From NCBI GenBank assembly GCA_024404495.1, contig JAKSPT010000006.1, positions 1-64,000 of the forward strand: a DNA stretch of 64,000 nucleotides, written 5' to 3'. The notes below the pieces were generated by a model that did no database searches, had not been told where the DNA came from, and worked only from the letters and a program-made list of their open reading frames with translations. The translations under genes and the position numbers were made by a program. This DNA is from Lachnospiraceae bacterium. Lineage in GTDB: Bacteria; Bacillota; Clostridia; Oscillospirales; CAG-272. Each line of letters starts with the position of its first letter. Within the stretch, counting starts at the first letter, position 1. Below are positions 1 through 64,000 of the stretch, in pieces.

Positions 1-1
1 C

Positions 2-718
2 GACGGCGCGCCGATCGGCGATAAGGTCCTCGATACCGCAGGTCAGAAGGGCACCGGCAAATGGACCGGTATTGCGGCGCTCGACGAGGGCGTGCCGCTG
101 ACCCTGATCACCGAAGCGGTCTTCTCCCGCTGCCTCTCCGCGATGAAGGAGGAGCGCGTCAAGGCTTCCGGCATCCTCGGCGGCGAGATCAAGAAGTATG
201 AGGGCGACAAAAAGGAAGCGGTCGAAAAGCTCCGTCAGGCGCTCCTCGCCTCCAAGATCGTCTCCTACGCGCAGGGCTACACGCTGATGCGTCAGGCGGC
301 AAAGACCTACGGCTGGAACCTCAATTACGGCGGCATCGCGCTGATGTGGCGCGGCGGCTGCATCATCCGTTCGGTCTTCTTAAGCAAGATCAAGGAAGCC
401 TACGACAGAAATCCCGAGCTCGACAATCTGCTCCTCGACCCGTATTTCTGCGCCAAGATGCAGGAACTCGTTCCCGCATGGCGTGAGACGGTCGCCTCCG
501 CGGTCGCCGCGGGCGCACCCGTTCCCGCCTTCTCCGCCGCGCTCTCCTATTTCGACGGTCTGCGCTGCGGACGCCTCCCCGCCAATCTTCTTCAGGCACA
601 GCGCGACTATTTCGGCGCGCACACCTACGAAAGAACCGACGCGCCCCGCGGCGAGTTCTTCCACACCAACTGGACCGGCAAGGGCGGAGACACCGCCGCT
701 TCCCAGTACACCGTCTGA
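2..718 (+). CDS. gnd: 6-phosphogluconate dehydrogenase, C-terminal part (5' end outside window)
   Basis: This is the decarboxylating 6-phosphogluconate dehydrogenase of the oxidative pentose phosphate pathway (6-phosphogluconate to ribulose 5-phosphate, CO2 and NAD(P)H). The reading frame is open from base 2 and already encodes the conserved [13 protein letters not shown] segment, so the gene enters from outside and only the all-helical C-terminal substrate/dimer domain is present. The last residues contain the family's FFHTNWTG signature, which normally lies in the C-terminal tail, so the 3' end is intact. An aggag ribosome binding site for the next gene follows within 20 bases, so it is probably co-transcribed with the kinase and oxidoreductase. 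The N-terminal Rossmann domain, and therefore cofactor preference, cannot be seen. Confidence 0.93.
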
Positions 719-736
719 TCCCGGGAGGAGAGTATT

Positions 737-1810
737 ATGCTGACGCTGAAACAGAATTGCAAGTACGCGCTCGTCGTGCCCTCGAGCATGGGCGTGCGCA
801 TCACCCCGAAGGACAGCCAGACCGTTGCGGCGGGCTGTGACTTCTTCATGCAGGCGACCTCCGCCGAGACCAACGTCGCGTCGGTCGCTTCCTACCTCGG
901 TCTGCCCGTCAAGGTGCTGACCAAGTTCGTCAAGGGCAGCCCGATCGCGCAGTTCATCAAGCAGAACCTCCGCTCCCGCGGCATGGAGTTCGAGGGTCCG
1001 GACGTGGCGCAGGGCGGTCCGTGGGGCTACCGTCACCAGTTCAACATCGCCGATTCCGGCGCCGGATCGAGAGGTCCGCGCGTCTGGAACGACCGTGCCG
1101 GGGAGATCGGCACCACCCTTTCGGTCGACGATTTCGACCTCGACCGTCTTTTTGAAGACGGCGTTCAGATGATCCACATGTCGGGTCTCGTCGCGGCGCT
1201 TTCTCCCGCGACCTCCCGCTTCTGCCTTGAGCTCGCGAGAAGAGCGAAAAAGGCGGGCACCCGCATTTCCTTTGACCTCAACTACCGCGCTTCCTTCTGG
1301 GAAGGCCGCGAGGAAGAGCTCCGCGCCGCCTTCACCGAGATCGCGTCGGTCTCCGACGTGCTCGTCGGCAACGAAGAGGACTTTCAGCTCTGTCTCGGTC
1401 TGAACGGTCCCGAAGCGGGCGGCAAGGCGCTTGCCGACAAGATCGAGGGTTTCAAGGGAATGATCGAGGTCGCTTCCGCTTCTTTCCCGAACGTCTCGGT
1501 CTTCGCCACCACGCTCCGTCAGGTCGTGAACGCGAACGAGCATCTCTGGGGCGCGATCCTCCGTACCGACGGAGAATGGCATATCGCCGAGCCGCGTCCG
1601 ATCCGCGTGCTTGACCGCATCGGCGGCGGCGACGGCTTTGTCGGCGGTCTGCTCTACGCCCTGCTGAAGGGCTACGACGCCGAAAAACAGCTTGCCTTCG
1701 GTTGGGCAAGCGGCGCTCTCGCGACCACCTTCCTCACCGACTACGCACAGCCCGCGGACGAGGAACAGATTCTCAGCATCTGGGCGGGCAACGCAAGAGT
1801 AAAACGCTGA
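737..1810 (+). CDS. PfkB-family sugar kinase, 2-keto-3-deoxygluconate kinase-like
   Basis: A 357-residue ribokinase/PfkB-fold kinase. The C-terminal PfkB signature is visible as DRIGGGDGF near residue 300, with the Asp that acts as catalytic base; the usual GAGD is GGGD here, as in several KDG kinases. The central SFDLNYRASFW stretch also resembles KDG kinases, which phosphorylate 2-keto-3-deoxygluconate in hexuronate breakdown. The start has a GGGAGGAG ribosome binding site just upstream. It lies 18 bases behind gnd and 35 bases ahead of an oxidoreductase, so the three probably form a sugar-acid operon. Substrate specificity is inferred; a 5-dehydro-2-deoxygluconokinase or fructokinase activity is possible. 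Confidence 0.82.
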   Translation: MLTLKQNCKYALVVPSSMGVRITPKDSQTVAAGCDFFMQATSAETNVASVASYLGLPVKVLTKFVKGSPIAQFIKQNLRSRGMEFEGPDVAQGGPWGYRHQFNIADSGAGSRGPRVWNDRAGEIGTTLSVDDFDLDRLFEDGVQMIHMSGLVAALSPATSRFCLELARRAKKAGTRISFDLNYRASFWEGREEELRAAFTEIASVSDVLVGNEEDFQLCLGLNGPEAGGKALADKIEGFKGMIEVASASFPNVSVFATTLRQVVNANEHLWGAILRTDGEWHIAEPRPIRVLDRIGGGDGFVGGLLYALLKGYDAEKQLAFGWASGALATTFLTDYAQPADEEQILSIWAGNARVKR

Positions 1811-1845
1811 TTGTTTGAAATAATACGATTATGGAGGATATCATT

Positions 1846-2889
1846 ATGGACAAGCCCATCAAACTCGGTCTTCTCGGTCTCGGCAGAGCCGGTTCCGGTA
1901 TGCACTTCCCGGAGCTGCACGGCAGACAGGGAAAAATTCAGTTCTACGCCGTCTGCGACGAGATCCCGGAGCGCGCGCAGAAGTTCGTTGACGCCTTCGG
2001 CAGCAAGGCGTACGCCACCTACGAGGAAATGCTCGCCGATCCGGAGATCGAGCTGATCTCGATCGCCACCCGTTCCTGCGACCACTTCGCACACGCGAAG
2101 GCGGCGCTTCTCGCCGGCAAGAACGTCATGCTCGAAAAGCCCTTCTGCGTCAACACCGCGCAGGTCCGCGAGCTGATCGCGCTCGGCAGCCAGCCCGCCG
2201 GTCCTCACCTCTACGTCAGACACAACCGCCGCTTTGAGGCAGGCTTCCAGAAGGTCATGGAGATCATCGACTCCGGCAAGCTCGGAAACGTCTACGAGAT
2301 CAAGCTCACCCGCAACGGCTATCAGCGCCGCAACGACTGGCAGACCATCCATCGCTTCGGCGGCGGTCAGCTCCTCAACTGGGGTCCCCACATCGTTGAC
2401 CACTCCCTCCGCTTCTGCGGCGGCGCCTACACCAAGATGTATTCCGAGATCCGCCACGTTGCGGCGGCGGGCGACTGCGAAGACCACATCAAGATCGTCT
2501 TCACCGGCGTCAACGGCAGGATCGTCGATATGGAGATCAGCGGCGGCGTCGCGATCCCCACGCCCGAATACATGGTCTACGGCTCGAAGGGCACGCTCAT
2601 TTCCGAAAAGGGCGGCTTCCTTGTGAAGTACCTCGACCCCGAAAAGCCCCTCTCCCCGATCGAAGCGGATCCCGAGACTCCCGGCTCCGGCAAGGGCTTC
2701 GGCAATCCCGAGCCGCTTTCGTGGATCGAAGAGCACGTTGAGGTCAACTCCAACGCCGGCACCGACCGCGTCTGGGACGCCCTCTACGAGTCGATCCGCC
2801 ACGGCGCCGCTTACCCGATCCCGCTCGATCAGGCTGCCGCCGTCACCGAGGTCATCGAAAAGGTCAAGAAGGACACCATTTTTGCCTGA
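1846..2889 (+). CDS. Gfo/Idh/MocA family NAD(P)-dependent oxidoreductase
   Basis: A 347-residue sugar or inositol dehydrogenase-type protein. The N-terminal Rossmann motif GLLGLGRAGSG binds the nicotinamide cofactor, and EKPF near residue 96 carries the lysine conserved across the family; the rest is the GFO_IDH_MocA C-terminal alpha/beta domain. I chose the ATG at 1846 over the in-frame ATG at 1831 because TGGAGG lies 8 bases before it, while the upstream ATG sits inside that ribosome binding site. It is the last gene before a strong terminator and probably acts with the kinase and 6-phosphogluconate dehydrogenase on a sugar acid. The actual substrate is unknown. Confidence 0.9.
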   Translation: MDKPIKLGLLGLGRAGSGMHFPELHGRQGKIQFYAVCDEIPERAQKFVDAFGSKAYATYEEMLADPEIELISIATRSCDHFAHAKAALLAGKNVMLEKPFCVNTAQVRELIALGSQPAGPHLYVRHNRRFEAGFQKVMEIIDSGKLGNVYEIKLTRNGYQRRNDWQTIHRFGGGQLLNWGPHIVDHSLRFCGGAYTKMYSEIRHVAAAGDCEDHIKIVFTGVNGRIVDMEISGGVAIPTPEYMVYGSKGTLISEKGGFLVKYLDPEKPLSPIEADPETPGSGKGFGNPEPLSWIEEHVEVNSNAGTDRVWDALYESIRHGAAYPIPLDQAAAVTEVIEKVKKDTIFA

Positions 2890-2906
2890 ATGATTCAATA
2901 AACGAA

Positions 2907-2946
2907 GGGTGTAAAAAAGGTCCCGCTTTTTTACACCCTCTTTTTC
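2907..2946 (+). terminator. Rho-independent terminator of the gnd-kinase-oxidoreductase operon
   Basis: A 12-bp perfect stem (GGGTGTAAAAAA with TTTTTTACACCC) around an 8-base loop is followed by TCTTTTTC. It begins 17 bases after the oxidoreductase stop codon. Confidence 0.93.
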
Positions 2947-2987
2947 AGAAAGGACGCTTTCACCTGACGATAGTGATCGTAATTCGT

Positions 2988-3833
2988 ATGAAAAAACGCA
3001 CTCTTTTTTGTCTGATCCCCGCCTTTTCCCTGCTCTTTCTGACCCTTTCCGGCTGTGCCGCGAAGAAACCGCAGACAGAAGAAAGCGGGACGGCGCCCGA
3101 GGCCACCGCTCCGGATGCCACCGCAGCGGAAACCGTCCCCGAAACCGAAAAGCTGCCCGTCACCCTGAAGATCGGCTCCTACAACATCAAAAACGGCCTT
3201 GACGTCGGCTACGACTACACGCTTCTCGCCGACGACATCGTGAACGCCGGGCTTGACGTCTGCGGACTGCAGGAGGTCGACCGGAAGACGGCGCGCAACG
3301 GAAACAGGGACACGATGAAGCTGCTTTCGAGGGCGACCGGATACGAGTATTACGAATTCTCCAAAGCGATCCCCTATCAGGGCGGTGAATACGGCACCGC
3401 GATCCTTTCGAGGTACCCCATCGTTTCCTTTGAGGTCATTCCGCTCGAAAGCGACGGATATGAACAGCGTTCTCTCGGTCACGCCGTCCTTGACGTGGAC
3501 GGAACGCTTGTGGATTATTTCAACACGCATCTTTCCTACGAGAACAAGGAGACGCGCGCGAAGCAGTTTCTGACCCTTGCGGAGCAGATCGCGAAAACCG
3601 ACCGCTGGATCCTGACGGCGGACTTCAACACCGACGATTTCACCGAGTTTGCGGTGATCGATAATTCTCTCCTCGTCAACAACGCGGAGAACCGCATGCT
3701 TTCCTACGCCGCGAAGAGCGCGATCGACAATATCGTCCTTCCCTCCTCCGCGTCGGTCACGGCAAGCGGTATGCTCGATTCCGTGTCCCACTCCGACCAC
3801 GTGATGATCTGGGCGGAGATCGTTCTGCAATAA
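2988..3833 (+). CDS. Endonuclease/exonuclease/phosphatase (EEP) family lipoprotein
   Basis: A 281-residue lipoprotein: MKKR start, hydrophobic segment and the lipobox LSGC ending near residue 23, then a Thr/Glu/Pro-rich linker to about residue 60. The remainder is an EEP (DNase I-like) metal-dependent phosphodiesterase domain with GSYNIKNG at the start, LQEVDR carrying the metal-binding Glu, TADFNT in the middle and SHSDH at the end. Family members hydrolyse phosphodiesters in DNA, RNA or lipids; which one is acted on here cannot be told. It lies directly behind a terminator and is followed by another, so it is probably monocistronic. A GTG at 2973 is an alternative start, but the ATG gives a compact signal peptide; neither has a strong Shine-Dalgarno sequence. 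Confidence 0.83.
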   Translation: MKKRTLFCLIPAFSLLFLTLSGCAAKKPQTEESGTAPEATAPDATAAETVPETEKLPVTLKIGSYNIKNGLDVGYDYTLLADDIVNAGLDVCGLQEVDRKTARNGNRDTMKLLSRATGYEYYEFSKAIPYQGGEYGTAILSRYPIVSFEVIPLESDGYEQRSLGHAVLDVDGTLVDYFNTHLSYENKETRAKQFLTLAEQIAKTDRWILTADFNTDDFTEFAVIDNSLLVNNAENRMLSYAAKSAIDNIVLPSSASVTASGMLDSVSHSDHVMIWAEIVLQ

Positions 3834-3868
3834 AACGGCACATAATGATGTCTGCTATGATTTGAAAA

Positions 3869-3906
3869 AAGCAGCCCGCTGAAGGAATGATTTCAGCGGG
3901 CTGCTT
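3869..3906. terminator. Bidirectional terminator between convergent genes
   Basis: GCAGCCCGCTGAA pairs with TTCAGCGGGCTGC. The hairpin is flanked by AAAAAA on the left and TTCTTT on the right, so it can stop transcription from both the EEP lipoprotein gene (+) and the small lipoprotein gene (-). Confidence 0.9.
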
Positions 3907-3937
3907 CTTTGTATCTGACTGACCGGTATTTGTTTCT

Positions 3938-4267
3938 TTATTTCAATTCCACCAGTACGGCGTCTTTTACGTTGAAATAATCATTCATATTGCTGCTGAG
4001 TCCCGCAGCCTTCCATGCCTGGTCGAACGTGATTTCTTCCAGATTGCTCAAATAAACAAACGTTGAATTCCTAGAAGCGCCGTGTATTCTTCCGGTTATT
4101 TCCAGCTTGTATTTGTAGGTATTGCCATTGCACTCCCAGGTGCCGTCCGGCATTTCGGAATAGGATTTCATATTCCCTTCAATAACGGTTTCGGGTTTCC
4201 CGGCTCCGCAGCCTATCATTGAGACGGCAAACACAAGACACAGAAGTACGGTTATTGTTTTCTTCAT
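3938..4267 (-). CDS. Small hypothetical lipoprotein
   Basis: A 109-residue predicted lipoprotein with a basic start (MKKT), a hydrophobic core and the lipobox MIGC. The mature part is about 85 residues, has no other cysteine, and contains NTYKYKLEITGRIHG and a KDAVLVELK end; I do not recognise the family. There are two tandem ATGs (4270, 4267). I chose the second because GGAGGG lies 7 bases upstream of it. The base composition is lower in GC than its neighbours, which may mean recent acquisition or relaxed selection. The Nudix gene upstream is on the same strand, 91 bases away. Confidence 0.75.
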   Translation of the reverse strand: MKKTITVLLCLVFAVSMIGCGAGKPETVIEGNMKSYSEMPDGTWECNGNTYKYKLEITGRIHGASRNSTFVYLSNLEEITFDQAWKAAGLSSNMNDYFNVKDAVLVELK

Positions 4268-4357
4268 CATAATTCCCTCCGCAGGTTCTGATCGTTTGAC
4301 AGATCGGTTTTTACCGGACAAGACGAAAAGCCTTATCCGTTTGCCGCATTTTTGTTA

Positions 4358-4906
4358 TCAGTACATTTCTTTCGCGCGCATCCAGAGGAAGAGCGCGGTT
4401 CCCATCAGGGCGTTTACGTACGGGGCGCTTCCCATCCCCGCGATCACTTCGGCTTTCGGGACGGGAAAGAAGTTCAGCAGCTCGTCCGGGTCGAGCGAGA
4501 GATCGCCGACGCGGTGCGGGTCCTTTGCGAGAAAGACGTGAACGCGGTTGGTAAAGAGCGCGGGGTTGGGGTTCAGCGCGCCGAGCGCTACGATCTCCGC
4601 CTCGCATCCGGTCTCCTCGCGGAGTTCTCTTGCAGCGGCGTCCTCCGGCTTTTCACCGGGATCGACCACCCCGCCCGGAAATTCGACCGTCACGTCACCC
4701 TCCGAATGGCGAAACTGCTTCACCATCAGAAAATCCTTTTCGGTTTCGGGGATCACGATCGCCCAGTCGGGCGCCTTGATCGCGATATAGTCCCCCTCGA
4801 CGCCGTTCGGCGCCGTTTCGTGCTGAGAAAGCACGTCGTAGATCGGGGTGTGCAGGAGTTTTTTCCGTCTGCCGATCTTCCAGCGTAAAGATTCGTTGTC
4901 TGCCAT
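4358..4906 (-). CDS. Nudix hydrolase, ADP-ribose pyrophosphatase-like
   Basis: A 182-residue Nudix hydrolase. The full Nudix box (GX5EX7REUXEEXGU) runs from about residue 79 to 101, with the metal-binding RELREETG core. The preceding strands and the PNPALFTNRVHVFLAKD stretch after the box resemble ADP-ribose pyrophosphatases, which cleave ADP-ribose to AMP and ribose 5-phosphate. The start is set by AAGGAAG about 5 bases upstream. It lies 40 bases downstream of the CotH-type gene on the same strand but has no functional link to it that I can see. Substrate assignment is by resemblance only; other nucleoside diphosphate sugars are possible. Confidence 0.88.
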   Translation of the reverse strand: MADNESLRWKIGRRKKLLHTPIYDVLSQHETAPNGVEGDYIAIKAPDWAIVIPETEKDFLMVKQFRHSEGDVTVEFPGGVVDPGEKPEDAAARELREETGCEAEIVALGALNPNPALFTNRVHVFLAKDPHRVGDLSLDPDELLNFFPVPKAEVIAGMGSAPYVNALMGTALFLWMRAKEMY

Positions 4907-4946
4907 ATTGCTTCCTTTTCAAAGAGGGACCGACGACCCCGTTTTC

Positions 4947-6992
4947 TTATTCAAAGAATTCGATTTCGGAAAACTGGAAGATAGTGCCGTTCAACTCAAG
5001 CACCCATTTGTAGTAGGTGAACTTTTTGTTAAAGCCGGTTAAGAAGCCCGCGTATTCCTCATTTGCGATCGGAAGGCGCGCTCCGGCGTCGCTGACCTGA
5101 GAAACGACCGTCCAGTCACCGTGCTCCACGTTCGAGCCGTAGAGCGTCCAGCGCACGGGATTGCGGTTCGGATCGTTTTCGGTGTCGTTGCCCGTCGTCA
5201 CGACGATGCCGCGGATCGCGGTCGGTTCCGACATTTTGAAGCGCATGGTCAGCGTTCCGTTCGTCTGGCAGCAGTATTTCGTGGCGGTATTACTGTCAAG
5301 CAGATTCCCGACCTTTTCATCGCCGAAGTGCTGACCGTCGCCGGTCAGGTTCTTCACGCGGCGGGTCACGTCTTCCAACTCGTCGTAGATCTTTTCGGCG
5401 GTTTCGGTCGCTTCGTTTGACAGCTTGCTGTCCCTGACGATATAGACGCCGTTCTGGTATTCTTTGGAATGGTAGCAGGCGTCGAGCCAGTCGATGCGGT
5501 CGGAAAGCCACTGCGCGAGGTAATGATAATGCTCGTCGTAGGAGCGGAGGCTCGTGATCAGCTCGGTCTCACGGTTGAGCGACTGCCCGAAGATCTGCCA
5601 CTTTTCAAAGTTGCGGCAATAGGAGCGGTAACCGTTGGTGCCCTCGTTCAGCACGTAACCCGGGAAGGTGCGGAGGGTGGGAAGGAATTCGTCCCAGCGT
5701 TCGAGCACAGCCTGACGGAACCATTTCAGCTTCATCATCTGATAGAACCACGGGTTGGAAAGGTTCGGTTCGGTCAGGATGCCGACGTAGATATCGGTAT
5801 AGAATTCGCAGGTAATATTGCCGTTGCCGAGGGTCAGGTCAAAGTCCCAGCAGGGACCGAGCGCAAGCTTGCCGCCCTTGTCCTTCGTGAGATAGAAGGA
5901 GTCCCAGCCCATATCGAGGTTCTTTGCCACTTCCTCGAGGATATAGGCGTCAATGAAGGAATCGACGTCGACCACCTCGCGGATCTCATCCTCGTCTCCT
6001 CTGAGAATGGTCTTCATCGCGTTGTCGATATAGCTCTGAATATAGGCAAGCTGCTTTTTCGCAAGGGATTTGCTTTCGGAAAGATCGCTGCGGACCTGAT
6101 ATTTCTTATCGTGCGCGTAGAAGATGTTCTCCCCTTCGGCGTAGATCGAAAGCTCGACGAGATAGCCGATATCGGTGCCGTCCTCGATATCCTCGTCGAC
6201 GTTCACGCGGTCGTCGTCAACGTTGATCTCCTCGGCGAGGAGGTAACAGCCGCGGTATTCGCCGTTCAGATAGACCTCGACCGGGAAGGTGTGCGGCTCG
6301 AAAATGATGTTTTTCAGCGCGTTGCCGAGTGCGAGGCAGGTACGGTTGCGGAGCAGCGACTGATCGCACATATTCGCGAGCAGGACCCACGTCTTTCCCT
6401 TTCCCGCCGCGCATCCGAGAAGGTTTTCCTTTTTGTCGAGCTTGATCTTATAGGATTTCTTCTCGTACGTCCAGGTGTTGTTGCCTCTTCCCCGAATCTG
6501 TATGGAAGCATTCGAGAGTGAGGGGCGCTCGCCGGTATTGAAAATCGACATATCGCCGTCGATGTATTCGGTCTTGGAGGTCACGTCCCCGCCCGTCTCG
6601 GTCGTGATCGCGATGATCGGAAGATCGAGCACGTCGTAATCAAAGACGGCGTAGATCGGAGCGTCGTTCGTGAAAATCTCGTTTTCACGCACCGGATCGG
6701 TCGAACCGTCCGACCAGCGGACGAATTTGTAGCCGAGTTCGGCTTTTGCTTCTACTTTTTTGCATTTATCCTTTCCGGATTCGAGCGTCTGCTTCAAGGA
6801 ACCGGAAACGGTGCCGCGCGTCGGATCGGAGGAGGAAAAGGTAAGTTCAAGCAGACCTTCCTTCACAACGGGCGCCGCGGTGACGGCAGGATCGGTCCCT
6901 TCCGGACCGGGGCCGGGGACAGGCGTTTTTTTACAGCCGGGAAGAAGCAGGAGCAAGCCGAGCAGAAGCAGCGGCAGGAGGGTTCTTTTCAT
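4947..6992 (-). CDS. CotH-kinase-domain lipoprotein with B-repeat and discoidin-like domains
   Basis: A 681-residue exported lipoprotein. Residues 1-20 form a leucine-rich signal peptide ending in the lipobox LPGC; a Pro-rich linker follows. Residues about 45-120 look like a bacterial B-repeat (GYKFVRWSDG core). Residues about 135-480 are the CotH kinase-like domain, with IQIRGRGNNTW at its start and GPCWDFDLTLGN in the metal/active-site region. The C-terminal 110 residues look like an F5/8 type C (discoidin) carbohydrate-binding fold. CotH of Bacillus is a spore-coat protein kinase; this one is lipid-anchored on the cell surface, so its target is probably another exported protein. It has its own promoter and an AAGGAG ribosome binding site. 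Confidence 0.87.
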   Translation of the reverse strand: MKRTLLPLLLLGLLLLLPGCKKTPVPGPGPEGTDPAVTAAPVVKEGLLELTFSSSDPTRGTVSGSLKQTLESGKDKCKKVEAKAELGYKFVRWSDGSTDPVRENEIFTNDAPIYAVFDYDVLDLPIIAITTETGGDVTSKTEYIDGDMSIFNTGERPSLSNASIQIRGRGNNTWTYEKKSYKIKLDKKENLLGCAAGKGKTWVLLANMCDQSLLRNRTCLALGNALKNIIFEPHTFPVEVYLNGEYRGCYLLAEEINVDDDRVNVDEDIEDGTDIGYLVELSIYAEGENIFYAHDKKYQVRSDLSESKSLAKKQLAYIQSYIDNAMKTILRGDEDEIREVVDVDSFIDAYILEEVAKNLDMGWDSFYLTKDKGGKLALGPCWDFDLTLGNGNITCEFYTDIYVGILTEPNLSNPWFYQMMKLKWFRQAVLERWDEFLPTLRTFPGYVLNEGTNGYRSYCRNFEKWQIFGQSLNRETELITSLRSYDEHYHYLAQWLSDRIDWLDACYHSKEYQNGVYIVRDSKLSNEATETAEKIYDELEDVTRRVKNLTGDGQHFGDEKVGNLLDSNTATKYCCQTNGTLTMRFKMSEPTAIRGIVVTTGNDTENDPNRNPVRWTLYGSNVEHGDWTVVSQVSDAGARLPIANEEYAGFLTGFNKKFTYYKWVLELNGTIFQFSEIEFFE

Positions 6993-7042
6993 AAGGGTCT
7001 CCTTCGTAATCGTTTATACGGGGACGCGGTTTCTTTTCTTCT

Positions 7043-7071
7043 ATTATAACTGATTTTTTCCCTGCTTGCAA
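7043..7071 (-). promoter_or_regulatory. Sigma-A promoter of the CotH-kinase lipoprotein gene
   Basis: On the minus strand TTGCAA (-35, 7066-7071) and a perfect TATAAT (-10, 7043-7048) are 17 bp apart, 51 bases upstream of the start codon. Confidence 0.85.
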
Positions 7072-7106
7072 GAGGAAAAACCGGATTTTTCGTGAATTTT
7101 TCCCAA

Positions 7107-7136
7107 ATTAAAACTGCTGCCGCATAGCGGCAGCAG
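7107..7136 (-). terminator. Terminator after hpf
   Basis: CTGCTGCCGC pairs with GCGGCAGCAG around a 3-base loop and is followed on the minus strand by TTTTAATTT. It lies 17 bases beyond the hpf stop codon. Confidence 0.85.
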
Positions 7137-7152
7137 TGGGTCGGTTGAGGGT

Positions 7153-7680
7153 TTATTCGACGTTTTCCGGAACGATCAGACCGTAGTTCCCGTCAGCACG
7201 GCGGTAAACTACCTGCGTGGCGCCGTCGGCGTCCACGTTGCGGAAGACGTAGAAGGCGTGACCGAGAAGGTCCATCTGCAGGATCGCTTCCTCCGCCGTC
7301 ATCGGCTTCATCGGGAAGACCTTGGTGCGGATGATCGTTCCTTCCTCTTCCGTTTCCTCGGCGGAAAGCGCCTGAAGAGCGGAGGTGTCTCTCAGTCTTC
7401 TTTCCAGTTTGGTCTTGTTCTTGCGGATCTGACGCTCGATAGCGTCCATTGCGCGGTCAAGCGCCGTCTGGAAGGTATCTGCGTTTTCTTCCGCGCGGAA
7501 GATGGTGCCGGAGCTGGTGATCGTGAGCTCAAGATACTCGCTGCCGTGTTTCCTCGAAAGGACGATATTGCCTGAGGCGTCGTCACGGAAGAACTTGTCG
7601 AATTTCGACAGTTTCTTTTCAAACAGGAGTTTCAGATCGTCCGTGAGCTGCATTTGTCTTCCGGTTATCGAGAGCTTCAT
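7153..7680 (-). CDS. hpf: Ribosome hibernation promoting factor, long form
   Basis: A 175-residue long-form HPF. The N-terminal domain (residues 1 to about 100, starting MKLSITGRQMQL) binds the 30S subunit where mRNA and tRNA would sit. The C-terminal domain (about 118-175, with FPMKPMTAEEAILQMDLLGH and FRNVDA) dimerises to join two ribosomes into inactive 100S particles in stationary phase. I chose the ATG at 7680 because AAAGGTGG ends 7 bases before it; the ATG at 7686 is too close to that site. A sigma-A promoter lies 40 bases upstream and a terminator follows, so it is a single-gene unit. Confidence 0.95.
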   Translation of the reverse strand: MKLSITGRQMQLTDDLKLLFEKKLSKFDKFFRDDASGNIVLSRKHGSEYLELTITSSGTIFRAEENADTFQTALDRAMDAIERQIRKNKTKLERRLRDTSALQALSAEETEEEGTIIRTKVFPMKPMTAEEAILQMDLLGHAFYVFRNVDADGATQVVYRRADGNYGLIVPENVE

Positions 7681-7719
7681 ATTCATACCACCTTTACTGT
7701 ATTGTTTCTTGCTGATTAT

Positions 7720-7748
7720 AGTATAGCACATATTCAACAAAAAATCAA
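7720..7748 (-). promoter_or_regulatory. Sigma-A promoter of hpf
   Basis: On the minus strand TTGATT (7743-7748), a 17-bp spacer and TATACT (7720-7725). Confidence 0.8.
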
Positions 7749-8094
7749 TAGGTGTTATGATATTTTTATGATGTTTTTGAACGATTCTGTGATTTTTTAA
7801 TTCTTTTTACCCCATAAAAACAAAAATGCGGCCCTTTTTCTTGTCAGAAAAAGGAGCCTCGGCGGAAAAAGGGACCCGCACATTGCCGCAGAGCGGCAAG
7901 TGCCGAAGTTGCTTCGCAACTTCCTGCAGGGGGGAGGCATCATTCTCCCTCCCCCTTCGGCTACCCCCTCCCTCTTTTTTCGTTCGCGATTCGGTACCGT
8001 TCGGTATGGTAACTTTCGTTCTCCGTAAAAAAGCGGGGGTTTGTCCGGTAAGCGAACGGAAGAGAAACAAAGCAAAAGGGCAAGCCGTTCCCCA

Positions 8095-8228
8095 CCGCGG
8101 GAGGGATTCCAAAGGGAGGGCGCGGTTAGATACTTTTTTCAAAAACTCGTTTTTGGAAAAAGTATCGTCAGCGCCGCCCTTTGGTCATCTCTTTCTCGCA
8201 AGCCTCTTTCTCAGACAGAGAAAGAGGC
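8095..8228. repeat. Structured intergenic element, copy 1
   Basis: Starts CCGCGGGAGGG and ends with a hairpin. An outer stem pairs CCAAAGGGAGGGCGC (8109-8123) with GCGCCGCCCTTTGG (8171-8184). An inner stem pairs ATACTTTTT (8130-8138) with AAAAAGTAT (8157-8165), capped by AAAAAC/GTTTTT. A separate 3' hairpin has GCCTCTTTCTC/GAGAAAGAGGC arms (8202-8228). It is about 87 percent identical by eye to copy 2. Confidence 0.8.
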
Positions 8229-8530
8229 AAATCATTCGGCGCTTTTTCTTTCGAGAAAAAGCGCCTGAGCGTAAAAAGAAGACCGCAGGGGGAGGAAGAG
8301 ACGCCTCGATCGCATTTTATAAAAAATGCTTTCTCGGCATCATTCTCCCTCCCCCTACGGCGACCCCCTCCCTCTTTTTCCGTTAGCGCTCCGGCAACCC
8401 ACGACGGGTCCGAGGGGACACGTGGCTGACGCGTACGAGGGATCGGTAAACGCGGACGAAGAACCGCGTAAGGGTTTTGTTCGGAGAATAAAAGGCGAAG
8501 AAGAAAAACGAGAGAGCAGACCGTTCTCCT

Positions 8531-8664
8531 CCGCGGGAGGGTTCCCAAAGGGAGGGCGCGGTTAGATGCTTTTTCTCAAAAACTTGTTTTTGAAAAAAGT
8601 ATCGTCAGCGCCTCCCTTTGGTTTCTCTTTCTCGCCAGCCTCTTTCTCTGACAGAGAAAGAGGC
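8531..8664. repeat. Structured intergenic element, copy 2
   Basis: Same length, order and pairing as copy 1, 436 bp downstream; it ends 8 bases before the asd stop codon. Most differences from copy 1 fall in loops or are tolerated in stems (for example ATACTTTTT becomes ATGCTTTTT, changing an A-U pair to G-U against AAAAAGTAT). On the minus strand it would be the first sequence transcribed after asd and could serve as its 3' end. Confidence 0.8.
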
Positions 8665-8672
8665 GAGCCCTA

Positions 8673-9779
8673 TCAATCCTTCGCGGTGATCCAGCCCTGC
8701 GCGCAGAGCAGCTCCGCGATCTCGACGGCGCCGCCTGCGGCACCGCGGAGAGTGTTGTGGGAGAGACCGATGAACTTGTAGTCGTAAGGACCGGATTCGT
8801 CCTCGCGCAGACGACCCGCGGCGATGCCCATGCCGTTTTCGAGCATACGGTCAACGCCGGTCTGCGGGCGATTGTCCTCCTCAAAATAGGTGAGGAACTG
8901 CTTCGGCGCGGAGGGGAGCTCAAGCTCCTGCGGAATGCCGCGGTATTCCTTCCAGCGGCGGAGGATCTCCTCGCGCTCGGGCTTCTTCTCGAACTTGACG
9001 AAGACGGCGGCAAGATGCCCGTTCGTCACCGGAACGCGGATGCACTGGACGTCAAACACGGGAGAGGAAGCGGGAACGATGCCGTTTTCGGTCAGGGTGC
9101 CCCAGACCTTCAGCGGTTCCTTTTCGCTCTTCTCCTCTTCCCCGCCGATATAGGGGATCACGTTGTCGATCATTTCGGGCCATTCACGGAAGGTCTTGCC
9201 CGCGCCGGAGATCGCCTGATAGGTCGTTGCGGTCACGAAGGTAGGCTTCAGATCGAGCAGCGGAGTCAGAAGCGGAACGTAGGACTGGATCGAGCAGTTC
9301 GGCTTGACGGCGATGAAGCCGCGCTTCGTGCCGAGACGCCTGCGCTGCTGTTCGATGACGGCGAGATGCTCCGGGTTGATCTCCGGCACGACCATCGGCA
9401 CGTCGGGCGTGCCGCGGTTCGCGGAGTTGTTCGAGACGACGGGGGTCTCCGCCTTCGCGTAAGCCTCCTCCATCGCGCGGATCTCGTCCTTCTTCATATC
9501 GACCGCGCAGAAGACGAAGTCGCAGAGAGATGCGACCTCCTCCACGTGGGAGGCGTCGACGATGACCATATTCTTCGCGTATTCCGGGATCGGAAGATCG
9601 AGCTTCCAGCGTCCCTCGATCACCTCGGCGTAAGCCTTTCCCGCGGAACGGCCGGAGGCGGCGAGGACCGTCACCTCAAAATAGGGGTGGTTGTCAAGGA
9701 GGCAGAGGAAGCGCTGACCGACCATACCGGTCGCACCGATGACTCCGACTCTGAATTTCTTTGAGGGCTGATATTTCAT
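8673..9779 (-). CDS. asd: Aspartate-semialdehyde dehydrogenase
   Basis: A 368-residue enzyme that reduces aspartyl phosphate to aspartate semialdehyde, the branch point to lysine/diaminopimelate, threonine and methionine. The N-terminal NADP-binding motif is GVIGATGMVGQ; the catalytic cysteine lies in KPNCSIQSY and the conserved His in NGHLAAVF. The length and the KPNCS motif fit the longer asd class rather than the short Gram-negative form. The frame stays open upstream to 10085, but the true start is the ATG at 9779, preceded by AAGGAGT, and the extension overlaps the RCC1 gene. No other lysine-pathway gene is nearby. A structured repeat abuts the 3' end. Confidence 0.95.
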   Translation of the reverse strand: MKYQPSKKFRVGVIGATGMVGQRFLCLLDNHPYFEVTVLAASGRSAGKAYAEVIEGRWKLDLPIPEYAKNMVIVDASHVEEVASLCDFVFCAVDMKKDEIRAMEEAYAKAETPVVSNNSANRGTPDVPMVVPEINPEHLAVIEQQRRRLGTKRGFIAVKPNCSIQSYVPLLTPLLDLKPTFVTATTYQAISGAGKTFREWPEMIDNVIPYIGGEEEKSEKEPLKVWGTLTENGIVPASSPVFDVQCIRVPVTNGHLAAVFVKFEKKPEREEILRRWKEYRGIPQELELPSAPKQFLTYFEEDNRPQTGVDRMLENGMGIAAGRLREDESGPYDYKFIGLSHNTLRGAAGGAVEIAELLCAQGWITAKD

Positions 9780-9823
9780 AGGATACTCCTTCTCCGAGGA
9801 AAACTCCCCGTATAAATTACGAA

Positions 9824-11938
9824 TCAATAAGCACCGACAAGGTTCTGAAGCCCCGATACGTCGGTTTTGCCGTTCCCGACGCAGAATACGTTGCCGTACA
9901 CGTCGATGCCGAGCACGTTGGAATTGCCCGCCGCGATCGCGACGATCTCGCGCCAGCCGGAAACGTTCCCGCAGGAGCCGTTTGCGCCGCCCGCCATCAC
10001 GACAGAGCCGTCCGAGCAGAGACCGACCGAGTGGGCGGAGCCCGCCGCGATCTCGGTGATCCCGGTCCATTCGCTGACCTGACATTTATCCGAGGTACGG
10101 ACGCCTGCCGCGACCACGGTACCGTCGGTACGGAGCCCGAGCGCGTGGGAATCGCCGCAGCTGATCTGCGTGATCTCGGTCCACGCGGAAACGCTGCACT
10201 GTCCCGCCGCGTTCTGACCGCAGGCGACGACCGTGCCGTCGCTCTTCAGACCGAGGGTGAAATACTGACCTGCAGCGACCTGAATGATATTCGTCCAGTC
10301 GGCGACGTCGCACTGATTATAGTCGTTCGAGCCGACGGCAATGACCGTGCCGTCCGCGCGCAGACCGACGGTATGGCGTTCGCCGACGGCGATCGCCGTG
10401 ATATCGGTCCAGTCGTAGACCGCGCAGGCGCCGAATTCATTGGAGCCGGAGGAGGTCACCGTACCGTCATTTCGAAGGGCAACGGTATGATTGACCCCGT
10501 TCGCGACCGAGACGATGTCCGTCCAGCCGAACACGGAGGCGGTCCCGACAACGGTCGCGTCCTTGGTCACGGCAACGGCGGAGTTCCGGATCGAAGCGGT
10601 ATGCGCGAAGAGACGCCGGATCTCGACCGGGTTCATCACGGGGTAGAAATCCACGGTGTTGCGGCGGATGTACGCACGGTCGGCACCGGCAAAAACGTCC
10701 GCGCGGAGCGCGTCGGTGACGCCGGCGGTCGGGCCGACGTTCGCCTCGGCAATATAGCGCGCGGCGGTGTTGTAGTCCTCGTTCACGCAGCACTCGGTCA
10801 CCGCCTGATCGTAGACCGAAAGGATCTTTTCCCGGTCTCCCGAGCGGATCGCGTATTCGAGCGCGGTACCGTATTTTTCGTCCTCGCGGTATTCCTCCAC
10901 GGCGGCGGTGTAGATCGAATCGAGCAGATCGGTCTCACCGCTGAGCGAAACGTAGATCAGGGCGGATTTATAGTCTCCCGCCTCGGTGTACGCCGTCACG
11001 GCGCGGCGGTAAAGATCGCGTCTGAGGTCCCCGTTCTCGGCAAGGGTCGCGTAGTCGACTGCCTCGTCGTACCGTCCCTCCGAGAAGAGCCTGTCGGTCA
11101 CACGGGTCAGGGTCTTGCCCGGAACGGCACGGTCGGTCGAGCGGGCGGCGAATTCCATTGCGGCGCGGTAATCGCCCTCCGAGATCGCGTAATCGATCGC
11201 GTCGGAAAGGATCTCGTTTTTCTTGCTCCGGTCGCCGATCTTCTCGGCGCGGGCGACGGCAGCGGAATAATCGTGTCTTTTTACGCAATCCTCGATATAT
11301 TCCCGGTCGCGCTTCGGCTTGACGATCTTCCTCTCGGCGTAGGAGCCGACCGCGACGAACGCGTAGATGAGGCAGGCGGCGGCAAGCGCCACGATCAGCC
11401 AGGTGCGGATCTTCTTGTTCTTCCCCGGCGGGACCATCGCCACGCCGTCGGTATTCTTCACGGTGTAATCGCTGTCGTCGAACCAGAGCTCGACGTTCCC
11501 GGCGGTAAGAACGCGGGAGACCATCACCGAGCAGTCCTCGACCTTTTCGGAAGCGAGAAGGATGACCTCCTCCTCACCCGCGGTTTCGTCCGGATGGCAG
11601 CCCGCCGTGCGGAAGGTGCTCGTGATATACTGGCTGCCGTCGCTCGCGGGAATCTGATTCCCGTATTCGTCGAACATCAGGACCTTGACCTCGATCTCGT
11701 CGACCGTCACGTTGCCCTCGTTCACGAGGATAACGTTGAGCATCCGTAAATGCCGTGCGCGGTCCTCGATGATCGTTCCCTTTTTCAGCTTGATCGGGCA
11801 GCTTTCACATTCAATCGAGTTGTCGATCGTATTGACCCGGGCAAAGCCGCCGAAGCGGATCTTTCCGAGCTTGCCGAAAAATGCCTTCACCGCGGACAAG
11901 CCGCTTTTCTTTTTCGTTTCCATTCTGTCAGTTTTCAC
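9824..11938 (-). CDS. Type II membrane protein with TPR-like repeats and an RCC1-type beta-propeller
   Basis: A 704-residue protein. Residues 1 to about 170 are soluble, with a CESCPIKLKK segment and an Ig-like stretch; about 180-200 is a single membrane helix. Residues about 210-430 are helical hairpin repeats (DYSAAVARAEK, DYRAAMEFAAR, RYDEAVDYA) of TPR/Sel1 character. From about 435 to the end there are seven roughly 38-residue blades of the pattern W..I..IA.G..H.VGL..DGTV.A.G, an RCC1/BLIP-II type propeller. The GTG start overlaps the stop of the upstream gene (GTGA), so the two are translationally coupled; an ATG at 11923 is an alternative. The function is unknown; the propeller probably binds a protein or wall ligand. 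Whether the N-terminal part is inside the cell needs a topology test. Confidence 0.8.
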   Translation of the reverse strand: MKTDRMETKKKSGLSAVKAFFGKLGKIRFGGFARVNTIDNSIECESCPIKLKKGTIIEDRARHLRMLNVILVNEGNVTVDEIEVKVLMFDEYGNQIPASDGSQYITSTFRTAGCHPDETAGEEEVILLASEKVEDCSVMVSRVLTAGNVELWFDDSDYTVKNTDGVAMVPPGKNKKIRTWLIVALAAACLIYAFVAVGSYAERKIVKPKRDREYIEDCVKRHDYSAAVARAEKIGDRSKKNEILSDAIDYAISEGDYRAAMEFAARSTDRAVPGKTLTRVTDRLFSEGRYDEAVDYATLAENGDLRRDLYRRAVTAYTEAGDYKSALIYVSLSGETDLLDSIYTAAVEEYREDEKYGTALEYAIRSGDREKILSVYDQAVTECCVNEDYNTAARYIAEANVGPTAGVTDALRADVFAGADRAYIRRNTVDFYPVMNPVEIRRLFAHTASIRNSAVAVTKDATVVGTASVFGWTDIVSVANGVNHTVALRNDGTVTSSGSNEFGACAVYDWTDITAIAVGERHTVGLRADGTVIAVGSNDYNQCDVADWTNIIQVAAGQYFTLGLKSDGTVVACGQNAAGQCSVSAWTEITQISCGDSHALGLRTDGTVVAAGVRTSDKCQVSEWTGITEIAAGSAHSVGLCSDGSVVMAGGANGSCGNVSGWREIVAIAAGNSNVLGIDVYGNVFCVGNGKTDVSGLQNLVGAY

Positions 11939-13395
11939 TTTCTGCCGTTTTCGATCTCGGACGCGAGAATGCCGTTCTCCGCGAAGGTGTACTCCTCGCC
12001 GTCGATCTCGTGCGTCCCCGTCAGGGCGCCGTTTCTGCCGTCAAAATAATAGGTAAAGCCGTCTATCTGAACGAAGCCGGTGTACAGGATCGACGTTTCC
12101 TCGTCGAAATAGTATTTCTTCCCGTCGATCAGCTTCAGTCCCTTGACGCCGAAACCGTCGTTCTCGAACCAATAGACGCTGCCGTCCGGTTCCTCGTGCC
12201 AGCCGGTCGCCATTTCTCCGGTCGTTTCGTCGAAATAGTAGCACCAGCCGTTGATCTCGATCAGCCCCTTCATGTGGAAGCCGAAATCGTCGTTGTAGTA
12301 TTTCTTTCCCTGATAGGTGAACCAGCCTCTGCCGTACTGACCGTTTTTCTCGAAGTGATAGAGGTCGTCGAGGATCTCGTAATCCCCGGTCACGAGGAAG
12401 CCGTCGTCGTCGAAGTAGTACACGCCGTCCTCGATCGCGGTCCAGCCGATCGCCATCACGCCGTCCTTGTAGTACTGCCGTTTTTCGCCCACGACCGACC
12501 AGCCGACCTTCATCACGCCGTTCTGATAAAAGAAGTAGCGGTGACCGTCGTACTCGATCTCTCCGGTTTGGATCACGCCGTTTTCGTCGGTGTAATAGGT
12601 ATTGCCGTCGTATTTCACGAGGCAGGCGTTTCCTCTTCTGCCGTCGTCGCCGTAGAGACGTTCGACGTCATCGCCGGGCGCGGTAAAGAATCCGGTCACC
12701 ATACTGTGATCGTCCCGGAACCAATAGTACCCGCCGTCGATCACGGTCTCCCCTTCCGCCGCCGCTCCCTCTTCGTCAAAGTAGTAGGTGCGGTCGCCGG
12801 ATTTCCGAAAGCCCTTGAACATCGCGCCGGTCTCGGTAAAGAAGCGGAGCTTGCCGTCGACCGAGACCCGTCCGAGCGACATCGCGCAGGTATCGCTGAA
12901 GTGGTAGGTCTTGCTGCCGATCTCCTGCCAGCCGCGCAGCGCGTGACCGTTTTCGTCAAAATAGTAGGTCTCGTACTTCTTTTCACCCTCGGTGACGGCG
13001 TAGAACGCGCCCTTCACCATTCCGCAGTTTTCGTCGAAGCAGTATTTTTCGTCTCCGACCGTAACGATCCCGGTCACGAGCTTTCCCGAGGGAAGCGCGT
13101 AGGCAGGCTTGCCGTCCTTTTCGCACCAGCCGCCCTTCACGTAACCGTTTTCGTCAAAGAGGTACCATTTGTTTCCGACGGCGCGGACGCCGCCCTCGAC
13201 CCTTTTGAATATGCCCGTATTATAGAAGGTGCCGTCCAGCGTCATGTGGAATCCGGGCGAAAACCGGGAGGTGTACAGAATGAGCAGCCCCGCGGCGATC
13301 AGAAGAAACGCGAGGATCAGCATCGTCCGTCTGCGCCTTGCGGCTGCGCGCACGGCACGGTACTCTTCCTCTGTCATCAGCGGATCGTAGGTCAC
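11935..13395 (-). CDS. Membrane-anchored cell-wall-binding-repeat protein
   Basis: A 486-residue protein with a basic RRRR stretch followed by one membrane helix (about residues 24-42), then 18-19 tandem repeats of about 20 residues with the pattern GK.YYFD.NG.M..GW. These are cell wall/choline-binding (CW_binding_1) repeats like those of glucan-binding proteins and toxins. No catalytic domain is present, so it is probably a wall or polysaccharide tether. I chose the GTG at 13395 because GGAAAGGAG lies 9 bases upstream; an ATG at 13428 in the same frame lacks a site. It is the first gene of a two-gene unit with the RCC1 protein, under its own promoter. Confidence 0.84.
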   Translation of the reverse strand: MTYDPLMTEEEYRAVRAAARRRRTMLILAFLLIAAGLLILYTSRFSPGFHMTLDGTFYNTGIFKRVEGGVRAVGNKWYLFDENGYVKGGWCEKDGKPAYALPSGKLVTGIVTVGDEKYCFDENCGMVKGAFYAVTEGEKKYETYYFDENGHALRGWQEIGSKTYHFSDTCAMSLGRVSVDGKLRFFTETGAMFKGFRKSGDRTYYFDEEGAAAEGETVIDGGYYWFRDDHSMVTGFFTAPGDDVERLYGDDGRRGNACLVKYDGNTYYTDENGVIQTGEIEYDGHRYFFYQNGVMKVGWSVVGEKRQYYKDGVMAIGWTAIEDGVYYFDDDGFLVTGDYEILDDLYHFEKNGQYGRGWFTYQGKKYYNDDFGFHMKGLIEINGWCYYFDETTGEMATGWHEEPDGSVYWFENDGFGVKGLKLIDGKKYYFDEETSILYTGFVQIDGFTYYFDGRNGALTGTHEIDGEEYTFAENGILASEIENGRK

Positions 13396-13435
13396 TGTGA
13401 TCGGCTCCTTTCCATCAGATAAAAACATTTTTCTT

Positions 13436-13464
13436 ATTGTACCATAGAAAATGCCCGATTGCAA
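13436..13464 (-). promoter_or_regulatory. Sigma-A promoter of the wall-repeat/RCC1 operon
   Basis: On the minus strand TTGCAA (13459-13464), a 17-bp spacer and TACAAT (13436-13441). Confidence 0.8.
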
Positions 13465-13711
13465 TAGATTGCAAGAAAAAACCGTGAAATCCGCTATGTT
13501 TTCGACCGATTTTTCGGCGTTTTGCCTCGTTTCTGTGCGTTTTTATAGCACGAAGGACTGAAAAAAAGCGGAAATTGTCTGTTTTGGATATGGATTCTTC
13601 CTGCCTTTTATGATATGATGAAACCGTACAAATAATCCTCTTTTCAAGACCACGGTTTTCGTCGGTTCCCGGCGAAAAACCAAAGACGTTCGTACCGAAA
13701 GGCATTCCGAT

Positions 13712-14959
13712 ATGAGATTGAACAAATACCTGCCCGACAAAAATATGAGCAGGCTCCTTTTCCTTGCCTGCTGGCTGACCTATATGTCCGCCTATATCGG
13801 CAGGAACACCTTCAAGGCGTCGATCGCGGCGCTCACCGAGCTCGGCGTGATGACCGAGCCGCAGGCGGGCTTTATCTGCTCCTGCTACTTCATCTGCTAC
13901 GCCGCGGGGCATCTGCTCAACGGCATCCTCGCCGACCGCTTCGACCCGATCCTGATGATCCGCACGGGGCTCCTCGGCTCCTCGGTCGCCAATCTTCTCC
14001 TCGGGCTCACGCCGAACTATACCGTGATGCTCGTGATCTGGAGCGCGAACGGCTTCCTGCAGTCGATGATGTGGTCGCCGATTATCTTCCTCCTCAGCGG
14101 CGTCGTCGTGGAGGAAAAACGGAAGAAATACGTTCTCAATATGCTCTCCTCTTCCCCGACAGGTACGATCATCGCCTATTTTCTCGCCGGATTCACCGCC
14201 GCGATCAGCTGGAAGATCACCTTTTTCTCGGCTTCTGCGATCCTCTTTGCCGTCTTCCTCGTTTTCAGTTTCGTTTCCTCCCGCGCCCGCCGGGCAATGA
14301 TCCCGCTTCCCGAGCCTGCCCCTTCGGAGAAAAAGACCGAAAAGGAAGCGGCACCCGCCTTCCTTCCGCTTTTCGTTTCCTCGGGCGCCTTGATCCTCCT
14401 GATCCCCACGGTCTGCCACGGAATGCTGAAGGAGGGGATCATGACCTGGGTCCCGTCGCTGATCAAGGACACCTACGGACTTTCCGCGGGATGGTCCACC
14501 GTGCTGACCGTCATTATGCCGGTCTGCGAGCTTTTCGGCGCGTACTTCTCTTCCTTCTTATATAAGAAATTCTTCCGTGAGAACGAGATCGTGACCGGGC
14601 TCTTCTTCATGGCGGTCACCGCCCTCCCGACCCTCGTCATCCTCAACCTCGCAAAGACCCCGCTCCTCGTTTCGATCGCCTGCCTCGGGCTGATCGCCGT
14701 CTTCATCATCGGTTATAATTATATGTTCAGTACGGTCGTTCCGGTCATTTTCGGCAAATACCGCCGTGCGGCGACCTTCTCGGGCATCTTCAACTGCACG
14801 ATCTATATCGGCGCCGCGATCTCGACCTACGGCTTCGGCAAGATCGTGGAAAAGACCGGATGGTTCGTCACCGTTGCCGCGTGGATCGGTATCGCCGTCG
14901 TCGGCTCTGTCGTCCTCGCCCTGCTGATCCCGAAATGGAAGCGGTTCAAAAACAAATAA
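13712..14959 (+). CDS. MFS transporter, organophosphate:phosphate antiporter-like
   Basis: A 415-residue major facilitator with 12 predicted membrane helices in two sets of six, split by a charged loop near residues 190-210 (EPAPSEKKTEKEA). The N-terminal SAYIGRNTFKASIAAL and the helix-4 motif WSANGFLQSMMWSPI resemble glycerol-3-phosphate and hexose-phosphate antiporters of the OPA family. It would therefore exchange a phosphorylated sugar or polyol for phosphate, but this is by resemblance only. It is alone between a divergent promoter region and a terminator. The region 13465-13711 ahead of it holds only a weak promoter (TATGAT at 13609 and 13614 without a good -35), and GAAAGG is a weak ribosome binding site. 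Confidence 0.85.
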   Translation: MRLNKYLPDKNMSRLLFLACWLTYMSAYIGRNTFKASIAALTELGVMTEPQAGFICSCYFICYAAGHLLNGILADRFDPILMIRTGLLGSSVANLLLGLTPNYTVMLVIWSANGFLQSMMWSPIIFLLSGVVVEEKRKKYVLNMLSSSPTGTIIAYFLAGFTAAISWKITFFSASAILFAVFLVFSFVSSRARRAMIPLPEPAPSEKKTEKEAAPAFLPLFVSSGALILLIPTVCHGMLKEGIMTWVPSLIKDTYGLSAGWSTVLTVIMPVCELFGAYFSSFLYKKFFRENEIVTGLFFMAVTALPTLVILNLAKTPLLVSIACLGLIAVFIIGYNYMFSTVVPVIFGKYRRAATFSGIFNCTIYIGAAISTYGFGKIVEKTGWFVTVAAWIGIAVVGSVVLALLIPKWKRFKNK

Positions 14960-14981
14960 AACGGATTGTTTTTCCGATAAC

Positions 14982-15012
14982 AAAAAACTGCTGAAAAAAT
15001 CAGCAGTTTTTT
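14982..15012. terminator. Bidirectional terminator
   Basis: AAAAAACTGCTGA pairs with TCAGCAGTTTTTT, giving T-runs in both directions between the MFS gene (+) and the DUF1015-TtcA gene (-). Confidence 0.9.
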
Positions 15013-15031
15013 GTATATACGGTTCGTTCCA

Positions 15032-16966
15032 TTATTCTTCCGAAGGGTCTTCCTCGAATTTTTCGAAAAGGCCGTCCTTGCGGATCGCGTCGAACATCCG
15101 GTGCTTGACGCCTTTGTACTGCTTTTCCATCGAGGTCAGGAGCTGTTTCATCGTCTCGCGCTCGGTCGCGCCGTCGGCGGGACAGGGGTTTTTCAATATC
15201 GGCAGAGGGTTCTTGCCGACGAAATACCGTACGTCCTTTTCCTTGACGTAGAGGAGCGGGCGGATGACGGTCAGCTTTTTCCGCGAAAGGTAGGTCACGG
15301 GCAGGAAGGTCCCGAGGCGGCCCTCGTGGACGAGATTGAGCATGAAGGTTTCGATCACGTCGTCAAAATGGTGTCCGAGGGCGAGCTTATTGCAGCCCAT
15401 TTCCTTTGCGGCGTCGTGGAGCGCGCCCCGGCGCATTCTGGCGCAGAGCGAGCAGGGGTTCTTTTCCTTGCGGGTATCGAAAACGACGTGCCCGATCTCT
15501 GTCCGGACGATACGGAGCGGAACGCCGAGCTTTTCGCAGAAGGCGGCGATCTCCGAATAATCCGCCTCCGGGAAAAGCGAGATCGCGACGGCGTGCAGAC
15601 CGAATTTCTTCGGGTAGAACCGCTGCAGCTCCTTCAGCGCGACGAGCATCGAAAGCGAGTCCTTCCCGCCCGAAAGCCCGACGGCGATCTCGTCCCCGTC
15701 CTCGATCATATTGTAATCGTCGGCGGCACGGCGGACGCAGCTTAACAGTCTGCGCACGCCCGGAAAATCGGCGCGGTGCGAGCGGATGCGGCGCGCCTCC
15801 ATATAGTAGCGCTTGTCGTGCGCCTCTCCCATCGAAAAGGTCTTGCGCGGGAGGGGACCGTTTGCTTTGACGTAGGGGAAAAGACCCGACTTGGAAATGC
15901 CGTCAAAGAGGAAGCCGGCGGCGTTTTCCTTTTCCGCGAGGCGGAGGACGACGTCCTTCCCGTGGATATAATCGACCTCGCCGGGGTTGGAGGCAAGATA
16001 CGCGTCGATGAAGTCCTGCACGGCGGCGGAGGTCAGACCCGGAACGAATCCGGTCACCTCAGTTTTGCCGAGGACAAGCGTGACCGGGGAGGAACCGTCA
16101 AAGGGCTCCGCGGGAAACGCCTTTTTCCATTCGGCAAGCAGATTTTCGCGGTCGATATCGGTCAGGACGCGGTAGATCGGCTCGAAATCGAGCGCGGGAT
16201 CGTGGATGTTGACGAGCTCGACGAGCGCCGTTTTCGCCGCGGGATCGTCGGTCAGCGAGGCGCAGGTCTTTGCCGTGGCGAGCGAGTGGTTGCCGTCCCC
16301 GACCGCGAAAAGCATCGGTTCGGCGTCCTCCCCGCGCAGGGTGACGAGCGCTTCGTTCACCGCGTTTTTCGCTTCTTCGTCAAGGAGCCAGCCCGCGATC
16401 CTGCCCCCTCCCTGCATCAGCGGGAGGTCGTAGACCTGTTTCATCCGTTCCTTTTCCCCGGCAAGCGGTTCGATCACCGTGCGGAGCGGGTCGTCGCAGA
16501 GGAGCATGACGTGCGGCAGCTCGAGCGGGGCGTCCTTGCGGATCGCGACGCGGGGCGGGATGCGGGAAAGCACCGTCCCCTCGGTCGCGCGGATAAGCGG
16601 CTTTTTTGCCGGATCGTATTCGTAGTCGTCAAGGTCGATCGCGCCGATCAGACCCCGGCGCACTCTGCCGTCGGCAAGGGTGCGTTCGAGATAGATCATC
16701 GCGTCGGGATACTCGGTAAAGACGTTGTTTTTCAGATAATCCGTCATCGCCCGGTTGATTGCCCCGGTCCGCGCGGCAACGTCGCCGCTCAGATAGACCT
16801 CGGGAAGGATCAGATTGAGCGTTGAGGGGGCTTCCCCGACCGTTTTTTCGGTTTCCGCCCAATATTCGGGCTCGGAGGTGTACTGGTCGCAGGCGACCAC
16901 CGGCCACGCCGGGGAGGGAACGCGGGGGAGAAGGATGTCGGCGGGATGAAAAGGAATGTGATTCAT
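15032..16966 (-). CDS. DUF1015 protein fused in frame to a TtcA-like tRNA 2-thiocytidine synthase
   Basis: A 644-residue protein in two parts. Residues 1 to about 392 are a complete DUF1015 domain (FHPADILLPRVPSP at the start, AVGDGNHSLATAK in the middle, KRYYMEARR at the end), a family linked to serine metabolism in some bacteria. Residues about 400-644 are a TtcA/TilS-type ATP-pyrophosphatase: the PP-loop SGGKDS near 430, CSLC near 503 and a third cysteine in NPCPADG near 596, which together hold the Fe-S cluster that thiolates C32 of tRNA. Only about nine residues link them, with no stop and no internal ribosome binding site near M389. The start has AGGAAG upstream. Confidence 0.88.
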   Translation of the reverse strand: MNHIPFHPADILLPRVPSPAWPVVACDQYTSEPEYWAETEKTVGEAPSTLNLILPEVYLSGDVAARTGAINRAMTDYLKNNVFTEYPDAMIYLERTLADGRVRRGLIGAIDLDDYEYDPAKKPLIRATEGTVLSRIPPRVAIRKDAPLELPHVMLLCDDPLRTVIEPLAGEKERMKQVYDLPLMQGGGRIAGWLLDEEAKNAVNEALVTLRGEDAEPMLFAVGDGNHSLATAKTCASLTDDPAAKTALVELVNIHDPALDFEPIYRVLTDIDRENLLAEWKKAFPAEPFDGSSPVTLVLGKTEVTGFVPGLTSAAVQDFIDAYLASNPGEVDYIHGKDVVLRLAEKENAAGFLFDGISKSGLFPYVKANGPLPRKTFSMGEAHDKRYYMEARRIRSHRADFPGVRRLLSCVRRAADDYNMIEDGDEIAVGLSGGKDSLSMLVALKELQRFYPKKFGLHAVAISLFPEADYSEIAAFCEKLGVPLRIVRTEIGHVVFDTRKEKNPCSLCARMRRGALHDAAKEMGCNKLALGHHFDDVIETFMLNLVHEGRLGTFLPVTYLSRKKLTVIRPLLYVKEKDVRYFVGKNPLPILKNPCPADGATERETMKQLLTSMEKQYKGVKHRMFDAIRKDGLFEKFEEDPSEE

Positions 16967-16996
16967 CGGAATGCTTCCTGCCTTGTAATATCAGTT

Positions 16997-19036
16997 TCAG
17001 TTGTTTGTCAGGAAATTCGGTCTGCCGCCGAAGGGACGGTCACCGTGGGGGCGGTCGCCGAACGGGGGTTTCCCTCCCTCGGGCGGGAGCGCGTCCGCGG
17101 CTTCCCGTTCCGCCTGCTCCTGCTCCTCGACCGAGGAGATGTAGCGGCTCGCCTGCGTCATGAAGAGGTCGTAATACACGCCCTTCTTCGCGAGAAGCTC
17201 CTTATGGCTTCCCTGCTCGATCACGCTGCCGTTTTCGAGCACGATGACCTTGTTCGCGGTCGTTGCAGAGGAGAGACGGTGCGAAACGAAGATGGTGGTC
17301 TTATCCTTGCGGAGGTTATCGAACTGAGTATAGATCTCCTGCTCTGCCATCGGGTCGAGCGACGCAGTCGGCTCGTCGAGGATGAGGATATCGGAATCGG
17401 AATAGAAAGCGCGCGCGATCGACAGCTTCTGCCACTGACCGATCGAAAGCTCGATGCCGTTTTCCTCGAAAATACGCATAAGCGGCGTATTGTAGCCGTC
17501 GGGAAGCTTATCAATAAAGACGTCCGAGTTGCTCTGCACGGCGGCGAGGCGGATATCGTCCTCGGTCGCTTCCTTTTCGAGCTCGCCGAAGGCGATATTG
17601 TCGTTGACGGAAACCGCGTACTTGCCGAAATCCTGGAAAATGATGCCGAACATCTTATAAAGCTCGGCGGGATCGTACTCACGGATATCGTGCCCGTCGA
17701 GGTAGATCACGCCCTCGGTGGGGTCGTACAGACGGGTGAGAAGCTTGATCAGCGTCGTTTTGCCCGCGCCGTTGAGACCGACGAGAACCGCGGTGTCGCC
17801 CGCGTTCAGCGTCAGCGAAACGTCGTTGATGACGCGGCGGTCGGTGCCGGGATAGGCGAAGGAAACGTGATCGAAAACGATCGTGTGGCCGCAGTGCCTT
17901 TCAAGCTTCGGCGGCTCGGCGACCGAGGCACGGACCGTTTTTTCTTCCTTCATGAAGGCAATCATATTGTTGATGAAGAGCGTGCCCTCGTAGATCGACG
18001 CCGTGGTGCCGATCAGCGATCCGACGCCGCCCGCGATCGAGTTCAGCGCGCCGGTATAGAGTGAATAGTCACCGACCTGCAGCTCGCCCATGCAGACCTT
18101 GCGGGCAATATAGAGGAAGAGCGCGCAGTTGACGACCGAGTTGACGACCGTGATGCCGATATTCCACGCACCCTCGCCGACGAAAAGCTTTTTCAGACCC
18201 TTGAAATACCGGTTGAAGGTCTCCTCATACTTGTCGATGAAGAGATCGGAAAGCCCGAACATACGGAGTTCCTTGACCATATCCTTATTGGTCAGAAGCC
18301 CGGAATAGTACGACATCTGTCTGCGGTCCTTCGAGCGGTGGCGGACGTAATTGAAGTGCTTGCGGCGGTAAATGAAGTTGACGACCGCCGTGGGGACCGC
18401 CATCAGCACGATGATGAAGGGCGCGAGGACGCTGACCTGCCCGATGATGACGACGAAGCTGACCATACTGATGATCGTGGACAGGATATGGAAGGTCGAG
18501 TTCATGATCTGGATCGGACGGGAGCCCGCCTCACGGGAGGCGTTTTCGAGCTTCTCGTAGAACTCGGGCTGATCGAAGGATTTCATATCGATCTCCTTCG
18601 CCTTGTTCATAATCTTGATCTTGATATTGTTGACGACAAGCTCGCCGTAGATGCTGGAGAGGATGCCGTTGATATTGCCGACGAAGCTGTTGATGAAAAT
18701 GAAGCCGAACTGCGCGATGAGAAAGCCCATCACCTGCGGGAACTGGGCGTCGAAATCGTGCGCGGCAAACGCGGTCGCGAGAGCGTTGAGCAGTCCCTGC
18801 CCGATCTTCGCGCCGATAACCGGCATCACGCCGTTGAACACCGCCATGAAGAGCATAATGAAAAGGATCCACGGACGGGTGTCCCACACAAGCTTGAAGA
18901 TATAAAACAGACGGAACAGGAAACCGCCGATCAGCTCCTTCAGATAGTGCGGTACCTCGCGGATGTTTTTCGGTTTGGGGATCTTATACGCGTCGTAGGG
19001 GGATTTTGCCCCCGTCGGAGGTCCTCCGGGTCCCAT
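16997..19036 (-). CDS. ABC transporter, fused membrane and ATPase domains (exporter type)
   Basis: A 679-residue half-transporter. About six membrane helices occupy residues 50-370. The ATPase follows, with Walker A GLNGAGKTT near 418, a signature loop written LSIGQWQ near 528 rather than LSGGQ, and Walker B ILILDEPTAS near 545, then SHRLSSA. The C-terminal 60 residues are an acidic then Gly/Pro-rich tail (repeats of GDRP/GGRP), which is unusual. Such transporters dimerise and export peptides, lipids or drugs; the LSxGQ variant is common in peptide exporters. It has its own promoter and is followed 30 bases later by the DUF1015-TtcA gene, which has an independent ribosome binding site. Substrate unknown. 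Confidence 0.9.
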   Translation of the reverse strand: MGPGGPPTGAKSPYDAYKIPKPKNIREVPHYLKELIGGFLFRLFYIFKLVWDTRPWILFIMLFMAVFNGVMPVIGAKIGQGLLNALATAFAAHDFDAQFPQVMGFLIAQFGFIFINSFVGNINGILSSIYGELVVNNIKIKIMNKAKEIDMKSFDQPEFYEKLENASREAGSRPIQIMNSTFHILSTIISMVSFVVIIGQVSVLAPFIIVLMAVPTAVVNFIYRRKHFNYVRHRSKDRRQMSYYSGLLTNKDMVKELRMFGLSDLFIDKYEETFNRYFKGLKKLFVGEGAWNIGITVVNSVVNCALFLYIARKVCMGELQVGDYSLYTGALNSIAGGVGSLIGTTASIYEGTLFINNMIAFMKEEKTVRASVAEPPKLERHCGHTIVFDHVSFAYPGTDRRVINDVSLTLNAGDTAVLVGLNGAGKTTLIKLLTRLYDPTEGVIYLDGHDIREYDPAELYKMFGIIFQDFGKYAVSVNDNIAFGELEKEATEDDIRLAAVQSNSDVFIDKLPDGYNTPLMRIFEENGIELSIGQWQKLSIARAFYSDSDILILDEPTASLDPMAEQEIYTQFDNLRKDKTTIFVSHRLSSATTANKVIVLENGSVIEQGSHKELLAKKGVYYDLFMTQASRYISSVEEQEQAEREAADALPPEGGKPPFGDRPHGDRPFGGRPNFLTNN

Positions 19037-19089
19037 TCTTTTTTCCTTCCGTTTCGCTGCCGAAACGCCTTTCTTCTCTGATTTGTTTT

Positions 19090-19118
19090 ATTATACTATT
19101 ATTTTCCGAAAAAAGCAA
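19090..19118 (-). promoter_or_regulatory. Sigma-A promoter of the ABC exporter
   Basis: On the minus strand TTGCTT (19113-19118), a 17-bp spacer and TATAAT (19090-19095). Confidence 0.8.
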
Positions 19119-19119
19119 G

Positions 19120-19155
19120 AAAACGGCGCCGATTTTTTCACGAAGGTGCCGTTTT
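19120..19155 (-). terminator. Probable terminator after tcdA
   Basis: AAAACGGCACC pairs with GGCGCCGTTTT (one G-U pair) on the minus strand, followed by CTTGCTTTTTT. It sits between the tcdA stop and the exporter promoter, whose -35 box overlaps the T-rich tail. Confidence 0.65.
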
Positions 19156-19166
19156 CCCTGATGATA

Positions 19167-19865
19167 TTACCGTATCTCTTCTCCGGTCAGACGTCTGATC
19201 ACGTAGGAGGCAATGAGGAGCCCCGCCGCCGGGGGAAGATAGGAGATCGAGGCGGGCGTGCGCTGACCGATCTTCACCGGAAGCTCGTCCGACCAGAGGA
19301 CCGGGATATGCCCGAGGTCCGCCTCTCTGTATTTCTGCCGCATCACGCGGGCGAGCGGGCAGACCGAGGTTTTTTCGATATCGGTGATCTTCAGCCGCGT
19401 CGGATCGAGCTTGTTTCCCGTTCCCATCGAGGCGATGAAGGGGATCCCGCGCGCCGACGCTTCCTTCGCGAGCGCGACCTTTGCCGTCACGTTGTCGATC
19501 GCGTCCACGACGAAATCGGGCTTCGCCGCGTCGAAAACCTCCCCCGCGTTCTCTCCGGTCACGAAGAGCGGGAGAGAGACGACCCTGCAGTCCGGGTTGA
19601 TCCGCCCGATCCGTTCGGCGAAGACCTCGGTTTTCAGCCGCCCCACGGTTTCCGTGTCGGCGATGATCTGCCGGTTGATATTGGTGACCGAAACGGTATC
19701 GTGATCGACGAGGGTCAGCTTTCCGATCCCCGCGCGCGCAAGCGCCTCGGTCACGGCGCCGCCGACCCCGCCCACGCCGACCACAAGGACCGACGCGCGG
19801 CAGAGAAGATCGGTTTTCTCCTCGCCGAGGAGGGAGATCTCGCGGCTCAGCCATTCTTTGCTCAT
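19167..19865 (-). CDS. tcdA: tRNA threonylcarbamoyladenosine dehydratase (ThiF/E1 family)
   Basis: A 232-residue E1-like enzyme. The nucleotide-binding motif GVGGVGG lies at residues 30-36, DHDTVSVTNINRQ follows as in all ThiF/MoeB/TcdA proteins, and TSVCPLARVMR near 170 holds the cysteine conserved in the TcdA branch. TcdA cyclises t6A at position 37 of ANN-decoding tRNAs at the cost of ATP. The absence of zinc CxxC pairs separates it from MoeB and ThiF. The start has AAAGAGGAAA upstream, and rqcH lies 21 bases ahead on the same strand, so the two are likely co-transcribed; both concern translation quality. Confidence 0.92.
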   Translation of the reverse strand: MSKEWLSREISLLGEEKTDLLCRASVLVVGVGGVGGAVTEALARAGIGKLTLVDHDTVSVTNINRQIIADTETVGRLKTEVFAERIGRINPDCRVVSLPLFVTGENAGEVFDAAKPDFVVDAIDNVTAKVALAKEASARGIPFIASMGTGNKLDPTRLKITDIEKTSVCPLARVMRQKYREADLGHIPVLWSDELPVKIGQRTPASISYLPPAAGLLIASYVIRRLTGEEIR

Positions 19866-19886
19866 TCGTTTTCCTCTTTCCGCAGT

Positions 19887-21638
19887 TCAGCTTCTCGTGC
19901 GCAGGCGCTGACAGAGTGCCTCGTCCGCCGTGACGTATGCGGAGAAATTTGTGGAATAGGTCACGAAGCCGGGCTTGGACGCCGGGGGCTTCCTGACGTT
20001 GCGGACGCGGGTGTAATCCACGGCGACCTTCTGTCCGCGCGGCGCCTTGGAATAGGTCGCGGCAATGACCGCAGCCTCGGTGTAGTCGGTCTCCGACGGC
20101 TCGCCGCCGTCGCAGAGCAGAACGGTATGGGAGCCGGGGACCCCGTGGATATGGAACCACAGATCGCCCTTTCCCGCCAGCTTGTGCGTGACGTATTCGT
20201 TCTGACTGTTGTTCTTGCCGCAGAGGACGGTATAACCGCCCGAGGTGCGGAAGGTCATCGGCTTCGGGACGGTGGGCTTGGCGGCGCGGTAGTTCTTCAT
20301 CTTCGAGGCGTAGCCCGAGAGATACAGCTCGCGTCGGATCTCCTCAAGGTCCGCCTCGCACTCGGCGCGCGTCAGCGAATCGAAAACCGTGTGGATATAG
20401 TTCAGCTCCTCCTCCGCGAGCGCGAGCTGTTCGGTCAGCGCGTTCTCGGCGGATTTTGCCTTATTGTACTTCTTATAATATTTCTGCGCGTTCTGCGCCG
20501 GGGTCAGACGGGAATCGAGCGCGACCTCTGTCATCACTTCCTCGCCGGTGGACCAGTCGGGGAGGGTCGCTTTCTCCATCCCCTTTTTCAGAAGGTACAT
20601 ATTCGCGGTGATGAGGTCGCCCGCGTCCTTCCATTTGTCCTTTTCGGCGCAGGCGGCGAGGTCCTCGGTCTGGAGCCGGATCTTTTTCGTCAGACGGTTT
20701 TCCGCGTTGGTCAGAAGACGGAAAATATCCGAAGAGCGTTGATTCAGATGCTCAAGACGGGTCCTTTCCCCGAAAAATTCGTCGGTCAGGTCGCTGAAAT
20801 GCTCCCGGATCTCGGTTTTAACGGTGTCGCCGTACTGCGTGATGCGGGTGAAGCTGTATTCGGTCGGGGCGTTCGTCGCCGCGTCGCGGAGCAGGACCGG
20901 CTCGAAAACGCCGGTGCGGACGTTTTCGTAGATCCGGTTGAATTCCTCCCAGAGCGCCTCGTTTCCTCTCCCGCCCGCGCGGAAGACGATCTCCCGTGCG
21001 ACGAGCGGCGAGATGCCGAGGTAGTGGCTCATGATGAACTTTTCCCCGGTGCCTGCAAACGCGGCGAGATCGGAAAGGAATTTTTCCCGGTCGGCGCCGA
21101 GCGGCGTCACCTTGCCGCTCTGCAGCGGAGGAAGCTCGTAGCGGATGCCCGGCAGGATCTGCCGCTTCTGCGAGGTCGAAAAATCGACCAGCTTCAAGGC
21201 GCCCGCTATGATATGATCCTGATTCAGAAAGATCAGGTTCGAGCATTTTCCCATCGTTTCCGAAACGAGATATTTTTTGCAGGGGAAACCGAGGTCGTCG
21301 TGGGAGTCGATCTCGACCTCCACCGCCCGCTCGAAGCCGAGCTGACGGACCGCGGCGATCCGCGCGCCGTTGAGGTGCTTGCGCAGCAGCATACAGAACA
21401 TCGGCGCGGTCTTCGGGTTCTCGAAGGTCGCTTTCGTGAAGCCGATACGCGGATTGTTCGAGCCCGCGTCGAAGAGCAGCTTCTGCGATTCCTTCACGTC
21501 CACCTGCGCCCGGTCGGGATGAATCTGCAATACGATCGCGTCCTTGTCGGGCTGATTCACTTTTTCGATCCGCGCGTTCAGGGCGGTGCGGTTCAGTTCG
21601 TCAACGACCGCCGCCACGAATCCGGCGTCAAATGCCAT
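19887..21638 (-). CDS. rqcH: RqcH, NFACT-family ribosome quality control protein
   Basis: A 583-residue NFACT protein (once called fibronectin-binding protein). Domain order is NFACT-N (1 to about 180), helix-hairpin-helix (about 180-270), coiled-coil arm with charged heptads (about 280-440), and NFACT-R with DLWFHIHGVPGSH near residue 480. RqcH binds stalled 50S-peptidyl-tRNA complexes and recruits tRNA-Ala to add C-terminal alanine tails that mark nascent chains for ClpXP. Its partner RqcP is encoded at 58037-58279 in this window. AAAGGA precedes the start codon; tcdA follows and a GNAT gene precedes on the same strand. Confidence 0.95.
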   Translation of the reverse strand: MAFDAGFVAAVVDELNRTALNARIEKVNQPDKDAIVLQIHPDRAQVDVKESQKLLFDAGSNNPRIGFTKATFENPKTAPMFCMLLRKHLNGARIAAVRQLGFERAVEVEIDSHDDLGFPCKKYLVSETMGKCSNLIFLNQDHIIAGALKLVDFSTSQKRQILPGIRYELPPLQSGKVTPLGADREKFLSDLAAFAGTGEKFIMSHYLGISPLVAREIVFRAGGRGNEALWEEFNRIYENVRTGVFEPVLLRDAATNAPTEYSFTRITQYGDTVKTEIREHFSDLTDEFFGERTRLEHLNQRSSDIFRLLTNAENRLTKKIRLQTEDLAACAEKDKWKDAGDLITANMYLLKKGMEKATLPDWSTGEEVMTEVALDSRLTPAQNAQKYYKKYNKAKSAENALTEQLALAEEELNYIHTVFDSLTRAECEADLEEIRRELYLSGYASKMKNYRAAKPTVPKPMTFRTSGGYTVLCGKNNSQNEYVTHKLAGKGDLWFHIHGVPGSHTVLLCDGGEPSETDYTEAAVIAATYSKAPRGQKVAVDYTRVRNVRKPPASKPGFVTYSTNFSAYVTADEALCQRLRTRS

Positions 21639-21676
21639 GATTTTGTCCTTTCCTTTGCTCGTTACTCGCTTGCGTG

Positions 21677-22408
21677 TTACTCGTCGCGGAAGCAGGCAAC
21701 GACGAATTCCTTCGATTTATCGCGGAAGCCGACCTTTTCGGCGACCCGCTCGGAGGCGGGATTGTCTTCGCGAAGAGTATAGGTCACGACCTTGCCCATC
21801 CGCAGAAGCTCGCGGGTCAGATAGGCGACGGCGGAGGCGGCGTACCCTTTCCCTTCCTCACCGGGCGCGGTCTCGACGCAGATATCGCGCACCGCGTCGT
21901 CCTCGTCAAAATCGTAGTTGAGCTGTCCGTCCTCTAAATACACCCGCGCGTTTTCGGCGGCGGCGGATAGGATCTTCCCGTCCTTCACGACGCCCGCGGC
22001 GAGAAGATTGTCAAAATACATATTGAGCGGAGAGGACGTAAGGTTTTCGAGCCCGTCGTCGTTTTTCACGAAGCGGGTTTCGGGCAGGATCGCCCCCGCG
22101 TTCAGTTCCTCTTCCTTTTCCATCACCTTCGTGATGAGAAGATTGTTTTCGATATCGGCGTCTTCAAAGCCGAATTCCTTCATGACACGGACGGTCATTT
22201 CGCGGACGGTCTCCATCGTACCGACCGAAAAACGCTCCTCTTCCGGCAGCGAATCGACGTAATGCGCGATCTCCAACGCCTCTTCCCAGACTGAAACCGT
22301 CATTTCCCCGTCGATCTCCCGCAGGGAAAACGGCAGAACGACCGGAAGCTGTTCCGGCGTCAGCGTGTCAAACAGTTCTCTGCCCTCGCAGTCAATTTCG
22401 ATCGTCAT
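21677..22408 (-). CDS. GNAT-type N-acetyltransferase
   Basis: A 243-residue protein whose C-terminal third is a GCN5-related acetyltransferase: the beta4/acetyl-CoA loop reads VETAPGEEGKGYAASAV (a variant of Q/RxxGxG/A), followed by TYTLREDNPASERVAEKVGF, the typical end of the fold. The N-terminal part is acidic with no recognised domain. The frame is open to 22471, but that part runs through a GC-rich hairpin; I chose the ATG at 22408, with a weak GGGG site; 22423 is an alternative. A strong promoter lies at 22472-22499 and the hairpin falls at the very 5' end of the predicted mRNA. Substrate unknown. Confidence 0.8.
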   Translation of the reverse strand: MTIEIDCEGRELFDTLTPEQLPVVLPFSLREIDGEMTVSVWEEALEIAHYVDSLPEEERFSVGTMETVREMTVRVMKEFGFEDADIENNLLITKVMEKEEELNAGAILPETRFVKNDDGLENLTSSPLNMYFDNLLAAGVVKDGKILSAAAENARVYLEDGQLNYDFDEDDAVRDICVETAPGEEGKGYAASAVAYLTRELLRMGKVVTYTLREDNPASERVAEKVGFRDKSKEFVVACFRDE

Positions 22409-22430
22409 ATTGCTTTTCCCCATTTCTTTC

Positions 22431-22461
22431 AAAAACAAAGGCGCGCCCGGGGCGCGCCTTT
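22431..22461 (-). terminator. GC-rich terminator hairpin between the EF-G paralogue and GNAT genes
   Basis: AAAGGCGCGCC (22437-22447) pairs perfectly with GGCGCGCCTTT (22451-22461) around a 3-base loop, and TTTTT follows on the minus strand. It stops EF-G transcripts, but it lies downstream of the GNAT promoter and would form the first bases of that mRNA. Confidence 0.8.
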
Positions 22462-22471
22462 GGCTATTCAT

Positions 22472-22499
22472 ATTATAGCAGACTTTGCGGATTTGTCAA
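22472..22499 (-). promoter_or_regulatory. Sigma-A promoter of the GNAT-rqcH-tcdA group
   Basis: On the minus strand a perfect TTGACA (22494-22499), a 16-bp spacer and a perfect TATAAT (22472-22477), starting 3 bases after the EF-G stop codon. Confidence 0.85.
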
Positions 22500-22502
22500 G
22501 GA

Positions 22503-24572
22503 TTATTCCTCTTCCTCGAGCTTCGCTGCGGCGATGACCTTCTCGGCGACCGCGGCGGGCACCTGCTCGTAGCGGACGAAACGGAAGGAGTATCTGCCCT
22601 TGCCCTGCGTCATGGCGCGGAGCGCGATGGTGTAATCCTGCATTTCTGCCTTCGGCACCTCCGCGTCGACCGTCTGATAACCGGGCAGGTCGGAGGAACC
22701 GATGCCGAGGACTCTGCCTCTGCGCTTCGGCAGGTCGCCCATAACGTCACCGACGAGGGCTTCCGGAACGATGACCTTCAGCTCGCCGACCGGCTCGAGC
22801 AGGACGGGATCCGCCTTTGCCAGACCTTCCTTATACGCGAGGGAAGCGGCGATCTTGAACGCCATTTCGGAGGAGTCGACTTCGTGGTAGGAGCCGTCGT
22901 ACAGATCGGCTTTCAGACCGACCATCGGATAGCCCGCGAGAACGCCCTTGCGCATTGCTTCCTGCAGACCTTTTTCGACTGCCGGGAAGAAGTTCTTCGG
23001 GACGGCACCGCCGACGACCGATTCGGTAAAGGTCAGACCCTCTTCCTCGGACGGCGAGAAGGTGATGCGGACGTGACCGTACTGACCGTGACCGCCGGAC
23101 TGCTTCTTGTGCTTGCCTTCCTGCTGAACGGTCTTGCGGATCGACTCACGGTAGGAGATCTTCTGCGGCTTGAGGTCGACCGTGACGTTGAAGCGGGACT
23201 TCAGACGGCTGACGATGACGTCAAGGTGCATATCGCCCATACCGGAAACGAGCATCTGCTTGGTATCGGCGTCATTCTCATAATTGATGGTATAATCTTC
23301 TTCGAGGAGTCTCGCGATACCGCCGGAGATCTTGTCTTCGTCGCCCTTTGCTCTCGGCGCGACCGCCATCGTCATGAAGGGTTCCGGGAAGGCGATCTTG
23401 CGGTAAGCGGGGATCGCGTCGGACGAAACGAGGGTATCGCAGGTGTTGGTGTTGGAAAGCTTCGCGAGCATACCGATATCGCCGCAGGCAAGCTCGTCGA
23501 CCTCGGTCTGCTTCTTACCGACCATCGTATAGATGCGGGCGATCTTTTCCTGCGCGCCGGTGGTCAGGTTCTTCAGCGTCATCGAGTTATTGAGCGTACC
23601 GGTCATGACCTTGAAGAAGGACATCTTACCGACGAACGGGTCGGCGATCGTCTTGAAGACGAAGATCGCGGTGTCGGCGCCTTCCTTGTCGATGGCGATA
23701 TCCTTGCCCTCGGTATCCTTTTCGACCTTCTTCGCGGTGTGACGCGGGAAGGAATCGGCGATGACGTCGAGCAGGGTCTCAACGCCCCAGTTGTTCGCGG
23801 CGGCGCCGCAGAAGACGGGAGCGATCTGACCGTGGATGATACCCTCGTGGATGGCGTTTACCGATTCCTCGTAGGTGATCTCTTCGCCGGCGAAATATTT
23901 TTCCATCAGCTCGTCGGAGGTACCGGCGATCGCTTCGGTGAGCATATCGCGGAACTTGGTAACGACGTCCTGATAGCCGTCCGGGATCGGTGCCTCGGTG
24001 TGCGCGCCGGTCTTATCGTAAACGTAGGTCTTGAGGTCGATGAGGTTGATGAAGCCGACGACCTTGTCGCCGTCGACCATCGGGATCATCAGCGGGCAGA
24101 CCGAAACGCCGAAGGTTTCGTGAAGCTGCGTGAAGACGCGGTTGAAACGGCACTCGGGATCGTCGAATTTATTGACGAAGAACGCCTTCGGGATCTTTGC
24201 GTCGGACGCATATTCCCACGCGAGCTCGGTACCGACCTCGATACCGGATTTACCGTCGACCATGATGATCGCCGCGTCCGCGACTCTGACGCCTTCCAGA
24301 ACCTCGCCCTGGAAATCAAGGAAACCGGGCGTGTCGAGAATGTTGATCTTGACGTCCTTCCACATGCAGTTCGCCGCTGCGAGCTGCACGGAGAAGCCGC
24401 GCTTGGTTTCTTCCGCATCATAGTCACAAACTGTATTTCCGTCTGCGATCTTTCCGAAACGGTCGGTCGCCTTCGTCAGATAAAGCATAGACTCGGCGAG
24501 GGTCGTTTTACCGGAGCTGCCGTGTCCGAGCAGCGCGATATTGCGGATCTGGGATGTTACAATTTTAGCCAT
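22503..24572 (-). CDS. Elongation factor G paralogue (EF-G-like GTPase)
   Basis: A 689-residue translational GTPase with the five EF-G domains. The G1 loop is GHGSSGKTT (residues 16-24) instead of the canonical GHxDAGKTT, and G4 is NKFD rather than NKMD; DTPGFLDF is G3. These changes place it in the EF-G-like (FusA2-type) subfamily, not the housekeeping EF-G, and it is not next to rpsL/rpsG/tuf. Domain IV (GGHGQYGHVRITFSP to the C-terminal GKGRYSFRF) is intact, so ribosome contact is likely. Its role is uncertain. AAGGAG lies before the ATG at 24572; an in-frame start at 24608 has none. Confidence 0.9.
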   Translation of the reverse strand: MAKIVTSQIRNIALLGHGSSGKTTLAESMLYLTKATDRFGKIADGNTVCDYDAEETKRGFSVQLAAANCMWKDVKINILDTPGFLDFQGEVLEGVRVADAAIIMVDGKSGIEVGTELAWEYASDAKIPKAFFVNKFDDPECRFNRVFTQLHETFGVSVCPLMIPMVDGDKVVGFINLIDLKTYVYDKTGAHTEAPIPDGYQDVVTKFRDMLTEAIAGTSDELMEKYFAGEEITYEESVNAIHEGIIHGQIAPVFCGAAANNWGVETLLDVIADSFPRHTAKKVEKDTEGKDIAIDKEGADTAIFVFKTIADPFVGKMSFFKVMTGTLNNSMTLKNLTTGAQEKIARIYTMVGKKQTEVDELACGDIGMLAKLSNTNTCDTLVSSDAIPAYRKIAFPEPFMTMAVAPRAKGDEDKISGGIARLLEEDYTINYENDADTKQMLVSGMGDMHLDVIVSRLKSRFNVTVDLKPQKISYRESIRKTVQQEGKHKKQSGGHGQYGHVRITFSPSEEEGLTFTESVVGGAVPKNFFPAVEKGLQEAMRKGVLAGYPMVGLKADLYDGSYHEVDSSEMAFKIAASLAYKEGLAKADPVLLEPVGELKVIVPEALVGDVMGDLPKRRGRVLGIGSSDLPGYQTVDAEVPKAEMQDYTIALRAMTQGKGRYSFRFVRYEQVPAAVAEKVIAAAKLEEEE

Positions 24573-24676
24573 GATGGTTTCTCCTTCATTCGTTTTTAGC
24601 GATAACAACGTTTTCTGTCCGTAGAAAGCGGCTTTGTCGCCGCATGGATGCAGACCGAAATTATCCTCATAAAGTT

Positions 24677-24705
24677 ATTATATCGCATTCTTCACTTCAT
24701 TTCAA
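24677..24705 (-). promoter_or_regulatory. Sigma-A promoter of the EF-G paralogue
   Basis: On the minus strand TTGAAA (24700-24705), a 17-bp spacer and TATAAT (24677-24682), about 105 bases before the start codon. Confidence 0.8.
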
Positions 24706-24744
24706 GAGAATTTTTGCACTTTTTCCCCGCATAGGCAGACAATT

Positions 24745-25716
24745 TCAGCCATCCTTTTTGTCTATTTTGTACAGTTTTCCTTGCCAACTGTCTTTTTTCA
24801 CAAACAGTTTGTCGATTTCGTTCAGAACGACGAGCTTTTTTCGGCTCCAGATCGGGGCGACCAGCTCGTCGGGCAGACCGTCCCCGGTCACCCTGCCGAT
24901 CACCGTCTCGGGCGGGAGCAGTTCAAGCTGACTGACCACCGTGTCCACGTAGTCCTCCCGTTCCATCGGCGCCACTCTGCCTTCCTCGTATTCCCGGCAC
25001 ATCTCCGTACCGCGCACGAAATAGAGCAGATGGATTTTCAGCTGTTCGGGGCGGATGCGCGCCATTTCCCTGACGCTTCCGAGCATCATTTCCCGGTCCT
25101 CCCCGGGCAGCCCGTCGATCAGATGGACGCACCGCCGGATGCCTTCCAGCTTATTGAAGCCATCCAGAAATTCGGCGTAGGTGTGACAGCGGTTGATCCG
25201 CCTTGCCGTCTCCTCGTGTACCGTCTGCAAGCCGAGCTCGACCGTGAGGTCGGTCGTCTTCGACAGCTCCGAAAGATACTTTGCCGTGTCGTCCCCGATG
25301 CAGTCGGCACGGGTGGAGATCACGAGCCCGACCGCGTGCGGCTGTGACAGCGCCTCCTCAAAAAGCCTTTTCAGCGTGTCGAGAGGAGCGTAAGTATTCG
25401 TGAACATCTGAAAATACGGCAGATAGCGCTCCTCCTCCATCACGCCGCCCCACTTTTTCAGTACGGTCTCCCGCGCCTCGGCGTATTGGACGGCGACCGG
25501 CTTTCCCCTGCCGGGGAGCGGGCGTTTGGAGCAATAGGTACACCCTCCCCTGCCCTTCGTGCCGTCGATGTTCGGGCAGGAAAAACCGCCGTCGATCGGC
25601 AGCTTTGCCGTCTTGCCGCCGAACCGGACGCGCAGATCGTAATCGTAGGTGTGATACCGTTTGTTGGAATCGGAATACGGAAACGGATTATTTTGATTTT
25701 TTTCTGTGTTTCTCAT
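24745..25716 (-). CDS. Radical SAM protein, TIGR01212/YhcC type
   Basis: A 323-residue radical SAM enzyme. Three cysteines at residues 47, 59 and 62 (CPNIDG...GGCTYC) form the long-spaced CX11CX2C seen in the YhcC/TIGR01212 family; HTYDYDLRVRFGGK before and VELGLQTVHEET after are also typical. Family members are conserved but their substrate is not settled. The start is uncertain: the ATG at 25716 gives the usual N-terminus but has no clear Shine-Dalgarno site; a TTG at 25755 is an alternative. A TTGACA at 25750-25755 (minus strand) could be part of a promoter with a poor -10. It stands alone. Confidence 0.87.
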   Translation of the reverse strand: MRNTEKNQNNPFPYSDSNKRYHTYDYDLRVRFGGKTAKLPIDGGFSCPNIDGTKGRGGCTYCSKRPLPGRGKPVAVQYAEARETVLKKWGGVMEEERYLPYFQMFTNTYAPLDTLKRLFEEALSQPHAVGLVISTRADCIGDDTAKYLSELSKTTDLTVELGLQTVHEETARRINRCHTYAEFLDGFNKLEGIRRCVHLIDGLPGEDREMMLGSVREMARIRPEQLKIHLLYFVRGTEMCREYEEGRVAPMEREDYVDTVVSQLELLPPETVIGRVTGDGLPDELVAPIWSRKKLVVLNEIDKLFVKKDSWQGKLYKIDKKDG

Positions 25717-25793
25717 AGCATAAGGAATTGTTGTTGACGTTTTATCGTATGTCAAAGTAATAATAAAGCAAAGAGGATCATCGCACCGAAAGA

Positions 25794-26522
25794 TCAGTTC
25801 ATTTCCTCAATAAACATAATATAGTCAAGAGAGGCAAGCGCCTGAATAATTTCCGTATGCGTTTTATACTGCTTGAGTTCCTTACTTTTGACCGTAATCG
25901 AGACGGTATAAACCGAAAGACCCGAGCCGGCGTAAGCAGGGTTTGCCTCAATGTCGTCAATGGTCATTCCGAGTTCCCGGATCGTTTTCACAAAATTCTG
26001 CAAGCAATGAACTTCTTTCAGTTCAAGATGCACTTCAAAGTGGTTGGAGCGGTTCTTCAGATACCGTTCAAACTGCGGAAAAAGAGAGAGACTGACGAGC
26101 AAACCGACAAAGGCTATCAGCGCAACCGTGTACAGACCTGCGCCTACCGTCAACCCGATGATGCTGCAGGCCCACAGTCCGACCGAAGTTGTCAGCCCTT
26201 TTATCTGACTGCGCGCGCTGTAAAGGATCGAATTGACAGTGATGATCGCCACGGCGATTACCGAAGCGGTCGAAATCAGCGGAACCCGAACGGCTCCGTT
26301 CCCCATATGATAATAGTCGAGCAGCATTGAAACGGTAGAGGCAAGCGATACGATCATAAAGGTACGGAGTCCGGCGGCATGGCGTTTTTCGGAGCGTTCG
26401 CATCCGATCCATGCCGATAGCGCAAGGGAAAGAAACACGCGAAAAACAACAGACCATACGCTCAGCACAGAGAGCGCCGGTACATCAAACAGACGAACAA
26501 TGGGATCAACATATTCAGTCAT
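25794..26522 (-). CDS. MgtC/SapB family membrane protein
   Basis: A 242-residue protein with four to five N-terminal membrane helices (about 15-145) that include the family motif WIGCERSEKRHAAGLRTFMIV, followed by an ACT-like cytoplasmic domain (about 155-242). MgtC proteins help bacteria adapt to low magnesium and in pathogens inhibit the F-type ATPase. AAAGGGG before the ATG at 26522 lies inside the end of the antiporter gene, and the start codon comes one base after its stop, so the two are translationally coupled. Coupling to a cation/proton antiporter suggests a shared role in ion or pH homeostasis (inference). Confidence 0.9.
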   Translation of the reverse strand: MTEYVDPIVRLFDVPALSVLSVWSVVFRVFLSLALSAWIGCERSEKRHAAGLRTFMIVSLASTVSMLLDYYHMGNGAVRVPLISTASVIAVAIITVNSILYSARSQIKGLTTSVGLWACSIIGLTVGAGLYTVALIAFVGLLVSLSLFPQFERYLKNRSNHFEVHLELKEVHCLQNFVKTIRELGMTIDDIEANPAYAGSGLSVYTVSITVKSKELKQYKTHTEIIQALASLDYIMFIEEMN

Positions 26523-26523
26523 A

Positions 26524-27984
26524 TCAGTGCAGCCCCTTTCTTTGTTTGATAGAATGATGATCAATCTCATGGCGGACAGCGGTTATTTGCGCCTCCGCCG
26601 CCTCAGTAAATGCATTCTCTTCCTCCACATGATATTGCAGCTCGGGAGGCATTGTTGCCTGAATGATATGGATGCGTTCGATCAGAAGCTCCGTCTGGCT
26701 TTTTGGTTTTTCCAAAGAAGTGAGTTCGGCTTCCGGAACAAGATCCTCCAGCTTATTGGAATAGGAGCCTGACCGCCACAGTGCAAATTTCGCACAGGCA
26801 GGACCAACCAATTCGTAGAGAACAGAGGAGGCAAGAATGATGGTTTCAAGCGCACCCCCTGTTTCTCCGCCAAGGGAACGGGCACCAATGGTCGCGAGAC
26901 CGATGGCAACCCCTGCCTGCGGGATCAGTGCCAGCCCGAGATAATTTCTTATTTTCAAAGGCTTTTTTACGATCATACAACCAAAGAAGGCACCAAAATA
27001 CTTTCCGAAGATTCGGAAGAAGAAATATAAAACGCCAACGAGCAGCAACGGGGCATTTCCGATCGAGCCGGAGGGATGAAGAAGAAGGTCCATCCTGAAA
27101 TTCAAACCCGAGCGCACGAAAAAGAGAAGCAGGATCGGAGGGTCAAAATAGTTCAGCTGCTTAAACAGCTTATCGTCTCCGGTCAGATTGATATAGACCG
27201 TTCCCATCGACATACAGCCGAGAAGCGGCGAAATATCAAGAACCGCGCATACCCCGCAAAGGGCAAAAAGAAGCGCCAGAGCAATAATCAGCCGATTATC
27301 GGTACTGCGCGTTTTGGGCATCAGAAGCAATTTCAGAAAAAAGCCAAACACTCCGCCCAAAAGCACAACCCCGGTATTGGTCAGCAGCGGAAGGATGACA
27401 CCGCGGAAAGCGGCATTTTCCGAACCGGAAGAGCTTGCGGCTGCAATGGCGATGCTGTACGCAACAAGTGCGACAATATCATCGAGTGCAACAACCTGCA
27501 GCAATGTTGAAACGAAGTCGCCCTTAGCGCCGGTCTGCCGGATCGTCATTACCGTTGAGGCAGGCGCGGTTGCCGATGCGAGTGCCGCAAGCACCAGTGA
27601 GAACGGCAGGCTCAGCCGAAGTACCGACCAACAGATAACAAAGACCAGCACAGAGGCAAGAAGGGCTTCAAATACCGTGATAACCACGGTCCTTGCTCCG
27701 TTCTTTTTCAGTTCGGAAAATCTGAAAAATTCTCCGGTTCCAAACGCGATGAAGGCAAGGGCAATATCGGAAAGAAAATCCATGCCGGAGATCACCCGGG
27801 AAGGAACAAGATTCATCACGGAAGGACCGAGCATTATTCCCACAAGAATATAAGCGGTTACATTCGGCAGACGCAGTTTTTTCGTGATCCTTGTCATTGC
27901 AAATCCGCTGAACAGCATCAGCGCGACCGATACGATGATTGCGGTTGACGAAGACGCATTTATTTTTTCAACAAAACCGAACAA
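26524..27984 (-). CDS. CPA2-type cation:proton antiporter
   Basis: A 486-residue antiporter with 12-13 membrane helices spanning residues 10 to about 400 and a 75-residue charged cytoplasmic tail. GPSVMNLVPSR, FIAFGTGEFFRFSELKKNG, ALASATAPASTVMTIRQTGAKG and VVALDDIVALVAYSI are family hallmarks, with the ion-binding aspartates in the DD pair. It would exchange Na+ or K+ for protons. The start is a TTG at 27984 with AAGGGAGG 7 bases upstream; the frame is open further, but that part belongs to the leader RNA. Compared with its neighbours the gene is less GC-rich, which may indicate transfer. It forms an operon with the MgtC-like gene. Confidence 0.9.
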   Translation of the reverse strand: MFGFVEKINASSSTAIIVSVALMLFSGFAMTRITKKLRLPNVTAYILVGIMLGPSVMNLVPSRVISGMDFLSDIALAFIAFGTGEFFRFSELKKNGARTVVITVFEALLASVLVFVICWSVLRLSLPFSLVLAALASATAPASTVMTIRQTGAKGDFVSTLLQVVALDDIVALVAYSIAIAAASSSGSENAAFRGVILPLLTNTGVVLLGGVFGFFLKLLLMPKTRSTDNRLIIALALLFALCGVCAVLDISPLLGCMSMGTVYINLTGDDKLFKQLNYFDPPILLLFFVRSGLNFRMDLLLHPSGSIGNAPLLLVGVLYFFFRIFGKYFGAFFGCMIVKKPLKIRNYLGLALIPQAGVAIGLATIGARSLGGETGGALETIILASSVLYELVGPACAKFALWRSGSYSNKLEDLVPEAELTSLEKPKSQTELLIERIHIIQATMPPELQYHVEEENAFTEAAEAQITAVRHEIDHHSIKQRKGLH

Positions 27985-28244
27985 ATGGATGCCTCCCTTG
28001 TAAAAGAATCTGGTATTTGAAAAAAGACTTCCGCTTCTTGTTTCCTGCCCGTTTTCGCGGGTGTTTTTCCCCCCCGGCAGGCGAATTGTCACAACCCACC
28101 GGCAATCCTGCATCAGATGACTGCCGATGGGTTGTTTGAGATTCCAATACGGAATATTTGCAAGGAAAGCGGCGGTGCTATATGTGCCGGATCGGAAAAG
28201 AACAGGGAGCTGATTCCCATGTGGCAGAAGATCATAATGTTGAT
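27985..28244 (-). promoter_or_regulatory. Long structured 5' leader of the antiporter-MgtC operon, candidate riboswitch
   Basis: About 260 bases separate the predicted transcription start from the TTG start codon. The leader (minus strand) holds a 13-bp hairpin, CAACCCATCGGCA with TGCCGGTGGGTTG (28092-28134), and a second, CCTGCC/GGCAGG (28044-28081), enclosing a G7 run and CCCGCG/CGGG. No open frame with a ribosome binding site explains it. Families known to control Na+/H+ antiporters or Mg transporters include Na+, Li+ and Mg2+ riboswitches, but I do not recognise a specific aptamer. Confidence 0.55.
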
Positions 28245-28250
28245 ATTGAT

Positions 28251-28279
28251 ATTATATTACATTTTTTGTACTTTGTCAA
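28251..28279 (-). promoter_or_regulatory. Consensus sigma-A promoter of the antiporter operon
   Basis: On the minus strand a perfect TTGACA (28274-28279), a 17-bp spacer and a perfect TATAAT (28251-28256). Confidence 0.9.
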
Positions 28280-28393
28280 TATTCCACTCGTATATTTGCT
28301 TTTTCTCGTTTTGCGGCTTGACATAGTCACCGGGATCTCTTACATTCCGCCCCAAAATGTAATTACGCACGGACCGCGGTTTTATTGAGTGCT

Positions 28394-28435
28394 CAAAAAA
28401 AGCAGAGACGATCACCGTATAGGTTCTCGTCTCTG
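28394..28435 (-). terminator. Terminator of the seven-gene ABC operon
   Basis: CAGAGACGA pairs with TCGTCTCTG and is followed on the minus strand by seven T residues. It lies 45 bases beyond the last permease stop codon. Confidence 0.9.
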
Positions 28436-28479
28436 TCTCTTTTTCCGGACGGATTATCGTCCCTGATTGGATATGATGA

Positions 28480-29541
28480 TTAACCGACGATGCCGGAACG
28501 TTCGATACCCTGAACCAGATATCTCTGGCAGAAGAGGTAAACGACGATCAGCGGAGCGATGATCAGCAGCGAGCAGGTATTTCTGATCGCGGCGGAGTAC
28601 AGGTTCTGCGCGGCATAGTTGGTATCCAGGGTCTTCGGGATCTTGACGATACCGGGCATGAGGATCCACTTCTTCGTGTTGGTGAAGAAGACCTTCGTGT
28701 AGAAGTTATCGGTCCACTGCCAGCTGAACGCGAACAGGAAGATCGTGATCATCATCGGGATCGAGATCGGGAGAACGATCTGGAAGAAGGTGCGGAAGGT
28801 GGAGCAGCCGTCGATGTAAGCGGATTCCTCGAGTTCATCCGGGACACCGTTGAAGAACTGACGCATCATAAAGATGTACAGACCGTTCTTGAAACCGAGA
28901 CCGGTAAGCGAGAGGAGGATCAGAGGCGTGAAGGAGTTGGTCAGCTCGAGGGAACTGAACTTCAGCACCTTGAAGGAGCTGATCACGCCGCCGCCGAGCA
29001 GCTTGAAGATACCGAAGATATCGAAGTAACGGAACTTCATGAACATCGACAGACGGAGCGTGGTATGCGGAACGATCATCGTGAAGATGACGAGCGCGAA
29101 GATATACTTCTTGCCCTTGAAATTGTACTTTGCGAAGCCGTAGCCGATCAGCGAGCACATCAGGGTCTGGAGCAGCGCGCAGACGACCGAAAGGATCGTC
29201 GTGTTAAGGAGCGCCTCGCCGTACTTGTTCTCTTTGATGATCTCACGGTAGGTATCGAGAGTGAAGTTCTTCGGGATCATCTTGACCGTCGCGTCGACGA
29301 AGTCGTCACGACCCATGAAGGAGGAGGCGATCTTCGTGTAGAACGGCAGCAGGATGACGTAGCTGATACCGAGAAGAAGGACGAAACGGAAGAGCCACCA
29401 TGCAAGAGTTCCGACGAAGTGCCAGGAGAGGTACTTGATGCGGAATCGGGTCCAGGCGTCGGTACGCTCAAAATCGACCTTGATCTTGTTTTTGCTCTCT
29501 TTCAATACCTTCGGAGCGTTTTCAGTATTCTGTGCATTCAT
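28480..29541 (-). CDS. Carbohydrate ABC transporter permease, MalG-like (second pair)
   Basis: A 353-residue integral membrane subunit with six core helices after a long polar N-terminus (residues 1-50). The EAA loop, which docks the ATPase, reads EESAYIDGCSTFRTFFQIVLP. In this family it pairs with a MalF-type partner, here the gene directly upstream (14 bases away). GGAGGA precedes the start. It is the last gene of the operon. No ATPase gene is present anywhere in the operon, so a shared MsmX/MsiK-type ATPase encoded elsewhere is needed. Sugar specificity is unknown. Confidence 0.92.
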   Translation of the reverse strand: MNAQNTENAPKVLKESKNKIKVDFERTDAWTRFRIKYLSWHFVGTLAWWLFRFVLLLGISYVILLPFYTKIASSFMGRDDFVDATVKMIPKNFTLDTYREIIKENKYGEALLNTTILSVVCALLQTLMCSLIGYGFAKYNFKGKKYIFALVIFTMIVPHTTLRLSMFMKFRYFDIFGIFKLLGGGVISSFKVLKFSSLELTNSFTPLILLSLTGLGFKNGLYIFMMRQFFNGVPDELEESAYIDGCSTFRTFFQIVLPISIPMMITIFLFAFSWQWTDNFYTKVFFTNTKKWILMPGIVKIPKTLDTNYAAQNLYSAAIRNTCSLLIIAPLIVVYLFCQRYLVQGIERSGIVG

Positions 29542-29555
29542 TGTTTCATTCCTCC

Positions 29556-30515
29556 TCAGGTATCACGTTTCTGGTAGAAGATGTAAGCGGACAGGATACC
29601 GACGACGACCGCGATGATGACCATGACCATGAGGAAGTACATCCACGACATCGCGGCGCTGAGGACCATGCCTCCCGCTTCGTTATAGACGTTGTTGATG
29701 TAGGACATAACCGGGTTGGTGGCGTCGGTGAAGGCATCAATGACCGTGTAGACCGCGTTGACCAGGATCATCGGGCTGATCATCGGCAGGGTGATCTTCC
29801 AGAAGGTTTCCCAACCGGAAGCACCGTCGATCGAGCAGGACTCGTAGATCGCGGGAGAGATGGACTGCAGACCGGCGAGGAAGACGAGCATCTGGACGCC
29901 GGAACGGTTGATGATGTCGTAAATGTTGTTGATCAGACCCGCAACGTAGGTGAAGATCTCGCCGCCGACCTGCATGTTGCTGAAGAGCCTTGAGAAGTCG
30001 GCTGCCGAGACGACCTGCGCCACGGTGTTTTCACCGGAACCGGTGTTGATCGAACTGGAGGTATCGCTCATGCTGTTGATCAGCGCGTTGCCCGCGTCGA
30101 CCTCGTCGATCAGACCGGTGCAGAGGATGACCGGGACGAAGAAGATCGCACGGAAGGCCGCTCTGCCGAACATATTCTGGTTCAGCAGGACCGCCATGAA
30201 GAGCGAGAAGATAACGATTGCGGGGATATCGAAGAAGAGCTGCTTGACACCGCTCGTCAGCGTGGTGACGAAGGTCGGGTCGTCGAACAGTGCTTCGCGG
30301 TAGTTTTCCCAGCCGACGAACTCCAGATAGAAGCCGCCGCCCTGGATGTTGTGAATCTCGTTGAAGCTGTACTTGATCGAGTCGAAGATGATCGGCAGGT
30401 AGATGATGACAAAGCCGATCAGGAACGGGAGGATGAACCACCAACCCGCGCGTGCTTTCCGCTGATCAAGCGAAGCGATTTTTCTGCGCTTGGCGGGAGT
30501 AGCCTGTTTCGTCAT
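29556..30515 (-). CDS. Carbohydrate ABC transporter permease, MalF-like (second pair)
   Basis: A 319-residue permease with a basic N-terminus, six helices and a large periplasmic-side loop of about 60 residues rich in Ser/Asn (about 145-200). The EAA loop is YESCSIDGASGWETFWKITLP. GAGGAGG lies 8 bases before the ATG at 30515; a GTG at 30524 falls inside that site and is rejected. It comes 13 bases after the DUF5696 gene and partners with the MalG-like gene behind it. It is one of four permeases in the same operon. Confidence 0.92.
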   Translation of the reverse strand: MTKQATPAKRRKIASLDQRKARAGWWFILPFLIGFVIIYLPIIFDSIKYSFNEIHNIQGGGFYLEFVGWENYREALFDDPTFVTTLTSGVKQLFFDIPAIVIFSLFMAVLLNQNMFGRAAFRAIFFVPVILCTGLIDEVDAGNALINSMSDTSSSINTGSGENTVAQVVSAADFSRLFSNMQVGGEIFTYVAGLINNIYDIINRSGVQMLVFLAGLQSISPAIYESCSIDGASGWETFWKITLPMISPMILVNAVYTVIDAFTDATNPVMSYINNVYNEAGGMVLSAAMSWMYFLMVMVIIAVVVGILSAYIFYQKRDT

Positions 30516-30528
30516 GATTCGCACCTCC

Positions 30529-33500
30529 TCAATTATTTCTGAGAGCAGCGAAGCTCTCGAGCACGACTGCGCCGTTCGGGTCGATCTTCACGCCGTCGTA
30601 TGCCTTGACGAGCTGACCTTCCACGGTAACGTCGAAGTTATTGTAGTTCAGGATGTAGGAGAAGCCGTTTTCGTAGGTGACGCGGATGATCATACCGTTG
30701 TCGGAGGTGTACTTGGTGTACTCGTACTCTTCCTCGTCGGTTTCCTTCTCGTCTTCCTTCTTTTCTTCCTCTTCTTCATCCTTGTCGGGATCGTAGAAGT
30801 CGTCGTATGCCTTCTGTGCCTTTTCGAGGTTGGACTCCGCGGTTTCAAGCGCGGTCAGAGCCTTGTCGTATGCTCTGTAATCGGCAGCGGTGGCATCGGG
30901 ATTGTCGATGAGTCCCTTCACTGCGTCAAAGGCATCCTGCGCGGTGACGAGCTTTTCCTTCGCCTTACGGAGATTGAGGTTGACGAGACGTTCGGTTTCC
31001 TTCAGAGCCTCGGCTTCCGCCTTTGCGTCTTCCTCGAGCTTCTTCTCGGCTTCCAGCTCGTCTTTTCTCATCTCACGTTCGGTGGGTACGCGTTCGCCGA
31101 TGAGGAATTCGTGCTTGTCAAGCGGAGAGGTGAGGACGTCGGAGAGGACGGTGTTCAGCTCTTTGTAGATCGCAATGAGGTCTTCCTTCCAGATGTCGTA
31201 AGCGATGGAGTAGTACTTGGAGAGCGTGACGCTTTCCTTCAGCTTCTGGATGTTCTGAACAGCCAGAATGAAGTAGGGGCTTGCGCCGTTCTCGACGATC
31301 TTCAGGACCTCGTAGTCGATATCACCGACCATGTTGGTAGGCGTGCCGGCAAAGTTGAGGTAGCCGTGGAAGACGAGGCCGAAGAACGGGACCGCCTCGG
31401 AAGCGTAGGTGTAGTGGCTGGAGTCAAGCGAGACGTTGAGAACGTGGTTGGCGTAAGCAAGGGTGTATGCGTTGCCGCATTCGACCATGACGTTGTCATA
31501 CGCTTCTCTGATGCGCTTGAGAGAATCGGAAATGTTCGCCTTGGAGTCCTCGCGGTTGTACGGATCCTTCTTATCGAAGTCGGAGTTCAGGTCCGAACCG
31601 AGGGTTCCGAAGGAGATCGCGTTCGCGCCGAGAGTGGTCAGCTTGGTCTGCATATTGCCGAAGATATCCGAGAACACGGAGGGAGAAACCGCGACGCCGC
31701 CGGAGGAGGAGAAGTACTGCAGGGTGGCGGAGTAGGCCCTCTTATGGGTGTAACGGTTATCGATGGTCTTGCAGGCGTCGTTCTTGTAGGAGAAGCCGTC
31801 GAACAGCTTATCCTTAGCGGCGTAGGAGATATCAAATTCCGGGAAAACGAGGTAGCCCTTCGCCTTGGAGTCGGCAACGAGATCGGAGAAACCGTCGTCG
31901 GCGCCGGCTGCCTTCTCGAACTTGATCTTGTTCGGGACGGAAGGATTCATACCGCCGTTGTAGTAACCGGTCAGCTTGAAGTTGACGTTCTTGATCCCGG
32001 CTTCGCTGAGCTCGGCGTACATATTCTTGATGTCGTCGAAGGTGGTCAGCGCGCGCTTGACGGTGACCGGGACGGACAGGACCTTTTCCTGAACGTCGAT
32101 GACGCCGAGCGTCTCGATGTAGAGCGAAAGATCCTTCTGGGTTTCGGGCAGGGGCTTCAGGATTTCCTTGCCGATCAGGTAATCACGGTAAGCGTGAGCC
32201 ATACCGGTATAGGAGGTCTCGTACAGCTTATCGGTGGTCTCACCGGATTCCGCGAGCTCGCCGATCGTCTTGTCGTCGGTCAGCATAATGTAGCGGATAC
32301 GGGTGGAGCCGGTGTACTTACGTTCGGAAACGACGGTCCACATCGCGTTCGCGCCGACGGACATTGCGGATGCCAGGTTGTACTGGTCCTTCGGTCTCGG
32401 GTTGTATTCGATGAAGGCGGTGTCGTACTTGTGCTGGCCCTGCGTACCGAGGGTGGCGTTCTGACCGCCGTGCTCGGTATAGATGGTAGCGAGGGATTCA
32501 CCCTCCTCAAGGATCGCGAGGAAGCCGCGCTTCTTGGTAACCTTGGTGTAGAGATCGGTGACGTCGGTCTCGGGCTCGGTTTCCGCATCGGGATCCTCGG
32601 GCTCGGTCTCTTCGGGTTCGGTCTCTTCGGGTTCGGTTTCCTCAGCGGTTTCCCCTTCGGCGGTCTCTGCGGCAGTCTCGTCGCCCTCGGGGATGATCAG
32701 CTTGCCGTTTTCGTCGTAGGTAAGGACGACGTCCTCAACCAGACCGAAGACGGGGAGACGCATGACCTCGGTGTTCGCGCCCGCGATTTCGTGGTACGCG
32801 TAGTCCTGACCGTAGATCTTACCGGAAAGGGTTCTGCCGGTGCCGGTCTTCAGGACGTCCTCAACGCGGACGAGGGTACCGGAACCGTCGGGAATGAAGG
32901 TGTAGCCGTTAAAGTCGTTGGAGCCGGCGCCCATATACGGCAGGACGCGGATGGTTTCCAGCGAGTAGGTGGATTCGTCGAAACGGAGACCGTTATTGGG
33001 GAGACGGGCGGTCAGACCCATTTCGTCAATGTAGTATTCCAGTGCAAGGCTGAAACGGGGCGGGTTGGAGTCGGAGCCCTGATACTCCGCTTCGAGATGG
33101 TCGTTTGCGAGTTCCTCGTAGGTGTAAAGCGGGCAGAACTTCTTGATGTAGCCTTCAAGAAGGTTCTTTTCACGTTCGCCGACTGCGGGGTCGATGACGT
33201 AAATCGGGAACTTGCTTGCGATCGGCCATTTCTGAAGGATATTGTCTTTTTCCTTCTGGGTCTTATCGGGGTCTTCGATGTCGTAGAAGGTATAGTAAAC
33301 GGAGACCTTTTTCCATGCCTTCTCGTCCTCCGCCTTGATCAGATCAAGGATCTTGGTATCGAGGCTCTCTGCCTTGATCTGCATCGGGAGGAGCTTACGG
33401 GTTTCCTGACGGCCGAGGATATACTCGACGCGGATACCGTTCTTGACGTTCTTGACGAGGATCTGTCCTCTCTTGGCAGCTTCAACGTAGGAGTACATCG

Positions 33501-33912
33501 TGACTTCGGTGCCGTCGGTGTTGGTGTACTTCAGGATGATCTGCGAGAGGAGCTGATTCTTGACGTTTTCGGAGGAAGTGGTCGTGCCGACGTCGTAGGG
33601 GTTCGAGAAGAGAATGTCGCCGCTCTTCTTGCTCTTGACCGCTACTTCGCCGCTGACCGGGTCGCAGTAGAGCTCATAGCCGTACTTTTCGGAGTCAAGC
33701 TTGAGCTGCATCGTTTCAAGCTTCTGCTCGGGGGTGTAATACTTTTTGGTGACGTAATCGATGGTCGCGTCTTCCTTGGAGGTATCCGCGGAGGTCGTGG
33801 TGCTGTCCTTGACCGCCGTGGTATCATCCGCAGCGAAGACGGAAAGTCCGGTTGCCGCGAGAGTACCGAAAAGCATACAGAGGGCCATAAGCAGCGAGAT
33901 CAGTTTTTTCAT
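30529..33912 (-). CDS. DUF5696-like large exported protein, possibly a glycosidase-type TIM barrel
   Basis: A 1127-residue exported protein with a signal peptide (MKKLISLLMALCMLFG... cut after VFA). Residues about 60-410 and 460-900 look like the DUF5696 region often found beside sugar ABC permeases and YIP1 proteins. The later part (about 610-880) has alternating beta/alpha segments such as NVNFKLTGYYNGG, YLVFPEFDISY and NVMVECGN that suggest a TIM barrel. An acidic Glu/Thr/Pro repeat (ETEPEETEPEET) lies near 425-450; a coiled-coil with Lys/Glu/Ala heptads near 965-1060 and a DPDKDEEEEE stretch follow. AAGGAG precedes the ATG at 33912. It probably sits at the surface and handles or hydrolyses the imported glycan (inference). 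Confidence 0.78.
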   Translation of the reverse strand: MKKLISLLMALCMLFGTLAATGLSVFAADDTTAVKDSTTTSADTSKEDATIDYVTKKYYTPEQKLETMQLKLDSEKYGYELYCDPVSGEVAVKSKKSGDILFSNPYDVGTTTSSENVKNQLLSQIILKYTNTDGTEVTMYSYVEAAKRGQILVKNVKNGIRVEYILGRQETRKLLPMQIKAESLDTKILDLIKAEDEKAWKKVSVYYTFYDIEDPDKTQKEKDNILQKWPIASKFPIYVIDPAVGEREKNLLEGYIKKFCPLYTYEELANDHLEAEYQGSDSNPPRFSLALEYYIDEMGLTARLPNNGLRFDESTYSLETIRVLPYMGAGSNDFNGYTFIPDGSGTLVRVEDVLKTGTGRTLSGKIYGQDYAYHEIAGANTEVMRLPVFGLVEDVVLTYDENGKLIIPEGDETAAETAEGETAEETEPEETEPEETEPEDPDAETEPETDVTDLYTKVTKKRGFLAILEEGESLATIYTEHGGQNATLGTQGQHKYDTAFIEYNPRPKDQYNLASAMSVGANAMWTVVSERKYTGSTRIRYIMLTDDKTIGELAESGETTDKLYETSYTGMAHAYRDYLIGKEILKPLPETQKDLSLYIETLGVIDVQEKVLSVPVTVKRALTTFDDIKNMYAELSEAGIKNVNFKLTGYYNGGMNPSVPNKIKFEKAAGADDGFSDLVADSKAKGYLVFPEFDISYAAKDKLFDGFSYKNDACKTIDNRYTHKRAYSATLQYFSSSGGVAVSPSVFSDIFGNMQTKLTTLGANAISFGTLGSDLNSDFDKKDPYNREDSKANISDSLKRIREAYDNVMVECGNAYTLAYANHVLNVSLDSSHYTYASEAVPFFGLVFHGYLNFAGTPTNMVGDIDYEVLKIVENGASPYFILAVQNIQKLKESVTLSKYYSIAYDIWKEDLIAIYKELNTVLSDVLTSPLDKHEFLIGERVPTEREMRKDELEAEKKLEEDAKAEAEALKETERLVNLNLRKAKEKLVTAQDAFDAVKGLIDNPDATAADYRAYDKALTALETAESNLEKAQKAYDDFYDPDKDEEEEEKKEDEKETDEEEYEYTKYTSDNGMIIRVTYENGFSYILNYNNFDVTVEGQLVKAYDGVKIDPNGAVVLESFAALRNN

Positions 33913-33936
33913 TTCTGTTTTCACTCCTTCTGTATG

Positions 33937-36093
33937 TCAGAGTCGATAGGATATCTCTACGACGATGGAGGTGATGAAACCGACCATCTTATAGAGAAGC
34001 GTGGAGAAGAGGATTCCGAGGAACATGATGAACGCCATACCGACGACGGTACCGACGCAGGTGATCAGGTTCTTCAGGAGCGAGTAGTCGTGGGTGACCA
34101 TCATACCGAAGATGACCAGGATCGCGACCCACGCCCACGCGATGGTGACCAGACCGTTGACCAGAGTGGCCTCGGAGGCGGTGACGAAGTTGGAAGCGAT
34201 GACCGACGGGATGATGAGGAGCGGAAGAGGCGTCAGCGAGTAGGTGGTCGCGACGAAGATATCCTTGAAGGAGCCTTCGCCGTCGAACAGCGTCGTGAGA
34301 CACCAGTTCGCGGTGATCCACAGGAAGACCGGGACGATAAGGGAAATGGTCTGGCTGAAGATCGAGGAGTAAGTGGCTCTCGGGTTGAAGATGTAGCCTC
34401 TGCCGATCGCCTGATAGGTGAAGGTGAGGACCGCGAGAGCAAGATAGAAGATACCGCCGCGGACCGATCCTCGTTTCTCGTGCTTCAGATCCCAGAAGCC
34501 GTCGAACGGGTGGAAGATCAGGTGGAACGCGTAGAGCACTTCCTGCCAGAAGGTGCGCTTCTTGCCGGAGAGTGCGACGCGGGCGTTGACCTTGTTCGCG
34601 TAGCCGAAGAACTTGACGATGAGGAAGCAGATCACGACGATTCCGATCGGAACCAGAATGATGTACTTGGTAACGACTTCCTTGCGGTACATCTTATACG
34701 CGTTCGAGTAGTTTGCGGTATCGTACGCGTACTTGAAGTATTCCATCGCCTCGGGCCACTTGTATTCGCGGTAGTAAGCCTTACCGATACCGATATAAGC
34801 GGAGTCGAAGTTGGAGTTACGCTGCAGGATGTTCTGCCAGTCGTCGACCGCTTCGTCGTAGAGCTGTTCGTTCTCGTTGTGGAGAGCGTTGATCAGGATG
34901 TCGCCGTATTCGGTACGGGTGTAGATGGTGAGGTTGTTGACGTTGGTGTCCATCAGGATCAGGTCGCTGCCGTGATAAACGATCGCGCCGAGATTCTGAA
35001 TGTTGCCGAGCTGGGTACCCTTATCGCCGAAGGCGAAGAGGAGGTTACCGTCGGAGTCGTAGGTGAAGGTCTTGGAACGCTTCTGGTCGATGATGGACCA
35101 GGTGCCTTCGGGACCGACCGCCGCGTCCACGATGGTGGAAGCACCGGTGATGCTCGAATTGATCGTGCTGTTATTGACCGAGACTTCACCGCCGGGTCCG
35201 AAGAAGCCGTTGCGGCGCATGATATCGTCGCCGGAGGTGTTCAGCTTCTTGACCGGTGCGTAGGTGCCCGCCTTGCTCGTGATGGCGCCCTGCTGAGCGC
35301 CCTCGTCGATGGAGGAGGTCGTGACATAGAGGAAGCCCTCGTTGTCAATGGTGATGTTGTTGTACTCGGTGGAGACGAGGGTCGTGGTACGTCTTCTCTG
35401 CTCCTTGGTCTGGAAGACACGGAAGAAGATGTCGAGCGCGTTGTAAACGACCTTCTGTGCGCCGATGAAGCCCTGGAATTCGCCCTCCGCGTTCAGAGCG
35501 ATGATACCCTGATACGTGGTAGCGGAAACGACGTAGACGCCGCCTGCCTTATCGACCGCGATGGCAACGGGCTTGTAGATCGCGTCAGCCTCGAAGATCT
35601 CGGACTGAGGCTCCTGCAGGATCTTGATGAAGTTGCCTTTGGTATCAAAGAGGACGATACGGTTGTTGCCGGTATCGGCAACGTAGACGGTGCCCTCAAA
35701 GTCGCCTTCGGCATTGTACTTGCCGGTGACGAAGACGCCCTGAGGAGAGGCAAGACCGTCCGCGAGGCCCTGCTCATTATAGAAGGTAGAGATGTAAAGC
35801 TCAGCCTTGTAGAAGGAGTCGAGGACGACGACGCGGTTGTTGCCGGTATCGGCAATGTAGAACCGGTCGTCGGGACCGACGACGAGGTCTTTCGGGGAGG
35901 AAAGGTTCACGTCAAGTCCCATATACGCGGAGTCGATCTGCATGACCGGCGTATAAGCCGCCGGAGAGGTCAGCGTGGAACCGCTGATGGAGTAGGTGTA
36001 AGTACCGTAAGGAAGCGCGAAGGTCGGGAGGGCGGTCATCAGCGTCATCAGGACGAGCGCCAGCACGACTGCGGTTTTGATGAATTTTCTCAT
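33937..36093 (-). CDS. NHL beta-propeller protein with TPR and C-terminal YIP1-like membrane domain
   Basis: A 718-residue protein. A signal peptide (MRKFIKTAVVLALVL...) leads to an NHL-type propeller, residues about 45-400, with repeats of FYIADTGNNRVVVLD and VYVADTGNNRIVLFD. A TPR-like pair (about 410-465: DDWQNILQRN, KWPEAMEYFKYAYDTA) follows, then a membrane helix (about 475-495), a cytosolic basic segment, and five helices (about 545-715) of YIP1 character. The propeller is therefore outside and tied to a membrane bundle, a layout suited to sensing or organising a surface complex. It sits between the first permease pair and the DUF5696 gene. No enzymatic role is evident. Confidence 0.82.
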   Translation of the reverse strand: MRKFIKTAVVLALVLMTLMTALPTFALPYGTYTYSISGSTLTSPAAYTPVMQIDSAYMGLDVNLSSPKDLVVGPDDRFYIADTGNNRVVVLDSFYKAELYISTFYNEQGLADGLASPQGVFVTGKYNAEGDFEGTVYVADTGNNRIVLFDTKGNFIKILQEPQSEIFEADAIYKPVAIAVDKAGGVYVVSATTYQGIIALNAEGEFQGFIGAQKVVYNALDIFFRVFQTKEQRRRTTTLVSTEYNNITIDNEGFLYVTTSSIDEGAQQGAITSKAGTYAPVKKLNTSGDDIMRRNGFFGPGGEVSVNNSTINSSITGASTIVDAAVGPEGTWSIIDQKRSKTFTYDSDGNLLFAFGDKGTQLGNIQNLGAIVYHGSDLILMDTNVNNLTIYTRTEYGDILINALHNENEQLYDEAVDDWQNILQRNSNFDSAYIGIGKAYYREYKWPEAMEYFKYAYDTANYSNAYKMYRKEVVTKYIILVPIGIVVICFLIVKFFGYANKVNARVALSGKKRTFWQEVLYAFHLIFHPFDGFWDLKHEKRGSVRGGIFYLALAVLTFTYQAIGRGYIFNPRATYSSIFSQTISLIVPVFLWITANWCLTTLFDGEGSFKDIFVATTYSLTPLPLLIIPSVIASNFVTASEATLVNGLVTIAWAWVAILVIFGMMVTHDYSLLKNLITCVGTVVGMAFIMFLGILFSTLLYKMVGFITSIVVEISYRL

Positions 36094-36110
36094 GCTTTTC
36101 TCCCTCCTTA

Positions 36111-36974
36111 TCAGTCTTTCATACCGGAAGATCCCATCGTTTCGACGATCTTACTCTGGTTGATCAGGAAGACGATGATCGGCACGCTCATCATGAGCAG
36201 GATCGCCGCCGAGCCCGCACCCGAGCTGACGCCCGAAACGGTCGCGATCGCGGTGTTGAAGGTCTTGAGCTGTTCAGACCAGACGTAACCCGAAGCACCT
36301 GCGTTCCAGACGCTCTGGAAGGTGGTGACGATCAGGGTCAGCCACGCCGGCTTGACCAGCGGCATGACGATCGACCAGTAGATCTTGATCTCGGACGCGC
36401 CGTCGATTCGTGCCGCCTCGATCATTTCATCCGAAACGTTCGAGTCGATGAACTGCTTCATCAGGTACAGACCCAGCGTGGAAGCCCACACCGGCACGAT
36501 CGAGATCGTGTAGGTGTTCAGCCACCCGAGCGCGACGTAAATGAAGAAGTTCGTGATACCGGTGACGGTCGAGGAGATCATCAGGGAGTAACGGATGACT
36601 GCGAAAATGAAGTTGTGTCCGGGGAACTTGATCTTGGACAGCGAGTAAGCCGTCAGAGAACCGAGGACCAGGCATCCGAAGGTCGCGGCGACCGAGATGA
36701 TGATCGTATTGAAGATGTATCTCGACATCGGGACCCAGGTGGAGTTCATGTTGGTGAACAGGTCGATGAAGTTCTGCAGGGTCGGCTTGATAACGTAGAA
36801 GTTAGGCGGGGTGATGGAACGCTCACCGAGCGGCTTGAACGCCGTGACGATGAGGTACCAGACCGGAAGGAACATCGCGATGCCGAGGATCGTGAGCATG
36901 ACCGTGATCACCGCGTCGCCGCCGACCGAACGGTTGAGGACGACCGCGTGTTTTCTTGTTCTCAGTTTTTTCAT
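36111..36974 (-). CDS. Carbohydrate ABC transporter permease, LplC/MalG-like (first pair)
   Basis: A 287-residue permease with six membrane helices and the EAA loop IEAARIDGASEIKIYWSIVMP. NRSVGGDAVITVMLTILGIAMFLPVWY at the start is typical of the LplC/YtcP type that serves large solute-binding proteins. The start follows the stop of the upstream permease by one base, so the pair is translationally coupled; this gene is 17 bases ahead of the NHL/YIP1 gene. Specificity cannot be read from the sequence. Confidence 0.93.
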   Translation of the reverse strand: MKKLRTRKHAVVLNRSVGGDAVITVMLTILGIAMFLPVWYLIVTAFKPLGERSITPPNFYVIKPTLQNFIDLFTNMNSTWVPMSRYIFNTIIISVAATFGCLVLGSLTAYSLSKIKFPGHNFIFAVIRYSLMISSTVTGITNFFIYVALGWLNTYTISIVPVWASTLGLYLMKQFIDSNVSDEMIEAARIDGASEIKIYWSIVMPLVKPAWLTLIVTTFQSVWNAGASGYVWSEQLKTFNTAIATVSGVSSGAGSAAILLMMSVPIIVFLINQSKIVETMGSSGMKD

Positions 36975-36975
36975 A

Positions 36976-37962
36976 TCACGAACCTACCTTCGACAGCAGC
37001 TTCTGGACCAGCGAGTTGGCGCCGATCATCAGGAAGAAGAGGACGACGGCGATCGCGGACGCGTAGCCGTACTCGAAACGGGTACCCATGTACTCGGAAA
37101 GGTGGTGGGTCAGCGTCCATGCGACGTAGTCGGTGGAGGGGTTGCCGCAGAGGTCGTTGACGATGCCGCCGAAGCCGAATGCACCGGTGATTGCGAGGAC
37201 TGCACCGAAGAGCAGGATCTGCTTCATTTCGGGCAGGGTGATGTACCAGAGCTCCTGCCAACGGTTCTTGATACCGTCGATGGCGCCTGCTTCATACAGG
37301 TCGCGGCGAACGCCCTGAAGACCTGCGATGTTCGCAAGGAAGCCGGTACCGAGGGAGGTCCAGAGCGCGACCACGATACAGATCGGGACGATGTAGGTGG
37401 TGTTCTGGAAGAAGATGATCGGGTCGGTGATGATACCCATCTTGAAGAGCCAACCGTTGACGTAGCCGTAGATATCGCCCTGGAAGAGGAGCTTCCAGAC
37501 CAGATATGCGGAACCGGAAATGGACGGCGCGTAGAAGATGAAGGTAACGACCGCACGGACCTTCGGGGAAAGCTCGTTGATGAACCATGCGAGGACGAAG
37601 GACAGGATGTAGGAGGCAGGTCCGGTCGTGATCGCGAACATCAGCGTATTCTGAAGTGCGGTGATGAACAGGTCGTCGTCAAGGAACATACGGATGTAGT
37701 TGTCCATGAAGATGAACTGCGGCATCTGTAACATATCAAAGGAAGTAAAGCTGAGCAGGATGGAAAGGACAACGGGCGCAACCGTGAACGCGAGGAACAT
37801 GAGGAGGAAGGGAGCAACCATAACGTAACCGACCCAGGTGCGTTTCATCTGGATGCGGATGTACTCGCCTTTCGTCATATCTTTCCGCGACTTATACGGC
37901 TGTTCTGTTACCGGAGTTTCCTGCTTGACTTCTTCAACCGATGCGTTGTTGGTCATTTGCAT
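36976..37962 (-). CDS. Carbohydrate ABC transporter permease, LplB/MalF-like (first pair)
   Basis: A 328-residue permease with a polar N-terminus of about 40 residues, six helices and the EAA loop YEAGAIDGIKNRWQELWYITLP. It pairs with the LplC-like protein encoded one base downstream. AAGGAGAG precedes two possible starts, ATG 37962 (4 bases) and ATG 37956 (10 bases); both encode nearly the same protein. It follows the solute-binding protein gene by 30 bases. The four permeases of this operon form two heterodimer pairs that differ clearly in sequence, so they are not a recent tandem duplication. Confidence 0.93.
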   Translation of the reverse strand: MQMTNNASVEEVKQETPVTEQPYKSRKDMTKGEYIRIQMKRTWVGYVMVAPFLLMFLAFTVAPVVLSILLSFTSFDMLQMPQFIFMDNYIRMFLDDDLFITALQNTLMFAITTGPASYILSFVLAWFINELSPKVRAVVTFIFYAPSISGSAYLVWKLLFQGDIYGYVNGWLFKMGIITDPIIFFQNTTYIVPICIVVALWTSLGTGFLANIAGLQGVRRDLYEAGAIDGIKNRWQELWYITLPEMKQILLFGAVLAITGAFGFGGIVNDLCGNPSTDYVAWTLTHHLSEYMGTRFEYGYASAIAVVLFFLMIGANSLVQKLLSKVGS

Positions 37963-37992
37963 TTCTCTCCTTATTATTATATATTTGCGTGA

Positions 37993-40900
37993 TTACTCGT
38001 CTTCGCGTGCTGCCTTGTAGGAAATCTCGTAGTAATCCAGCTTGAATTCCTTGCGCTTTCTCGAAATCTCCTTGTTGATCTCAAGGATACGGTCGAGCAT
38101 TGCGTCGACAGGCTCGGAGTTGTTGTTGTAAACGGTGTTGAACGCGTTTGCAACGTAAACGCCGACGATGTAGTTGCCGGGGTACTCGGGAACGGAGGCG
38201 AGCTCATTCAGCTGCGTCTCGACCGCTTTGAGTTCCTTGTCGGTCCAGGCGAGCTTCTTCAGCGCGTTGATGTTCGCGGTGTTGTACTTGGTGGTCGGGT
38301 TCGCCGCGACGTTCAGCTGTTCCTTGGCGAGACGGAGCTGCATATCCTCGGAAACCATCCACTTGATGTATTCCCAGCTGGACTGCTCGTTGTTCGCGCC
38401 TCTCGGGATAACGTACGAGCTGACCGTGACGACCGAGGTACGGTTCACGGAAGTGATGTTGCCGTCTTCATCCCTGGTCTCGATACCGGGAAGAGGAGCC
38501 ATCTCCCACAGACCACGCAGCTCGTAGAAGCCCATCAGCGTGTTGTAGGTACCGATCGCGTCGGAGATGACGATCGGAATTTCACCGGTACGGAAACGGG
38601 TGATATCGTAGCTGACCGGGCTCTTGTACTTGGTGAACATACCCGTCAGTTTCTCGAACGCGGCAAGCGCGGTGTTGCTGTCAAGGTTGATCTTCCAACC
38701 TTCGTGACCCTCTTCCATGGAGTAGAGGGTTGTATCCATTTGATAGAGGAAGATATTGAGTCCGCTCAGCGCGGTGGGGAAGCCGACCTCGAGGTGACCC
38801 TTCATCAGAGCGGGAAGAACGACTTCCTCCATCTCGGTCCAGGTCTGGGGAGCCTCAAGTCCGTATTCCGCGAGAACGTCGGTGCGGTAGAACATCATGG
38901 AGAAGGACATCGCCTGAGGAATACCGTAGGTAATGCCGTCCATCGTAAGGGGCTGGGTAGCGGCGGGGTCGAACCAGGTCATGACCTCGTCGAAGTCCTT
39001 GAACTTACGCTGACCGATCTGCGACGCGTCGGTGATGACGCCCTTGTCGTAATCGTCCTGCGTGTAGGTGTAGCTCAGCTTGGAGATCGCGTTACGCATA
39101 CCCCAGGTGACCGTATCGTTCGAGCCCATGCCCGCAAGGTCGGGACCGATGCCGGCGAGGATCGCCTCGGTCAGACCCGCGGTGATGACCTTGATGGTGA
39201 CGCCGATGCCGGTTTCGGGCGTGAAGTAGTTATCGATCAGGTGACGCTGGATCAGCGCGTCCTCACGGCCTGCCGCGGAGACGATCCACAGCTCGACGGA
39301 GGTCTTCTCATCGACCTCGGCGTCGGATGCGAAACCGATCGTCGTGTAGTCCATGAAGAAGGACTGGATGAACGCCTTGATCTCGAAGAAGGCTGCCTGG
39401 AAGAAGTTCGACTTGCCCTGCGGCGCTTCGTCGAGCTTGTCGGTGGAAAGGACCACGTACTTGTCGACCTTCAGCGGCTGGGACAGAGCGGAATACAGCC
39501 AGTTGGAAAGCGCGATGATATAGTTCTTATAGGTAATGAGGTTCGGTGCGATCTCGTACTCGTCGCTTGCCATCTTCTCGAACAGAAGACCGATGGTGTT
39601 CAGGGTAGCGACCTGGTCGCCGAGCTCGCCGGTGACCTCCTGCAGCGACTCCGCCATCGCGAAGAGTTCGTCTGCGGCGGCGCCGATCGTGTTGATCGCG
39701 TCGGGAACGAGGCGCATGAAGTTGTATTCACGCTGTGCGTCGGGAGTAGGACCGGTGATGAGAAGGATCTTCTGGTAAGCGGTGTTCAGACGCTCGACCA
39801 TCTGCTCGATCTCGTAGACGTAATCGGTCATATCGCCGAGCACGATCTCGACCATCAGGTCGTTCTCGCCCTCGTTGAGGTAGAAGAGGAAGCCGTCCTT
39901 CTTCTGATCGTACTTTCCGTCGCCGTCAATGTCGGAACCGTTGGAAAGCAGTCTGGTCTGCCACTCGGGGCTGTAGGGGAAACGCAGATGGCTCGCTTCG
40001 TCGAACTGGACCTCGCCGTTGACGTAGAGGCGGCGGGAGGTGAACATACCGATCAGGGAGTTCTGACGCTGACGGCACGCGATGTAGTAGAGGCCCGCCT
40101 TCGGAACGGTGATCTTATAGTTCATCCAGTGGTTGACGACCGAGGTGTCCAGCATATTGTAGCGGATCTCGGAGGGGTTCTGCGGGGTGGTCAGGGAAGA
40201 AGTACGGTCGTTCGCCGGGAACAGGCAGGCGTTCGAGACCGAGGTCGGATTCTCCGCCTCGATGATGACCGGATCAACGCCGGTCGCCTCGGTGATGCCC
40301 TTTGCTTTGCAGTTCGCGAGGAACTCCTCGTAGCTGATATTCGCGGCAAACGGGTAGAGACGGATCGTGGAGATCACGATCGGCTCACGCGCTGCCTCGA
40401 AGGTAATGGTGTGGGTACCCGCTTTGAAATAGAATTCAAACGGATCCATCGTGTAGCCCAGCCAGTCACGGAGGTAGTACTCGGTCCACTTCGGGCACTC
40501 GGAACGGCGCGGACGGATATCGTTGCCGTTGATGTCGGTGGAGAAGACCGGTTTGCCGTCCTCGGTGTAGTGGTCGTACTCATATTCCCACGAACGGGGG
40601 AAATAGAAGTAGCTGGCTTCGGAGAAGGGGAGCTTGCCGTCGACGTACAGCATACGTTCGATGGTGGTCCAGCTGCCCGCGGCTGCGAAGTAGTTGATGG
40701 AGATGGCGTACATGCCGTCCTCCGGGACCGTGAACGTCCAGCTCGTCTTGCCGCTGTCGGGCATATAGAGGGACCGGGTCTTGCAGTCTTCGTAGCCTGC
40801 TTCCTTGACTTCCACCTCGGCAGTCGTCTGATCCGCGTCGTATTCCCACGCGTTCAGGACGATCTCTTCCTTCGCGCGGGGCACGTCGGAATATTTATCC

Positions 40901-41118
40901 TGGTAGTCAAGATAAGGGTCGATATCAAGGTACTTGGTGACGTCTTCCAGCTTCGTAAAGCCGTCGTAGTAGCCCTGATAAGGGGTCGAGCCGCTGTCTA
41001 ACGCTTCCGGTTCTTCCGCGTCTTCCGCTGCGACGGGCATGGCGACAGCCAGTGTCCCGAAGAGCATCAGACCGGCAAGAAAGACGGAAAGCAGTCTTTC
41101 AAAAAGCGGTTTTTTCAT
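37993..41118 (-). CDS. Giant extracellular solute-binding protein with N-terminal carbohydrate-binding-like modules
   Basis: A 1041-residue exported protein, more than twice the size of a usual sugar-binding protein. After a signal peptide (cut near AVAMPVAAEDA) come two beta-rich modules of about 150 residues each (about 85-270 and 285-440) with matching TFTVPEDGMYAISINY and KITVPKAGLYYIACRQ strands and YVDGKLPFSEAS/YVNGEVQFDEAS, resembling CBM6/35-like domains. A helical linker (about 450-600) precedes the solute-binding domain proper (about 630-1010: YGIPQAMSFSMMFYRTDVL, GLEAPQTWTEMEEV). There is no lipobox; anchoring is unclear. AGGAGG precedes the ATG at 41118. It is the first gene of a seven-gene operon with a consensus promoter 360 bases upstream. 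Confidence 0.88.
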   Translation of the reverse strand: MKKPLFERLLSVFLAGLMLFGTLAVAMPVAAEDAEEPEALDSGSTPYQGYYDGFTKLEDVTKYLDIDPYLDYQDKYSDVPRAKEEIVLNAWEYDADQTTAEVEVKEAGYEDCKTRSLYMPDSGKTSWTFTVPEDGMYAISINYFAAAGSWTTIERMLYVDGKLPFSEASYFYFPRSWEYEYDHYTEDGKPVFSTDINGNDIRPRRSECPKWTEYYLRDWLGYTMDPFEFYFKAGTHTITFEAAREPIVISTIRLYPFAANISYEEFLANCKAKGITEATGVDPVIIEAENPTSVSNACLFPANDRTSSLTTPQNPSEIRYNMLDTSVVNHWMNYKITVPKAGLYYIACRQRQNSLIGMFTSRRLYVNGEVQFDEASHLRFPYSPEWQTRLLSNGSDIDGDGKYDQKKDGFLFYLNEGENDLMVEIVLGDMTDYVYEIEQMVERLNTAYQKILLITGPTPDAQREYNFMRLVPDAINTIGAAADELFAMAESLQEVTGELGDQVATLNTIGLLFEKMASDEYEIAPNLITYKNYIIALSNWLYSALSQPLKVDKYVVLSTDKLDEAPQGKSNFFQAAFFEIKAFIQSFFMDYTTIGFASDAEVDEKTSVELWIVSAAGREDALIQRHLIDNYFTPETGIGVTIKVITAGLTEAILAGIGPDLAGMGSNDTVTWGMRNAISKLSYTYTQDDYDKGVITDASQIGQRKFKDFDEVMTWFDPAATQPLTMDGITYGIPQAMSFSMMFYRTDVLAEYGLEAPQTWTEMEEVVLPALMKGHLEVGFPTALSGLNIFLYQMDTTLYSMEEGHEGWKINLDSNTALAAFEKLTGMFTKYKSPVSYDITRFRTGEIPIVISDAIGTYNTLMGFYELRGLWEMAPLPGIETRDEDGNITSVNRTSVVTVSSYVIPRGANNEQSSWEYIKWMVSEDMQLRLAKEQLNVAANPTTKYNTANINALKKLAWTDKELKAVETQLNELASVPEYPGNYIVGVYVANAFNTVYNNNSEPVDAMLDRILEINKEISRKRKEFKLDYYEISYKAAREDE

Positions 41119-41474
41119 GGATATCTTCCTCCTGTAAGAATTGTGGTGTGCGGTTTTGACCGGTTTCGTTCCTCTGAACCCGCCCGGTCGGGCAGTCAAA
41201 TGCGGCGAAAGGACCTATGTTTGCCGGCAGTTACGGAAAGCGGCAGGGGCGGATCCCGGCTTTCACCGAACGAAGCTTCCCATTCTTCGTGCCGCCCCCC
41301 GTGAGAGGAGACGGACCGTCCCGCAGCGCGCACCCTCCGGCACCTTCTGCCTTCGCGCATCCATTAACATTTTTCCCGCAGTACGGCCGTGTTTTCACGG
41401 CTTTTCCTACGGAAACCCCCGCTCCCTCCGTTTCCGTTTTTCGGTCGGAAAACAGCGGAAAGCGCAGAATTTGT
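41119..41474 (-). promoter_or_regulatory. Long GC-rich 5' leader of the ABC operon
   Basis: About 355 bases lie between the predicted transcription start and the first gene, without a credible small gene. On the minus strand there are hairpins such as GCCGTG/CACGGC near 41390-41405 and CCGCCC/GGGCGG partners. One stretch, GGGAAGCTTCGTTCGGTGAA followed by AGCC and CCCCTGCCGC (about 41240-41282), recalls part of a cobalamin-riboswitch core, but the other conserved boxes are missing, so I call only a structured leader. Confidence 0.4.
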
Positions 41475-41480
41475 TCTACT

Positions 41481-41509
41481 ATGATATCATAGAATCCCCC
41501 GATTGTCAA
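41481..41509 (-). promoter_or_regulatory. Sigma-A promoter of the seven-gene ABC operon
   Basis: On the minus strand TTGACA (41504-41509), a 17-bp spacer and TATCAT (41481-41486). The -10 region lies in the palindrome ATGATATCAT. Confidence 0.85.
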
Positions 41510-41756
41510 GTGAGGCGGATCCCCGTAAAGGGCCGTTTTCCGCATTTCCGGGCATAAATTCATACCTATATATAGCGATTTTCCCTTCCCTCCCCGCGCA
41601 CGGCGGAAAACGCCGTTTTCACCCTTGCCTTGCACGCTTTCATAATGTCAATGAAATTGACCTTTTCAAGCGATTTTCAGCCGCAAAACAGCGTTTTTCG
41701 CCGTGTTTTTGACGATATGTTACTTTCTCTCACCCGTTTCCTTTGCGCGGGAGGCT

Positions 41757-41831
41757 TTGTGAAACGGTTCACGACCTTCATTTTTTGTACATTGTGAACA
41801 GTTTTCGCGTTCATTTTTTTACACTTGTGAA
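41757..41831 (+). promoter_or_regulatory. Three TTGTGAA motifs and an operator-like palindrome between divergent operons
   Basis: TTGTGAA occurs at 41757, 41792 and 41825, spaced 35 and 33 bases, in an AT-rich stretch between two divergent promoters. The first is part of GTGAAACGGTTCAC, a 14-bp near-palindrome with a central CG that resembles LacI-family operators. No regulator gene is adjacent. The rest of 41510-41925 shows no gene. Confidence 0.35.
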
Positions 41832-41925
41832 AATGCAACAAACTTTTTGATATTTTGATACTTTTGTTAATAATGAACATTTTTGCCGTTATTTCGGGCG
41901 GAAATCAGCGTTTTTCGGTTTTTTG

Positions 41926-41954
41926 TTGACAGAAAAGCGTTTGGTTGCTATAAT
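41926..41954 (+). promoter_or_regulatory. Consensus sigma-A promoter of the HD-nucleotidase/murI operon
   Basis: A perfect TTGACA (41926-41931), a 17-bp spacer and a perfect TATAAT (41949-41954), 45 bases before the first start codon. Confidence 0.92.
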
Positions 41955-41999
41955 GAATAAGAAGCGCGGCAAAGCGCTGCGAAAGGATGAAAACGCCCG

Positions 42000-42581
42000 A
42001 TGGAAAACAGTTTTTACGCCCTCCTTTTCCGGCAGAGACACATCCGCCGGTGGAGCCTGATGCGGAATTCCTCCGAGGAAACTCTCTCTCAGCACAGTAT
42101 GCAGGTCGCGGTGCTTTCGCACGCGCTGGCGCTGATCGGCAACCGGTATTTCGGAAAGGATCACGATCCCGACCGTGCCGCCGCGCTCGCCCTGTTCCAC
42201 GACGTTCCCGAGGTCATCACGGGGGATCTTCCCACTCCCGTGAAGTATTATTCGGACGCCGTGCGCGAGGGCTACGCCGCGATCGAACGGGACGCCGTGG
42301 AGCGTCTGCTTTCCAAATTGCCCGAGGAGCTCCGACCCGATTACGAGCCGCTGCTCACCCCGTCGGACGCCGACCGGGAGCTGATGCGGCTGGTCAAGGC
42401 AGCCGACAAGCTCGACGCCTATATCAAGTGCGTGGAGGAACGCGGCGCGGGAAACAGCGAGTTTCTCTCCGCCGAGAAGACGATACGCGCCAAGCTCGAA
42501 GCGTCGGACTGCGAGGAACTGCGGTATTTTATCGACAATCTCCTCCCCGCCTTCGACGCGACTCTCGACGAGATCTCCTGA
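42000..42581 (+). CDS. HD-domain 5'-deoxynucleotidase, YfbR-like
   Basis: A 193-residue HD hydrolase. Metal ligands are visible as H32 (SQHSMQ), H67-D68 (LFHDVPEVITGD) and the Asp in KAADKLDAY near 134; RNSSEETLSQHS at the start is typical of YfbR. YfbR removes the 5' phosphate from deoxyribonucleoside monophosphates. GAAAGGAT about 12 bases upstream is the only ribosome binding site. It is the first gene of a likely operon with a GNAT protein, murI and an unknown gene. Specificity for deoxynucleotides is known for the family, not shown here. Confidence 0.88.
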   Translation: MENSFYALLFRQRHIRRWSLMRNSSEETLSQHSMQVAVLSHALALIGNRYFGKDHDPDRAAALALFHDVPEVITGDLPTPVKYYSDAVREGYAAIERDAVERLLSKLPEELRPDYEPLLTPSDADRELMRLVKAADKLDAYIKCVEERGAGNSEFLSAEKTIRAKLEASDCEELRYFIDNLLPAFDATLDEIS

Positions 42582-42585
42582 TCTC

Positions 42586-42611
42586 CGGATCCCCGGATCT
42601 GCGGATCCCCG
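42586..42611. repeat. Short direct repeat behind the HD gene
   Basis: CGGATCCCCG occurs at 42586 and 42602 with a CGGATCT between them. It is too short and weak to call a terminator or mobile element. Confidence 0.5.
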
Positions 42612-42633
42612 CATAATTGAAAGGATATGAATC

Positions 42634-43125
42634 GTGGCTGATCTGATCTGCCGTCTCTACGAAAGAGACTTTTCCGTCGAAGCCGCCGAAGCACGGCTGA
42701 AGGAGGAAGGAATCACCTTCAAGCGCGCTCACCCGGTCGATAAGGCAAGGATCCTCAACTTCGTCGGGGAGACCTTTTCCGACGGATGGAGAAACGAGTG
42801 CGAGCATTCGTTTTCCCATCCCTTCCCCACCTGCTATATCGCGGTAAAGGAGAAAACCGTCATCGGCTTCGCCTGCTTTGAGGCGACCGGACGCGGGTTC
42901 TTCGGTCCGATCGGGATCGCGCCGGAATTCCGCCGCAAACGCATCGGAGACACGCTGACCCGCCTCTGCCTGAACTCCATGAAGGAAATGGGCTACGCCT
43001 ACGCGATCATCGGCTGGGCGTCAACCGGCGCGCGCCCCTTCTATACCGATGGCTTCGGCGCGGTCGAGATCCCGGGATCCGAGCCGCGAAACAGCATCTA
43101 CCGGAATCTAATCAACGTGGACTGA
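42634..43125 (+). CDS. GNAT-family N-acetyltransferase
   Basis: A 163-residue acetyltransferase. The acetyl-CoA loop reads IGIAPEFRRKRIGDTL (the Q/RxxGxG/A motif with RKRIGD), and GWASTGARPFYTDGFGA at the end is the usual final strand-helix of the fold. The start is a GTG with AAAGGAT 7 bases upstream; no ATG fits better. It lies 52 bases after the HD gene and 3 bases before murI, so translation of the two is probably coupled. The substrate is unknown; the position next to murI hints at an amino acid or cell-wall precursor but does not prove it. Confidence 0.85.
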   Translation: MADLICRLYERDFSVEAAEARLKEEGITFKRAHPVDKARILNFVGETFSDGWRNECEHSFSHPFPTCYIAVKEKTVIGFACFEATGRGFFGPIGIAPEFRRKRIGDTLTRLCLNSMKEMGYAYAIIGWASTGARPFYTDGFGAVEIPGSEPRNSIYRNLINVD

Positions 43126-43128
43126 ATC

Positions 43129-43932
43129 ATGATCGGAATTTTTGACAGCGGTCTCGGCGGACTGACCGCGCTGAAGGAAGCCCGCCTCCTCTTTCCGAAA
43201 GAGGATCTCGTTTATTTCGGAGATACCGGGCGCGTCCCCTACGGCACGCGCTCCGAGGAAACGATCCGTGCCTACGCCCTGCAGGATCTGCGGTTCCTGA
43301 CCTCGTTCCCGATCCGCGCGGCGGTCGTCGCCTGCGGAACGGTCAGCACCACTTCCCTGCCCGCCCTCCGCGGAGCGTTCGATCTGCCGATCTTCGGTGT
43401 GGTCGAGGGCGCCGCGATCGCCGCCGCGAAGGCGACGAAAAACCGCCGCGTTGCCGTGATCGGTACCCCCGCGACCGTCAGAAGCGGAGCCTTTCCCGAG
43501 GCGATACGGCAGGCTTACGGGGCGCTGACCGGGAATGCGGACGGAGTCGAGATCATCTCCCGCGCCTGCCCGCTCTTCGTGCCCCTCGTGGAAAACGGGT
43601 TCATCGAAAAGGACGATCCCATCACCGCCCTGACCTGCGAGCGCTATCTTGCCGATATCCGTGAATTCGGCGCCGATACGCTCATCCTCGGATGCACGCA
43701 CTACCCGATCATCGCGGACGCGATCTCGAAGACCCTCCCCGGCGTCACTCTGATCAATACCGGGAGAGAGGCTGCAAGGCTCGTGCGCGAAAAGCTTCCT
43801 CCGATCCCGGAGGAAAAGGGTGAGGCACGCTTTTTCGTCAGCGACCGGACCGATTCCTTCGCGTCGGTCGCATCGGTCTTCCTCGGCTCAAAGCCGGAGA
43901 ACGTCACGCGGATCGACATCGGAAGCTACTGA
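43129..43932 (+). CDS. murI: Glutamate racemase
   Basis: A 267-residue cofactor-independent racemase making D-glutamate for peptidoglycan. IFDSGLGGLT with the conserved Asp and Ser is at residues 4-13, the first catalytic cysteine is C69 in VVACGTVST, and the second is in LGCTHYPI near residue 188. The first motif is usually ACNTAS; here Asn is replaced by Gly, which also occurs in some Clostridia-type homologues as far as I recall. The gene starts 3 bases after the GNAT gene stop. alr lies 3.5 kb away on the other strand, so both D-amino acid racemases for the wall are in this window. Confidence 0.93.
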   Translation: MIGIFDSGLGGLTALKEARLLFPKEDLVYFGDTGRVPYGTRSEETIRAYALQDLRFLTSFPIRAAVVACGTVSTTSLPALRGAFDLPIFGVVEGAAIAAAKATKNRRVAVIGTPATVRSGAFPEAIRQAYGALTGNADGVEIISRACPLFVPLVENGFIEKDDPITALTCERYLADIREFGADTLILGCTHYPIIADAISKTLPGVTLINTGREAARLVREKLPPIPEEKGEARFFVSDRTDSFASVASVFLGSKPENVTRIDIGSY

Positions 43933-43951
43933 TCCGGGAAAGGAATCCGTT

Positions 43952-44890
43952 ATGTGGAACGAACCGCGGCTGTACGGCTTCTATCCGGAGGAAGAGCTGT
44001 TCCCGGAAAGCGGCGATTACCGGCTTCCCTCGGGCTTTCTGCCCTCCGCGGAATCCCGACCGCTGACGCCGGAGGACGTGGCGGCACTCTCACGCTTCGC
44101 CGAGGGAAAGGAAGAGCGTGCCTGCGTTTCTTTTGAATCCGATGAATACGACCCCTGCGTGATCCTGCTGAAACGGACGGAAGAGGGCGTGTTCGTCCTC
44201 CGTCTTCGCTCGCTGTCATCGGTCGACGACGAGGAGCAGCTCGGGAAGCTGACCGACCTCCTTATTTCCATCGCCTCCGCACGGAGGTCCGCGAGGGAGG
44301 AAGCGGCTCCCTTTTTCCTGCCCGACGAAGCAAGAGCGGCGTTCCGCAGGTTTTTCGGGGACGGAGAGGAATCGGTCACCGCGAGAGAAGTCTCGCTGTT
44401 CTGCTCCACCGTCGCGACGCTGCAATGTGTCCTGCCGGTCTTCGACGGCGCGATCGACAACGATACGCCGCTCGTGCCCAAGCGCGAGACCTGCCGGTTC
44501 TGGGAATACTATCTGACCTGCCTTTCCGCGATGCTCCGCGCCGCAAAGAAAAGCGAAAACAGAGTCCTGCGGATCTCTTCGGCGTTCAATCCCGCGGAAG
44601 GGCGTTTCTGCTTTTCGTTCACCGCGAGCGGAGAGAAAAGCGCCGCACGTTCCCTTGCCCGGATCTCCGAAAGGCTTCGTGCGCTTTTCCCTGCCCCCGC
44701 ATCCGGCAGCCTTGCGATCGACTCCGGCTGGCGGGTCGAGACCTCATACCGTGCCGGGACCGTCGTCCTTACCCTCTGCACGCCGCAGAGCGACAATACG
44801 GCGATGCACACGCCGCTTCCCGTTACGCTCTTTCCCGCTTATCTCTCGTCCCTCCCCGCCTTTGCGGAGGCGATCGGGGATTTGCTCTGA
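43952..44890 (+). CDS. Hypothetical protein, 312 residues
   Basis: I do not recognise this protein. It has no signal peptide or membrane helix, is rich in Arg, Ala and Ser, and has an acidic N-terminal half. RFWEYYLTCLSAMLRAAKKS around residue 190 followed by alternating strands (RVLRISSAFNPAEGRFCFSFTAS, GWRVETSYRAGTVVLTLC) is faintly like the ATPase part of a sensor kinase, but no N/G boxes are clear. I chose the ATG at 43952 because GGAAAGGAAT lies 8 bases upstream; the frame is open further into murI. It is the last gene before a terminator and is probably expressed with murI. Confidence 0.7.
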   Translation: MWNEPRLYGFYPEEELFPESGDYRLPSGFLPSAESRPLTPEDVAALSRFAEGKEERACVSFESDEYDPCVILLKRTEEGVFVLRLRSLSSVDDEEQLGKLTDLLISIASARRSAREEAAPFFLPDEARAAFRRFFGDGEESVTAREVSLFCSTVATLQCVLPVFDGAIDNDTPLVPKRETCRFWEYYLTCLSAMLRAAKKSENRVLRISSAFNPAEGRFCFSFTASGEKSAARSLARISERLRALFPAPASGSLAIDSGWRVETSYRAGTVVLTLCTPQSDNTAMHTPLPVTLFPAYLSSLPAFAEAIGDLL

Positions 44891-44918
44891 ACAAACGGAC
44901 GAAAAAAGGAAAACAATA

Positions 44919-44956
44919 CGTCCCCGTGACCGAATGGCTGCGGGGACGTTTCTTTT
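44919..44956 (+). terminator. Terminator of the HD-GNAT-murI operon
   Basis: CGTCCCCG (44919-44926) pairs with CGGGGACG (44941-44948), followed by TTTCTTTT. The sequence, including CCCGTGACCGA, resembles the hairpins that open the intergenic repeats at 45.4, 52.1 and 55.2 kb. Confidence 0.88.
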
Positions 44957-45366
44957 GCCTTTCACACGGCGAGTGAGAGGGCGAAAAATGCGGGAGAGTC
45001 CATGGGCAACGCCTGAAGAGAAGCGGTGGATGAGGTGTCCCATTGAGAGATAGTAAACGGAAGAGAACGGAGTCAAACGCTTTGACCAACGGCACACGGT
45101 AACGCGCTCGGAGTACAATCCCTCCCCTTCTTTAGAAGGATCGCTGCGCGGGAGCTCCCGCAGATCAGAAGGATCTGAAACCAAGGGAGCCCTCATACTG
45201 CCCAAAGAAGTGCGGACGGGAAAGAGGAGCGGGCGAGCAATGCTCGCCCCCACTGCGTATGCTTAAAGAAAAGCGGACGCGATTGAAGAACGGCGGGACA
45301 CGAGGCCCCGCCCTACGAAGTATTCCCAAAGAAACGCGGACGGGAAAGAAGAAAAAAGATACAAAA
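44957..45366. other. Intergenic region without a gene, holding degenerate repeats
   Basis: No open frame with a ribosome binding site or protein-like composition lies here. 44957-45195 shows only short inverted repeats such as GCGGGAGCTCCCGC near 45155. The right half holds the three-unit repeat listed next. Confidence 0.6.
45200..45351. repeat. Three spaced repeats, each followed by a different hairpin
   Basis: A 25-29 bp unit of the form CCAAAGAARNGCGGACGGGAA occurs at 45200, 45261 and 45323, about 62 bp apart. Unit 1 is followed by GGGCGAGCAATGCTCGCCC, unit 2 by GGCGGG/CCCCGCC, and unit 3 by the terminator hairpin that starts the next element. Unit sequence is conserved while the hairpins differ. 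Confidence 0.75.
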
Positions 45367-45610
45367 CATCCCCGTGGCGAACACGGGGATGCCTTTTTCT
45401 GTAACTCTTGAACCGACTGAATGAGGGCGCGGCGCTTCGGATAAAGCTGACGTAGCAGCGCGCAATGCGAAGACACCGGGGGAGGCGGATCGGGGCAGGA
45501 GATCACGAATGATAATCTCCCCCGGAAGCAAAGGAGCAATATTCGGAGAGCCCAAACATTACTTACCCCTTATGCCTCTTTGGTTCTTTCTCGGTCGAGA
45601 AAGAACATCG
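45367..45610. repeat. Dispersed intergenic element, copy A
   Basis: Opens with CATCCCCGTG/CACGGGGATG plus a T-run, contains the conserved core GTAGCAGCGCGCAATGCG then AGACACCG, and ends TTACCCCTTATGCCTCTTTG followed by a hairpin GTTCTTTCTCG/CGAGAAAGAAC and CATCGCGTC. It lies just beyond the 3' end of the minus-strand pseudo-maturase gene. Confidence 0.82.
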
Positions 45611-45631
45611 CGTCTCCCCCCCCGCGTCACT

Positions 45632-46519
45632 TTACCCCCGTCCCGCGAGAGTGACCGCTTGGTCGGCGCAGGCGAGAGACCACGGGTCGGAGGAGGAAGA
45701 GAGGAGGCAGAAAGGAGATTGCGCGGGAGAAGGCGTAACGGGACGGGAAACGGCGCCGTCCGGAGCAATGAACGCCTCACGGACGGGACGAAGAACGTTC
45801 CCGGAGCGAACGAGGGTAAAGGGGAGGAAGGAAGGCGCGGCGTCCTTCATGCGGCGGAGCTTCGCGGCGAGAGCGCGGGCGTCCTCGGGGGAAGCGGGAA
45901 GAGAGGAGATCCGCGTAAAACCGGCGGCGGAAAGCGCCGCGACAGCATTGACCAGATCCCCGGCGGGAACGTCGAGAACGGGCACGGCGGCAGTCCCGGC
46001 AAGGGAGGAAAGAATCGGATCGGAAGCGCCGCGAACGACGACGAGCACTTCGGCGACCGCGAGGAGCGGGGCGGAGGGAGCGACGCCGTGAAGCAGCACG
46101 GAGACCGAGGCGGAGGGGATCGCTTCTTTCACGAGAGCGACCGCGGAAAGCGGATCATCGGGATCGGAAAGAAGGACGCTGACGGGATAGGGCGCGTCGG
46201 CAGCGATTCCGGAAGCGGCGGAGATCGCCGCGGAGGTCGGCGAAGCAAGGATCACGCGGCTGACCGGAGGCTCCTCCGTCCGGGCGGGCGCAAACAGAAG
46301 CCCGTTTTCCCACGCTTCCCGGAGCGTGCGGTAGGTCGCGGAGATCTCGGGACTCGGGTACTGCGCGAGCGCGTAGCGGATGCTCACCGGACAATCGACC
46401 GGCAGCGGCTCTTTCAGGTAGGGCACCATCGGCACGGCAAGCGGTCCGACCGGGATCAGGGCAAGGCTTTCGGAATCGAATACGGCGTATTTACCGCCGA
46501 AGGAAATCACACGGATCAT
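45632..46519 (-). CDS. Pseudo-radical-SAM protein in the SCIFF-maturase position (Cys-to-Ser)
   Basis: A 295-residue Ala/Ser/Val-rich protein without a known family match that I can state with certainty. The first 80 residues (FGGKYAVFDSESLALIPV, then PEISATYRTLREAWENGLLF) follow the pattern of the N-terminal domain of SCIFF-peptide maturases (ScfB type). Where those enzymes have CxxxCxxC, about 100 residues in, this protein has S96-AAI-S100-AA-S103, the same spacing with serines, all TCC codons. The SPASM cysteine region is missing, so radical chemistry is not possible. Gene order yajC, TIGR04086, this gene also matches the SCIFF neighbourhood. GGAGG precedes the ATG at 46519. Degenerate enzyme or repurposed binding protein are both possible. 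Confidence 0.6.
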   Translation of the reverse strand: MIRVISFGGKYAVFDSESLALIPVGPLAVPMVPYLKEPLPVDCPVSIRYALAQYPSPEISATYRTLREAWENGLLFAPARTEEPPVSRVILASPTSAAISAASGIAADAPYPVSVLLSDPDDPLSAVALVKEAIPSASVSVLLHGVAPSAPLLAVAEVLVVVRGASDPILSSLAGTAAVPVLDVPAGDLVNAVAALSAAGFTRISSLPASPEDARALAAKLRRMKDAAPSFLPFTLVRSGNVLRPVREAFIAPDGAVSRPVTPSPAQSPFCLLSSSSDPWSLACADQAVTLAGRG

Positions 46520-46532
46520 CAGAATCCTCCAA

Positions 46533-46559
46533 CCGGAACGGTTTTGCGCTCCGTTCCGG
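46533..46559 (-). other. Perfect hairpin directly upstream of a ribosome binding site
   Basis: CCGGAACGG (46551-46559 on the minus strand) pairs with CCGTTCCGG (46533-46541) around a 9-base loop, 2 bases before the GGAGG of the pseudo-maturase gene. There is no T-run, so it is not a standard terminator. Confidence 0.6.
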
Positions 46560-46580
46560 ACGTGCAGACTCCCGGGAACG

Positions 46581-46997
46581 TCATTTCAGACGCTTTTTTG
46601 CGGGGACGAGAGCACGCATTTTTCTTTTTTTCTCTTTTCGGGGATCTCCGGCGCGCGGCAGTCCCGGAATCCCGGCAGCCGCCGAGACGGCGACCCCGGC
46701 AAACGGCATCCAGACCGATTTCACGCCGTCAAAGAAGCAGGAAGCCGCGAGCAGGACCAGAACGAACAGGACCCCGCACGCGCCTCCGGCAAACAGGCCT
46801 CTTTCCCGGCATAACCGCGCCGAGAGGAAGCCGCCCGCGGCGCATCCCGTGAAAAACGACAGGTACGCGGCGGCGCCGGTAAACGAATCGGGGTCCTTCC
46901 CGCCGAGCGCGGCAAAAGACAGACAGACAAGCATCCCCGCGCTGACGGTCAGCGCGGCGGCAAGTCCCAAAAGGACACTTTTCGGAAATTTCGGCAT
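46581..46997 (-). CDS. TIGR04086-like small membrane protein
   Basis: A 138-residue protein with four membrane helices (about residues 7-30, 40-60, 66-88, 93-112) and a strongly basic C-terminal tail (RKEKKRKMRALVPAKKRLK). Size, four-helix layout and location right after yajC fit the TIGR04086 family, which in many Clostridia lies between yajC and the SCIFF peptide system. Its function is not known. GGGAGAG lies before the start. The spacing to yajC is 63 bases and to the next gene 61 bases, with no small SCIFF-like Cys-rich peptide gene between. Confidence 0.72.
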   Translation of the reverse strand: MPKFPKSVLLGLAAALTVSAGMLVCLSFAALGGKDPDSFTGAAAYLSFFTGCAAGGFLSARLCRERGLFAGGACGVLFVLVLLAASCFFDGVKSVWMPFAGVAVSAAAGIPGLPRAGDPRKEKKRKMRALVPAKKRLK

Positions 46998-47060
46998 AGC
47001 GGTACTCTCCCGTTCTTTTTTTGAAAGAATATGCGGGAGCCGCCGCCGATATGCCGTTTT

Positions 47061-47384
47061 TTATTTTGCGTCTTCCGCTTTCACGTCCACGCGGCTGATC
47101 GCCGAGCGGAGAATGCGGATGCGGGTGCAGTCACGGCTGGTTTCGATCAGAACGGTCTCGTCCTTCATGCTGACGATCTTACCGATGATGCCGCCGATGG
47201 TGGTGATCTCGTCACCGACCGAAAGATTGTTCATCATTTCGTTCTTCTCTTTTTCCTGCTTTTTCTGCGGGCGGTAGAGAAGGAAATAGAACATCGGAAG
47301 CAGAAGCGCGATCATAATGATCGAGGAAATGAGGCTGGAAGGACCGGTGCCGCCTGTGACATCGGCGTAAAGAAGCTGGAACAT
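47061..47384 (-). CDS. yajC: Preprotein translocase accessory subunit YajC
   Basis: A 107-residue membrane protein with one N-terminal helix (about residues 14-34) followed by YRPQKKQEKEKNEM, then the compact YajC beta domain SVGDEITTIGGIIGKIVSM. It binds SecDF-YidC and assists the Sec translocon. GGAGGAAA lies upstream of the ATG at 47384; the open frame before it is T/A-rich and contains the promoter. The expected partners secD/secF are not in the window. It leads a three-gene operon with TIGR04086 and the pseudo-maturase. Confidence 0.93.
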   Translation of the reverse strand: MFQLLYADVTGGTGPSSLISSIIMIALLLPMFYFLLYRPQKKQEKEKNEMMNNLSVGDEITTIGGIIGKIVSMKDETVLIETSRDCTRIRILRSAISRVDVKAEDAK

Positions 47385-47418
47385 CTGGGGTTTCCTCCGT
47401 TTTTTATTTTCTTTTTTT

Positions 47419-47447
47419 ATTATAAGCACGGGCGGAACCGTTTACAA
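47419..47447 (-). promoter_or_regulatory. Sigma-A promoter of the yajC operon
   Basis: On the minus strand TTGTAA (47442-47447), a 17-bp spacer and TATAAT (47419-47424), 35 bases before the yajC start. Confidence 0.82.
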
Positions 47448-47476
47448 GGGAAAAAGTGTGAATTTTTCGGTTCCCG

Positions 47477-48637
47477 TCACAGTTTTCCGTCGAGATAGAT
47501 GCGCGGAACGCGCTTGCTGACCATGCAGCAGCTTTCGTAGGCGTTGGTCCCCGCGCGATCGGAAAGAAGCTCGACCGGGCGGTATTTTTCCGCGTCCGGA
47601 TCCCATCCGAAGAGGGTGACGCGGTCTCCTGTGCATACGTCCGTTCCGGTCACGTCCGCCATGCACTGATCCATACAGACTCTGCCGATCAGGTTCAGGT
47701 CACGCCCGCGGATGCCGATCCCGGCGCCCTTGTAGCCGCGCGTGAAGCCGTCGGCGTAGCCGATCGCGATCGTGGCGACCTCGGTCTTCTTTGCCAGCCG
47801 GCAGGCGGTGCCGTAGCCGACCGTTTCCCCGGGCTGTGCGGCGTGAACGTTGGAAACGGTGGAATAGAGCGACATCACGGTGCGGTAGCCGTCGTACTTC
47901 AGGTCGTCCGAGGGCATGATGCCGTAGAGGATGATCCCCGCGCGGACGAGATTCAGACGGCAGTCGGGATACCGGAGCAGTCCCGCGCTGTTCGAGATAT
48001 GCCGTACCGGGAAGGTGAGCCCCTCGGCGGCGAGACGGTCCACGACCTCGTTGTAGCGGGCAAACTGCACCGCAGACATATCGTCGTTCGCCTCGTCCGA
48101 AATGATGAAGTGGGAGAAGATCCCCTCCATCTCGAAGCAGCCGAGACGGGAGAGCTCGAGGATCTCCTTCACGGTCCGGTCGATCTCTCCGGGCTTTGCC
48201 GGGAAGCCGAGACGGTTCATCGCGGTATCGAGCTTGACGTGGACGCGCAGCTTTTTGCCTTTGGGAAGGTGATCGGCAAGCGCAAGACCGTAGTTGTAGG
48301 AATACAGATTCTGCGTGATCCCGTAATCTGCAAGCGCCCCCGCGTCGTGCGGATCGGCGGAGCCGAGATTGAGGATCGAGGCTTCGGGGATCTTTGCCTC
48401 GCGGCGCAGGATCGCGCCCTCGGCGGGCGTGGCAACGCCGAACCAGCGGGCTCCCTCTGCGTAAAGCGTTTCGGCAACGCGGACAGCACCGTGACCGTAG
48501 GCGTCAGCCTTGACGACGCAGAAAACGTCGGTGCCTCCGGCTGCCTCCCGGATCAGACGGTAATTGGAGCGCAGCGCGTCGAGGTCGACCGTCGCGTAAG
48601 TCAAAGGATGAAACGCGGGCAATTCTTTTTTCTTCAT
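47477..48637 (-). CDS. alr: Alanine racemase
   Basis: A 386-residue PLP enzyme that makes D-alanine for peptidoglycan. The PLP-binding lysine is K43 in VVKADAYGHG and the second catalytic base is the Tyr of VGYGTACRL near residue 272; CMDQCMADVT is the family C-terminal motif. GAAGGAAC before the start is encoded within the last codons of the upstream lipoprotein gene, whose stop overlaps this region, so translation of the two is coupled. A promoter for yajC begins just after alr, so alr is the end of its own unit. Confidence 0.95.
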   Translation of the reverse strand: MKKKELPAFHPLTYATVDLDALRSNYRLIREAAGGTDVFCVVKADAYGHGAVRVAETLYAEGARWFGVATPAEGAILRREAKIPEASILNLGSADPHDAGALADYGITQNLYSYNYGLALADHLPKGKKLRVHVKLDTAMNRLGFPAKPGEIDRTVKEILELSRLGCFEMEGIFSHFIISDEANDDMSAVQFARYNEVVDRLAAEGLTFPVRHISNSAGLLRYPDCRLNLVRAGIILYGIMPSDDLKYDGYRTVMSLYSTVSNVHAAQPGETVGYGTACRLAKKTEVATIAIGYADGFTRGYKGAGIGIRGRDLNLIGRVCMDQCMADVTGTDVCTGDRVTLFGWDPDAEKYRPVELLSDRAGTNAYESCCMVSKRVPRIYLDGKL

Positions 48638-48638
48638 T

Positions 48639-49133
48639 TCAAGTTCCTTCGTATCTGATAAAATCCGTTATTCTGATTTCCGTTCTTCCCTTTTCACCCG
48701 AAAGGGAAAAGGCGCGCGGGACGTCGTTCCCGCCGAAGGTAACGGTCAGCTCGCCGAAGCGGGTCGTCACCGTGATCCCGTCGGTCCCCGCCCCCGTCAC
48801 GCGGGACGGATCGGGGAAAAAGCAGGCGTAGAGCGGGAGAAGCAGACCTCCGCCCGGTTCCTGCGGCATCGGGATGCGCTCGTTTTCCGGCAGAAGCAGC
48901 GTCACCGCCGTTCCGTCGGTTTCATAGACGTCGCCGTTCAGCGTGACGACGGCGAGTCCGTTTTCAGCCGTGATCTCCCCGGCGGAAAGAAAGCCGTCCC
49001 CCGCGTTCAGCGTAAAACGGCAGTAAAAGCTTCCCTTCCGGAAAGAAAACGGGTCGTGCTTCTCCCCCGTCCCGCAGGAAAGCGGAAGCAGACAGAGAAG
49101 CGTGAGCAGACACAAAAGCGCGGTTCTTTTCAT
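48639..49133 (-). CDS. Hypothetical lipoprotein upstream of alr
   Basis: A 164-residue predicted lipoprotein: MKRT start, leucine-rich core, lipobox LPLSC near residue 20. The mature part is beta-rich (FYCRFTLNAGDGFLSAGEI, ITVTTRFGELTVTFGGNDVPRAF) and resembles LolA-like or DUF-type exported beta proteins, but I cannot name a family. I chose the ATG at 49133 because GGAGG lies 7 bases upstream; the ATG at 49139 is too close. Its stop is one base before the alr start, so both are made together. Role unknown. Confidence 0.75.
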   Translation of the reverse strand: MKRTALLCLLTLLCLLPLSCGTGEKHDPFSFRKGSFYCRFTLNAGDGFLSAGEITAENGLAVVTLNGDVYETDGTAVTLLLPENERIPMPQEPGGGLLLPLYACFFPDPSRVTGAGTDGITVTTRFGELTVTFGGNDVPRAFSLSGEKGRTEIRITDFIRYEGT

Positions 49134-49205
49134 TTTCATTCCTCCGGCGGGAGGGCTGAAGCGATCCTCCCGGGGAAGGATATGACCGCGTTTCTTTTCC
49201 TATGC

Positions 49206-49754
49206 TTAAACGCGGACCTTTTCCACGACGGTGAGACGGTTGTGGAAGCGGAGCAGACCGAGCGCCTTGTTGGTCGGCTCGAAGAAGACGGCGGATTTCA
49301 CCCCGTCGTCGTCGAAAATGCCGACGTAGATCTCGGGGGCACTCATCGAGGAAACGGCGCAGTACCGCTTTTCGATATCGGGCGCGTCCGCTTTTGCCTT
49401 GTATTCGTCACGGTAGGGCGCGATCATGGACATATCGGAGATGCGGATATTGATCGTTTCACGGCGCTTGCATCTGCCGAGGATCTCGGCAAAGCGCATT
49501 TCCCCGGATACGATCTGATATTCGTATTCGATATAAACGTAGGGGTAGAAGCAGGGCTTCAGGATCTTCATCCAGATCAGCGGATAGACCGGGATCAGGA
49601 TGACCCAGATCGGAATATTGAGAAGAATGAACACGATGCAGATGATGGGGAGCGGCAGCCAGAGCGCGATCTTCAGAAGCGCTCTTTTCAGACGGTAGCT
49701 TCCCTCCAGCTTTTTCTCAACGGTATATTCGGCGTAATTCTGAGAATCTTCCAT
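49206..49754 (-). CDS. Hypothetical membrane protein with PH-like tail (possibly DUF6106)
   Basis: A 182-residue protein with two adjacent membrane helices (about residues 27-62, WLPLPIICIVFILL and VILIPVYPLIWM) and a cytoplasmic beta-rich C-terminal half (YEYQIVSGEMRFAEILGRCKRRETINI, VGIFDDDGVKSAVFFEP, LRFHNRLTVVEKVRV) that looks like a PH-type domain. The layout resembles Clostridial DUF6106 proteins, but I cannot confirm that. AAAGGA precedes the start, and a promoter lies 30 bases upstream, divergent from the 49901 gene. Function unknown. Confidence 0.75.
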   Translation of the reverse strand: MEDSQNYAEYTVEKKLEGSYRLKRALLKIALWLPLPIICIVFILLNIPIWVILIPVYPLIWMKILKPCFYPYVYIEYEYQIVSGEMRFAEILGRCKRRETINIRISDMSMIAPYRDEYKAKADAPDIEKRYCAVSSMSAPEIYVGIFDDDGVKSAVFFEPTNKALGLLRFHNRLTVVEKVRV

Positions 49755-49783
49755 CGTTCGGATTCCTTTCGCATATTTGTTTC

Positions 49784-49812
49784 ATTATAGCATAACCGGG
49801 GTTCTTTTGCAA
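49784..49812 (-). promoter_or_regulatory. Sigma-A promoter of the 49754 gene
   Basis: On the minus strand TTGCAA (49807-49812), a 17-bp spacer and TATAAT (49784-49789). Confidence 0.85.
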
Positions 49813-49839
49813 GTATTTTCAGTTTTTTCTTTTATCCTC

Positions 49840-49868
49840 TTGCAAAATCGGAAAATATCGTGTAAAAT
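49840..49868 (+). promoter_or_regulatory. Sigma-A promoter of the 49901 gene
   Basis: TTGCAA (49840-49845), a 17-bp spacer and TAAAAT (49863-49868); divergent from the preceding promoter, with the two -35 boxes 27 bases apart. Confidence 0.78.
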
Positions 49869-49900
49869 ATAACAAAAAAGAATTTATGGAGGAAAACCGC

Positions 49901-50530
49901 ATGAAATTCGAGCATACCTCGGTATATAATATCGAAAACGCGCTCCGCGGCATGAGAAACCCCCTCAATTCCTGGGCAAAATCCGACAGCGCCTTCAACG
50001 AGGACGGGGACTATATCGTCGGTGAAAACGACCTCGGACTCGCCGGCCGCCTGATCTCGGGCGGGACGGAGCACCGCAAATTCTTACGGCAGATCTTCGT
50101 CTGCGTGGATATCACCGCGCCGATCTACTGGTGGTCGGAATTCGATACCTATAAGGTCGGAACTGCGGCAAACTCCACCTCCACGATGCACACCCTGAGC
50201 AAATTCCCGATCAATAAGGATATGTTCGAGACCGACCCGATCGACTCCGAGAATCCCTATTGGGACGCCGTGATCGCGCACCTCGAAGAGCTCCGTCAGA
50301 AGTATAACGAGACCAAGGATTACGCGTGGTTCCGCTGCATGAAGCAGGAGCTTCCCTCCTCCTTCCGTCAGACCCGCACCGTCACCCTCAACTACGAAAA
50401 CGTCCTCGCTATGATCCGTCAGCGCAAAAACCACCGCCTGAAGGAGTGGAGAGAGGACTTCATCGCGTGGACCCATACCCTGCCCTATTCGGCTGAATTT
50501 TTCGCAAGCGAATACGGCGAAGACAAATAA
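49901..50530 (+). CDS. Conserved-looking hypothetical protein, 209 residues
   Basis: A soluble protein without signal or membrane segment. The region VDITAPIYWWSEFDTYKVG followed by TAANSTSTMH (about residues 70-100) is dense in Trp/Tyr/His and looks like an active-site segment; the C-terminal half is helical and basic (NYENVLAMIRQRKNHRLKEW). I do not know the family; a distant relation to flavin-dependent thymidylate synthases crossed my mind because of the layout, but their RHRxxS motif is absent. The ATG at 49901 has GGAGG 8 bases upstream; the ATG at 49886 lies before that site. It is a single-gene unit with its own promoter and terminator. Confidence 0.75.
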   Translation: MKFEHTSVYNIENALRGMRNPLNSWAKSDSAFNEDGDYIVGENDLGLAGRLISGGTEHRKFLRQIFVCVDITAPIYWWSEFDTYKVGTAANSTSTMHTLSKFPINKDMFETDPIDSENPYWDAVIAHLEELRQKYNETKDYAWFRCMKQELPSSFRQTRTVTLNYENVLAMIRQRKNHRLKEWREDFIAWTHTLPYSAEFFASEYGEDK

Positions 50531-50541
50531 AAAATACTTTC

Positions 50542-50587
50542 GGGACACTTTTTGTCGGAAAAACCGACAGAGTGCCCCTTCTTTTTT
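50542..50587 (+). terminator. Terminator of the 49901 gene
   Basis: GGGACACT pairs with AGTGCCCC outside TGTCGG/CCGACA, followed by TTCTTTTTT. Confidence 0.9.
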
Positions 50588-50607
50588 CGTTTTCGGGCGC
50601 AAAAGAA

Positions 50608-50636
50608 TTGACAAGCGCGCATTTTTTTGTTATAAT
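50608..50636 (+). promoter_or_regulatory. Consensus sigma-A promoter of the CorC-type gene
   Basis: Perfect TTGACA (50608-50613), 17-bp spacer and perfect TATAAT (50631-50636). Confidence 0.92.
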
Positions 50637-50703
50637 TTATGATAACTTATTGTTGCTACGGCAACTCATATCGTTCCGAAACACGGAACAGGAAAGGAAT
50701 ATC

Positions 50704-52089
50704 ATGGACCAACCTCCTTTGGATACGGCGAACGTACCCCGAAGTAAGCGCATCCCCGACATTTTTGAAAGAGGGGGGTATGCGCAGATGAGTACGACAA
50801 CGTCGATCCTCGTGATGACCGTACTGGTCATTTTCTCCGCGTTTTTCTCGGCAACCGAGACCGCGTTCTCCGCGATGAACCGTGCGAGAATGAAGACCCT
50901 CGCCGAGGACGGCAATAAACGCGCAGCGCTTGTGATGGCGCTCTCCGAGAAGTACGACTCCCTGCTCTCCACGATCCTCGTGCTGAACAACCTCGTCAAT
51001 ATCTCGCTCTCCGCAATCGCGACCGTCTTCTTCATCGGTTTACTGGAAAAGAACGGCGCCACCGTGGCAACGGCTGTCGTCACCGTCGTCGTCCTGATCT
51101 TCGGAGAGGTGACCCCGAAAAGCCTCGCCAAGCAGTCTCCCGACCGCTTTACGATGGTCGTGGCTCCGGTCATCCGCGTTTTTATGATCGTTCTGACCCC
51201 CGTCAATCTCTTCTTCGCCGGCATCAACAAGCTGACGCAGAAGTTCTTCCGCGTCAAGGAGGAGCCTCCGATCTCGGAGGATGAGCTTCTGACCCTCGTG
51301 GACGAGGCGGAGCAGGACGGCGGCATCGAGGCGGAGGAAAGCGAGCTAATCCGCTCCGCGATCGAATTCAACGACCTCAAGGCGATCGATATCTATACGC
51401 CCCGCGTCAATATCGTCGGCATCGAAGAAAACGACGGCTCCGAGGAGATCGAAAAGACCTTCCGCGAGTCCGGTTACTCCCGCCTCCCCGTTTACCGGGA
51501 GACCGTGGACGAGATCGTGGGCGTCCTGCACGAAAAGGATTTCTACGAGCTGCTCAGAAGCGGCAAGGGCACGATCGGCGATTATCTGACCCCGCCCGTT
51601 TTCATCACCCTTTCGAGCAAGGTGGGCGACACCCTGCGTCTGCTGCAGAAAAATAAGGCGCACATGGCTGTCATCGCAGACGAGTTCGGCGGTACGGTCG
51701 GCATCGTGACGATGGAGGATATCCTCGAAGAGCTTGTCGGCGAGATCTACGACGAGCACGACGAGGTCGATGAAAAGATCCACATGGAGTCGGTAGGCGT
51801 TTACAAGGTAGACTGCTCCGCCGATCTCGACGATCTCTTCGAGCTGTTCGAGCTCGATCCCGACGAGGATGAGGAGCTGGAAAGCGTCTCGACCGTCGGC
51901 GGCTGGGTCATGCAGATGGCGGAGGCGATCCCCGAAGAAGGAAGCGTCTTCGTATATAAGAATCTTTCGGTGCGCGTCACCTCGGTCGATCCGCCCCGCG
52001 TCCTTGAGGTGGAGATCACCGTCCTTCCTCCGGAAGAGGAAGAAAAGGACGAAAAATCCGAGAAAGCCGAACGTGAGCACGCGGACTGA
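50704..52089 (+). CDS. HlyC/CorC-family membrane protein (DUF21-CBS-CorC)
   Basis: A 461-residue protein (433 if it begins at the ATG at 50788). After three to four helices of the DUF21/CNNM domain (VIFSAFFSATETAFSAMNRAR, then LIFGEVTPKSLAK) come two CBS domains (YTPRVNIVGIE to TPPVFITLSSK, DEFGGTVGIVTMEDILEELVGEI) and the CorC_HlyC domain (SVGVYKVDCSADL...), then an acidic tail. Such proteins are thought to export Mg2+ or Na+ or sense cobalt. Two starts have ribosome binding sites: 50704 (GGAAAGGA) and 50788 (GAGGGGGG). The second matches the usual N-terminus; its site can pair with upstream GCGCATCCCC. Confidence 0.9.
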   Translation: MDQPPLDTANVPRSKRIPDIFERGGYAQMSTTTSILVMTVLVIFSAFFSATETAFSAMNRARMKTLAEDGNKRAALVMALSEKYDSLLSTILVLNNLVNISLSAIATVFFIGLLEKNGATVATAVVTVVVLIFGEVTPKSLAKQSPDRFTMVVAPVIRVFMIVLTPVNLFFAGINKLTQKFFRVKEEPPISEDELLTLVDEAEQDGGIEAEESELIRSAIEFNDLKAIDIYTPRVNIVGIEENDGSEEIEKTFRESGYSRLPVYRETVDEIVGVLHEKDFYELLRSGKGTIGDYLTPPVFITLSSKVGDTLRLLQKNKAHMAVIADEFGGTVGIVTMEDILEELVGEIYDEHDEVDEKIHMESVGVYKVDCSADLDDLFELFELDPDEDEELESVSTVGGWVMQMAEAIPEEGSVFVYKNLSVRVTSVDPPRVLEVEITVLPPEEEEKDEKSEKAEREHAD

Positions 52090-52136
52090 TGGGAAAACGA
52101 GTTTTAAGTTTTAAGTTTCAAGTAAATAAATGCACA

Positions 52137-52395
52137 CATCCCCGTGACCGATGCGAACGGTCACGGGGATGTCTTTTGTTCTGTTGGTTACTTTTTCTTT
52201 TACGCACGGCAGGCGAACACTGCGCGAGGCGAACCGCTGGGTAGCAGCGCGCAATGCGGAGACACCGAGGGAGGCGGATCGGGGCGGAAGATCACCGAAG
52301 ATGATCTCTCCCGGCTTCAAACAGGCTTTGCCCGAAGAACTTATTGATAAGTTCTCCTTATGCCTCTTTGGTTCTTTCTCGGGCGAGAAAGAACA
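52137..52395. repeat. Dispersed intergenic element, copy B
   Basis: Opens with CATCCCCGTGACCG/CGGTCACGGGGATG and a T-run, which also terminates the CorC-type gene; then the core GTAGCAGCGCGCAATGCG and AGACACCG, and the end TTATGCCTCTTTGG with hairpin GTTCTTTCTCG/CGAGAAAGAAC. Its last 38 bases encode the C-terminus of the minus-strand DUF4430-like gene. Confidence 0.85.
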
Positions 52396-53125
52396 CGCAT
52401 CCCCCGCACAAAATGCTGAGGATCATAACACCCGGCGTGGAGTCAAAGGTCGAAGGATTATCGGAGGCAAGCACGCGGCAGTAGGGGGGCACGAGGACGG
52501 TATCGGCTTTTTCGGCGGTGATCTCGTGGGCTTTGCCGTCAAGGGTGAGGGTCACCCTGCCGTCTTCCCCGGTCACGAAGCCGGAAGGAACGCCGTCCAC
52601 GAGGATGCTCATCCCGGCGGCGGGGGAGGTAACGGGATTCCAGTCGGCGTCGTAACCGGCGGTGTAAAGAGTAAGGGAGATTTCGGAGCCGGACACCTCG
52701 TATTTATCGAAGAAGGCATAGGTGTCGGAGTAGAATTTCATATCCCGATAGAGAAAGGCGGTCACGCGGTCGCCGTCGGAAACCGGGTCGGCAAGGCTCA
52801 TCGGAGCGCCGTCGTTGTGATAGTAGCCGTAGCCGCCGCCGTTGTCCTTGTTCCAGAGTTTCGTCATCGAGATGCCGAAAGCGGTCAGCTCGGTGCCGTA
52901 GCCGGAGGCACCCGCGGGACAGTAGGCAGCGTGGGCGCAGGCGAGCGCGTCGGAGATGGTCAGAGCGCCGTCGGAATCGGCATCGGTCACGGTGACCGGG
53001 CGGTAAGCAAGCACGGGCGTGCCGTCTACGACGGTAACGAAGACGGTGATCTCTTCCGCGGAAACGGGCAGACAGAGAAGCAGGGTCAGAACGGCAAGCA
53101 GAACGAAGGCAAACGCTTTTTTCAT
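52358..53125 (-). CDS. DUF4430-like exported, membrane-anchored protein under B12 control
   Basis: A 255-residue protein: signal peptide (residues 1-23, ending VSAEE), a dockerin/EF-hand-like loop (TDADSDGALTISDA, about 47-60), then a DUF4430-like part with KLWNKDNGGGYGYYHNDG and DGDRVTAFLY, a beta domain (about 165-215), and a C-terminal hydrophobic anchor (VMILSILCGGCVFFLA) with a short basic tail. DUF4430 domains occur in transcobalamin-like proteins and cobalamin-related surface proteins, which fits the cobalamin riboswitch 420 bases upstream; a role in B12 capture is inferred. Its start overlaps the stop of the small gene (ATGA). The last residues FFLARERTKEA are encoded by a dispersed repeat. 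Confidence 0.72.
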   Translation of the reverse strand: MKKAFAFVLLAVLTLLLCLPVSAEEITVFVTVVDGTPVLAYRPVTVTDADSDGALTISDALACAHAAYCPAGASGYGTELTAFGISMTKLWNKDNGGGYGYYHNDGAPMSLADPVSDGDRVTAFLYRDMKFYSDTYAFFDKYEVSGSEISLTLYTAGYDADWNPVTSPAAGMSILVDGVPSGFVTGEDGRVTLTLDGKAHEITAEKADTVLVPPYCRVLASDNPSTFDSTPGVMILSILCGGCVFFLARERTKEA

Positions 53126-53415
53126 GATTGATCCTCTTTCTTTTCTTGTTTTTTCGCTTCACGGCGGTTCCGTTTGGCGCGGATCCGTTTTTCCCGGTTC
53201 TTTTCGGCGCGGTCGGAATCGCGCGGCGGTTTGATGCCGGCGGCTTCGAGGGCGCGCCCCCACGGTCCGAAAAATGCCTTGATGGCGCAGACCTCCTCGG
53301 GTGAAAAATCCGAACGCTTCGGATAACGGGCTTCCCCGGCTTCGGAAAGTGCTTCCGATTTCGCGCGAAGGAGCGCAAGGCAGTCCTCCGCCGCGTATTT
53401 CTGCTTTTCTTCCAT
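53122..53415 (-). CDS. Small protein with a homing-endonuclease-associated (HNH) repeat
   Basis: A 97-residue, strongly basic protein. KRSDFSPEEVCAIKAFFG followed by PWGRALEAAGIKPPR (about residues 33-65) matches the pattern of the HNH/homing-endonuclease-associated repeat (..DF....I...FG.W..AL.AAGL), a DNA-binding helix-turn-helix type unit; the C-terminal 30 residues are a Lys/Arg/Glu helix. There is no nuclease domain. GGAGGGA lies upstream of the ATG at 53415, just after the riboswitch terminator, and the stop overlaps the next start. It might be a DNA-binding protein of the operon; its link to cobalamin is not known. Confidence 0.72.
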   Translation of the reverse strand: MEEKQKYAAEDCLALLRAKSEALSEAGEARYPKRSDFSPEEVCAIKAFFGPWGRALEAAGIKPPRDSDRAEKNREKRIRAKRNRREAKKQEKKEDQS

Positions 53416-53428
53416 GTTCCCTCCAAAC

Positions 53429-53461
53429 AAAAAAGCGTTTTTGCCGGGAAAGCAAAAACGC
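53429..53461 (-). terminator. Intrinsic terminator of the cobalamin riboswitch
   Basis: GCGTTTTTGC pairs with GCAAAAACGC around a 7-base loop and is followed on the minus strand by TTTTTT, ending 14 bases before the start codon at 53415. This is the expression platform: ligand-bound aptamer should favour termination. Confidence 0.9.
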
Positions 53462-53574
53462 AGCGTCTTTTTCAGCGGTGGAAGAATGCCCGATAAGGCG
53501 CATTTCCTGCGCGAAAGATCGGCTGCATTCTTCGTCTCCCAAAAATGTTCCGGTTTTACCCGGCGACCGGGTCC

Positions 53575-53695
53575 TCACGGCAGGTATTCCGACTGACGGC
53601 AGTTCAATAACAAACAGCCGATCACGGTAATGGCGGTTGCGACGGAATTTCACCGAACTTCCCCCTGATCCGGCAGAGCCGGAACCGTGTGACGC
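53575..53695 (-). promoter_or_regulatory. Cobalamin riboswitch aptamer
   Basis: On the minus strand the conserved core GTTCGGTGAAATTCCG (after GGGGGAA) is followed by CGCAACCGCC, and then by GTCAGTCGGAATACCTGCCG, which is the 3' conserved box with the GAATACCTGCC motif of cobalamin (B12) riboswitches. A promoter lies at the 5' side and a mid-leader hairpin (GAAGAATGC/GCATTCTTC) and a terminator at the 3' side. It should turn the two downstream genes off when B12 is abundant. Confidence 0.9.
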
Positions 53696-53712
53696 GATTT
53701 GATTGTGTTACT

Positions 53713-53741
53713 ATTATAGCACGCCGCTCTTTTCCCGTCAA
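53713..53741 (-). promoter_or_regulatory. Sigma-A promoter of the B12-riboswitch operon
   Basis: On the minus strand TTGACG (53736-53741), a 17-bp spacer and TATAAT (53713-53718). Confidence 0.87.
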
Positions 53742-53764
53742 GAGAAAACGGGAAAAAAGCGGCG
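53722..53764. repeat. 16-bp inverted repeat spanning the B12 promoter and the end of the MFS unit
   Basis: CGCCGCTCTTTTCCCG (53722-53737) is the inverted repeat of CGGGAAAAAAGCGGCG (53749-53764), with one G-U pair in RNA. The -35 box lies partly in its loop. It probably ends the MFS transcript, whose stop is at 53777, although no T-run follows. Confidence 0.7.
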
Positions 53765-53776
53765 CATTTTCATGGA

Positions 53777-55030
53777 TTATCCGACGGTTTCTTTTTCCTG
53801 TTTCGAGAAATACCGTTTTACGAAGAGCAGAAGCACGGTGCCGATGAGCGGGAAGACCGCCGCGATCAGTACACCGACGCGGAGACCGACCTCGTCGGGG
53901 GTCATACCGCGCGTGGCGCTGAGGTTCAGGGCAAAATCGGTGACCTTGACCTTGTCGACGATGACGCCGAGAAGCTGGGGCGCGACCGAGGCGCCGAAAT
54001 CACCGCCCGCCGCCATCAAAGCGTAGGCGGCAACGCCGGGATCGGGGATCTTTTCTTCCATCAGGATCAGCGTGCCCGGCCAGAGCATCGAGGTGCAGAA
54101 GCCGATCAGGACGCAGGCGAGGAAGGAAACAATCGTGTTCGTCACGCTGCCCACGACGATGTAGAAGACGGCGGCGCCCGCCATGCTGAACAGAAGCGTG
54201 TTCAGGATATTTTTTCCGTATTTCGCGTAGAGGGTGCGGCAGGAGGCGAGCAGAAGCGCAAAGACCGCCATGCCGAGAATGTCGCCCGCCGCCTTCGGAA
54301 TGTGCAGGGCGTTTTCCATATAGCCGGAGATCCAGTTGGTCATCGCGTTCTCGGAGGCACTGCCGAGGAAAATGCAGACGAAGCAGAGGAAAATGCCGGT
54401 CGTCCGCTTCGCGGCGCCCTTCACCGCGGGGGTGGAGGTGTTCATCGGCGGGATCGGCGAGAGGAAGAACAGAACCGACGCGATCAGAGGCAGAACGGCA
54501 AGGAAAAGAGTATGATACTGCCAGTTCGCCGTGCCGAAGATCCTGAAAAACAGCGTGGCGAGAACGACGTTGGAAACGACGCCCCAGCCGTAGAGCGAGT
54601 GGAGCAGGCTCATATCACGGTCGGGATGCTCGGAGGGGATCGCCGCGACGACGGGAGAGATCAGAACCTCGCAGAGCCCCGCCGCGACCGAGAAGATCAC
54701 CGTTCCGATCGCAAGCCCGAGGAAGGGACGTGAGGGGAACAGAAGGGGCGAGAGCGCGTAGACCGTCAGACCGATCCCGGTCAGAAGCGGCATCAGACGC
54801 ACCGTCCATTTGATATTGAACTTTTCCGGGAAGAAGGAGAAGATCAGGTCGATCGAAAGCTGGGTCAGAAAATTGATGAGGACCAGCGTCCCGAGGAGCG
54901 TGTAGGAAATGCCGTAGGTCTCGTGAAAGGTCACGAAAAGAAGCGGCGGCAGGGTGAAGACCGACGACATCGCAAGGTAGGCGTAAAAGCACGCGAACCG
55001 CGTCCGCCGGTAGTTGGGTTCGTTCATCAT
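53777..55030 (-). CDS. MFS transporter, 12-helix
   Basis: A 417-residue transporter with 12 membrane helices. GTLVLINFLTQLSIDLIFSFFPEKFNIKW resembles the loop 2-3 motif of the family, and LLHSLYGWGVVSNVVLATLFF plus GSASENAMTNWISGYMENAL recall fucose/glucose-type MFS members (FucP-like, YbjJ-like). The substrate is unknown; sugar uptake is plausible. GGAGG lies 7 bases before the ATG at 55030, and the promoter is within 55 bases. The tail (KRYFSKQEKETVG) is short and polar. It is followed by an inverted repeat rather than a normal terminator. Confidence 0.88.
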   Translation of the reverse strand: MMNEPNYRRTRFACFYAYLAMSSVFTLPPLLFVTFHETYGISYTLLGTLVLINFLTQLSIDLIFSFFPEKFNIKWTVRLMPLLTGIGLTVYALSPLLFPSRPFLGLAIGTVIFSVAAGLCEVLISPVVAAIPSEHPDRDMSLLHSLYGWGVVSNVVLATLFFRIFGTANWQYHTLFLAVLPLIASVLFFLSPIPPMNTSTPAVKGAAKRTTGIFLCFVCIFLGSASENAMTNWISGYMENALHIPKAAGDILGMAVFALLLASCRTLYAKYGKNILNTLLFSMAGAAVFYIVVGSVTNTIVSFLACVLIGFCTSMLWPGTLILMEEKIPDPGVAAYALMAAGGDFGASVAPQLLGVIVDKVKVTDFALNLSATRGMTPDEVGLRVGVLIAAVFPLIGTVLLLFVKRYFSKQEKETVG

Positions 55031-55077
55031 CGCAGAACCTCCGGAGAGTTTCCCGGACCGCGTCCGGTATTTTCTTC

Positions 55078-55106
55078 ATTATACACGACCGCGAGGGAAA
55101 ATGCAA
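55078..55106 (-). promoter_or_regulatory. Sigma-A promoter of the MFS gene
   Basis: On the minus strand TTGCAT (55101-55106), a 17-bp spacer and TATAAT (55078-55083). Confidence 0.83.
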
Positions 55107-55193
55107 GCGGGGGAGAGAGTTTTGAGCTTTAAGTTTGATGTTTTTCGTCTTAAGCCTAAAGCCTTAAGTCTTAAAATGTCAGAAAACGCAGAC

Positions 55194-55443
55194 GTCCCCG
55201 CGACCGATGCTGACGGTCACGGGGGCGACTTTTCCTATAGCTGTTGCTTTTCCTTTGCTGCACTTGAGGCGAACACGACGCTATGCGAACCACCGGGCAG
55301 CAGCACGCAATGCGGAGAAACCCGGGGCGAACGGATACAGTCCGGGACGGCACAATCGCGAAACGCACGCTTCATACGAAGGTACCCGGTTATGATTTAC
55401 CCCTTATGCCTCTTTGGTCCTTTCTTGGCAAGAAAGGACATCG
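55194..55443. repeat. Dispersed intergenic element, copy C
   Basis: Opens CGTCCCCGCGACCG/CGGTCACGGGGGCG and TTTTCC, has the core GCAGCAGCACGCAATGCG, and ends TTACCCCTTATGCCTCTTTG with hairpin GTCCTTTCTTG/CAAGAAAGGAC and CATCGCGTCC. Compared with copies A and B both arms of the end hairpin changed together. It is preceded by repeated TTTAAG/CTTAAG steps (about 55121-55177) like those before copy B. The rest of 55107-55459 has no gene. Confidence 0.83.
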
Positions 55444-55459
55444 CGTCCCCGCGTCCCCG

Positions 55460-56854
55460 TTACTCCGCGAACAGGGAGCCGACACGGACGGCTTCGGTTT
55501 CGAGGGAGGAGACGTAGGAGACGACCTCGTCGGTCGCGTAGCCCATATCGGTCATAACGATAAGGAGATAGGGCGAAGAGGGCTCGGTGACGATGCCCAT
55601 ATCGTGATAGGCGCCGGTCGCGAGCGTATAGCGGTGAAGAACGGTGCCGGAGGGGAGGAGAGAGGACATTCCGGAGGTCACGGCGCCGCAAAGCGAGACG
55701 CGGAGAGGGTCGGAATACGGCTCGGCGGAGCAGAGGACGCGCCAGACCTCCTGCCATAGAAGGACGGCGTCTTTCAGCGTAACGGTTTCGGTAAGAGAGC
55801 CGATGCCGAGGGAGGAAAGAAGCACGTCGGTCTTTTCGTCCCCGTAGATCAGGGAAAGAACGTGGGAGGCGGTCGCGTCGTTGTAACGGAGGACGAGGTC
55901 GATCAGGTCAAGACGGGAAAACTCTGTCCCGGCAGGCTTGGATTTCAGAATGCCGCTGCCGTGAACCTCGTGAGAGGGATCGTAAGTATAGGTTCCGGAA
56001 AGCGAATCCCATTCGGTTTCGAGAAGAGCGAGCGCCTGCGCGAGCTGACGGAGATCGCCGGAGGCAAAGGGAAGCTCCTCGCCGTAGGAGATCGAATACC
56101 CGGCGGTCAGATCCGCGTAATACAGCGCGACGGCGGGCGTCACCTCCGCTTCGCGGACGACGGGAAATCCGTCCGCCCCGGTTTCGGTGATCTGCTCGAT
56201 CCGTTTCGGCGCGCTGCGTACCAGCTCGCCGAGCGAAAGAAGCCCGAGCTTTCCGGCGGGGGAGTTATTCAGACGTTCGGTCAGCGCGTCGATCTCGGAC
56301 TGCTTGTCCGCCGAAAGACGCTCAAGCTCGGCGATCCTCGCGTTGAGCTGTTCGTGGATCGGGTCGGTGTCTTCGAGCGTTTTTTTCAGTTCGTCGCGCT
56401 CGGCGGTGAGCGCGGTCAGTTCGGTTTTCAGCCCCGCAAGCTCGTTTTCAAGCACTTCGAGACGTCCGGTCAGCCCGATCGCCTGCGAAAGCGCTTCTTC
56501 TTTGTCGTTCTGCGCGTCGCGGAGCTCGCGCGCGTGATCGGAACGGAGGGAGGCAAGCTCGTCCTCCTTCGCCTTCAGCGAACGGAGAAGCAGCCCCGCC
56601 GTCACGGTGCTCGTGACGAAAAGCGCGGCTAAAACGAGCGAAAGGATCGAAAGCACGCTGATCGCGGTGTTCCTTTTGCCGCGTTTGCTTTTGTTCTTAC
56701 CGGTCTTACCGGCTTTGCGGGGCGCGGGAGCAGGCTCCGCGGCAGGGGTCTGCGTCGCAGCCTGCGGCGCAGACTGCGATGCGGTCTGCGACGGATCGGA
56801 GGCTTCCGCCGTTTTTTCGGGATTCCCGGGAAGGGTTTCTTTGGTATGGTTCAT
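55460..56854 (-). CDS. Membrane-anchored, coiled-coil, class A beta-lactamase-like (probably inactive) protein
   Basis: A 464-residue protein. A Pro/Ala/Thr/Gln-rich cytoplasmic start (1-45), a basic KRGKR stop-transfer, one membrane helix (about 63-90), a coiled coil (about 95-200, EELASLRSDHAREL to IDALTERLNN), then a domain of about 240 residues with the order of a class A beta-lactamase: FASGDLRQLAQALALLE in the SxxK position, GSGIL and YNDATASHVLSLIYG in the SDN region, TLATGAYHDMGIV in the KTG region. The catalytic Lys and the KTG motif are not conserved, so hydrolysis is doubtful. It follows divIC by 16 bases, suggesting a role at the cell wall or septum (inference). Confidence 0.75.
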   Translation of the reverse strand: MNHTKETLPGNPEKTAEASDPSQTASQSAPQAATQTPAAEPAPAPRKAGKTGKNKSKRGKRNTAISVLSILSLVLAALFVTSTVTAGLLLRSLKAKEDELASLRSDHARELRDAQNDKEEALSQAIGLTGRLEVLENELAGLKTELTALTAERDELKKTLEDTDPIHEQLNARIAELERLSADKQSEIDALTERLNNSPAGKLGLLSLGELVRSAPKRIEQITETGADGFPVVREAEVTPAVALYYADLTAGYSISYGEELPFASGDLRQLAQALALLETEWDSLSGTYTYDPSHEVHGSGILKSKPAGTEFSRLDLIDLVLRYNDATASHVLSLIYGDEKTDVLLSSLGIGSLTETVTLKDAVLLWQEVWRVLCSAEPYSDPLRVSLCGAVTSGMSSLLPSGTVLHRYTLATGAYHDMGIVTEPSSPYLLIVMTDMGYATDEVVSYVSSLETEAVRVGSLFAE

Positions 56855-56870
56855 TTTGACGTCCGTTCTT

Positions 56871-57146
56871 TTATCTGTCGTTGAAGATCACGATGTCGCC
56901 GGGGAGACAGTAGCCGTTATCCCGCGCGATGTCCATGATCGCTTCCTCGTCGAGAGGCTTGGAAAGCTCGTCCTGCATTTCCTCGATGCTGTCCTCGAGG
57001 TCGTCCTTTTTTGCCTGCAGGATGTCCCGCTGCTTTTTCAGATCGTCAAATTCAAGCTGAAGCTTGAAGATGTTGATGATGCAGAAGCAGACGAAAACGA
57101 AAACCGCGAGCTTCATGAAAATATTCAGTCTTCCGCTTAATTTCAT
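56871..57146 (-). CDS. divIC: Septum formation initiator DivIC/FtsB family
   Basis: A 91-residue bitopic membrane protein: one N-terminal helix (about residues 8-28, MKLAVFVFVCFCIINIF), a coiled coil (LQLEFDDLKKQRDILQAKKDDLEDSIEEM), and a C-terminal segment AIMDIARDNGYCLPGDIVIF with the conserved G-Y/x-xxPG motif. In Bacillus DivIC works with FtsL and FtsQ/DivIB to activate septal wall synthesis. GGAAAG precedes the start, which overlaps the yabQ stop (ATGA). The order yabP-yabQ-divIC is the same as in Bacillus subtilis. Confidence 0.9.
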   Translation of the reverse strand: MKLSGRLNIFMKLAVFVFVCFCIINIFKLQLEFDDLKKQRDILQAKKDDLEDSIEEMQDELSKPLDEEAIMDIARDNGYCLPGDIVIFNDR

Positions 57147-57664
57147 ACCGTTTTGCTTTCCTTTTTTGATCTTTTTCGACGCTTTCCGGTCAGAGAAAAG
57201 CGATTATTTACGATTTTGAGATGCTTTTTCAGCGTTTTCCGGGACGATACGCGCCGGGATACCTCCGTCAGCTTTTTCCGTATCCGCCCGAAAAGCAGGG
57301 CGAAGGGGCGGAAAAGGAAACGGAGCAGCGCGAGGGTCAGCATAATCAGCCGCTCGGCACACGCCATAAGGAGCCTGCCGCCCGTCACCCGCCACGAAAC
57401 GAATCCGATCCCTGCCGCCGCAAAGGCGAACCAACGGAAGCGTCCGTAATTCGCGTAATAGGTCAGGAGGATCATCGTCACGGCGGAGATCAGCGCAAAC
57501 AGAAGGTCGCCGCAGAAAAGCGAGACGAGACGGGGCGGATCGCTGCGGCGTTTTCCGGTCGCGAGATGGAGGATCCGGAATCCGTCCCAGAGCAGGGAGA
57601 GGAGCACGCCCGCCGCCGCGGACAGGATCAGATACCGCCCGTAGGTGTTCTGTGAAATGAACAT
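57143..57664 (-). CDS. yabQ: Spore cortex biosynthesis protein YabQ
   Basis: A 173-residue membrane protein with three to four helices in the first 115 residues (GVLLSLLWDGFRILH at the start is the family's GxxxGxxxDxxR motif) and a strongly basic tail (LKKHLKIVNNRFSL to KKESKTV). In Bacillus YabQ is made in the mother cell and needed for cortex formation; that role is known for the family and inferred here. The start codon overlaps the stop of yabP (TGATG) and the stop overlaps divIC, so the three are translated in chain. Confidence 0.88.
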   Translation of the reverse strand: MFISQNTYGRYLILSAAAGVLLSLLWDGFRILHLATGKRRSDPPRLVSLFCGDLLFALISAVTMILLTYYANYGRFRWFAFAAAGIGFVSWRVTGGRLLMACAERLIMLTLALLRFLFRPFALLFGRIRKKLTEVSRRVSSRKTLKKHLKIVNNRFSLTGKRRKRSKKESKTV

Positions 57665-57960
57665 CAGCGGAACAGCCCCGAAAGGAGGCTCTTCTTTTCG
57701 CCGTTTTTCGTCCCTTTTCCGTCGCGGACGTAGTTCAGCCCGTTGATCGTTCCCGTGACCGTCATTTCCCCGCCCTCGACGTTCAGTCCGAGGATGCGGA
57801 GCTCTTCCCCGTCCACCGACAGAAGATACCCGTCGAGGCGGATGAGGATCGAGGTCTCGTCAAAGCCGCAGACGTCAACGACGCCGGTGAGATACAGGCT
57901 GCTTCTGTCGTCAAGGCGGAGTGCGTGCGGACGACCGGACGCGGTCGGTTTTTCGTTCAT
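57664..57960 (-). CDS. yabP: Sporulation protein YabP
   Basis: A 98-residue soluble protein of the YabP/YqfC family. LTGVVDVCGFDETSILIRL followed by LSVDGEELRILGLNVEGGEM is the conserved core, with LNYVRD near the end. The family is conserved among endospore formers and expressed in the mother cell, but the mechanism is unknown. It overlaps yabQ by one base. The upstream gene, rqcP, ends 76 bases away, so yabP may have its own sigma-E-type promoter; I see no clear one. Confidence 0.88.
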   Translation of the reverse strand: MNEKPTASGRPHALRLDDRSSLYLTGVVDVCGFDETSILIRLDGYLLSVDGEELRILGLNVEGGEMTVTGTINGLNYVRDGKGTKNGEKKSLLSGLFR

Positions 57961-58036
57961 TTTTCTTTCTTCCCTTCCTTTTTTCGGATGATACCCGAAT
58001 ATATGAAAGAAAGGAAGAAATTATGAAAGAGGGAGA

Positions 58037-58279
58037 TCAGACGATCGCTTCGTAGAGGTCTGCCGCCTCTGCCTTGCCGACGTGCTCGGCGGTCGAGAGG
58101 ACGCGCACCTTCATCGTGCGTTCGCCGAAGGTGATCTCGATGATATCCCCCGCCTTCACGTCGCAGGACGCCTTCGCAGGGCGTCCGTTGACCGTGACGT
58201 GCGACGTGTCGCACGCCTCGTTCGCAACCGTGCGGCGCTTGATGATGCGGGAAACCTTCAGATATTTGTCAAGACGCAT
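58037..58279 (-). CDS. rqcP: RqcP (YabO), S4-domain partner of RqcH
   Basis: An 80-residue S4 RNA-binding protein: MRLDKYLKVSRIIKRRTVA, VTVNGRPAKASCDVKAGD, and a C-terminal DLYEAI. RqcP binds the 50S subunit next to RqcH during alanine tailing of stalled nascent chains; rqcH itself is at 19887-21638. The position between yabP and hup/mazG is the Bacillus yabO position, which supports orthology. GGAAAC before the ATG gives a modest ribosome binding site. Confidence 0.9.
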   Translation of the reverse strand: MRLDKYLKVSRIIKRRTVANEACDTSHVTVNGRPAKASCDVKAGDIIEITFGERTMKVRVLSTAEHVGKAEAADLYEAIV

Positions 58280-58300
58280 TGTCGTTTCCTTTCGGGCGGT

Positions 58301-58585
58301 TCAGTCCTCGTCGGACTCCCCGCCGCTTTTGAGGTTCTTGCCGGGCGTAAAGGTGACGCGGCGGCTGGCGGCGATCATCATATCCTCCCCGGTGAAGGGA
58401 TTTCTGCCCATGTGTCCGGCGCGGTCCTTCACGCTGAAGGAGCCGAATCCGGCGACCGTGACCTTTTCGCCGTTCCGCAGGGCTTCGGTCATTGCGGCAA
58501 AGACCGCTTCAACGACGGCTTCGGCGTCCTTTTTCTTCATTCCGGTCGTTTTAGAGGCTGCGTGGATCAGTTCGGCTTTTGTCAT
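58301..58585 (-). CDS. hup: HU family DNA-binding protein
   Basis: A 94-residue HU/IHF protein, a histone-like dimer that bends DNA. MTKAELIHAASKTTGMKKKDAE and VTVAGFGSFSVKDRAGHMGRNPFTGE (the beta arm with RNPFTGE) are diagnostic; a short acidic GESDED tail follows. In Bacillus the hup gene (hbs) lies elsewhere; here it sits between mazG and rqcP inside the yab cluster, as in some Clostridia. GAAAGGAA before the start is a good ribosome binding site. The family acts on the whole nucleoid. Confidence 0.95.
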   Translation of the reverse strand: MTKAELIHAASKTTGMKKKDAEAVVEAVFAAMTEALRNGEKVTVAGFGSFSVKDRAGHMGRNPFTGEDMMIAASRRVTFTPGKNLKSGGESDED

Positions 58586-58607
58586 TTCGGTTACGTTCCT
58601 TTCAGAT

Positions 58608-59288
58608 TCAATTCCGGTTCTTTTCGTTTTCCAGTACGGTATCGGTATAACGGGTCAGATACGAGGAGAGCGCCTCCTCGGCGTCGATCCCCTTTTCCTG
58701 CGCCCCGGCGGCAAGCGCCAGAAGACGGCGGGCAAGCCCGTCCGCGTCCTCAAACGAGGCGTCGGGCTCCACGGGAAACGGGACGGACGCTTTTTTCGCC
58801 TTTTTCGCGATCTTTTCGGCGCGCATCAGCGCGGGAAGCGTCTTTGCGACCGCGTCGAGCACCTCACCGGGCGTCTCGCGGTGCTTGGTCTCGGCTTTGA
58901 CCTTTTCCCACATTTCCGAAACCTCGGCAGAGGTGGAAAGGGTCAGCTCTCCGAAAATATGCGGGTGACGGGAAATCATCTTGCGGGTCACCTCGTCGGC
59001 GGCGTCTTCAAAGGAGAAGGTCCCCTCCTCTTCCGCCATGCAGGTGTGGTAAACGACCTGAAGAAGCAGGTCCCCGAGCTCCTCGCGGAGCATTTCCGGC
59101 GAGGAGAGGTCGATCGCTTCCGCCGCCTCGTACGCTTCCTCGATCAGGTTCTTCCGGATGCTTTCGTGGGTCTGTTCGCGGTCCCACGGGCAGCCCTCCG
59201 GCGAGCGGAGGAGGCGCATCACGGCGCGCAGATCGTCGACCGTGTATTTGCCTTTCTTTTCCGCGATCTTTTTCGCTTCGGGATTCAT
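58608..59288 (-). CDS. mazG: MazG nucleotide pyrophosphohydrolase
   Basis: A 226-residue all-alpha NTP pyrophosphatase with two MazG units, a complete first one (GCPWDREQT at about 32-40, E50, E51 and E54 in LIEEAYEAAEAID, E70 and D73 in EELGDLLLQVV) and a degenerate second (about 150-220). It removes (deoxy)nucleoside triphosphates, including damaged ones. The Bacillus homologue YabN has an extra methylase domain that is absent here. Its start overlaps the stop of the flippase gene (ATGA), so the two are coupled. Confidence 0.92.
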   Translation of the reverse strand: MNPEAKKIAEKKGKYTVDDLRAVMRLLRSPEGCPWDREQTHESIRKNLIEEAYEAAEAIDLSSPEMLREELGDLLLQVVYHTCMAEEEGTFSFEDAADEVTRKMISRHPHIFGELTLSTSAEVSEMWEKVKAETKHRETPGEVLDAVAKTLPALMRAEKIAKKAKKASVPFPVEPDASFEDADGLARRLLALAAGAQEKGIDAEEALSSYLTRYTDTVLENEKNRN

Positions 59289-60940
59289 ACCGTTTCCTCT
59301 TTCATCAGATGCACGCGGCAGAGGAGGCGGTAGATCTGCTGTCCCTTCGGGAGCAGAAGGATATCGCTCTTGCGGATGCCGCGCAGCAGGAAGAGGGCGA
59401 CGACGTAGACAACGCCCGCCGCGGCGATCGAAACGAGGGTGCCGACCTTCACCGCTCTGCCCGGGAGAACGATCTCCCAGAGCTTATTCGCGCCGAGCGC
59501 GGCAAACCCGCAGAGGGTCGCGGAAAGCAGGGGCGCAAGGAAAATGCTGCGGAGATCCGGCGTATAATTCAGCAGTTTTTTGATAAACAGGAAGTTCACG
59601 ATCATTATGGTCAGATAGCAGAGGACGGTGGAGATCGGGGAACCCATCATCCCGACCGACGGAATACCGACCAGAATGAAGGAGGAGATCAGTTTGACGA
59701 AACCTCCCGCCGCCATCGAGACGATCGGGATCCACTGGTGGCGGTGTGCCTGCAGGATCGCGCCGGTGATCGAAACGACGCCGAGGAAGATGATGGCGAT
59801 CGAAACGACCGAGAGCAGGGGCGCCGCCATTCGGGACGAGCTGTCGTTGAACAGCAGGGAGAGGATCGGATAGGAGAGCGCCGAAAGCCCGATGGCGCAG
59901 GGCATCGCGATCATCGAAACGACGCGGAGCGAGCTGTCCATCGTCGTTATCACCTCTGTTTTTCTGTCGGAGGAAACGAGGGCGCTGAGGTGCGGAACGA
60001 TCGCCGCCGTGATCGGGGCGATCAGAGTGGGCGGGAGCTTGAACATCGTCAGAGCAAGCGTCTCATAGTTGCCGGTGACCGTGCGGATCGCATTTTCGTC
60101 GTAGCCGATCGAGGCGAGGCGGCCGTTCACGATCATCCCGTCGAAGACGTCGGTCAGGCTCATAACAGAAGAGGAAAGCGTGATCGGCACGCAGACGAGC
60201 AGCAGATCGATCACGATCTTTTTCGTGTCCGAGACCGGCATCTTTTCCCAGCCGGGACGCATGTATTCGGCGTTATATACTTTTTCGTTGAAGAAGAAGC
60301 GGTAAACGATAAGGAAGACCATGCCGAGTGCGACGCCGACCGTCAGACCGACGACCGAGTACGCGGCGACCCTCCAGAGCGGATACCCCTTCGAGATCGC
60401 GTAATTGGCGAAGCCGAGACCGATAGAGAGCTTGCAGACCGCCTCGATGATCTCGGAGACCGCGGTCGGGATCATGTGCTGATACCCCTGATAATAACCG
60501 CGGAAGGCGGAGGACACGCTGATGAGCACCACGGTCGGCGCGATCAGCAGAATCGCGAGCCACGCGTCATCAAGTCCCTTGTAGGAGGAGGCAAGCGGAC
60601 GGCAGAAGAGCATCATCAGAAGCGTTCCGAGAAGACCGACCGCACAGAAGAAGATAAGGGCGACGCGGAAGATCTTTTTTGCTTCCTTCAGGTTGCCCTG
60701 CGCGCGGGCACGGGAGGTCATCAGCGCGAGCGCCGTCGGAAGCCCCGCCGTCGAGATCGTGAAGAGCAGGACGTACAGCTTGTTTGCGACGTTGTAATAC
60801 GCCATCCCGTCGTCGCCGAGGCTGTGCTGGAGCGGGACCTTGAGCAGCGCGCCGATCACCTTGACGAGCAGATTGCCGAGCGTGAGGATCAGCGCGCCCG
60901 CAAAGACGAGATTAACAGATTTTTTGGCAGATGTTTTCAC
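59285..60940 (-). CDS. MOP-type flippase, SpoVB/YabM-like
   Basis: A 551-residue membrane protein with 13-14 helices of the polysaccharide/lipid-II flippase superfamily. VIGALLKVPLQHSLGDDGMAYYN at the start and SAFRGYYQGYQHMIPTAVSEIIEAVCK near 145-170 are SpoVB-family hallmarks. SpoVB is required for cortex synthesis; YabM is its paralogue at the Bacillus location equivalent to this one. The start is a GTG at 60940 with GAGGAA upstream, overlapping the amidohydrolase gene by 29 bases. It begins the conserved cluster leading to mazG, hup, rqcP, yabP, yabQ and divIC. Which lipid-linked substrate it flips is not known. Confidence 0.9.
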   Translation of the reverse strand: MKTSAKKSVNLVFAGALILTLGNLLVKVIGALLKVPLQHSLGDDGMAYYNVANKLYVLLFTISTAGLPTALALMTSRARAQGNLKEAKKIFRVALIFFCAVGLLGTLLMMLFCRPLASSYKGLDDAWLAILLIAPTVVLISVSSAFRGYYQGYQHMIPTAVSEIIEAVCKLSIGLGFANYAISKGYPLWRVAAYSVVGLTVGVALGMVFLIVYRFFFNEKVYNAEYMRPGWEKMPVSDTKKIVIDLLLVCVPITLSSSVMSLTDVFDGMIVNGRLASIGYDENAIRTVTGNYETLALTMFKLPPTLIAPITAAIVPHLSALVSSDRKTEVITTMDSSLRVVSMIAMPCAIGLSALSYPILSLLFNDSSSRMAAPLLSVVSIAIIFLGVVSITGAILQAHRHQWIPIVSMAAGGFVKLISSFILVGIPSVGMMGSPISTVLCYLTIMIVNFLFIKKLLNYTPDLRSIFLAPLLSATLCGFAALGANKLWEIVLPGRAVKVGTLVSIAAAGVVYVVALFLLRGIRKSDILLLPKGQQIYRLLCRVHLMKEETV

Positions 60941-62201
60941 ATTCGTTCCTCATATCGGCTTTCAGTTTTTCGATGTCGATCGTCGTATATTCCCCGTTTT
61001 CATAGAGGACGCGCCCGGCGACCACCGTCATCTTCACGTTTTCGCCCTTCGCGGCGTAAACGGCGGCGGCGTAGGGATCGTAGACCGGCATCACGTTTTC
61101 GGCGTCGGTGTCAAGCAGAACGATATCGGCATCGTAACCGACGGCGATCTTCCCGCAGTCTTCCCTGCCCTGCGCCTTCGCGCCGTTTTCGGTCGCCATT
61201 TTCAGGAATTCCGAGGCGGTGTAGTCGGTCGGGCGGCGGGTAAAGCCTTTATGAAGGATGGAAGCCGTGTACATTTCCTTGAACATATCGAGGGTGTTGT
61301 TCGAGGCGGAGCCGTCGGTACCGAGCGCGACGTTGACCCCGGCGGCGCGCAGCTTGCCGTAGGGCATCACGCCGCTGCCGAGCTTGAGGTTCGAGCAGGG
61401 GTTGTGGACCGCCGTGACGCCTTTTTCCGCCATCAGCGCGATATCCTCGTCGGAGACCCAGACGCAGTGCGCCGCCGAAACGCGGGAATCGAGCACGCCG
61501 CATTTTTCAAAGAAGGCAAGCGGGGTCATACCGCGGCGGGCGATGCCCTCGTTCTGCTCCTTTTCGGTCTCGGAGAGGTGGAGCATGATCGGCGCGCCGT
61601 ATTCCTTCGCCATCGCGGCGACCTCGCGCACGCCCGCTTCCACGTTCGAGTATTCGGCGTGGAGACACATTTCGACGAGGACCTGTCCCTCTCCCGCGCC
61701 GTTGTATTTTTCGTAGACACGGCGGGATTCGAGGAAACGGGCGTCCTTCGAAAAATCGGCGTTTTCGTCAAAGGAGACGAGCGAACGCCCGATATTCATC
61801 TTGATGCCGGTATCGAGCGCGGCACGGACGACGTCCTCCGAGAAGAAATACATATCCGAGCAGGAGACCGTGCCGGTGCGGAGCATCTCGGCAAAGGCGA
61901 CGGACGTGCCGGTATAGACGGCGCTGCCCGTCAGTTTGTCCTCCGCGGGGAGGATTTTCTCGTTCAGCCAGCGGTCGAGCGGGAGATCCTCGCCGTAGCC
62001 GCGGAAGAGGTTCATCGCGGCGTGGGTGTGAAGATTGTAAAGCCCGGGGACCATCAGACGGTGATCGCAGTCGACCGTCCGCTCCCCCTTCTTCGCGGTC
62101 AGCGAAAGCGGCTCCGCGATATCGGTGATCTTTTTTCCTTCCACGCGCACGTCCTTCCGTCCGAGGCCGGGGATCAGCGCGTGCCGAAACAGCATATTCA
62201 T
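60912..62201 (-). CDS. mtaD: Amidohydrolase, 5-methylthioadenosine/S-adenosylhomocysteine deaminase-like
   Basis: A 429-residue metal-dependent deaminase. Metal ligands H58 and H60 are in LHTHAAMN, the third His is in LHLSETEKE near 208, HC in SAAHCVW near 240, and the catalytic Asp in LGTDGSASNN near 290. This is the MtaD/SAH deaminase pattern, which converts S-adenosylhomocysteine and 5'-methylthioadenosine to the inosyl compounds; other adenosine-type substrates are possible. AAAGGA precedes the ATG. Its 3' end overlaps the flippase gene, so they may share a transcript with the uridine-kinase-like gene 33 bases upstream. Confidence 0.9.
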   Translation of the reverse strand: MNMLFRHALIPGLGRKDVRVEGKKITDIAEPLSLTAKKGERTVDCDHRLMVPGLYNLHTHAAMNLFRGYGEDLPLDRWLNEKILPAEDKLTGSAVYTGTSVAFAEMLRTGTVSCSDMYFFSEDVVRAALDTGIKMNIGRSLVSFDENADFSKDARFLESRRVYEKYNGAGEGQVLVEMCLHAEYSNVEAGVREVAAMAKEYGAPIMLHLSETEKEQNEGIARRGMTPLAFFEKCGVLDSRVSAAHCVWVSDEDIALMAEKGVTAVHNPCSNLKLGSGVMPYGKLRAAGVNVALGTDGSASNNTLDMFKEMYTASILHKGFTRRPTDYTASEFLKMATENGAKAQGREDCGKIAVGYDADIVLLDTDAENVMPVYDPYAAAVYAAKGENVKMTVVAGRVLYENGEYTTIDIEKLKADMRNECENICQKIC

Positions 62202-62234
62202 TGGTCTTTCGTCCTTTTCTTCAAACTGAAAGCT

Positions 62235-63149
62235 TTAATCCTTTCCGATAAACTCCCGGAAGACCGAATCCTCCGGAACGTAACCGTTGTCCAGCTCGGG
62301 CAGCGGTTCCAGACGCTCCGCGAGGGAGCGCGCCTTCGGATACCATTCGCTGTCCTTTCCGATCATCGAGAGGAGAGAAAGCGCCTCGTCCCTGATCACG
62401 CAGGGCTCGTAGGGCATCATCGAGTTCAGGTGCATATCGACGGCGGGGGAATAGGGCTCGATGTTTCTCACCTCGTTGTCCACGACTCTATCCCACATAC
62501 TGAAGGTCAGCTCGGCGGAGGCACCGCGCGTCCGGTAATCGCGCACGAGACGGCGCAGGAAGCGAAGCTCCCGCCCGGTGAAGGGGATGCCGTTGACGTT
62601 CAGGTCGGAGGCGACGCTGATGAAGACGCTCTTGAAGCGATTTTTGCCGAACATGGCGGTGACCTCGGGATAGAGCGCCTGGATCCCCTCGAAGAGGAAG
62701 ACGTCGTAATCCCCGGGATCGATCGTTTCAAAGGAAATACGGCGGTTCACCGAAAAATCGTAGATCGGACGCTCGACCTTTTCCCCGCCGAGCAGACCCG
62801 AAATGAACGCCGAGAGATATTCCCCGTCGATCGAGGCGAAGGTCTCCCAGTCCTGTTTTTTCTTTTCCTCGTCGGTGTAGTTGCGTCCGGTGGTGTTTTC
62901 ACGGTAGAAATCGTCGATGGAGATCTGTCTGACCCGCATCCCGCCCTCGGTAAGACGGGTAATGATCGTATCCGCCGTGGTCGTCTTGCCCGAGCAGGAG
63001 GGACCCGACAGGGTGATGACGCGCGGTCGGTACGCCTCGATGCGGCGCGCGGTGCGGTTCAGCGCGGAACGGAAATTACTCTCCGCGCGGGTGACCGCGA
63101 TCTGTCTCGACCGTTCGGAATCGAAGGAATAGAGTACTGTTTTGATCAT
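62235..63149 (-). CDS. Uridine kinase-like P-loop nucleoside kinase
   Basis: A 304-residue P-loop protein of the uridine kinase/phosphoribulokinase family. Walker A is GPSCSGKTT (residues 49-57), then ISIDDFYRE, FLFEGIQAL and the lid-like RRLVRDYRTRG. The C-terminal quarter is helical and lacks a known domain. In many Firmicutes such a protein is a TGS-less version of the threonyl-tRNA-synthetase-like uridine kinase; here no TGS or HxxxH domain is present, so it is shorter. Its substrate could be uridine or another nucleoside. The start has a moderate GAAAGCAG site. Confidence 0.85.
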   Translation of the reverse strand: MIKTVLYSFDSERSRQIAVTRAESNFRSALNRTARRIEAYRPRVITLSGPSCSGKTTTADTIITRLTEGGMRVRQISIDDFYRENTTGRNYTDEEKKKQDWETFASIDGEYLSAFISGLLGGEKVERPIYDFSVNRRISFETIDPGDYDVFLFEGIQALYPEVTAMFGKNRFKSVFISVASDLNVNGIPFTGRELRFLRRLVRDYRTRGASAELTFSMWDRVVDNEVRNIEPYSPAVDMHLNSMMPYEPCVIRDEALSLLSMIGKDSEWYPKARSLAERLEPLPELDNGYVPEDSVFREFIGKD

Positions 63150-63165
63150 AAAAGCCTGCTTTCTG

Positions 63166-64000
63166 TCATTGCAGCTTCATTTTGGCGAAAACGCCGTCGA
63201 TATCTTCCATCGAAAGGTATTCGTAGGGGTATTTCGGCATAAAGATCCGCTCGATGCGGTTGTTTGCCCGGTCGACCAGCTTCGTGACCGCGCCCGCGCC
63301 GATGGCGTAGATATCGTGGATCTCCTCCATAATGAAGATGTTGTAGTAGCCCTCGGCGCCCGGCTTGGCGAAGCCGACGTTTTCAAAGTTGCCGAGGGAA
63401 TTTTTCTGACGGTCGATATCATAGGGAACGTACCCGTGCGCCGCGGCGGAAAGCTGGGAATAATCGACGCATTTCCCGGTCTCGGTCCCGGTGCGGGAAT
63501 AGATCGGGACGCCGGAGGAAAGGATATCCGCCGATTTCTTGACGCAGAAGGTATGTACGGTGATATTGTCCGGCTCGAGCGCGGCGATACGGTCGACCGT
63601 ATCCGAGAAGGAACGGAAGGTGTCGCCCGGGAGCCCGGCGATGAGGTCGGTGTTGATATGCGGGATGCCGCTCTCCTTTGCCAAAGCAAAGGCGCGGAAG
63701 AAATCCTCCGCCGTGTGGCGTCTGCCGATGGCGCGGAGAACGTCGTCCGAGAGGGTCTGCGGATTGATCGAGACGCGGGTCACTCCGTGACGGACGGCGA
63801 TGGCGAGCTTTTCCGCCGTGATCGTATCCGGTCTGCCCGCCTCCACCGTGTATTCAAGCAGAGGCTCGGACAGGTTTTTCAGATGGGAATCGACCGCGGA
63901 AAGCAGATCCTCGAGCTGTTCCTCGTTCAGGATGGTCGGGGTACCGCCGCCGATATAGACGGTGACGAGACGCTTCCCCGACGCCTCGATGACCTTGAAA
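63166..64000 (-). CDS. hemZ: Oxygen-independent coproporphyrinogen III oxidase-like radical SAM protein HemZ (5' end outside window)
   Basis: The C-terminal 277 or so residues of a HemN-family radical SAM protein; the frame is open to the window end. Visible segments are YIGGGTPTILNEEQLEDLL, RVSINPQTLSDDVLRAIGR, HINTDLIAGLPGDT and DNITVHTFCVKKSADIL. The last is characteristic of HemZ, and the C-terminal YYNIFIMEEIHDIYAIGAGAVTK supports HemZ over HemW/HemN. The CxxxCxxC motif would lie beyond the window. HemZ acts in heme synthesis or heme transfer. It ends 16 bases before the kinase gene. Confidence 0.9.
   Translation of the reverse strand, partial: FKVIEASGKRLVTVYIGGGTPTILNEEQLEDLLSAVDSHLKNLSEPLLEYTVEAGRPDTITAEKLAIAVRHGVTRVSINPQTLSDDVLRAIGRRHTAEDFFRAFALAKESGIPHINTDLIAGLPGDTFRSFSDTVDRIAALEPDNITVHTFCVKKSADILSSGVPIYSRTGTETGKCVDYSQLSAAAHGYVPYDIDRQKNSLGNFENVGFAKPGAEGYYNIFIMEEIHDIYAIGAGAVTKLVDRANNRIERIFMPKYPYEYLSMEDIDGVFAKMKLQ

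Follow-up and report, generated by a model that had tools for sequence, protein, structure and literature searches.

A near-universal seven-gene operon of a largely uncultured clostridial family probably encodes a double CUT1-type importer shared by dispersed orphan receptors

The locus lies within the window, which is the 64,000-nucleotide stretch of DNA analysed here, and comprises seven co-directional genes on the minus strand (28480 to 41118), arranged in the order giant substrate-binding protein (SBP), F2, G2, NHL-YIP1, DUF5696, F1, and E1, with intergenic gaps of 1 to 30 nt. A preliminary description had read these genes as one operon between a promoter and a terminator, and our analysis agrees: all seven open reading frames were recovered, the promoter (read from 41509 to 41481) matches the consensus at 11 of 12 positions and additionally carries the TG extension, and the terminator hairpin is strong (z -5.8). 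The features are as follows.

41481..41509, minus strand: sigma-70-type promoter (TTGACA-17-TATCAT, extended -10), ~360 nt 5' of the first start codon
37993..41118, minus strand: giant SBP, 1041 aa (Pfam and structure comparison)
36976..37962, minus strand: permease F2, MalF/UgpA-like, 328 aa; its orthologue adjoins the SBP in relatives
36111..36974, minus strand: permease G2, MalG/UgpE-like, 287 aa
33937..36093, minus strand: NHL propeller-TPR-TM-YIP1 fusion, 718 aa (Pfam NHL and Yip1 in one protein)
30529..33924, minus strand: DUF5696 protein, 1131 aa, exported (Pfam E 1e-134)
29556..30524, minus strand: permease F1, MalF/UgpA-like, 322 aa
28480..29541, minus strand: permease E1, MalG/UgpE-like, 353 aa
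28394..28435, minus strand: intrinsic terminator (9-bp stem, then a U-run)

The terminator was not picked up by a simple scan. A search of the 360-nt operon leader for a known riboswitch returned no Rfam family.

Pfam assigned BPD_transp_1 to four of the seven products, and the EAA coupling loop is intact in F1, E1, F2, and G2, which bears out the earlier count of four permeases and yields two CUT1 permease pairs. The lack of an ATPase gene had been presented as a peculiarity of the operon; it is, however, normal for CUT1/MsmK importers, and a UgpC-type ATPase gene (479 bits; cut-off 432) lies on another contig of the same genome, which rules out an ATPase-less transporter. In Paenibacillus, ugpC adjoins the operon. 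We propose, from sequence, that a UgpC/MsmK-type ATPase would energise the operon permeases. Besides the two CUT1 permease pairs of the operon, the genome holds one more, at a locus designated C24; strong MalG-type CUT1 permeases likewise number just three, of which the operon supplies two. The large surface-exposed propeller, together with the CBM-like and glycosidase-like domains described below, might instead befit a sensing or adhesion apparatus that imports nothing; retention of the ATPase-coupling loop in all four permeases, as well as the UgpC-type ATPase in the genome, makes this reading highly improbable.

The giant SBP begins with a signal/anchor helix that lacks a lipobox. This is followed by (i) two predicted CBM35-like β-sandwiches (residues ~86-255 and ~284-426), which support the previously suggested pair of extra carbohydrate-binding-like modules and are matched weakly by CBM_35 in 18 of 46 orthologues; (ii) a helical bundle (~430-545) that the preliminary description did not contain; and (iii) a C-terminal CUT1 SBP core (~604-1028; SBP_bac_8/SBP_bac_1) with a MalE-like fold, which resembles the β-1,2-glucooligosaccharide SBP 5ysb with a Z of 31.9. 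In several other lineages, Butyrivibrio fibrisolvens among them, the two parts of the NHL-YIP1 fusion are encoded separately, by genes of ~490 and ~210 aa that lie side by side. We infer that its propeller/YIP1 part may scaffold the transporter complex; a literature search on YIP1 or NHL combined with ABC transporter found no paper.

The DUF5696 reading frame opens at a GTG (33924), so that the protein has 1131 residues; the 1127 residues given earlier would follow from an in-frame ATG, while the TIM barrel then suspected in this exported protein is real. The protein folds into a β-sandwich, a TIM barrel, and a C-terminal β domain, as do GH129 NagBb and the 'GH129-like' DagB (5wzn and 5opq; PMC5698469), to which it compares with Z of 25-29 across ~570-600 residues and with detectable profile similarity. 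It also carries a coiled-coil insert (~950-1045). The catalytic Asp (NagBb Asp435, equivalent to DagB Asp486) is replaced by Thr774, and this position is Thr, Ser, or Asn in all 50 sequences from the window's family, which leaves a uniformly active DUF5696 unsupported there. The Asp is present in 7 of 24 sequences sampled across the phylum. The second acid (NagBb Glu478, its position taken from the alignment) is Glu815 in the window protein, which thus keeps one of the two; an Asp or Glu occupies this position in 40/50 family and 12/24 phylum sequences. Both acids are kept in 2 of the 24 phylum sequences, which, together with the seven that have the Asp, rules out a uniformly dead DUF5696, and both positions are also retained in cytoplasmic cousins of ~580 aa. 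PF11308, the canonical GH129 family, matched none of 299 Bacillota genomes, but as it did not match the controls either, this negative is uninformative; no paper was found under the name DUF5696. DUF5696 may bind or position glycan chains instead of cutting them.

In the family, 112 of 118 genomes and 69 of 71 genera have DUF5696; most of the family's genomes are incomplete MAGs. The seven-gene set occurs in identical order in every well-covered locus of the family, and all seven genes are so arranged in 66/66 loci of named relatives with long enough flanks. About 10% of Bacillota carry the set, with Butyrivibrio and Paenibacillus as named genera outside the family; there the order is sometimes permuted, NHL and YIP1 are sometimes separate, and the modules [SBP-F2-G2] and [NHL-YIP1-DUF5696-F1-E1] may be exchanged or lie apart. 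Wherever the contig reaches far enough, NHL, YIP1, and DUF5696 nevertheless accompany F1-E1. Since the association of NHL-YIP1 and DUF5696 with the permeases is thus kept phylum-wide, synteny within the family and beyond it rules out an accidental gene set, and the neighbourhood test suggested previously comes out in favour of a real one.

The notion of one binding protein serving two permease pairs proved to be a local picture. Relatives usually have a second, ordinary SBP nearby: one lies within the operon locus in 26 of 32 loci from other lineages of the phylum versus 5 of 114 in the window's family. Nor is the receptor single, as the window genome holds ~35 paralogous SBPs of ordinary type outside the operon, mostly orphan lipoproteins without neighbouring permeases. 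A profile of operon-neighbouring SBPs scores these orphans at 77-138 bits and gives no match to the SBP encoded at C24; further, 38 orphan and 15 operon-neighbouring SBPs form one clade with a support of 1.0 (FastTree). In 14 of 29 genomes with the operon, strong MalG-type permeases occur nowhere outside it, and several of these genomes encode 3-19 such SBPs; five relatives that lack the operon have 1-5 strong MalG-type permeases and 0-3 such SBPs. Outside the family, the orphan-SBP profile matches 7 of 20 operon genomes versus 0 of 17 genomes without the operon. In these association tests the genomes are not phylogenetically independent, and SBP profile A9 was built in part from genomes then tested with it. 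Orphan SBPs are scarce or undetected in some operon genomes (none in G022; one each in G006, G021, and G115), and the operon therefore does not depend on SBP expansion. From the SBP phylogeny and distribution, we infer that the orphans may dock on F1/E1; C24 could serve some of them.

These data bear on a different reading, in which the operon co-transcribes two independent CUT1 transporters, DUF5696 is an active GH129-type surface glycosidase that trims their substrates, and the orphans serve other permeases or are adhesins. The annotation of the corresponding Caldicellulosiruptor (Anaerocellum) bescii genes as XloEFG and AxoFGE plus a GH129 (PMC8579813), the separation of the modules in some genomes, and the two phylum sequences with both acids accord with it. 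However, the constant company of NHL, YIP1, and DUF5696 with F1-E1, the substituted Asp throughout the window's family, the common clade of orphan and operon-neighbouring SBPs, and the 14 genomes with no other strong MalG-type permease all count against it, and we regard it as unlikely, though deserving of serious weight.

Glycan uptake, as originally suggested, is supported by the gene surroundings and by the finding that xylan induces the matching operon in C. bescii. Genes for GH2, GH38, pectinase-like, and acetylesterase proteins lie near orphan SBPs, and GH3, GH10, GH26, and GH43 genes lie near operons in other lineages; the substrates are presumably oligosaccharides. A housekeeping importer for one compound, such as a cell-envelope or self-made glycan, with the orphan SBPs unrelated to it, would account for near-universal, single-copy retention in the family, and the window genome does have a single DUF5696 gene and an operon that includes no glycosidase. 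Yet operons of other lineages adjoin very different plant-polysaccharide enzymes, some of those genomes carry several operon copies, and the orphans cluster with operon-neighbouring SBPs, so that we consider such an importer improbable.

The gene content, near-universal conservation, folds, degenerate catalytic site, ATPase gene, orphan SBPs, and common SBP clade computed here lead us to favour, as the probable explanation, a double CUT1 oligosaccharide importer that orphan receptors use as a common hub and whose ATPase is encoded elsewhere. On this view, plant or host oligosaccharides would enter through a double CUT1-type ABC importer that has an extracytoplasmic apparatus as a permanent part, and in which (i) F2/G2 would be partnered with the giant non-lipidated SBP and (ii) F1/E1 with the NHL-YIP1 membrane protein, the GH129-like DUF5696 protein, and ordinary lipoprotein SBPs, with import powered by the UgpC/MsmK-type ATPase from elsewhere in the genome. 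In the window's family, the ordinary SBP would have moved out of the operon and given rise to dozens of orphan receptors encoded at scattered sites, which would make the single-copy operon a shared import hub. A bolder version, possible but tentative, would unite the parts in a single large assembly that reaches from the surface to the membrane, has two ABC channels, and includes a catalytically dead glycosidase by which glycan chains are received or threaded. This assembly would be a universal hub on which dozens of interchangeable lipoprotein receptors dock, and nearly all oligosaccharide uptake of the entire family would pass through it.

The family, which consists of gut Clostridia that are largely uncultured, keeps the importer almost without exception. 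Should the importer act as a hub, one could read from the orphan receptors of such a genome which sugars the cell feeds on, and access to nearly all of them would be controlled by a single operon. A testable role is now proposed for DUF5696 and for bacterial NHL-YIP1 proteins. A further question is why a transporter came to include, as a fixed part, an enzyme fold whose active site has decayed.

Among known systems, the closest in layout is the C. bescii xylan locus, xloEFG-X-GH129-axoFGE, with two xylan-induced CUT1 transporters and no local ATPase, the MsmK ATPase being shared (PMC8579813). It has the same order of SBP, two permeases, X, a GH129-type gene, and two permeases; the window lacks the terminal SBP, and ordinary SBPs, which adjoin the permeases in C. 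bescii, are scattered across its genome. Locus L120 matches the C. bescii order gene for gene, followed by a second SBP and GH43, and L120 and L131 appear from gene order to come from Caldicellulosiruptor. The earlier label 'undescribed' was therefore too strong: with the counterpart published as two transporters plus a 'GH129', this kind of system is known. That study treated the locus as two separate CUT1 transporters, did not analyse X and the GH129 gene, and did not report a unit conserved phylum-wide; what is new are the conserved accessory parts and the proposed organisation as a hub. Compared with GH129/DagB enzymes, operon-type DUF5696 proteins have mostly degenerate catalytic positions, an operon context, and large insertions. 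Like CUT1 importers with a shared MsmK/MsmX/UgpC ATPase, the operon encodes MalF/MalG-type permeases and an SBP while the ATPase is encoded elsewhere; unlike the usual ones, it has two permease pairs, a giant CBM-bearing SBP without a lipobox, and added NHL-YIP1 and GH129-like subunits. A. bescii Athe_0595-0598 is an ABC importer with two SBPs, and Pseudomonas Cbc is cited in PMC12838199 as an ABC importer using several or orphan SBPs. The window system would putatively share with both the use of more than one SBP by one permease set; unlike them, it combines dozens of orphan SBPs per genome, whose docking is proposed, with a core that has extra extracytoplasmic subunits. In SusCD nutrient import of Bacteroidota, as in the proposed system, surface glycan-binding lipoproteins feed a membrane importer; that of SusCD uses TonB and an outer-membrane channel, with one pair per locus. 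The operon, by contrast, is ABC-type, without TonB or an outer-membrane channel, and a single importer appears to serve many receptors; if the single complex and the universal hub are both true, it would be a Gram-positive counterpart of SusCD in logic, not in parts.

Seven open reading frames were confirmed at 28480-41118 on the minus strand, separated by gaps of 1-30 nt, in agreement with the preliminary description, and both of its flanking signals were borne out: the promoter with an 11/12 score and an extended -10 element, and the terminator with a strong hairpin and U-run (z -5.8). The features are as follows.

41509-41481: promoter
28480-41118, minus strand: operon, including four permeases (Pfam BPD_transp_1)
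C-terminal part of the 1041-aa protein: solute-binding protein (SBP) domain (Pfam)
718-aa protein: NHL and Yip1 domains (Pfam)
One operon protein: DUF5696 (Pfam, 1e-134)
28394-28435: terminator

The operon leader is ~360 nt long and matched no family in an Rfam search. A 1932-codon open frame (30490-36288, plus strand) runs antisense to the genes for DUF5696 and NHL-YIP1; as these sense genes are conserved, it most likely arises from codon usage. Elsewhere in the window, a cobalamin riboswitch (53562-53704, minus strand; 43.4 bits) scored above the Rfam gathering score, and a 644-aa ORF (15032-16966, minus strand) carries an unusual fusion of DUF1015 with a PP-loop ATPase domain (ATP_bind_3).

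Of 118 genomes sampled from the window's family, 112 contain DUF5696 (69/71 genera), and, wherever the contig was long enough, the family loci contain the identical seven genes in identical order. A named collection, scanned separately, yielded 80 loci in MAGs of Clostridia from ruminants, chickens, and other gut or digester sources, and the seven genes occurred in order in all 66 with sufficient flanks; the rest were cut at contig ends, lacked an outer gene at the stretch edge, or had a broken reading frame. At the phylum scale, the gene was above cut-off in 39/398 genomes, with the same gene set around it, so that a neighborhood survey, as the preliminary description had proposed, upholds the association of NHL-YIP1 and DUF5696 with these permeases. 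The operon comprises two modules, namely the giant SBP with permease pair F2/G2, and NHL-YIP1-DUF5696 with permease pair F1/E1, because the order is permuted to NHL-YIP1-DUF5696-F1-E1-SBP-F2-G2 in four loci (L119, L122, L127, and L133), while three others (L111, L130, and L132) have the second module without a local giant SBP. Across the phylum, NHL-TPR and YIP1 are often two neighboring genes; the window protein is thus a fusion, which suggests that both parts act jointly. Named carriers include one plasmid each of Butyrivibrio fibrisolvens and Paenibacillus cellulosilyticus, the latter with ugpC directly upstream. After the P. cellulosilyticus operon lie several LLM-class flavin-dependent oxidoreductases, an odd pairing with a sugar importer, and two ordinary SBPs (L221:19952-29175). 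A copy of this bacterial operon (L185) is on a contig filed as archaeal (JAGARL010000319.1, Methanocorpusculum sp. RGIG8706), probably a mis-binned MAG contig.

All four operon permeases contain an EAA-type coupling loop with ...DG...P and therefore seem capable of contacting an ATPase. Two TOBE_2 ATPases are encoded in the window genome, a PotA at the end of a polyamine operon and a UgpC-type enzyme (479 bits; cut-off, 432). The lack of an ATPase in the operon is probably made good by this latter gene, encoded elsewhere; a common ATPase is the usual arrangement in this importer class.

The single binding protein described for two permease pairs reflects the operon itself rather than its wider context. 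In other lineages, an ordinary ~450-aa SBP lies within the same locus in 26/32 cases (at ≤ ~520 bp in 23; Pfam-confirmed for 13), whereas this holds for only 5/114 loci in the window family; the window genome instead has ~35 paralogous SBPs of ~500 aa. The genomic context of 25 of these orphans was examined: a lipobox is present in 23, and a permease gene adjoins none of them. Five orphan genes stand in tandem on one contig (C17 of G000; L265:996-8649), and no permease gene lies near them. Of the window genome's three strong MalG-type CUT1 permeases, two belong to the operon. A profile of the operon-neighboring SBPs of other lineages matched orphans at 77-138 bits and did not match the SBP of the genome's other CUT1 locus, and 38 orphans and 15 operon-neighboring SBPs formed one clade (support 1.0), with the giant SBPs and five SBPs from other loci falling outside it.

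Family genomes with the operon have a median of 6 orphan-type SBPs, versus 1 in five without (p 0.002). In fourteen operon genomes, among them G005 (at least 19 orphans) and G028 (18), no strong MalG-type permease occurs outside the operon, and two genomes lacking the operon (G019 and G081) have 3-5 other permeases and zero orphans. Outside the family, the orphan profile matched 7/20 operon genomes versus 0/17 without (p 0.008). A second profile (E 1e-60), built partly from the tested genomes, gave 24/32 versus 0/47, or 3/10 versus 0/47 for non-contributing genera only (p 0.004). These association tests ignore shared ancestry and MAG incompleteness.

The giant SBP model (pLDDT 86) comprises two beta-sandwiches, a helical bundle, and an SBP core nearest to the beta-1,2-glucooligosaccharide SBP 5ysb (Z 31.9); CBM_35 matched weakly in 18/46 orthologues. 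Because only 5/71 family orthologues have a lipobox, the protein, like DUF5696, seems to be anchored via its N-terminal helix or the complex rather than by lipid.

The phylum-wide DUF5696 profile matches, by sequence, the 'GH129-like' 3,6-anhydro-D-galactosidase DagB (5opq, 2e-8) and the GH129 enzyme NagBb (5wzn, 2e-7), and the AlphaFold model (mean pLDDT 82) aligns over 597 residues with DagB (Z 29.3) and also matches NagBb (Z ~25). Window-family genomes also encode free-standing ~580-aa cousins, which match NagBb at 1e-13 and in which both catalytic acids are preserved (positions Asp435, identified as catalytic in PMC5698469, and Glu478). These cousins (L051:6013-7740 and 11432-13180, L052:4702-6441, L053:1330-3078, and L054:8701-10428) have no apparent signal peptide and are a candidate group of uncharacterized active glycosidases. 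In their profile-profile alignment with the operon proteins (E 9e-39), the place of the catalytic Asp is taken by Thr774 in the window protein and by Thr/Ser/Asn in 50/50 family sequences, and the second acid is Glu815 in the window protein and mixed in others; only 2/24 DUF5696 proteins across the phylum retain both. In our view, the operon protein has a GH129-like fold in which the constraint on catalysis has relaxed or changed, and it most likely serves to bind glycans or position chains. Some family members (L047, L048, L049, and others) reach at least 2000 residues, about twice the window protein, with large insertions.

From the observed parts list, genomics, and folds, we infer a mechanism in which oligosaccharides set free by extracellular enzymes would be bound by orphan lipoprotein SBPs, probably each with its own specificity, and delivered by docking to F1/E1, while the giant SBP would serve F2/G2. 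The propeller and YIP1 bundle would keep DUF5696 and the permeases together, and UgpC would hydrolyze ATP for both pairs.

Our literature search found no report of the operon's conservation as a unit, of the DUF5696 fold or its active-site decay, of an obligatory NHL-YIP1 partner, or of the change from one neighboring SBP to dozens of orphans. The system itself, however, can no longer be called undescribed. A counterpart, recognized by its gene order, is published for Caldicellulosiruptor (C.) bescii, where a xylan degradation locus written xloEFG-X-GH129-axoFGE-xynF..., induced by xylan and Avicel, was termed two CUT1 transporters (PMC8579813). One of our loci, L120, has exactly this arrangement and continues with a second SBP and a GH43 gene; we therefore take it to be the C. 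bescii locus or a close relative. Given that publication and this match, the system has already been described in one lineage, as a pair of transporters and a glycosidase.

Follow-up and report, generated by a model that had tools for sequence, protein, structure and literature searches.

Cobalamin riboswitches usually control transporters, biosynthesis genes or B12-independent isozymes. At the locus described here, such a riboswitch stands before a gene for a 97-residue protein and a gene for an anchored surface protein. The question is what these two have to do with B12. Our answer, in which we have a confidence of roughly 0.7, is that the two genes form an operon that serves B12 acquisition under a cobalamin riboswitch.

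The locus lies in a stretch of 64,000 nucleotides, called the window below, which belongs to contig C56, one of the 77 contigs of a 2.7-Mb draft genome. The operon is on the minus strand, flanked on one side by an MFS transporter gene (55030-53777) and on the other by a convergent CNNM/CBS gene. In the order of transcription, its features are:

53713-53741, minus: promoter TTGACG-17-TATAAT with a TG 5' of the -10, 11 of 12 consensus matches
53562-53704, minus: cobalamin riboswitch aptamer (RF00174), short form, 43.4 bits
53481-53533, minus: mid hairpin of the expression platform, GAAGAATGC...GCATTCTTC, from the predicted fold
53522-53532, minus: antiterminator 5' strand AAGAATGCAGC, from fold, shuffles and covarying relatives
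53454-53464, minus: antiterminator 3' strand GCTGCGTTTTT, overlapping the 5' arm of the terminator, on the same evidence
53435-53461, minus: intrinsic terminator of 11 bp with a loop of 5, then TTTTTTG, from prediction and conservation
53419-53424, minus: ribosome-binding site GGAGGG of the small gene, from sequence reading
53122-53415, minus: small gene, 97 aa, with a PF18780-like module (residues 10-62) and a basic C-terminal helix (68-96)
52358-53125, minus: gene of the anchored DUF4430-like protein, 255 aa, from the ORF and its modelled fold

The start of the DUF4430-like gene overlaps the stop of the small gene (ATGA). The preliminary description had placed a promoter, aptamer, mid hairpin and terminator on the minus strand; all of these were located, with the two overlapping genes downstream. 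Promoter-like sites number 2 in 1.9 kb, versus 0.4 in shuffles.

The aptamer reaches a moderate 43.4 bits (E 1.3e-7) against an RF00174 gathering score of 31.5, which is the covariance-model support that had been asked of a cobalamin riboswitch here. It covers the family model from the first to the last position. No other RF00174 match in the 64-kb window reaches the gathering score, and none elsewhere in the 2.7-Mb genome reaches E<=0.001. Membership of RF00174 and the cobalamin genes in the neighbourhood point to cobalamin as the ligand.

Riboswitches beside the small gene in relatives

The small protein was found in 37 of the 146 genomes of the window's family, and in 26 of the 71 genera sampled. 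An RF00174 match lies at most 500 nt upstream on the same strand for 28 of these 37 small genes. Model R1, trained on 20 family riboswitches, adds another three (G013, G078, G117), which brings the count to 31 of 37. R1 is largely a sequence model, since RNAalifold on alignment A2 gives only 10 pairs. In two further genomes (G011, G070) the riboswitch is found about 1.1 and 1.9 kb upstream of the small gene, and in one (G107) the locus is cut by the contig end. Three genomes (G038, G046, G101) have the small gene away from the riboswitch operon. In G046 and G101 it stands without a riboswitch, and the G046 copy (L239) adjoins a glycosidase-like gene.

All 37 genomes with the small protein have a riboswitch somewhere (33 by RF00174, 4 by R1 only). 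RF00174 is present in 33 of these 37 genomes, versus 41 of the 109 without the protein (Fisher p 2.8e-8, a value that ignores relatedness).

A second set came from a scan of genome contigs with the motif GPWPRALE alone. It yielded 441 stretches and, after confirmation, 401 relatives; the 80 best loci, mostly from metagenome-assembled Clostridia, were used. In 72 of the 80 (best 80 of 401), R1 places a same-strand riboswitch that ends 110-380 nt upstream of the small gene, with a median of 156. Several of the riboswitches that R1 was trained on recur among these loci. As a check independent of R1, RF00174 was run on the genomes of 40 of the best 80 loci and hit the same upstream position in 31 of them.

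Among the remaining loci, upstream sequence is absent from L186, L214 and L217 (contig ends), and L222 has a degenerate riboswitch copy (21 bits, E 1.6e-5). With filters off, no riboswitch was found before L235, L239, L245 and L250 (L239 gives 3.5 bits). L239 has neither a riboswitch nor a visible B12 link. In L235, L245 and L250, the small gene lies within cobT-cobU operons. Elsewhere in the L235 genome a riboswitch precedes BtuF-, BtuC- and BtuD-like genes and then corrin-synthesis genes, according to a sequence reading in which the ABC domain was confirmed.

The small gene precedes cobT-cobU genes in 7 of the 80 loci (best 80 of 401). The order in L218, L225, L226 and L229 is riboswitch, small gene and then cobT-cobU genes. 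The longer contigs among these four also hold a second CobU-like gene and a histidine-phosphatase (CobC-like) gene, and one gene of the group is presumably CobS. In L229, an ORF of 311 aa lies between the small gene and the cobT-cobU genes. In L218 (7989-9371), the small protein and CobT form one in-frame ORF behind a cobalamin riboswitch. Five loci (L189, L192, L197, L205, L215) have a second riboswitch downstream of the small gene, which means that the small gene can form a switched unit of its own.

In a phylum-wide sample, the small protein was found in 2 of 398 genomes at E<=1e-6, its own genome included; as far as that sample goes, it is largely restricted to the window's family.

Gene context links the small gene to B12. 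The preliminary description knew of no such link, and this view is overturned by the riboswitch upstream in most relatives, or by the cobalamin salvage operons. The check it proposed, whether the gene is next to other B12 riboswitches, comes out at the 72 of 80 (best 80 of 401) and 31 of 37 family loci given above.

The expression platform

The predicted structures 3' of the aptamer are a mid hairpin (53533-53481) and, after it, an intrinsic terminator (53461-53435). The run directly 3' of this terminator, on the minus strand, is TTTTTTGTTT. Terminator-like sites in general show no enrichment in the region (5 versus 3.1 in shuffles), so support for the window terminator comes from its position and its conservation. 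For the 5' side of the terminator, the longest competing helix pairs AAGAATGCAGC with GCTGCGTTTTT over 11 bp, and 2.5% of leader shuffles match it. Since the mid hairpin takes up the 5' strand of this antiterminator and the terminator shares sequence with its 3' strand, the structures are mutually exclusive, as an OFF switch needs. The leader as predicted implies a transcriptional OFF switch.

Among relatives, a terminator lies between the riboswitch and the small gene in 50 of the 72 leaders, versus 9.6 (maximum 15) in shuffles. The 3' antiterminator element is found in 40 of the 72, all but one of which (39) have a partner of at least 9 bp; this pattern count over all 72 leaders is unselected. 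The 7-nt core of the antiterminator shows 11 distinct pairings among relatives, which is covariation. These include GCGTAGC/GCTACGC, GTGCAAC/GTTGCAC and ATGCAAC/GTTGCGT, the first two of which are compensatory with respect to each other.

The shuffle test was also run on relatives. It covered the window and 38 of the 50 terminator-bearing leaders, 12 having been dropped by eye for a doubtful terminator or a duplicate locus (L218, L197, L175, L225, L190, L213, L199, L209, L224, L233, L230, L236). In 30 of the 39 leaders tested, the antiterminator pairing is reached by at most 5% of shuffles (p<=0.05). No terminator was detected in 22 of the 72 leaders, and the patterns used found no 3' antiterminator element in 32 of the 72, so some relatives' leaders may act on translation instead. 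For the window, the prediction is an expression platform that adjoins the aptamer and consists of a terminator and a covarying antiterminator.

With cobalamin bound, the aptamer would fold, the mid hairpin would form and AAGAATGC would be kept occupied. The terminator would then form, and transcription would end ahead of the small gene. At low cobalamin, AAGAATGCAGC and GCTGCGTTTTT would pair, the terminator would be broken and both genes would be made. We hold this OFF-switch part to be very probable. The fold and the covariation are computed; the ligand and the direction of switching are what we infer from them.

The surface protein and its transport genes

The protein of 255 aa has an N-terminal hydrophobic segment, a beta domain (24-126), an Ig-like domain (134-220) and a C-terminal hydrophobic helix. 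No Pfam family matches it up to E=1, PF14478 (DUF4430) included, and NCBIfam offers a match at E 0.21 only. The AlphaFold2 model, made with 45 sequences, has a pLDDT of 89.4 and a pTM of 0.79. The underlying alignment (A4) used 44 of the 46 size-filtered relatives, with 49 matched overall.

In this model, residues 24-126 match the beta domain of haptocorrin (4kki) with Z 11.3 at 2.5 A over 94 residues. Transcobalamin follows at Z 9.8-10.7 (human 10.3-10.7) and intrinsic factor at 10.2-10.4. The beta-domain matches span about 92-101 residues at 2.5-3.1 A. The next row with an unrelated fold, SAMP1, is at Z 8.4, and the modelled domain is therefore assigned the transcobalamin beta-domain fold. 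Foldseek finds 5no0 (E 5e-4), and another of its rows is 5np4, the human transcobalamin beta domain with cyanocobalamin. Cobalamin binders hold nearly all top rows of both structure searches.

DUF4430 has been described as located within the C-terminal region of transcobalamins (PMC4350170). The name DUF4430-like, used for this protein from the start, finds no backing in a Pfam hit and holds at the level of the fold and via relatives.

A typical relative (L106, and many other loci) has a riboswitch, the small gene, a DUF4430-like gene, a transcobalamin-like gene, CbiQ/EcfT, a fused EcfAA and an S component. The transcobalamin-like product in relatives has a toroid, a TM segment and PF14478. 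In most relatives, the small gene is in such transport operons without cobT. The S component of L106 matches CbrT (6fnp) at E 8.3e-9, and that of the window's own genome does so at E 7.6e-4. Sections of PMC5997447 describe 6FNP as the ECF-CbrT B12 transporter.

In the window's own genome, contig C53 (L155) encodes a prenyltransferase-type toroid protein, a DUF4430 protein, CbiQ, a two-domain ABC protein and an S component. The CbrT-homologous S component stands beside EcfT and EcfA, which places this operon with the ECF-CbrT transporters. Neither RF00174 nor R1 finds a riboswitch before it. By eye, a promoter (TTGACT-17-TATAAT) can be placed about 35 nt upstream of the start, so there is no room for a riboswitch. 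The genome also encodes two proteins with a B12-binding domain, which means that it has use for cobamides.

It had been suggested that the surface protein could capture B12. The modelled beta-domain fold and the operons of relatives lend this idea strong support, and they suggest that the protein captures cobamides at the cell surface. The anchored extracellular protein would then pass the cobamides on to the transcobalamin-like protein of C53 and the CbrT-type ECF transporter. Binding and hand-over, taken as this part of the reading, are probable.

A different arrangement was seen in L139, L141, L142, L144, L145, L147 and L151, where the riboswitch is followed by a short DUF4430-type protein (c5) and a protein of 119-206 aa (c4). 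L112 has this arrangement with the small gene also present. The c4 protein reads as membrane-embedded, and the member tested, that of L112, has no Pfam match. It may be another cobamide transporter part.

Separately, an interspersed repeat, CCTTATGCCTCTTTGGTNCTTTC, has 3 copies in the window (45567-45590, 52355-52378, 55401-55424) and is found at 33 places in the genome with at most 2 mismatches. The last residues of the DUF4430-like protein are encoded by the copy at 52355, which extends over the 3' end of the gene.

The small protein and what it may do

The small protein had been called an HNH-repeat protein. Against PF18780 (HNH_repeat), the window's copy scores 25.6 bits, which is 0.4 under the cut-off of 26; the relatives L106 (33.7) and L239 (31.1) pass. 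What stands of the label is a single PF18780-like module. Of 75 members, 74 have a PF18780 match at E<=0.01, and at that threshold the 75 show one module and no other Pfam family. None of them has the HNH nuclease domain and several repeats of a homing endonuclease. NCBIfam has no match to the small protein, and PHROGs matched 2 of the 75 members, with a best E of 0.0042.

The residues P32, D36, K46, G50, P51, W52, R54, A55, L56, E57, A59 and K62 are invariant, and they centre on a GPW-RALE turn. Because GPWPRALE was a requirement of the scan, part of this stretch's invariance follows from the selection; a set chosen without the motif shows it as well. No His or Cys is invariant in the small-protein alignments, of which A3 omitted 6 of the 80 proteins (L197, L201, L214, L218, L224, L231) for reasons of contig edge, duplication, fusion or doubtful start. 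Identity across genera is about 60%, the median pI is 9.9 and the net charge is +9 (77 relatives). A spurious ORF is ruled out by this cross-genus identity, the invariant residues, the ribosome-binding site and the fixed place of the gene.

The structure model of the small protein (pLDDT 88.0, pTM 0.58) has helices at 9-26, 39-49 and 52-58, and a long one at 68-96. In this model, helices 39-49 and 52-58 round the GPW turn look like a helix-turn-helix. Foldseek found no solved structure at E<=0.001, and VIA gave only Z 2.2 and 2.0. With no convincing solved fold and a pTM of 0.58, nucleic-acid binding is no more than suggested, by the PF18780 name and the charge. A profile match to the spliceosomal PRP17 (PDB 5mqf_E, 167-235, E 1.8e-4) covers a short FLGPW and a charged tail, and was set aside as probably due to chance.

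Within this family of bacteria, its gene neighbours mark the small protein as a dedicated companion of cobalamin riboswitches and cobalamin salvage genes. It is basic, it stays constant while its partners vary (ECF transport or cobT-cobU), and it persists when detached; a trans-acting regulator is then the simplest reading. Under B12 scarcity, the small basic cytosolic protein would bind DNA or RNA and adjust, in trans, the expression of other cobalamin-related genes. We put this part somewhat below even odds.

More tentatively, the protein could be a relay, by which the cobalamin signal of one leader would give trans control of operons that have no switch of their own, such as the C53 ECF genes or cobT-cobU. 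Genomes with a single riboswitch could in this possible scheme still have a regulon. It is suggested by the persistence of the small gene when detached (G038, G046, G101), by the riboswitch in 37 of 37 carrier genomes, and by the nearly invariant putative recognition turn. The protein may even bind the cobalamin leader RNA itself.

The main rival to a regulator is an accessory role in cobamide salvage: in the cytosol, the protein might for instance serve CobT or an incoming corrinoid as partner or chaperone. Such a role would fit the cobT-cobU genes that follow in 7 of the best 80 of 401 loci, the in-frame CobT fusion in L218 and the absence of a riboswitch before L235, L245 and L250. It fits less well with most relatives, where the gene is in transport operons without cobT, or with a strongly basic protein that has no invariant His or Cys and whose invariants centre on the GPW-RALE turn. 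We regard it as doubtful. The Pfam name HNH_repeat also brings to mind a remnant of a homing endonuclease or mobile element behind riboswitches. We reject this as extremely improbable, largely because of the conserved position, the single module and the absence of a nuclease; the identity of about 60% across genera, the invariant residues and the presence in 26 of 71 genera count against it as well.

As to the surface protein, it might be an adhesin or bind some other ligand, with cobalamin control being incidental. PF14478 is missed, an Ig-like domain is present and the beta-grasp type of fold is widespread, as the SAMP1 match (Z 8.4) illustrates. However, cobalamin binders dominate the top structure rows, and in relatives the gene precedes transcobalamin-like and CbrT-type ECF genes, so we consider this alternative unlikely. 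Still less probable is a decayed or retuned riboswitch that senses a ligand other than cobalamin. The 43.4 bits, the B12 box AGTCGGAATACCTGCC, which departs from the Rfam consensus AGCCAGGAGACCUGCC, and the degenerate copy in L222 could be taken that way, but the core is kept across the 20 family members, whose alignment has 30 invariant columns, and the downstream genes are cobalamin genes.

The reading preferred here, an operon for B12 acquisition, is built from largely known kinds of parts. Like other RF00174 riboswitches, this one matches the model at full length and sits between a promoter and cobalamin-uptake genes; it differs by its short form, the conserved GAAAAGYGYAGC/GCTRCGCTTTTT antiterminator and an uncharacterised small protein as the first gene. 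Residues 24-126 of the surface protein share the beta-domain fold of transcobalamin, intrinsic factor and haptocorrin (Z 10-11.3). Unlike these, the 255-aa protein lacks the alpha barrel, a toroid-type protein being found on C53 instead, and it has an Ig-like domain and a membrane anchor and misses PF14478. With ECF-CbrT (6FNP), as set out in parts of PMC5997447, the genome shares an S component homologous by sequence, a CbiQ-type EcfT and EcfA. Here, however, the EcfA halves are fused, the operon includes a transcobalamin-like surface protein, and the genome's own ECF genes are apart from the riboswitch. From PF18780 HNH_repeat proteins, which share the one module, the small protein differs by its basic tail and the absence of a nuclease domain.

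A 2013 survey of cobalamin regulons (PMC3766115) names, in the passages available, the classes biosynthesis, B12 transport, cobalt transport and isozymes. DUF4430 is absent from its main text, and a small DNA-binding-like protein from those passages. Full-text searches of the open literature, which takes in few subscription papers or bioRxiv preprints, turned up no paper on the small protein or on the riboswitch-DUF4430-ECF operon.

The riboswitch class and the kinds of capture protein and transporter belong to what is known. What is new is the riboswitch-tied small protein family, the DUF4430-type surface protein under a riboswitch, and the conserved antiterminator. If the reading is true, a small nucleic-acid-binding-like protein tied to riboswitches in gut and rumen Clostridia would be a new class of the cobalamin regulon, and possibly a relay from riboswitch to protein. 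A B12-controlled bacterial surface protein with the fold of a human B12-carrier domain would also make B12 capture by gut bacteria testable.
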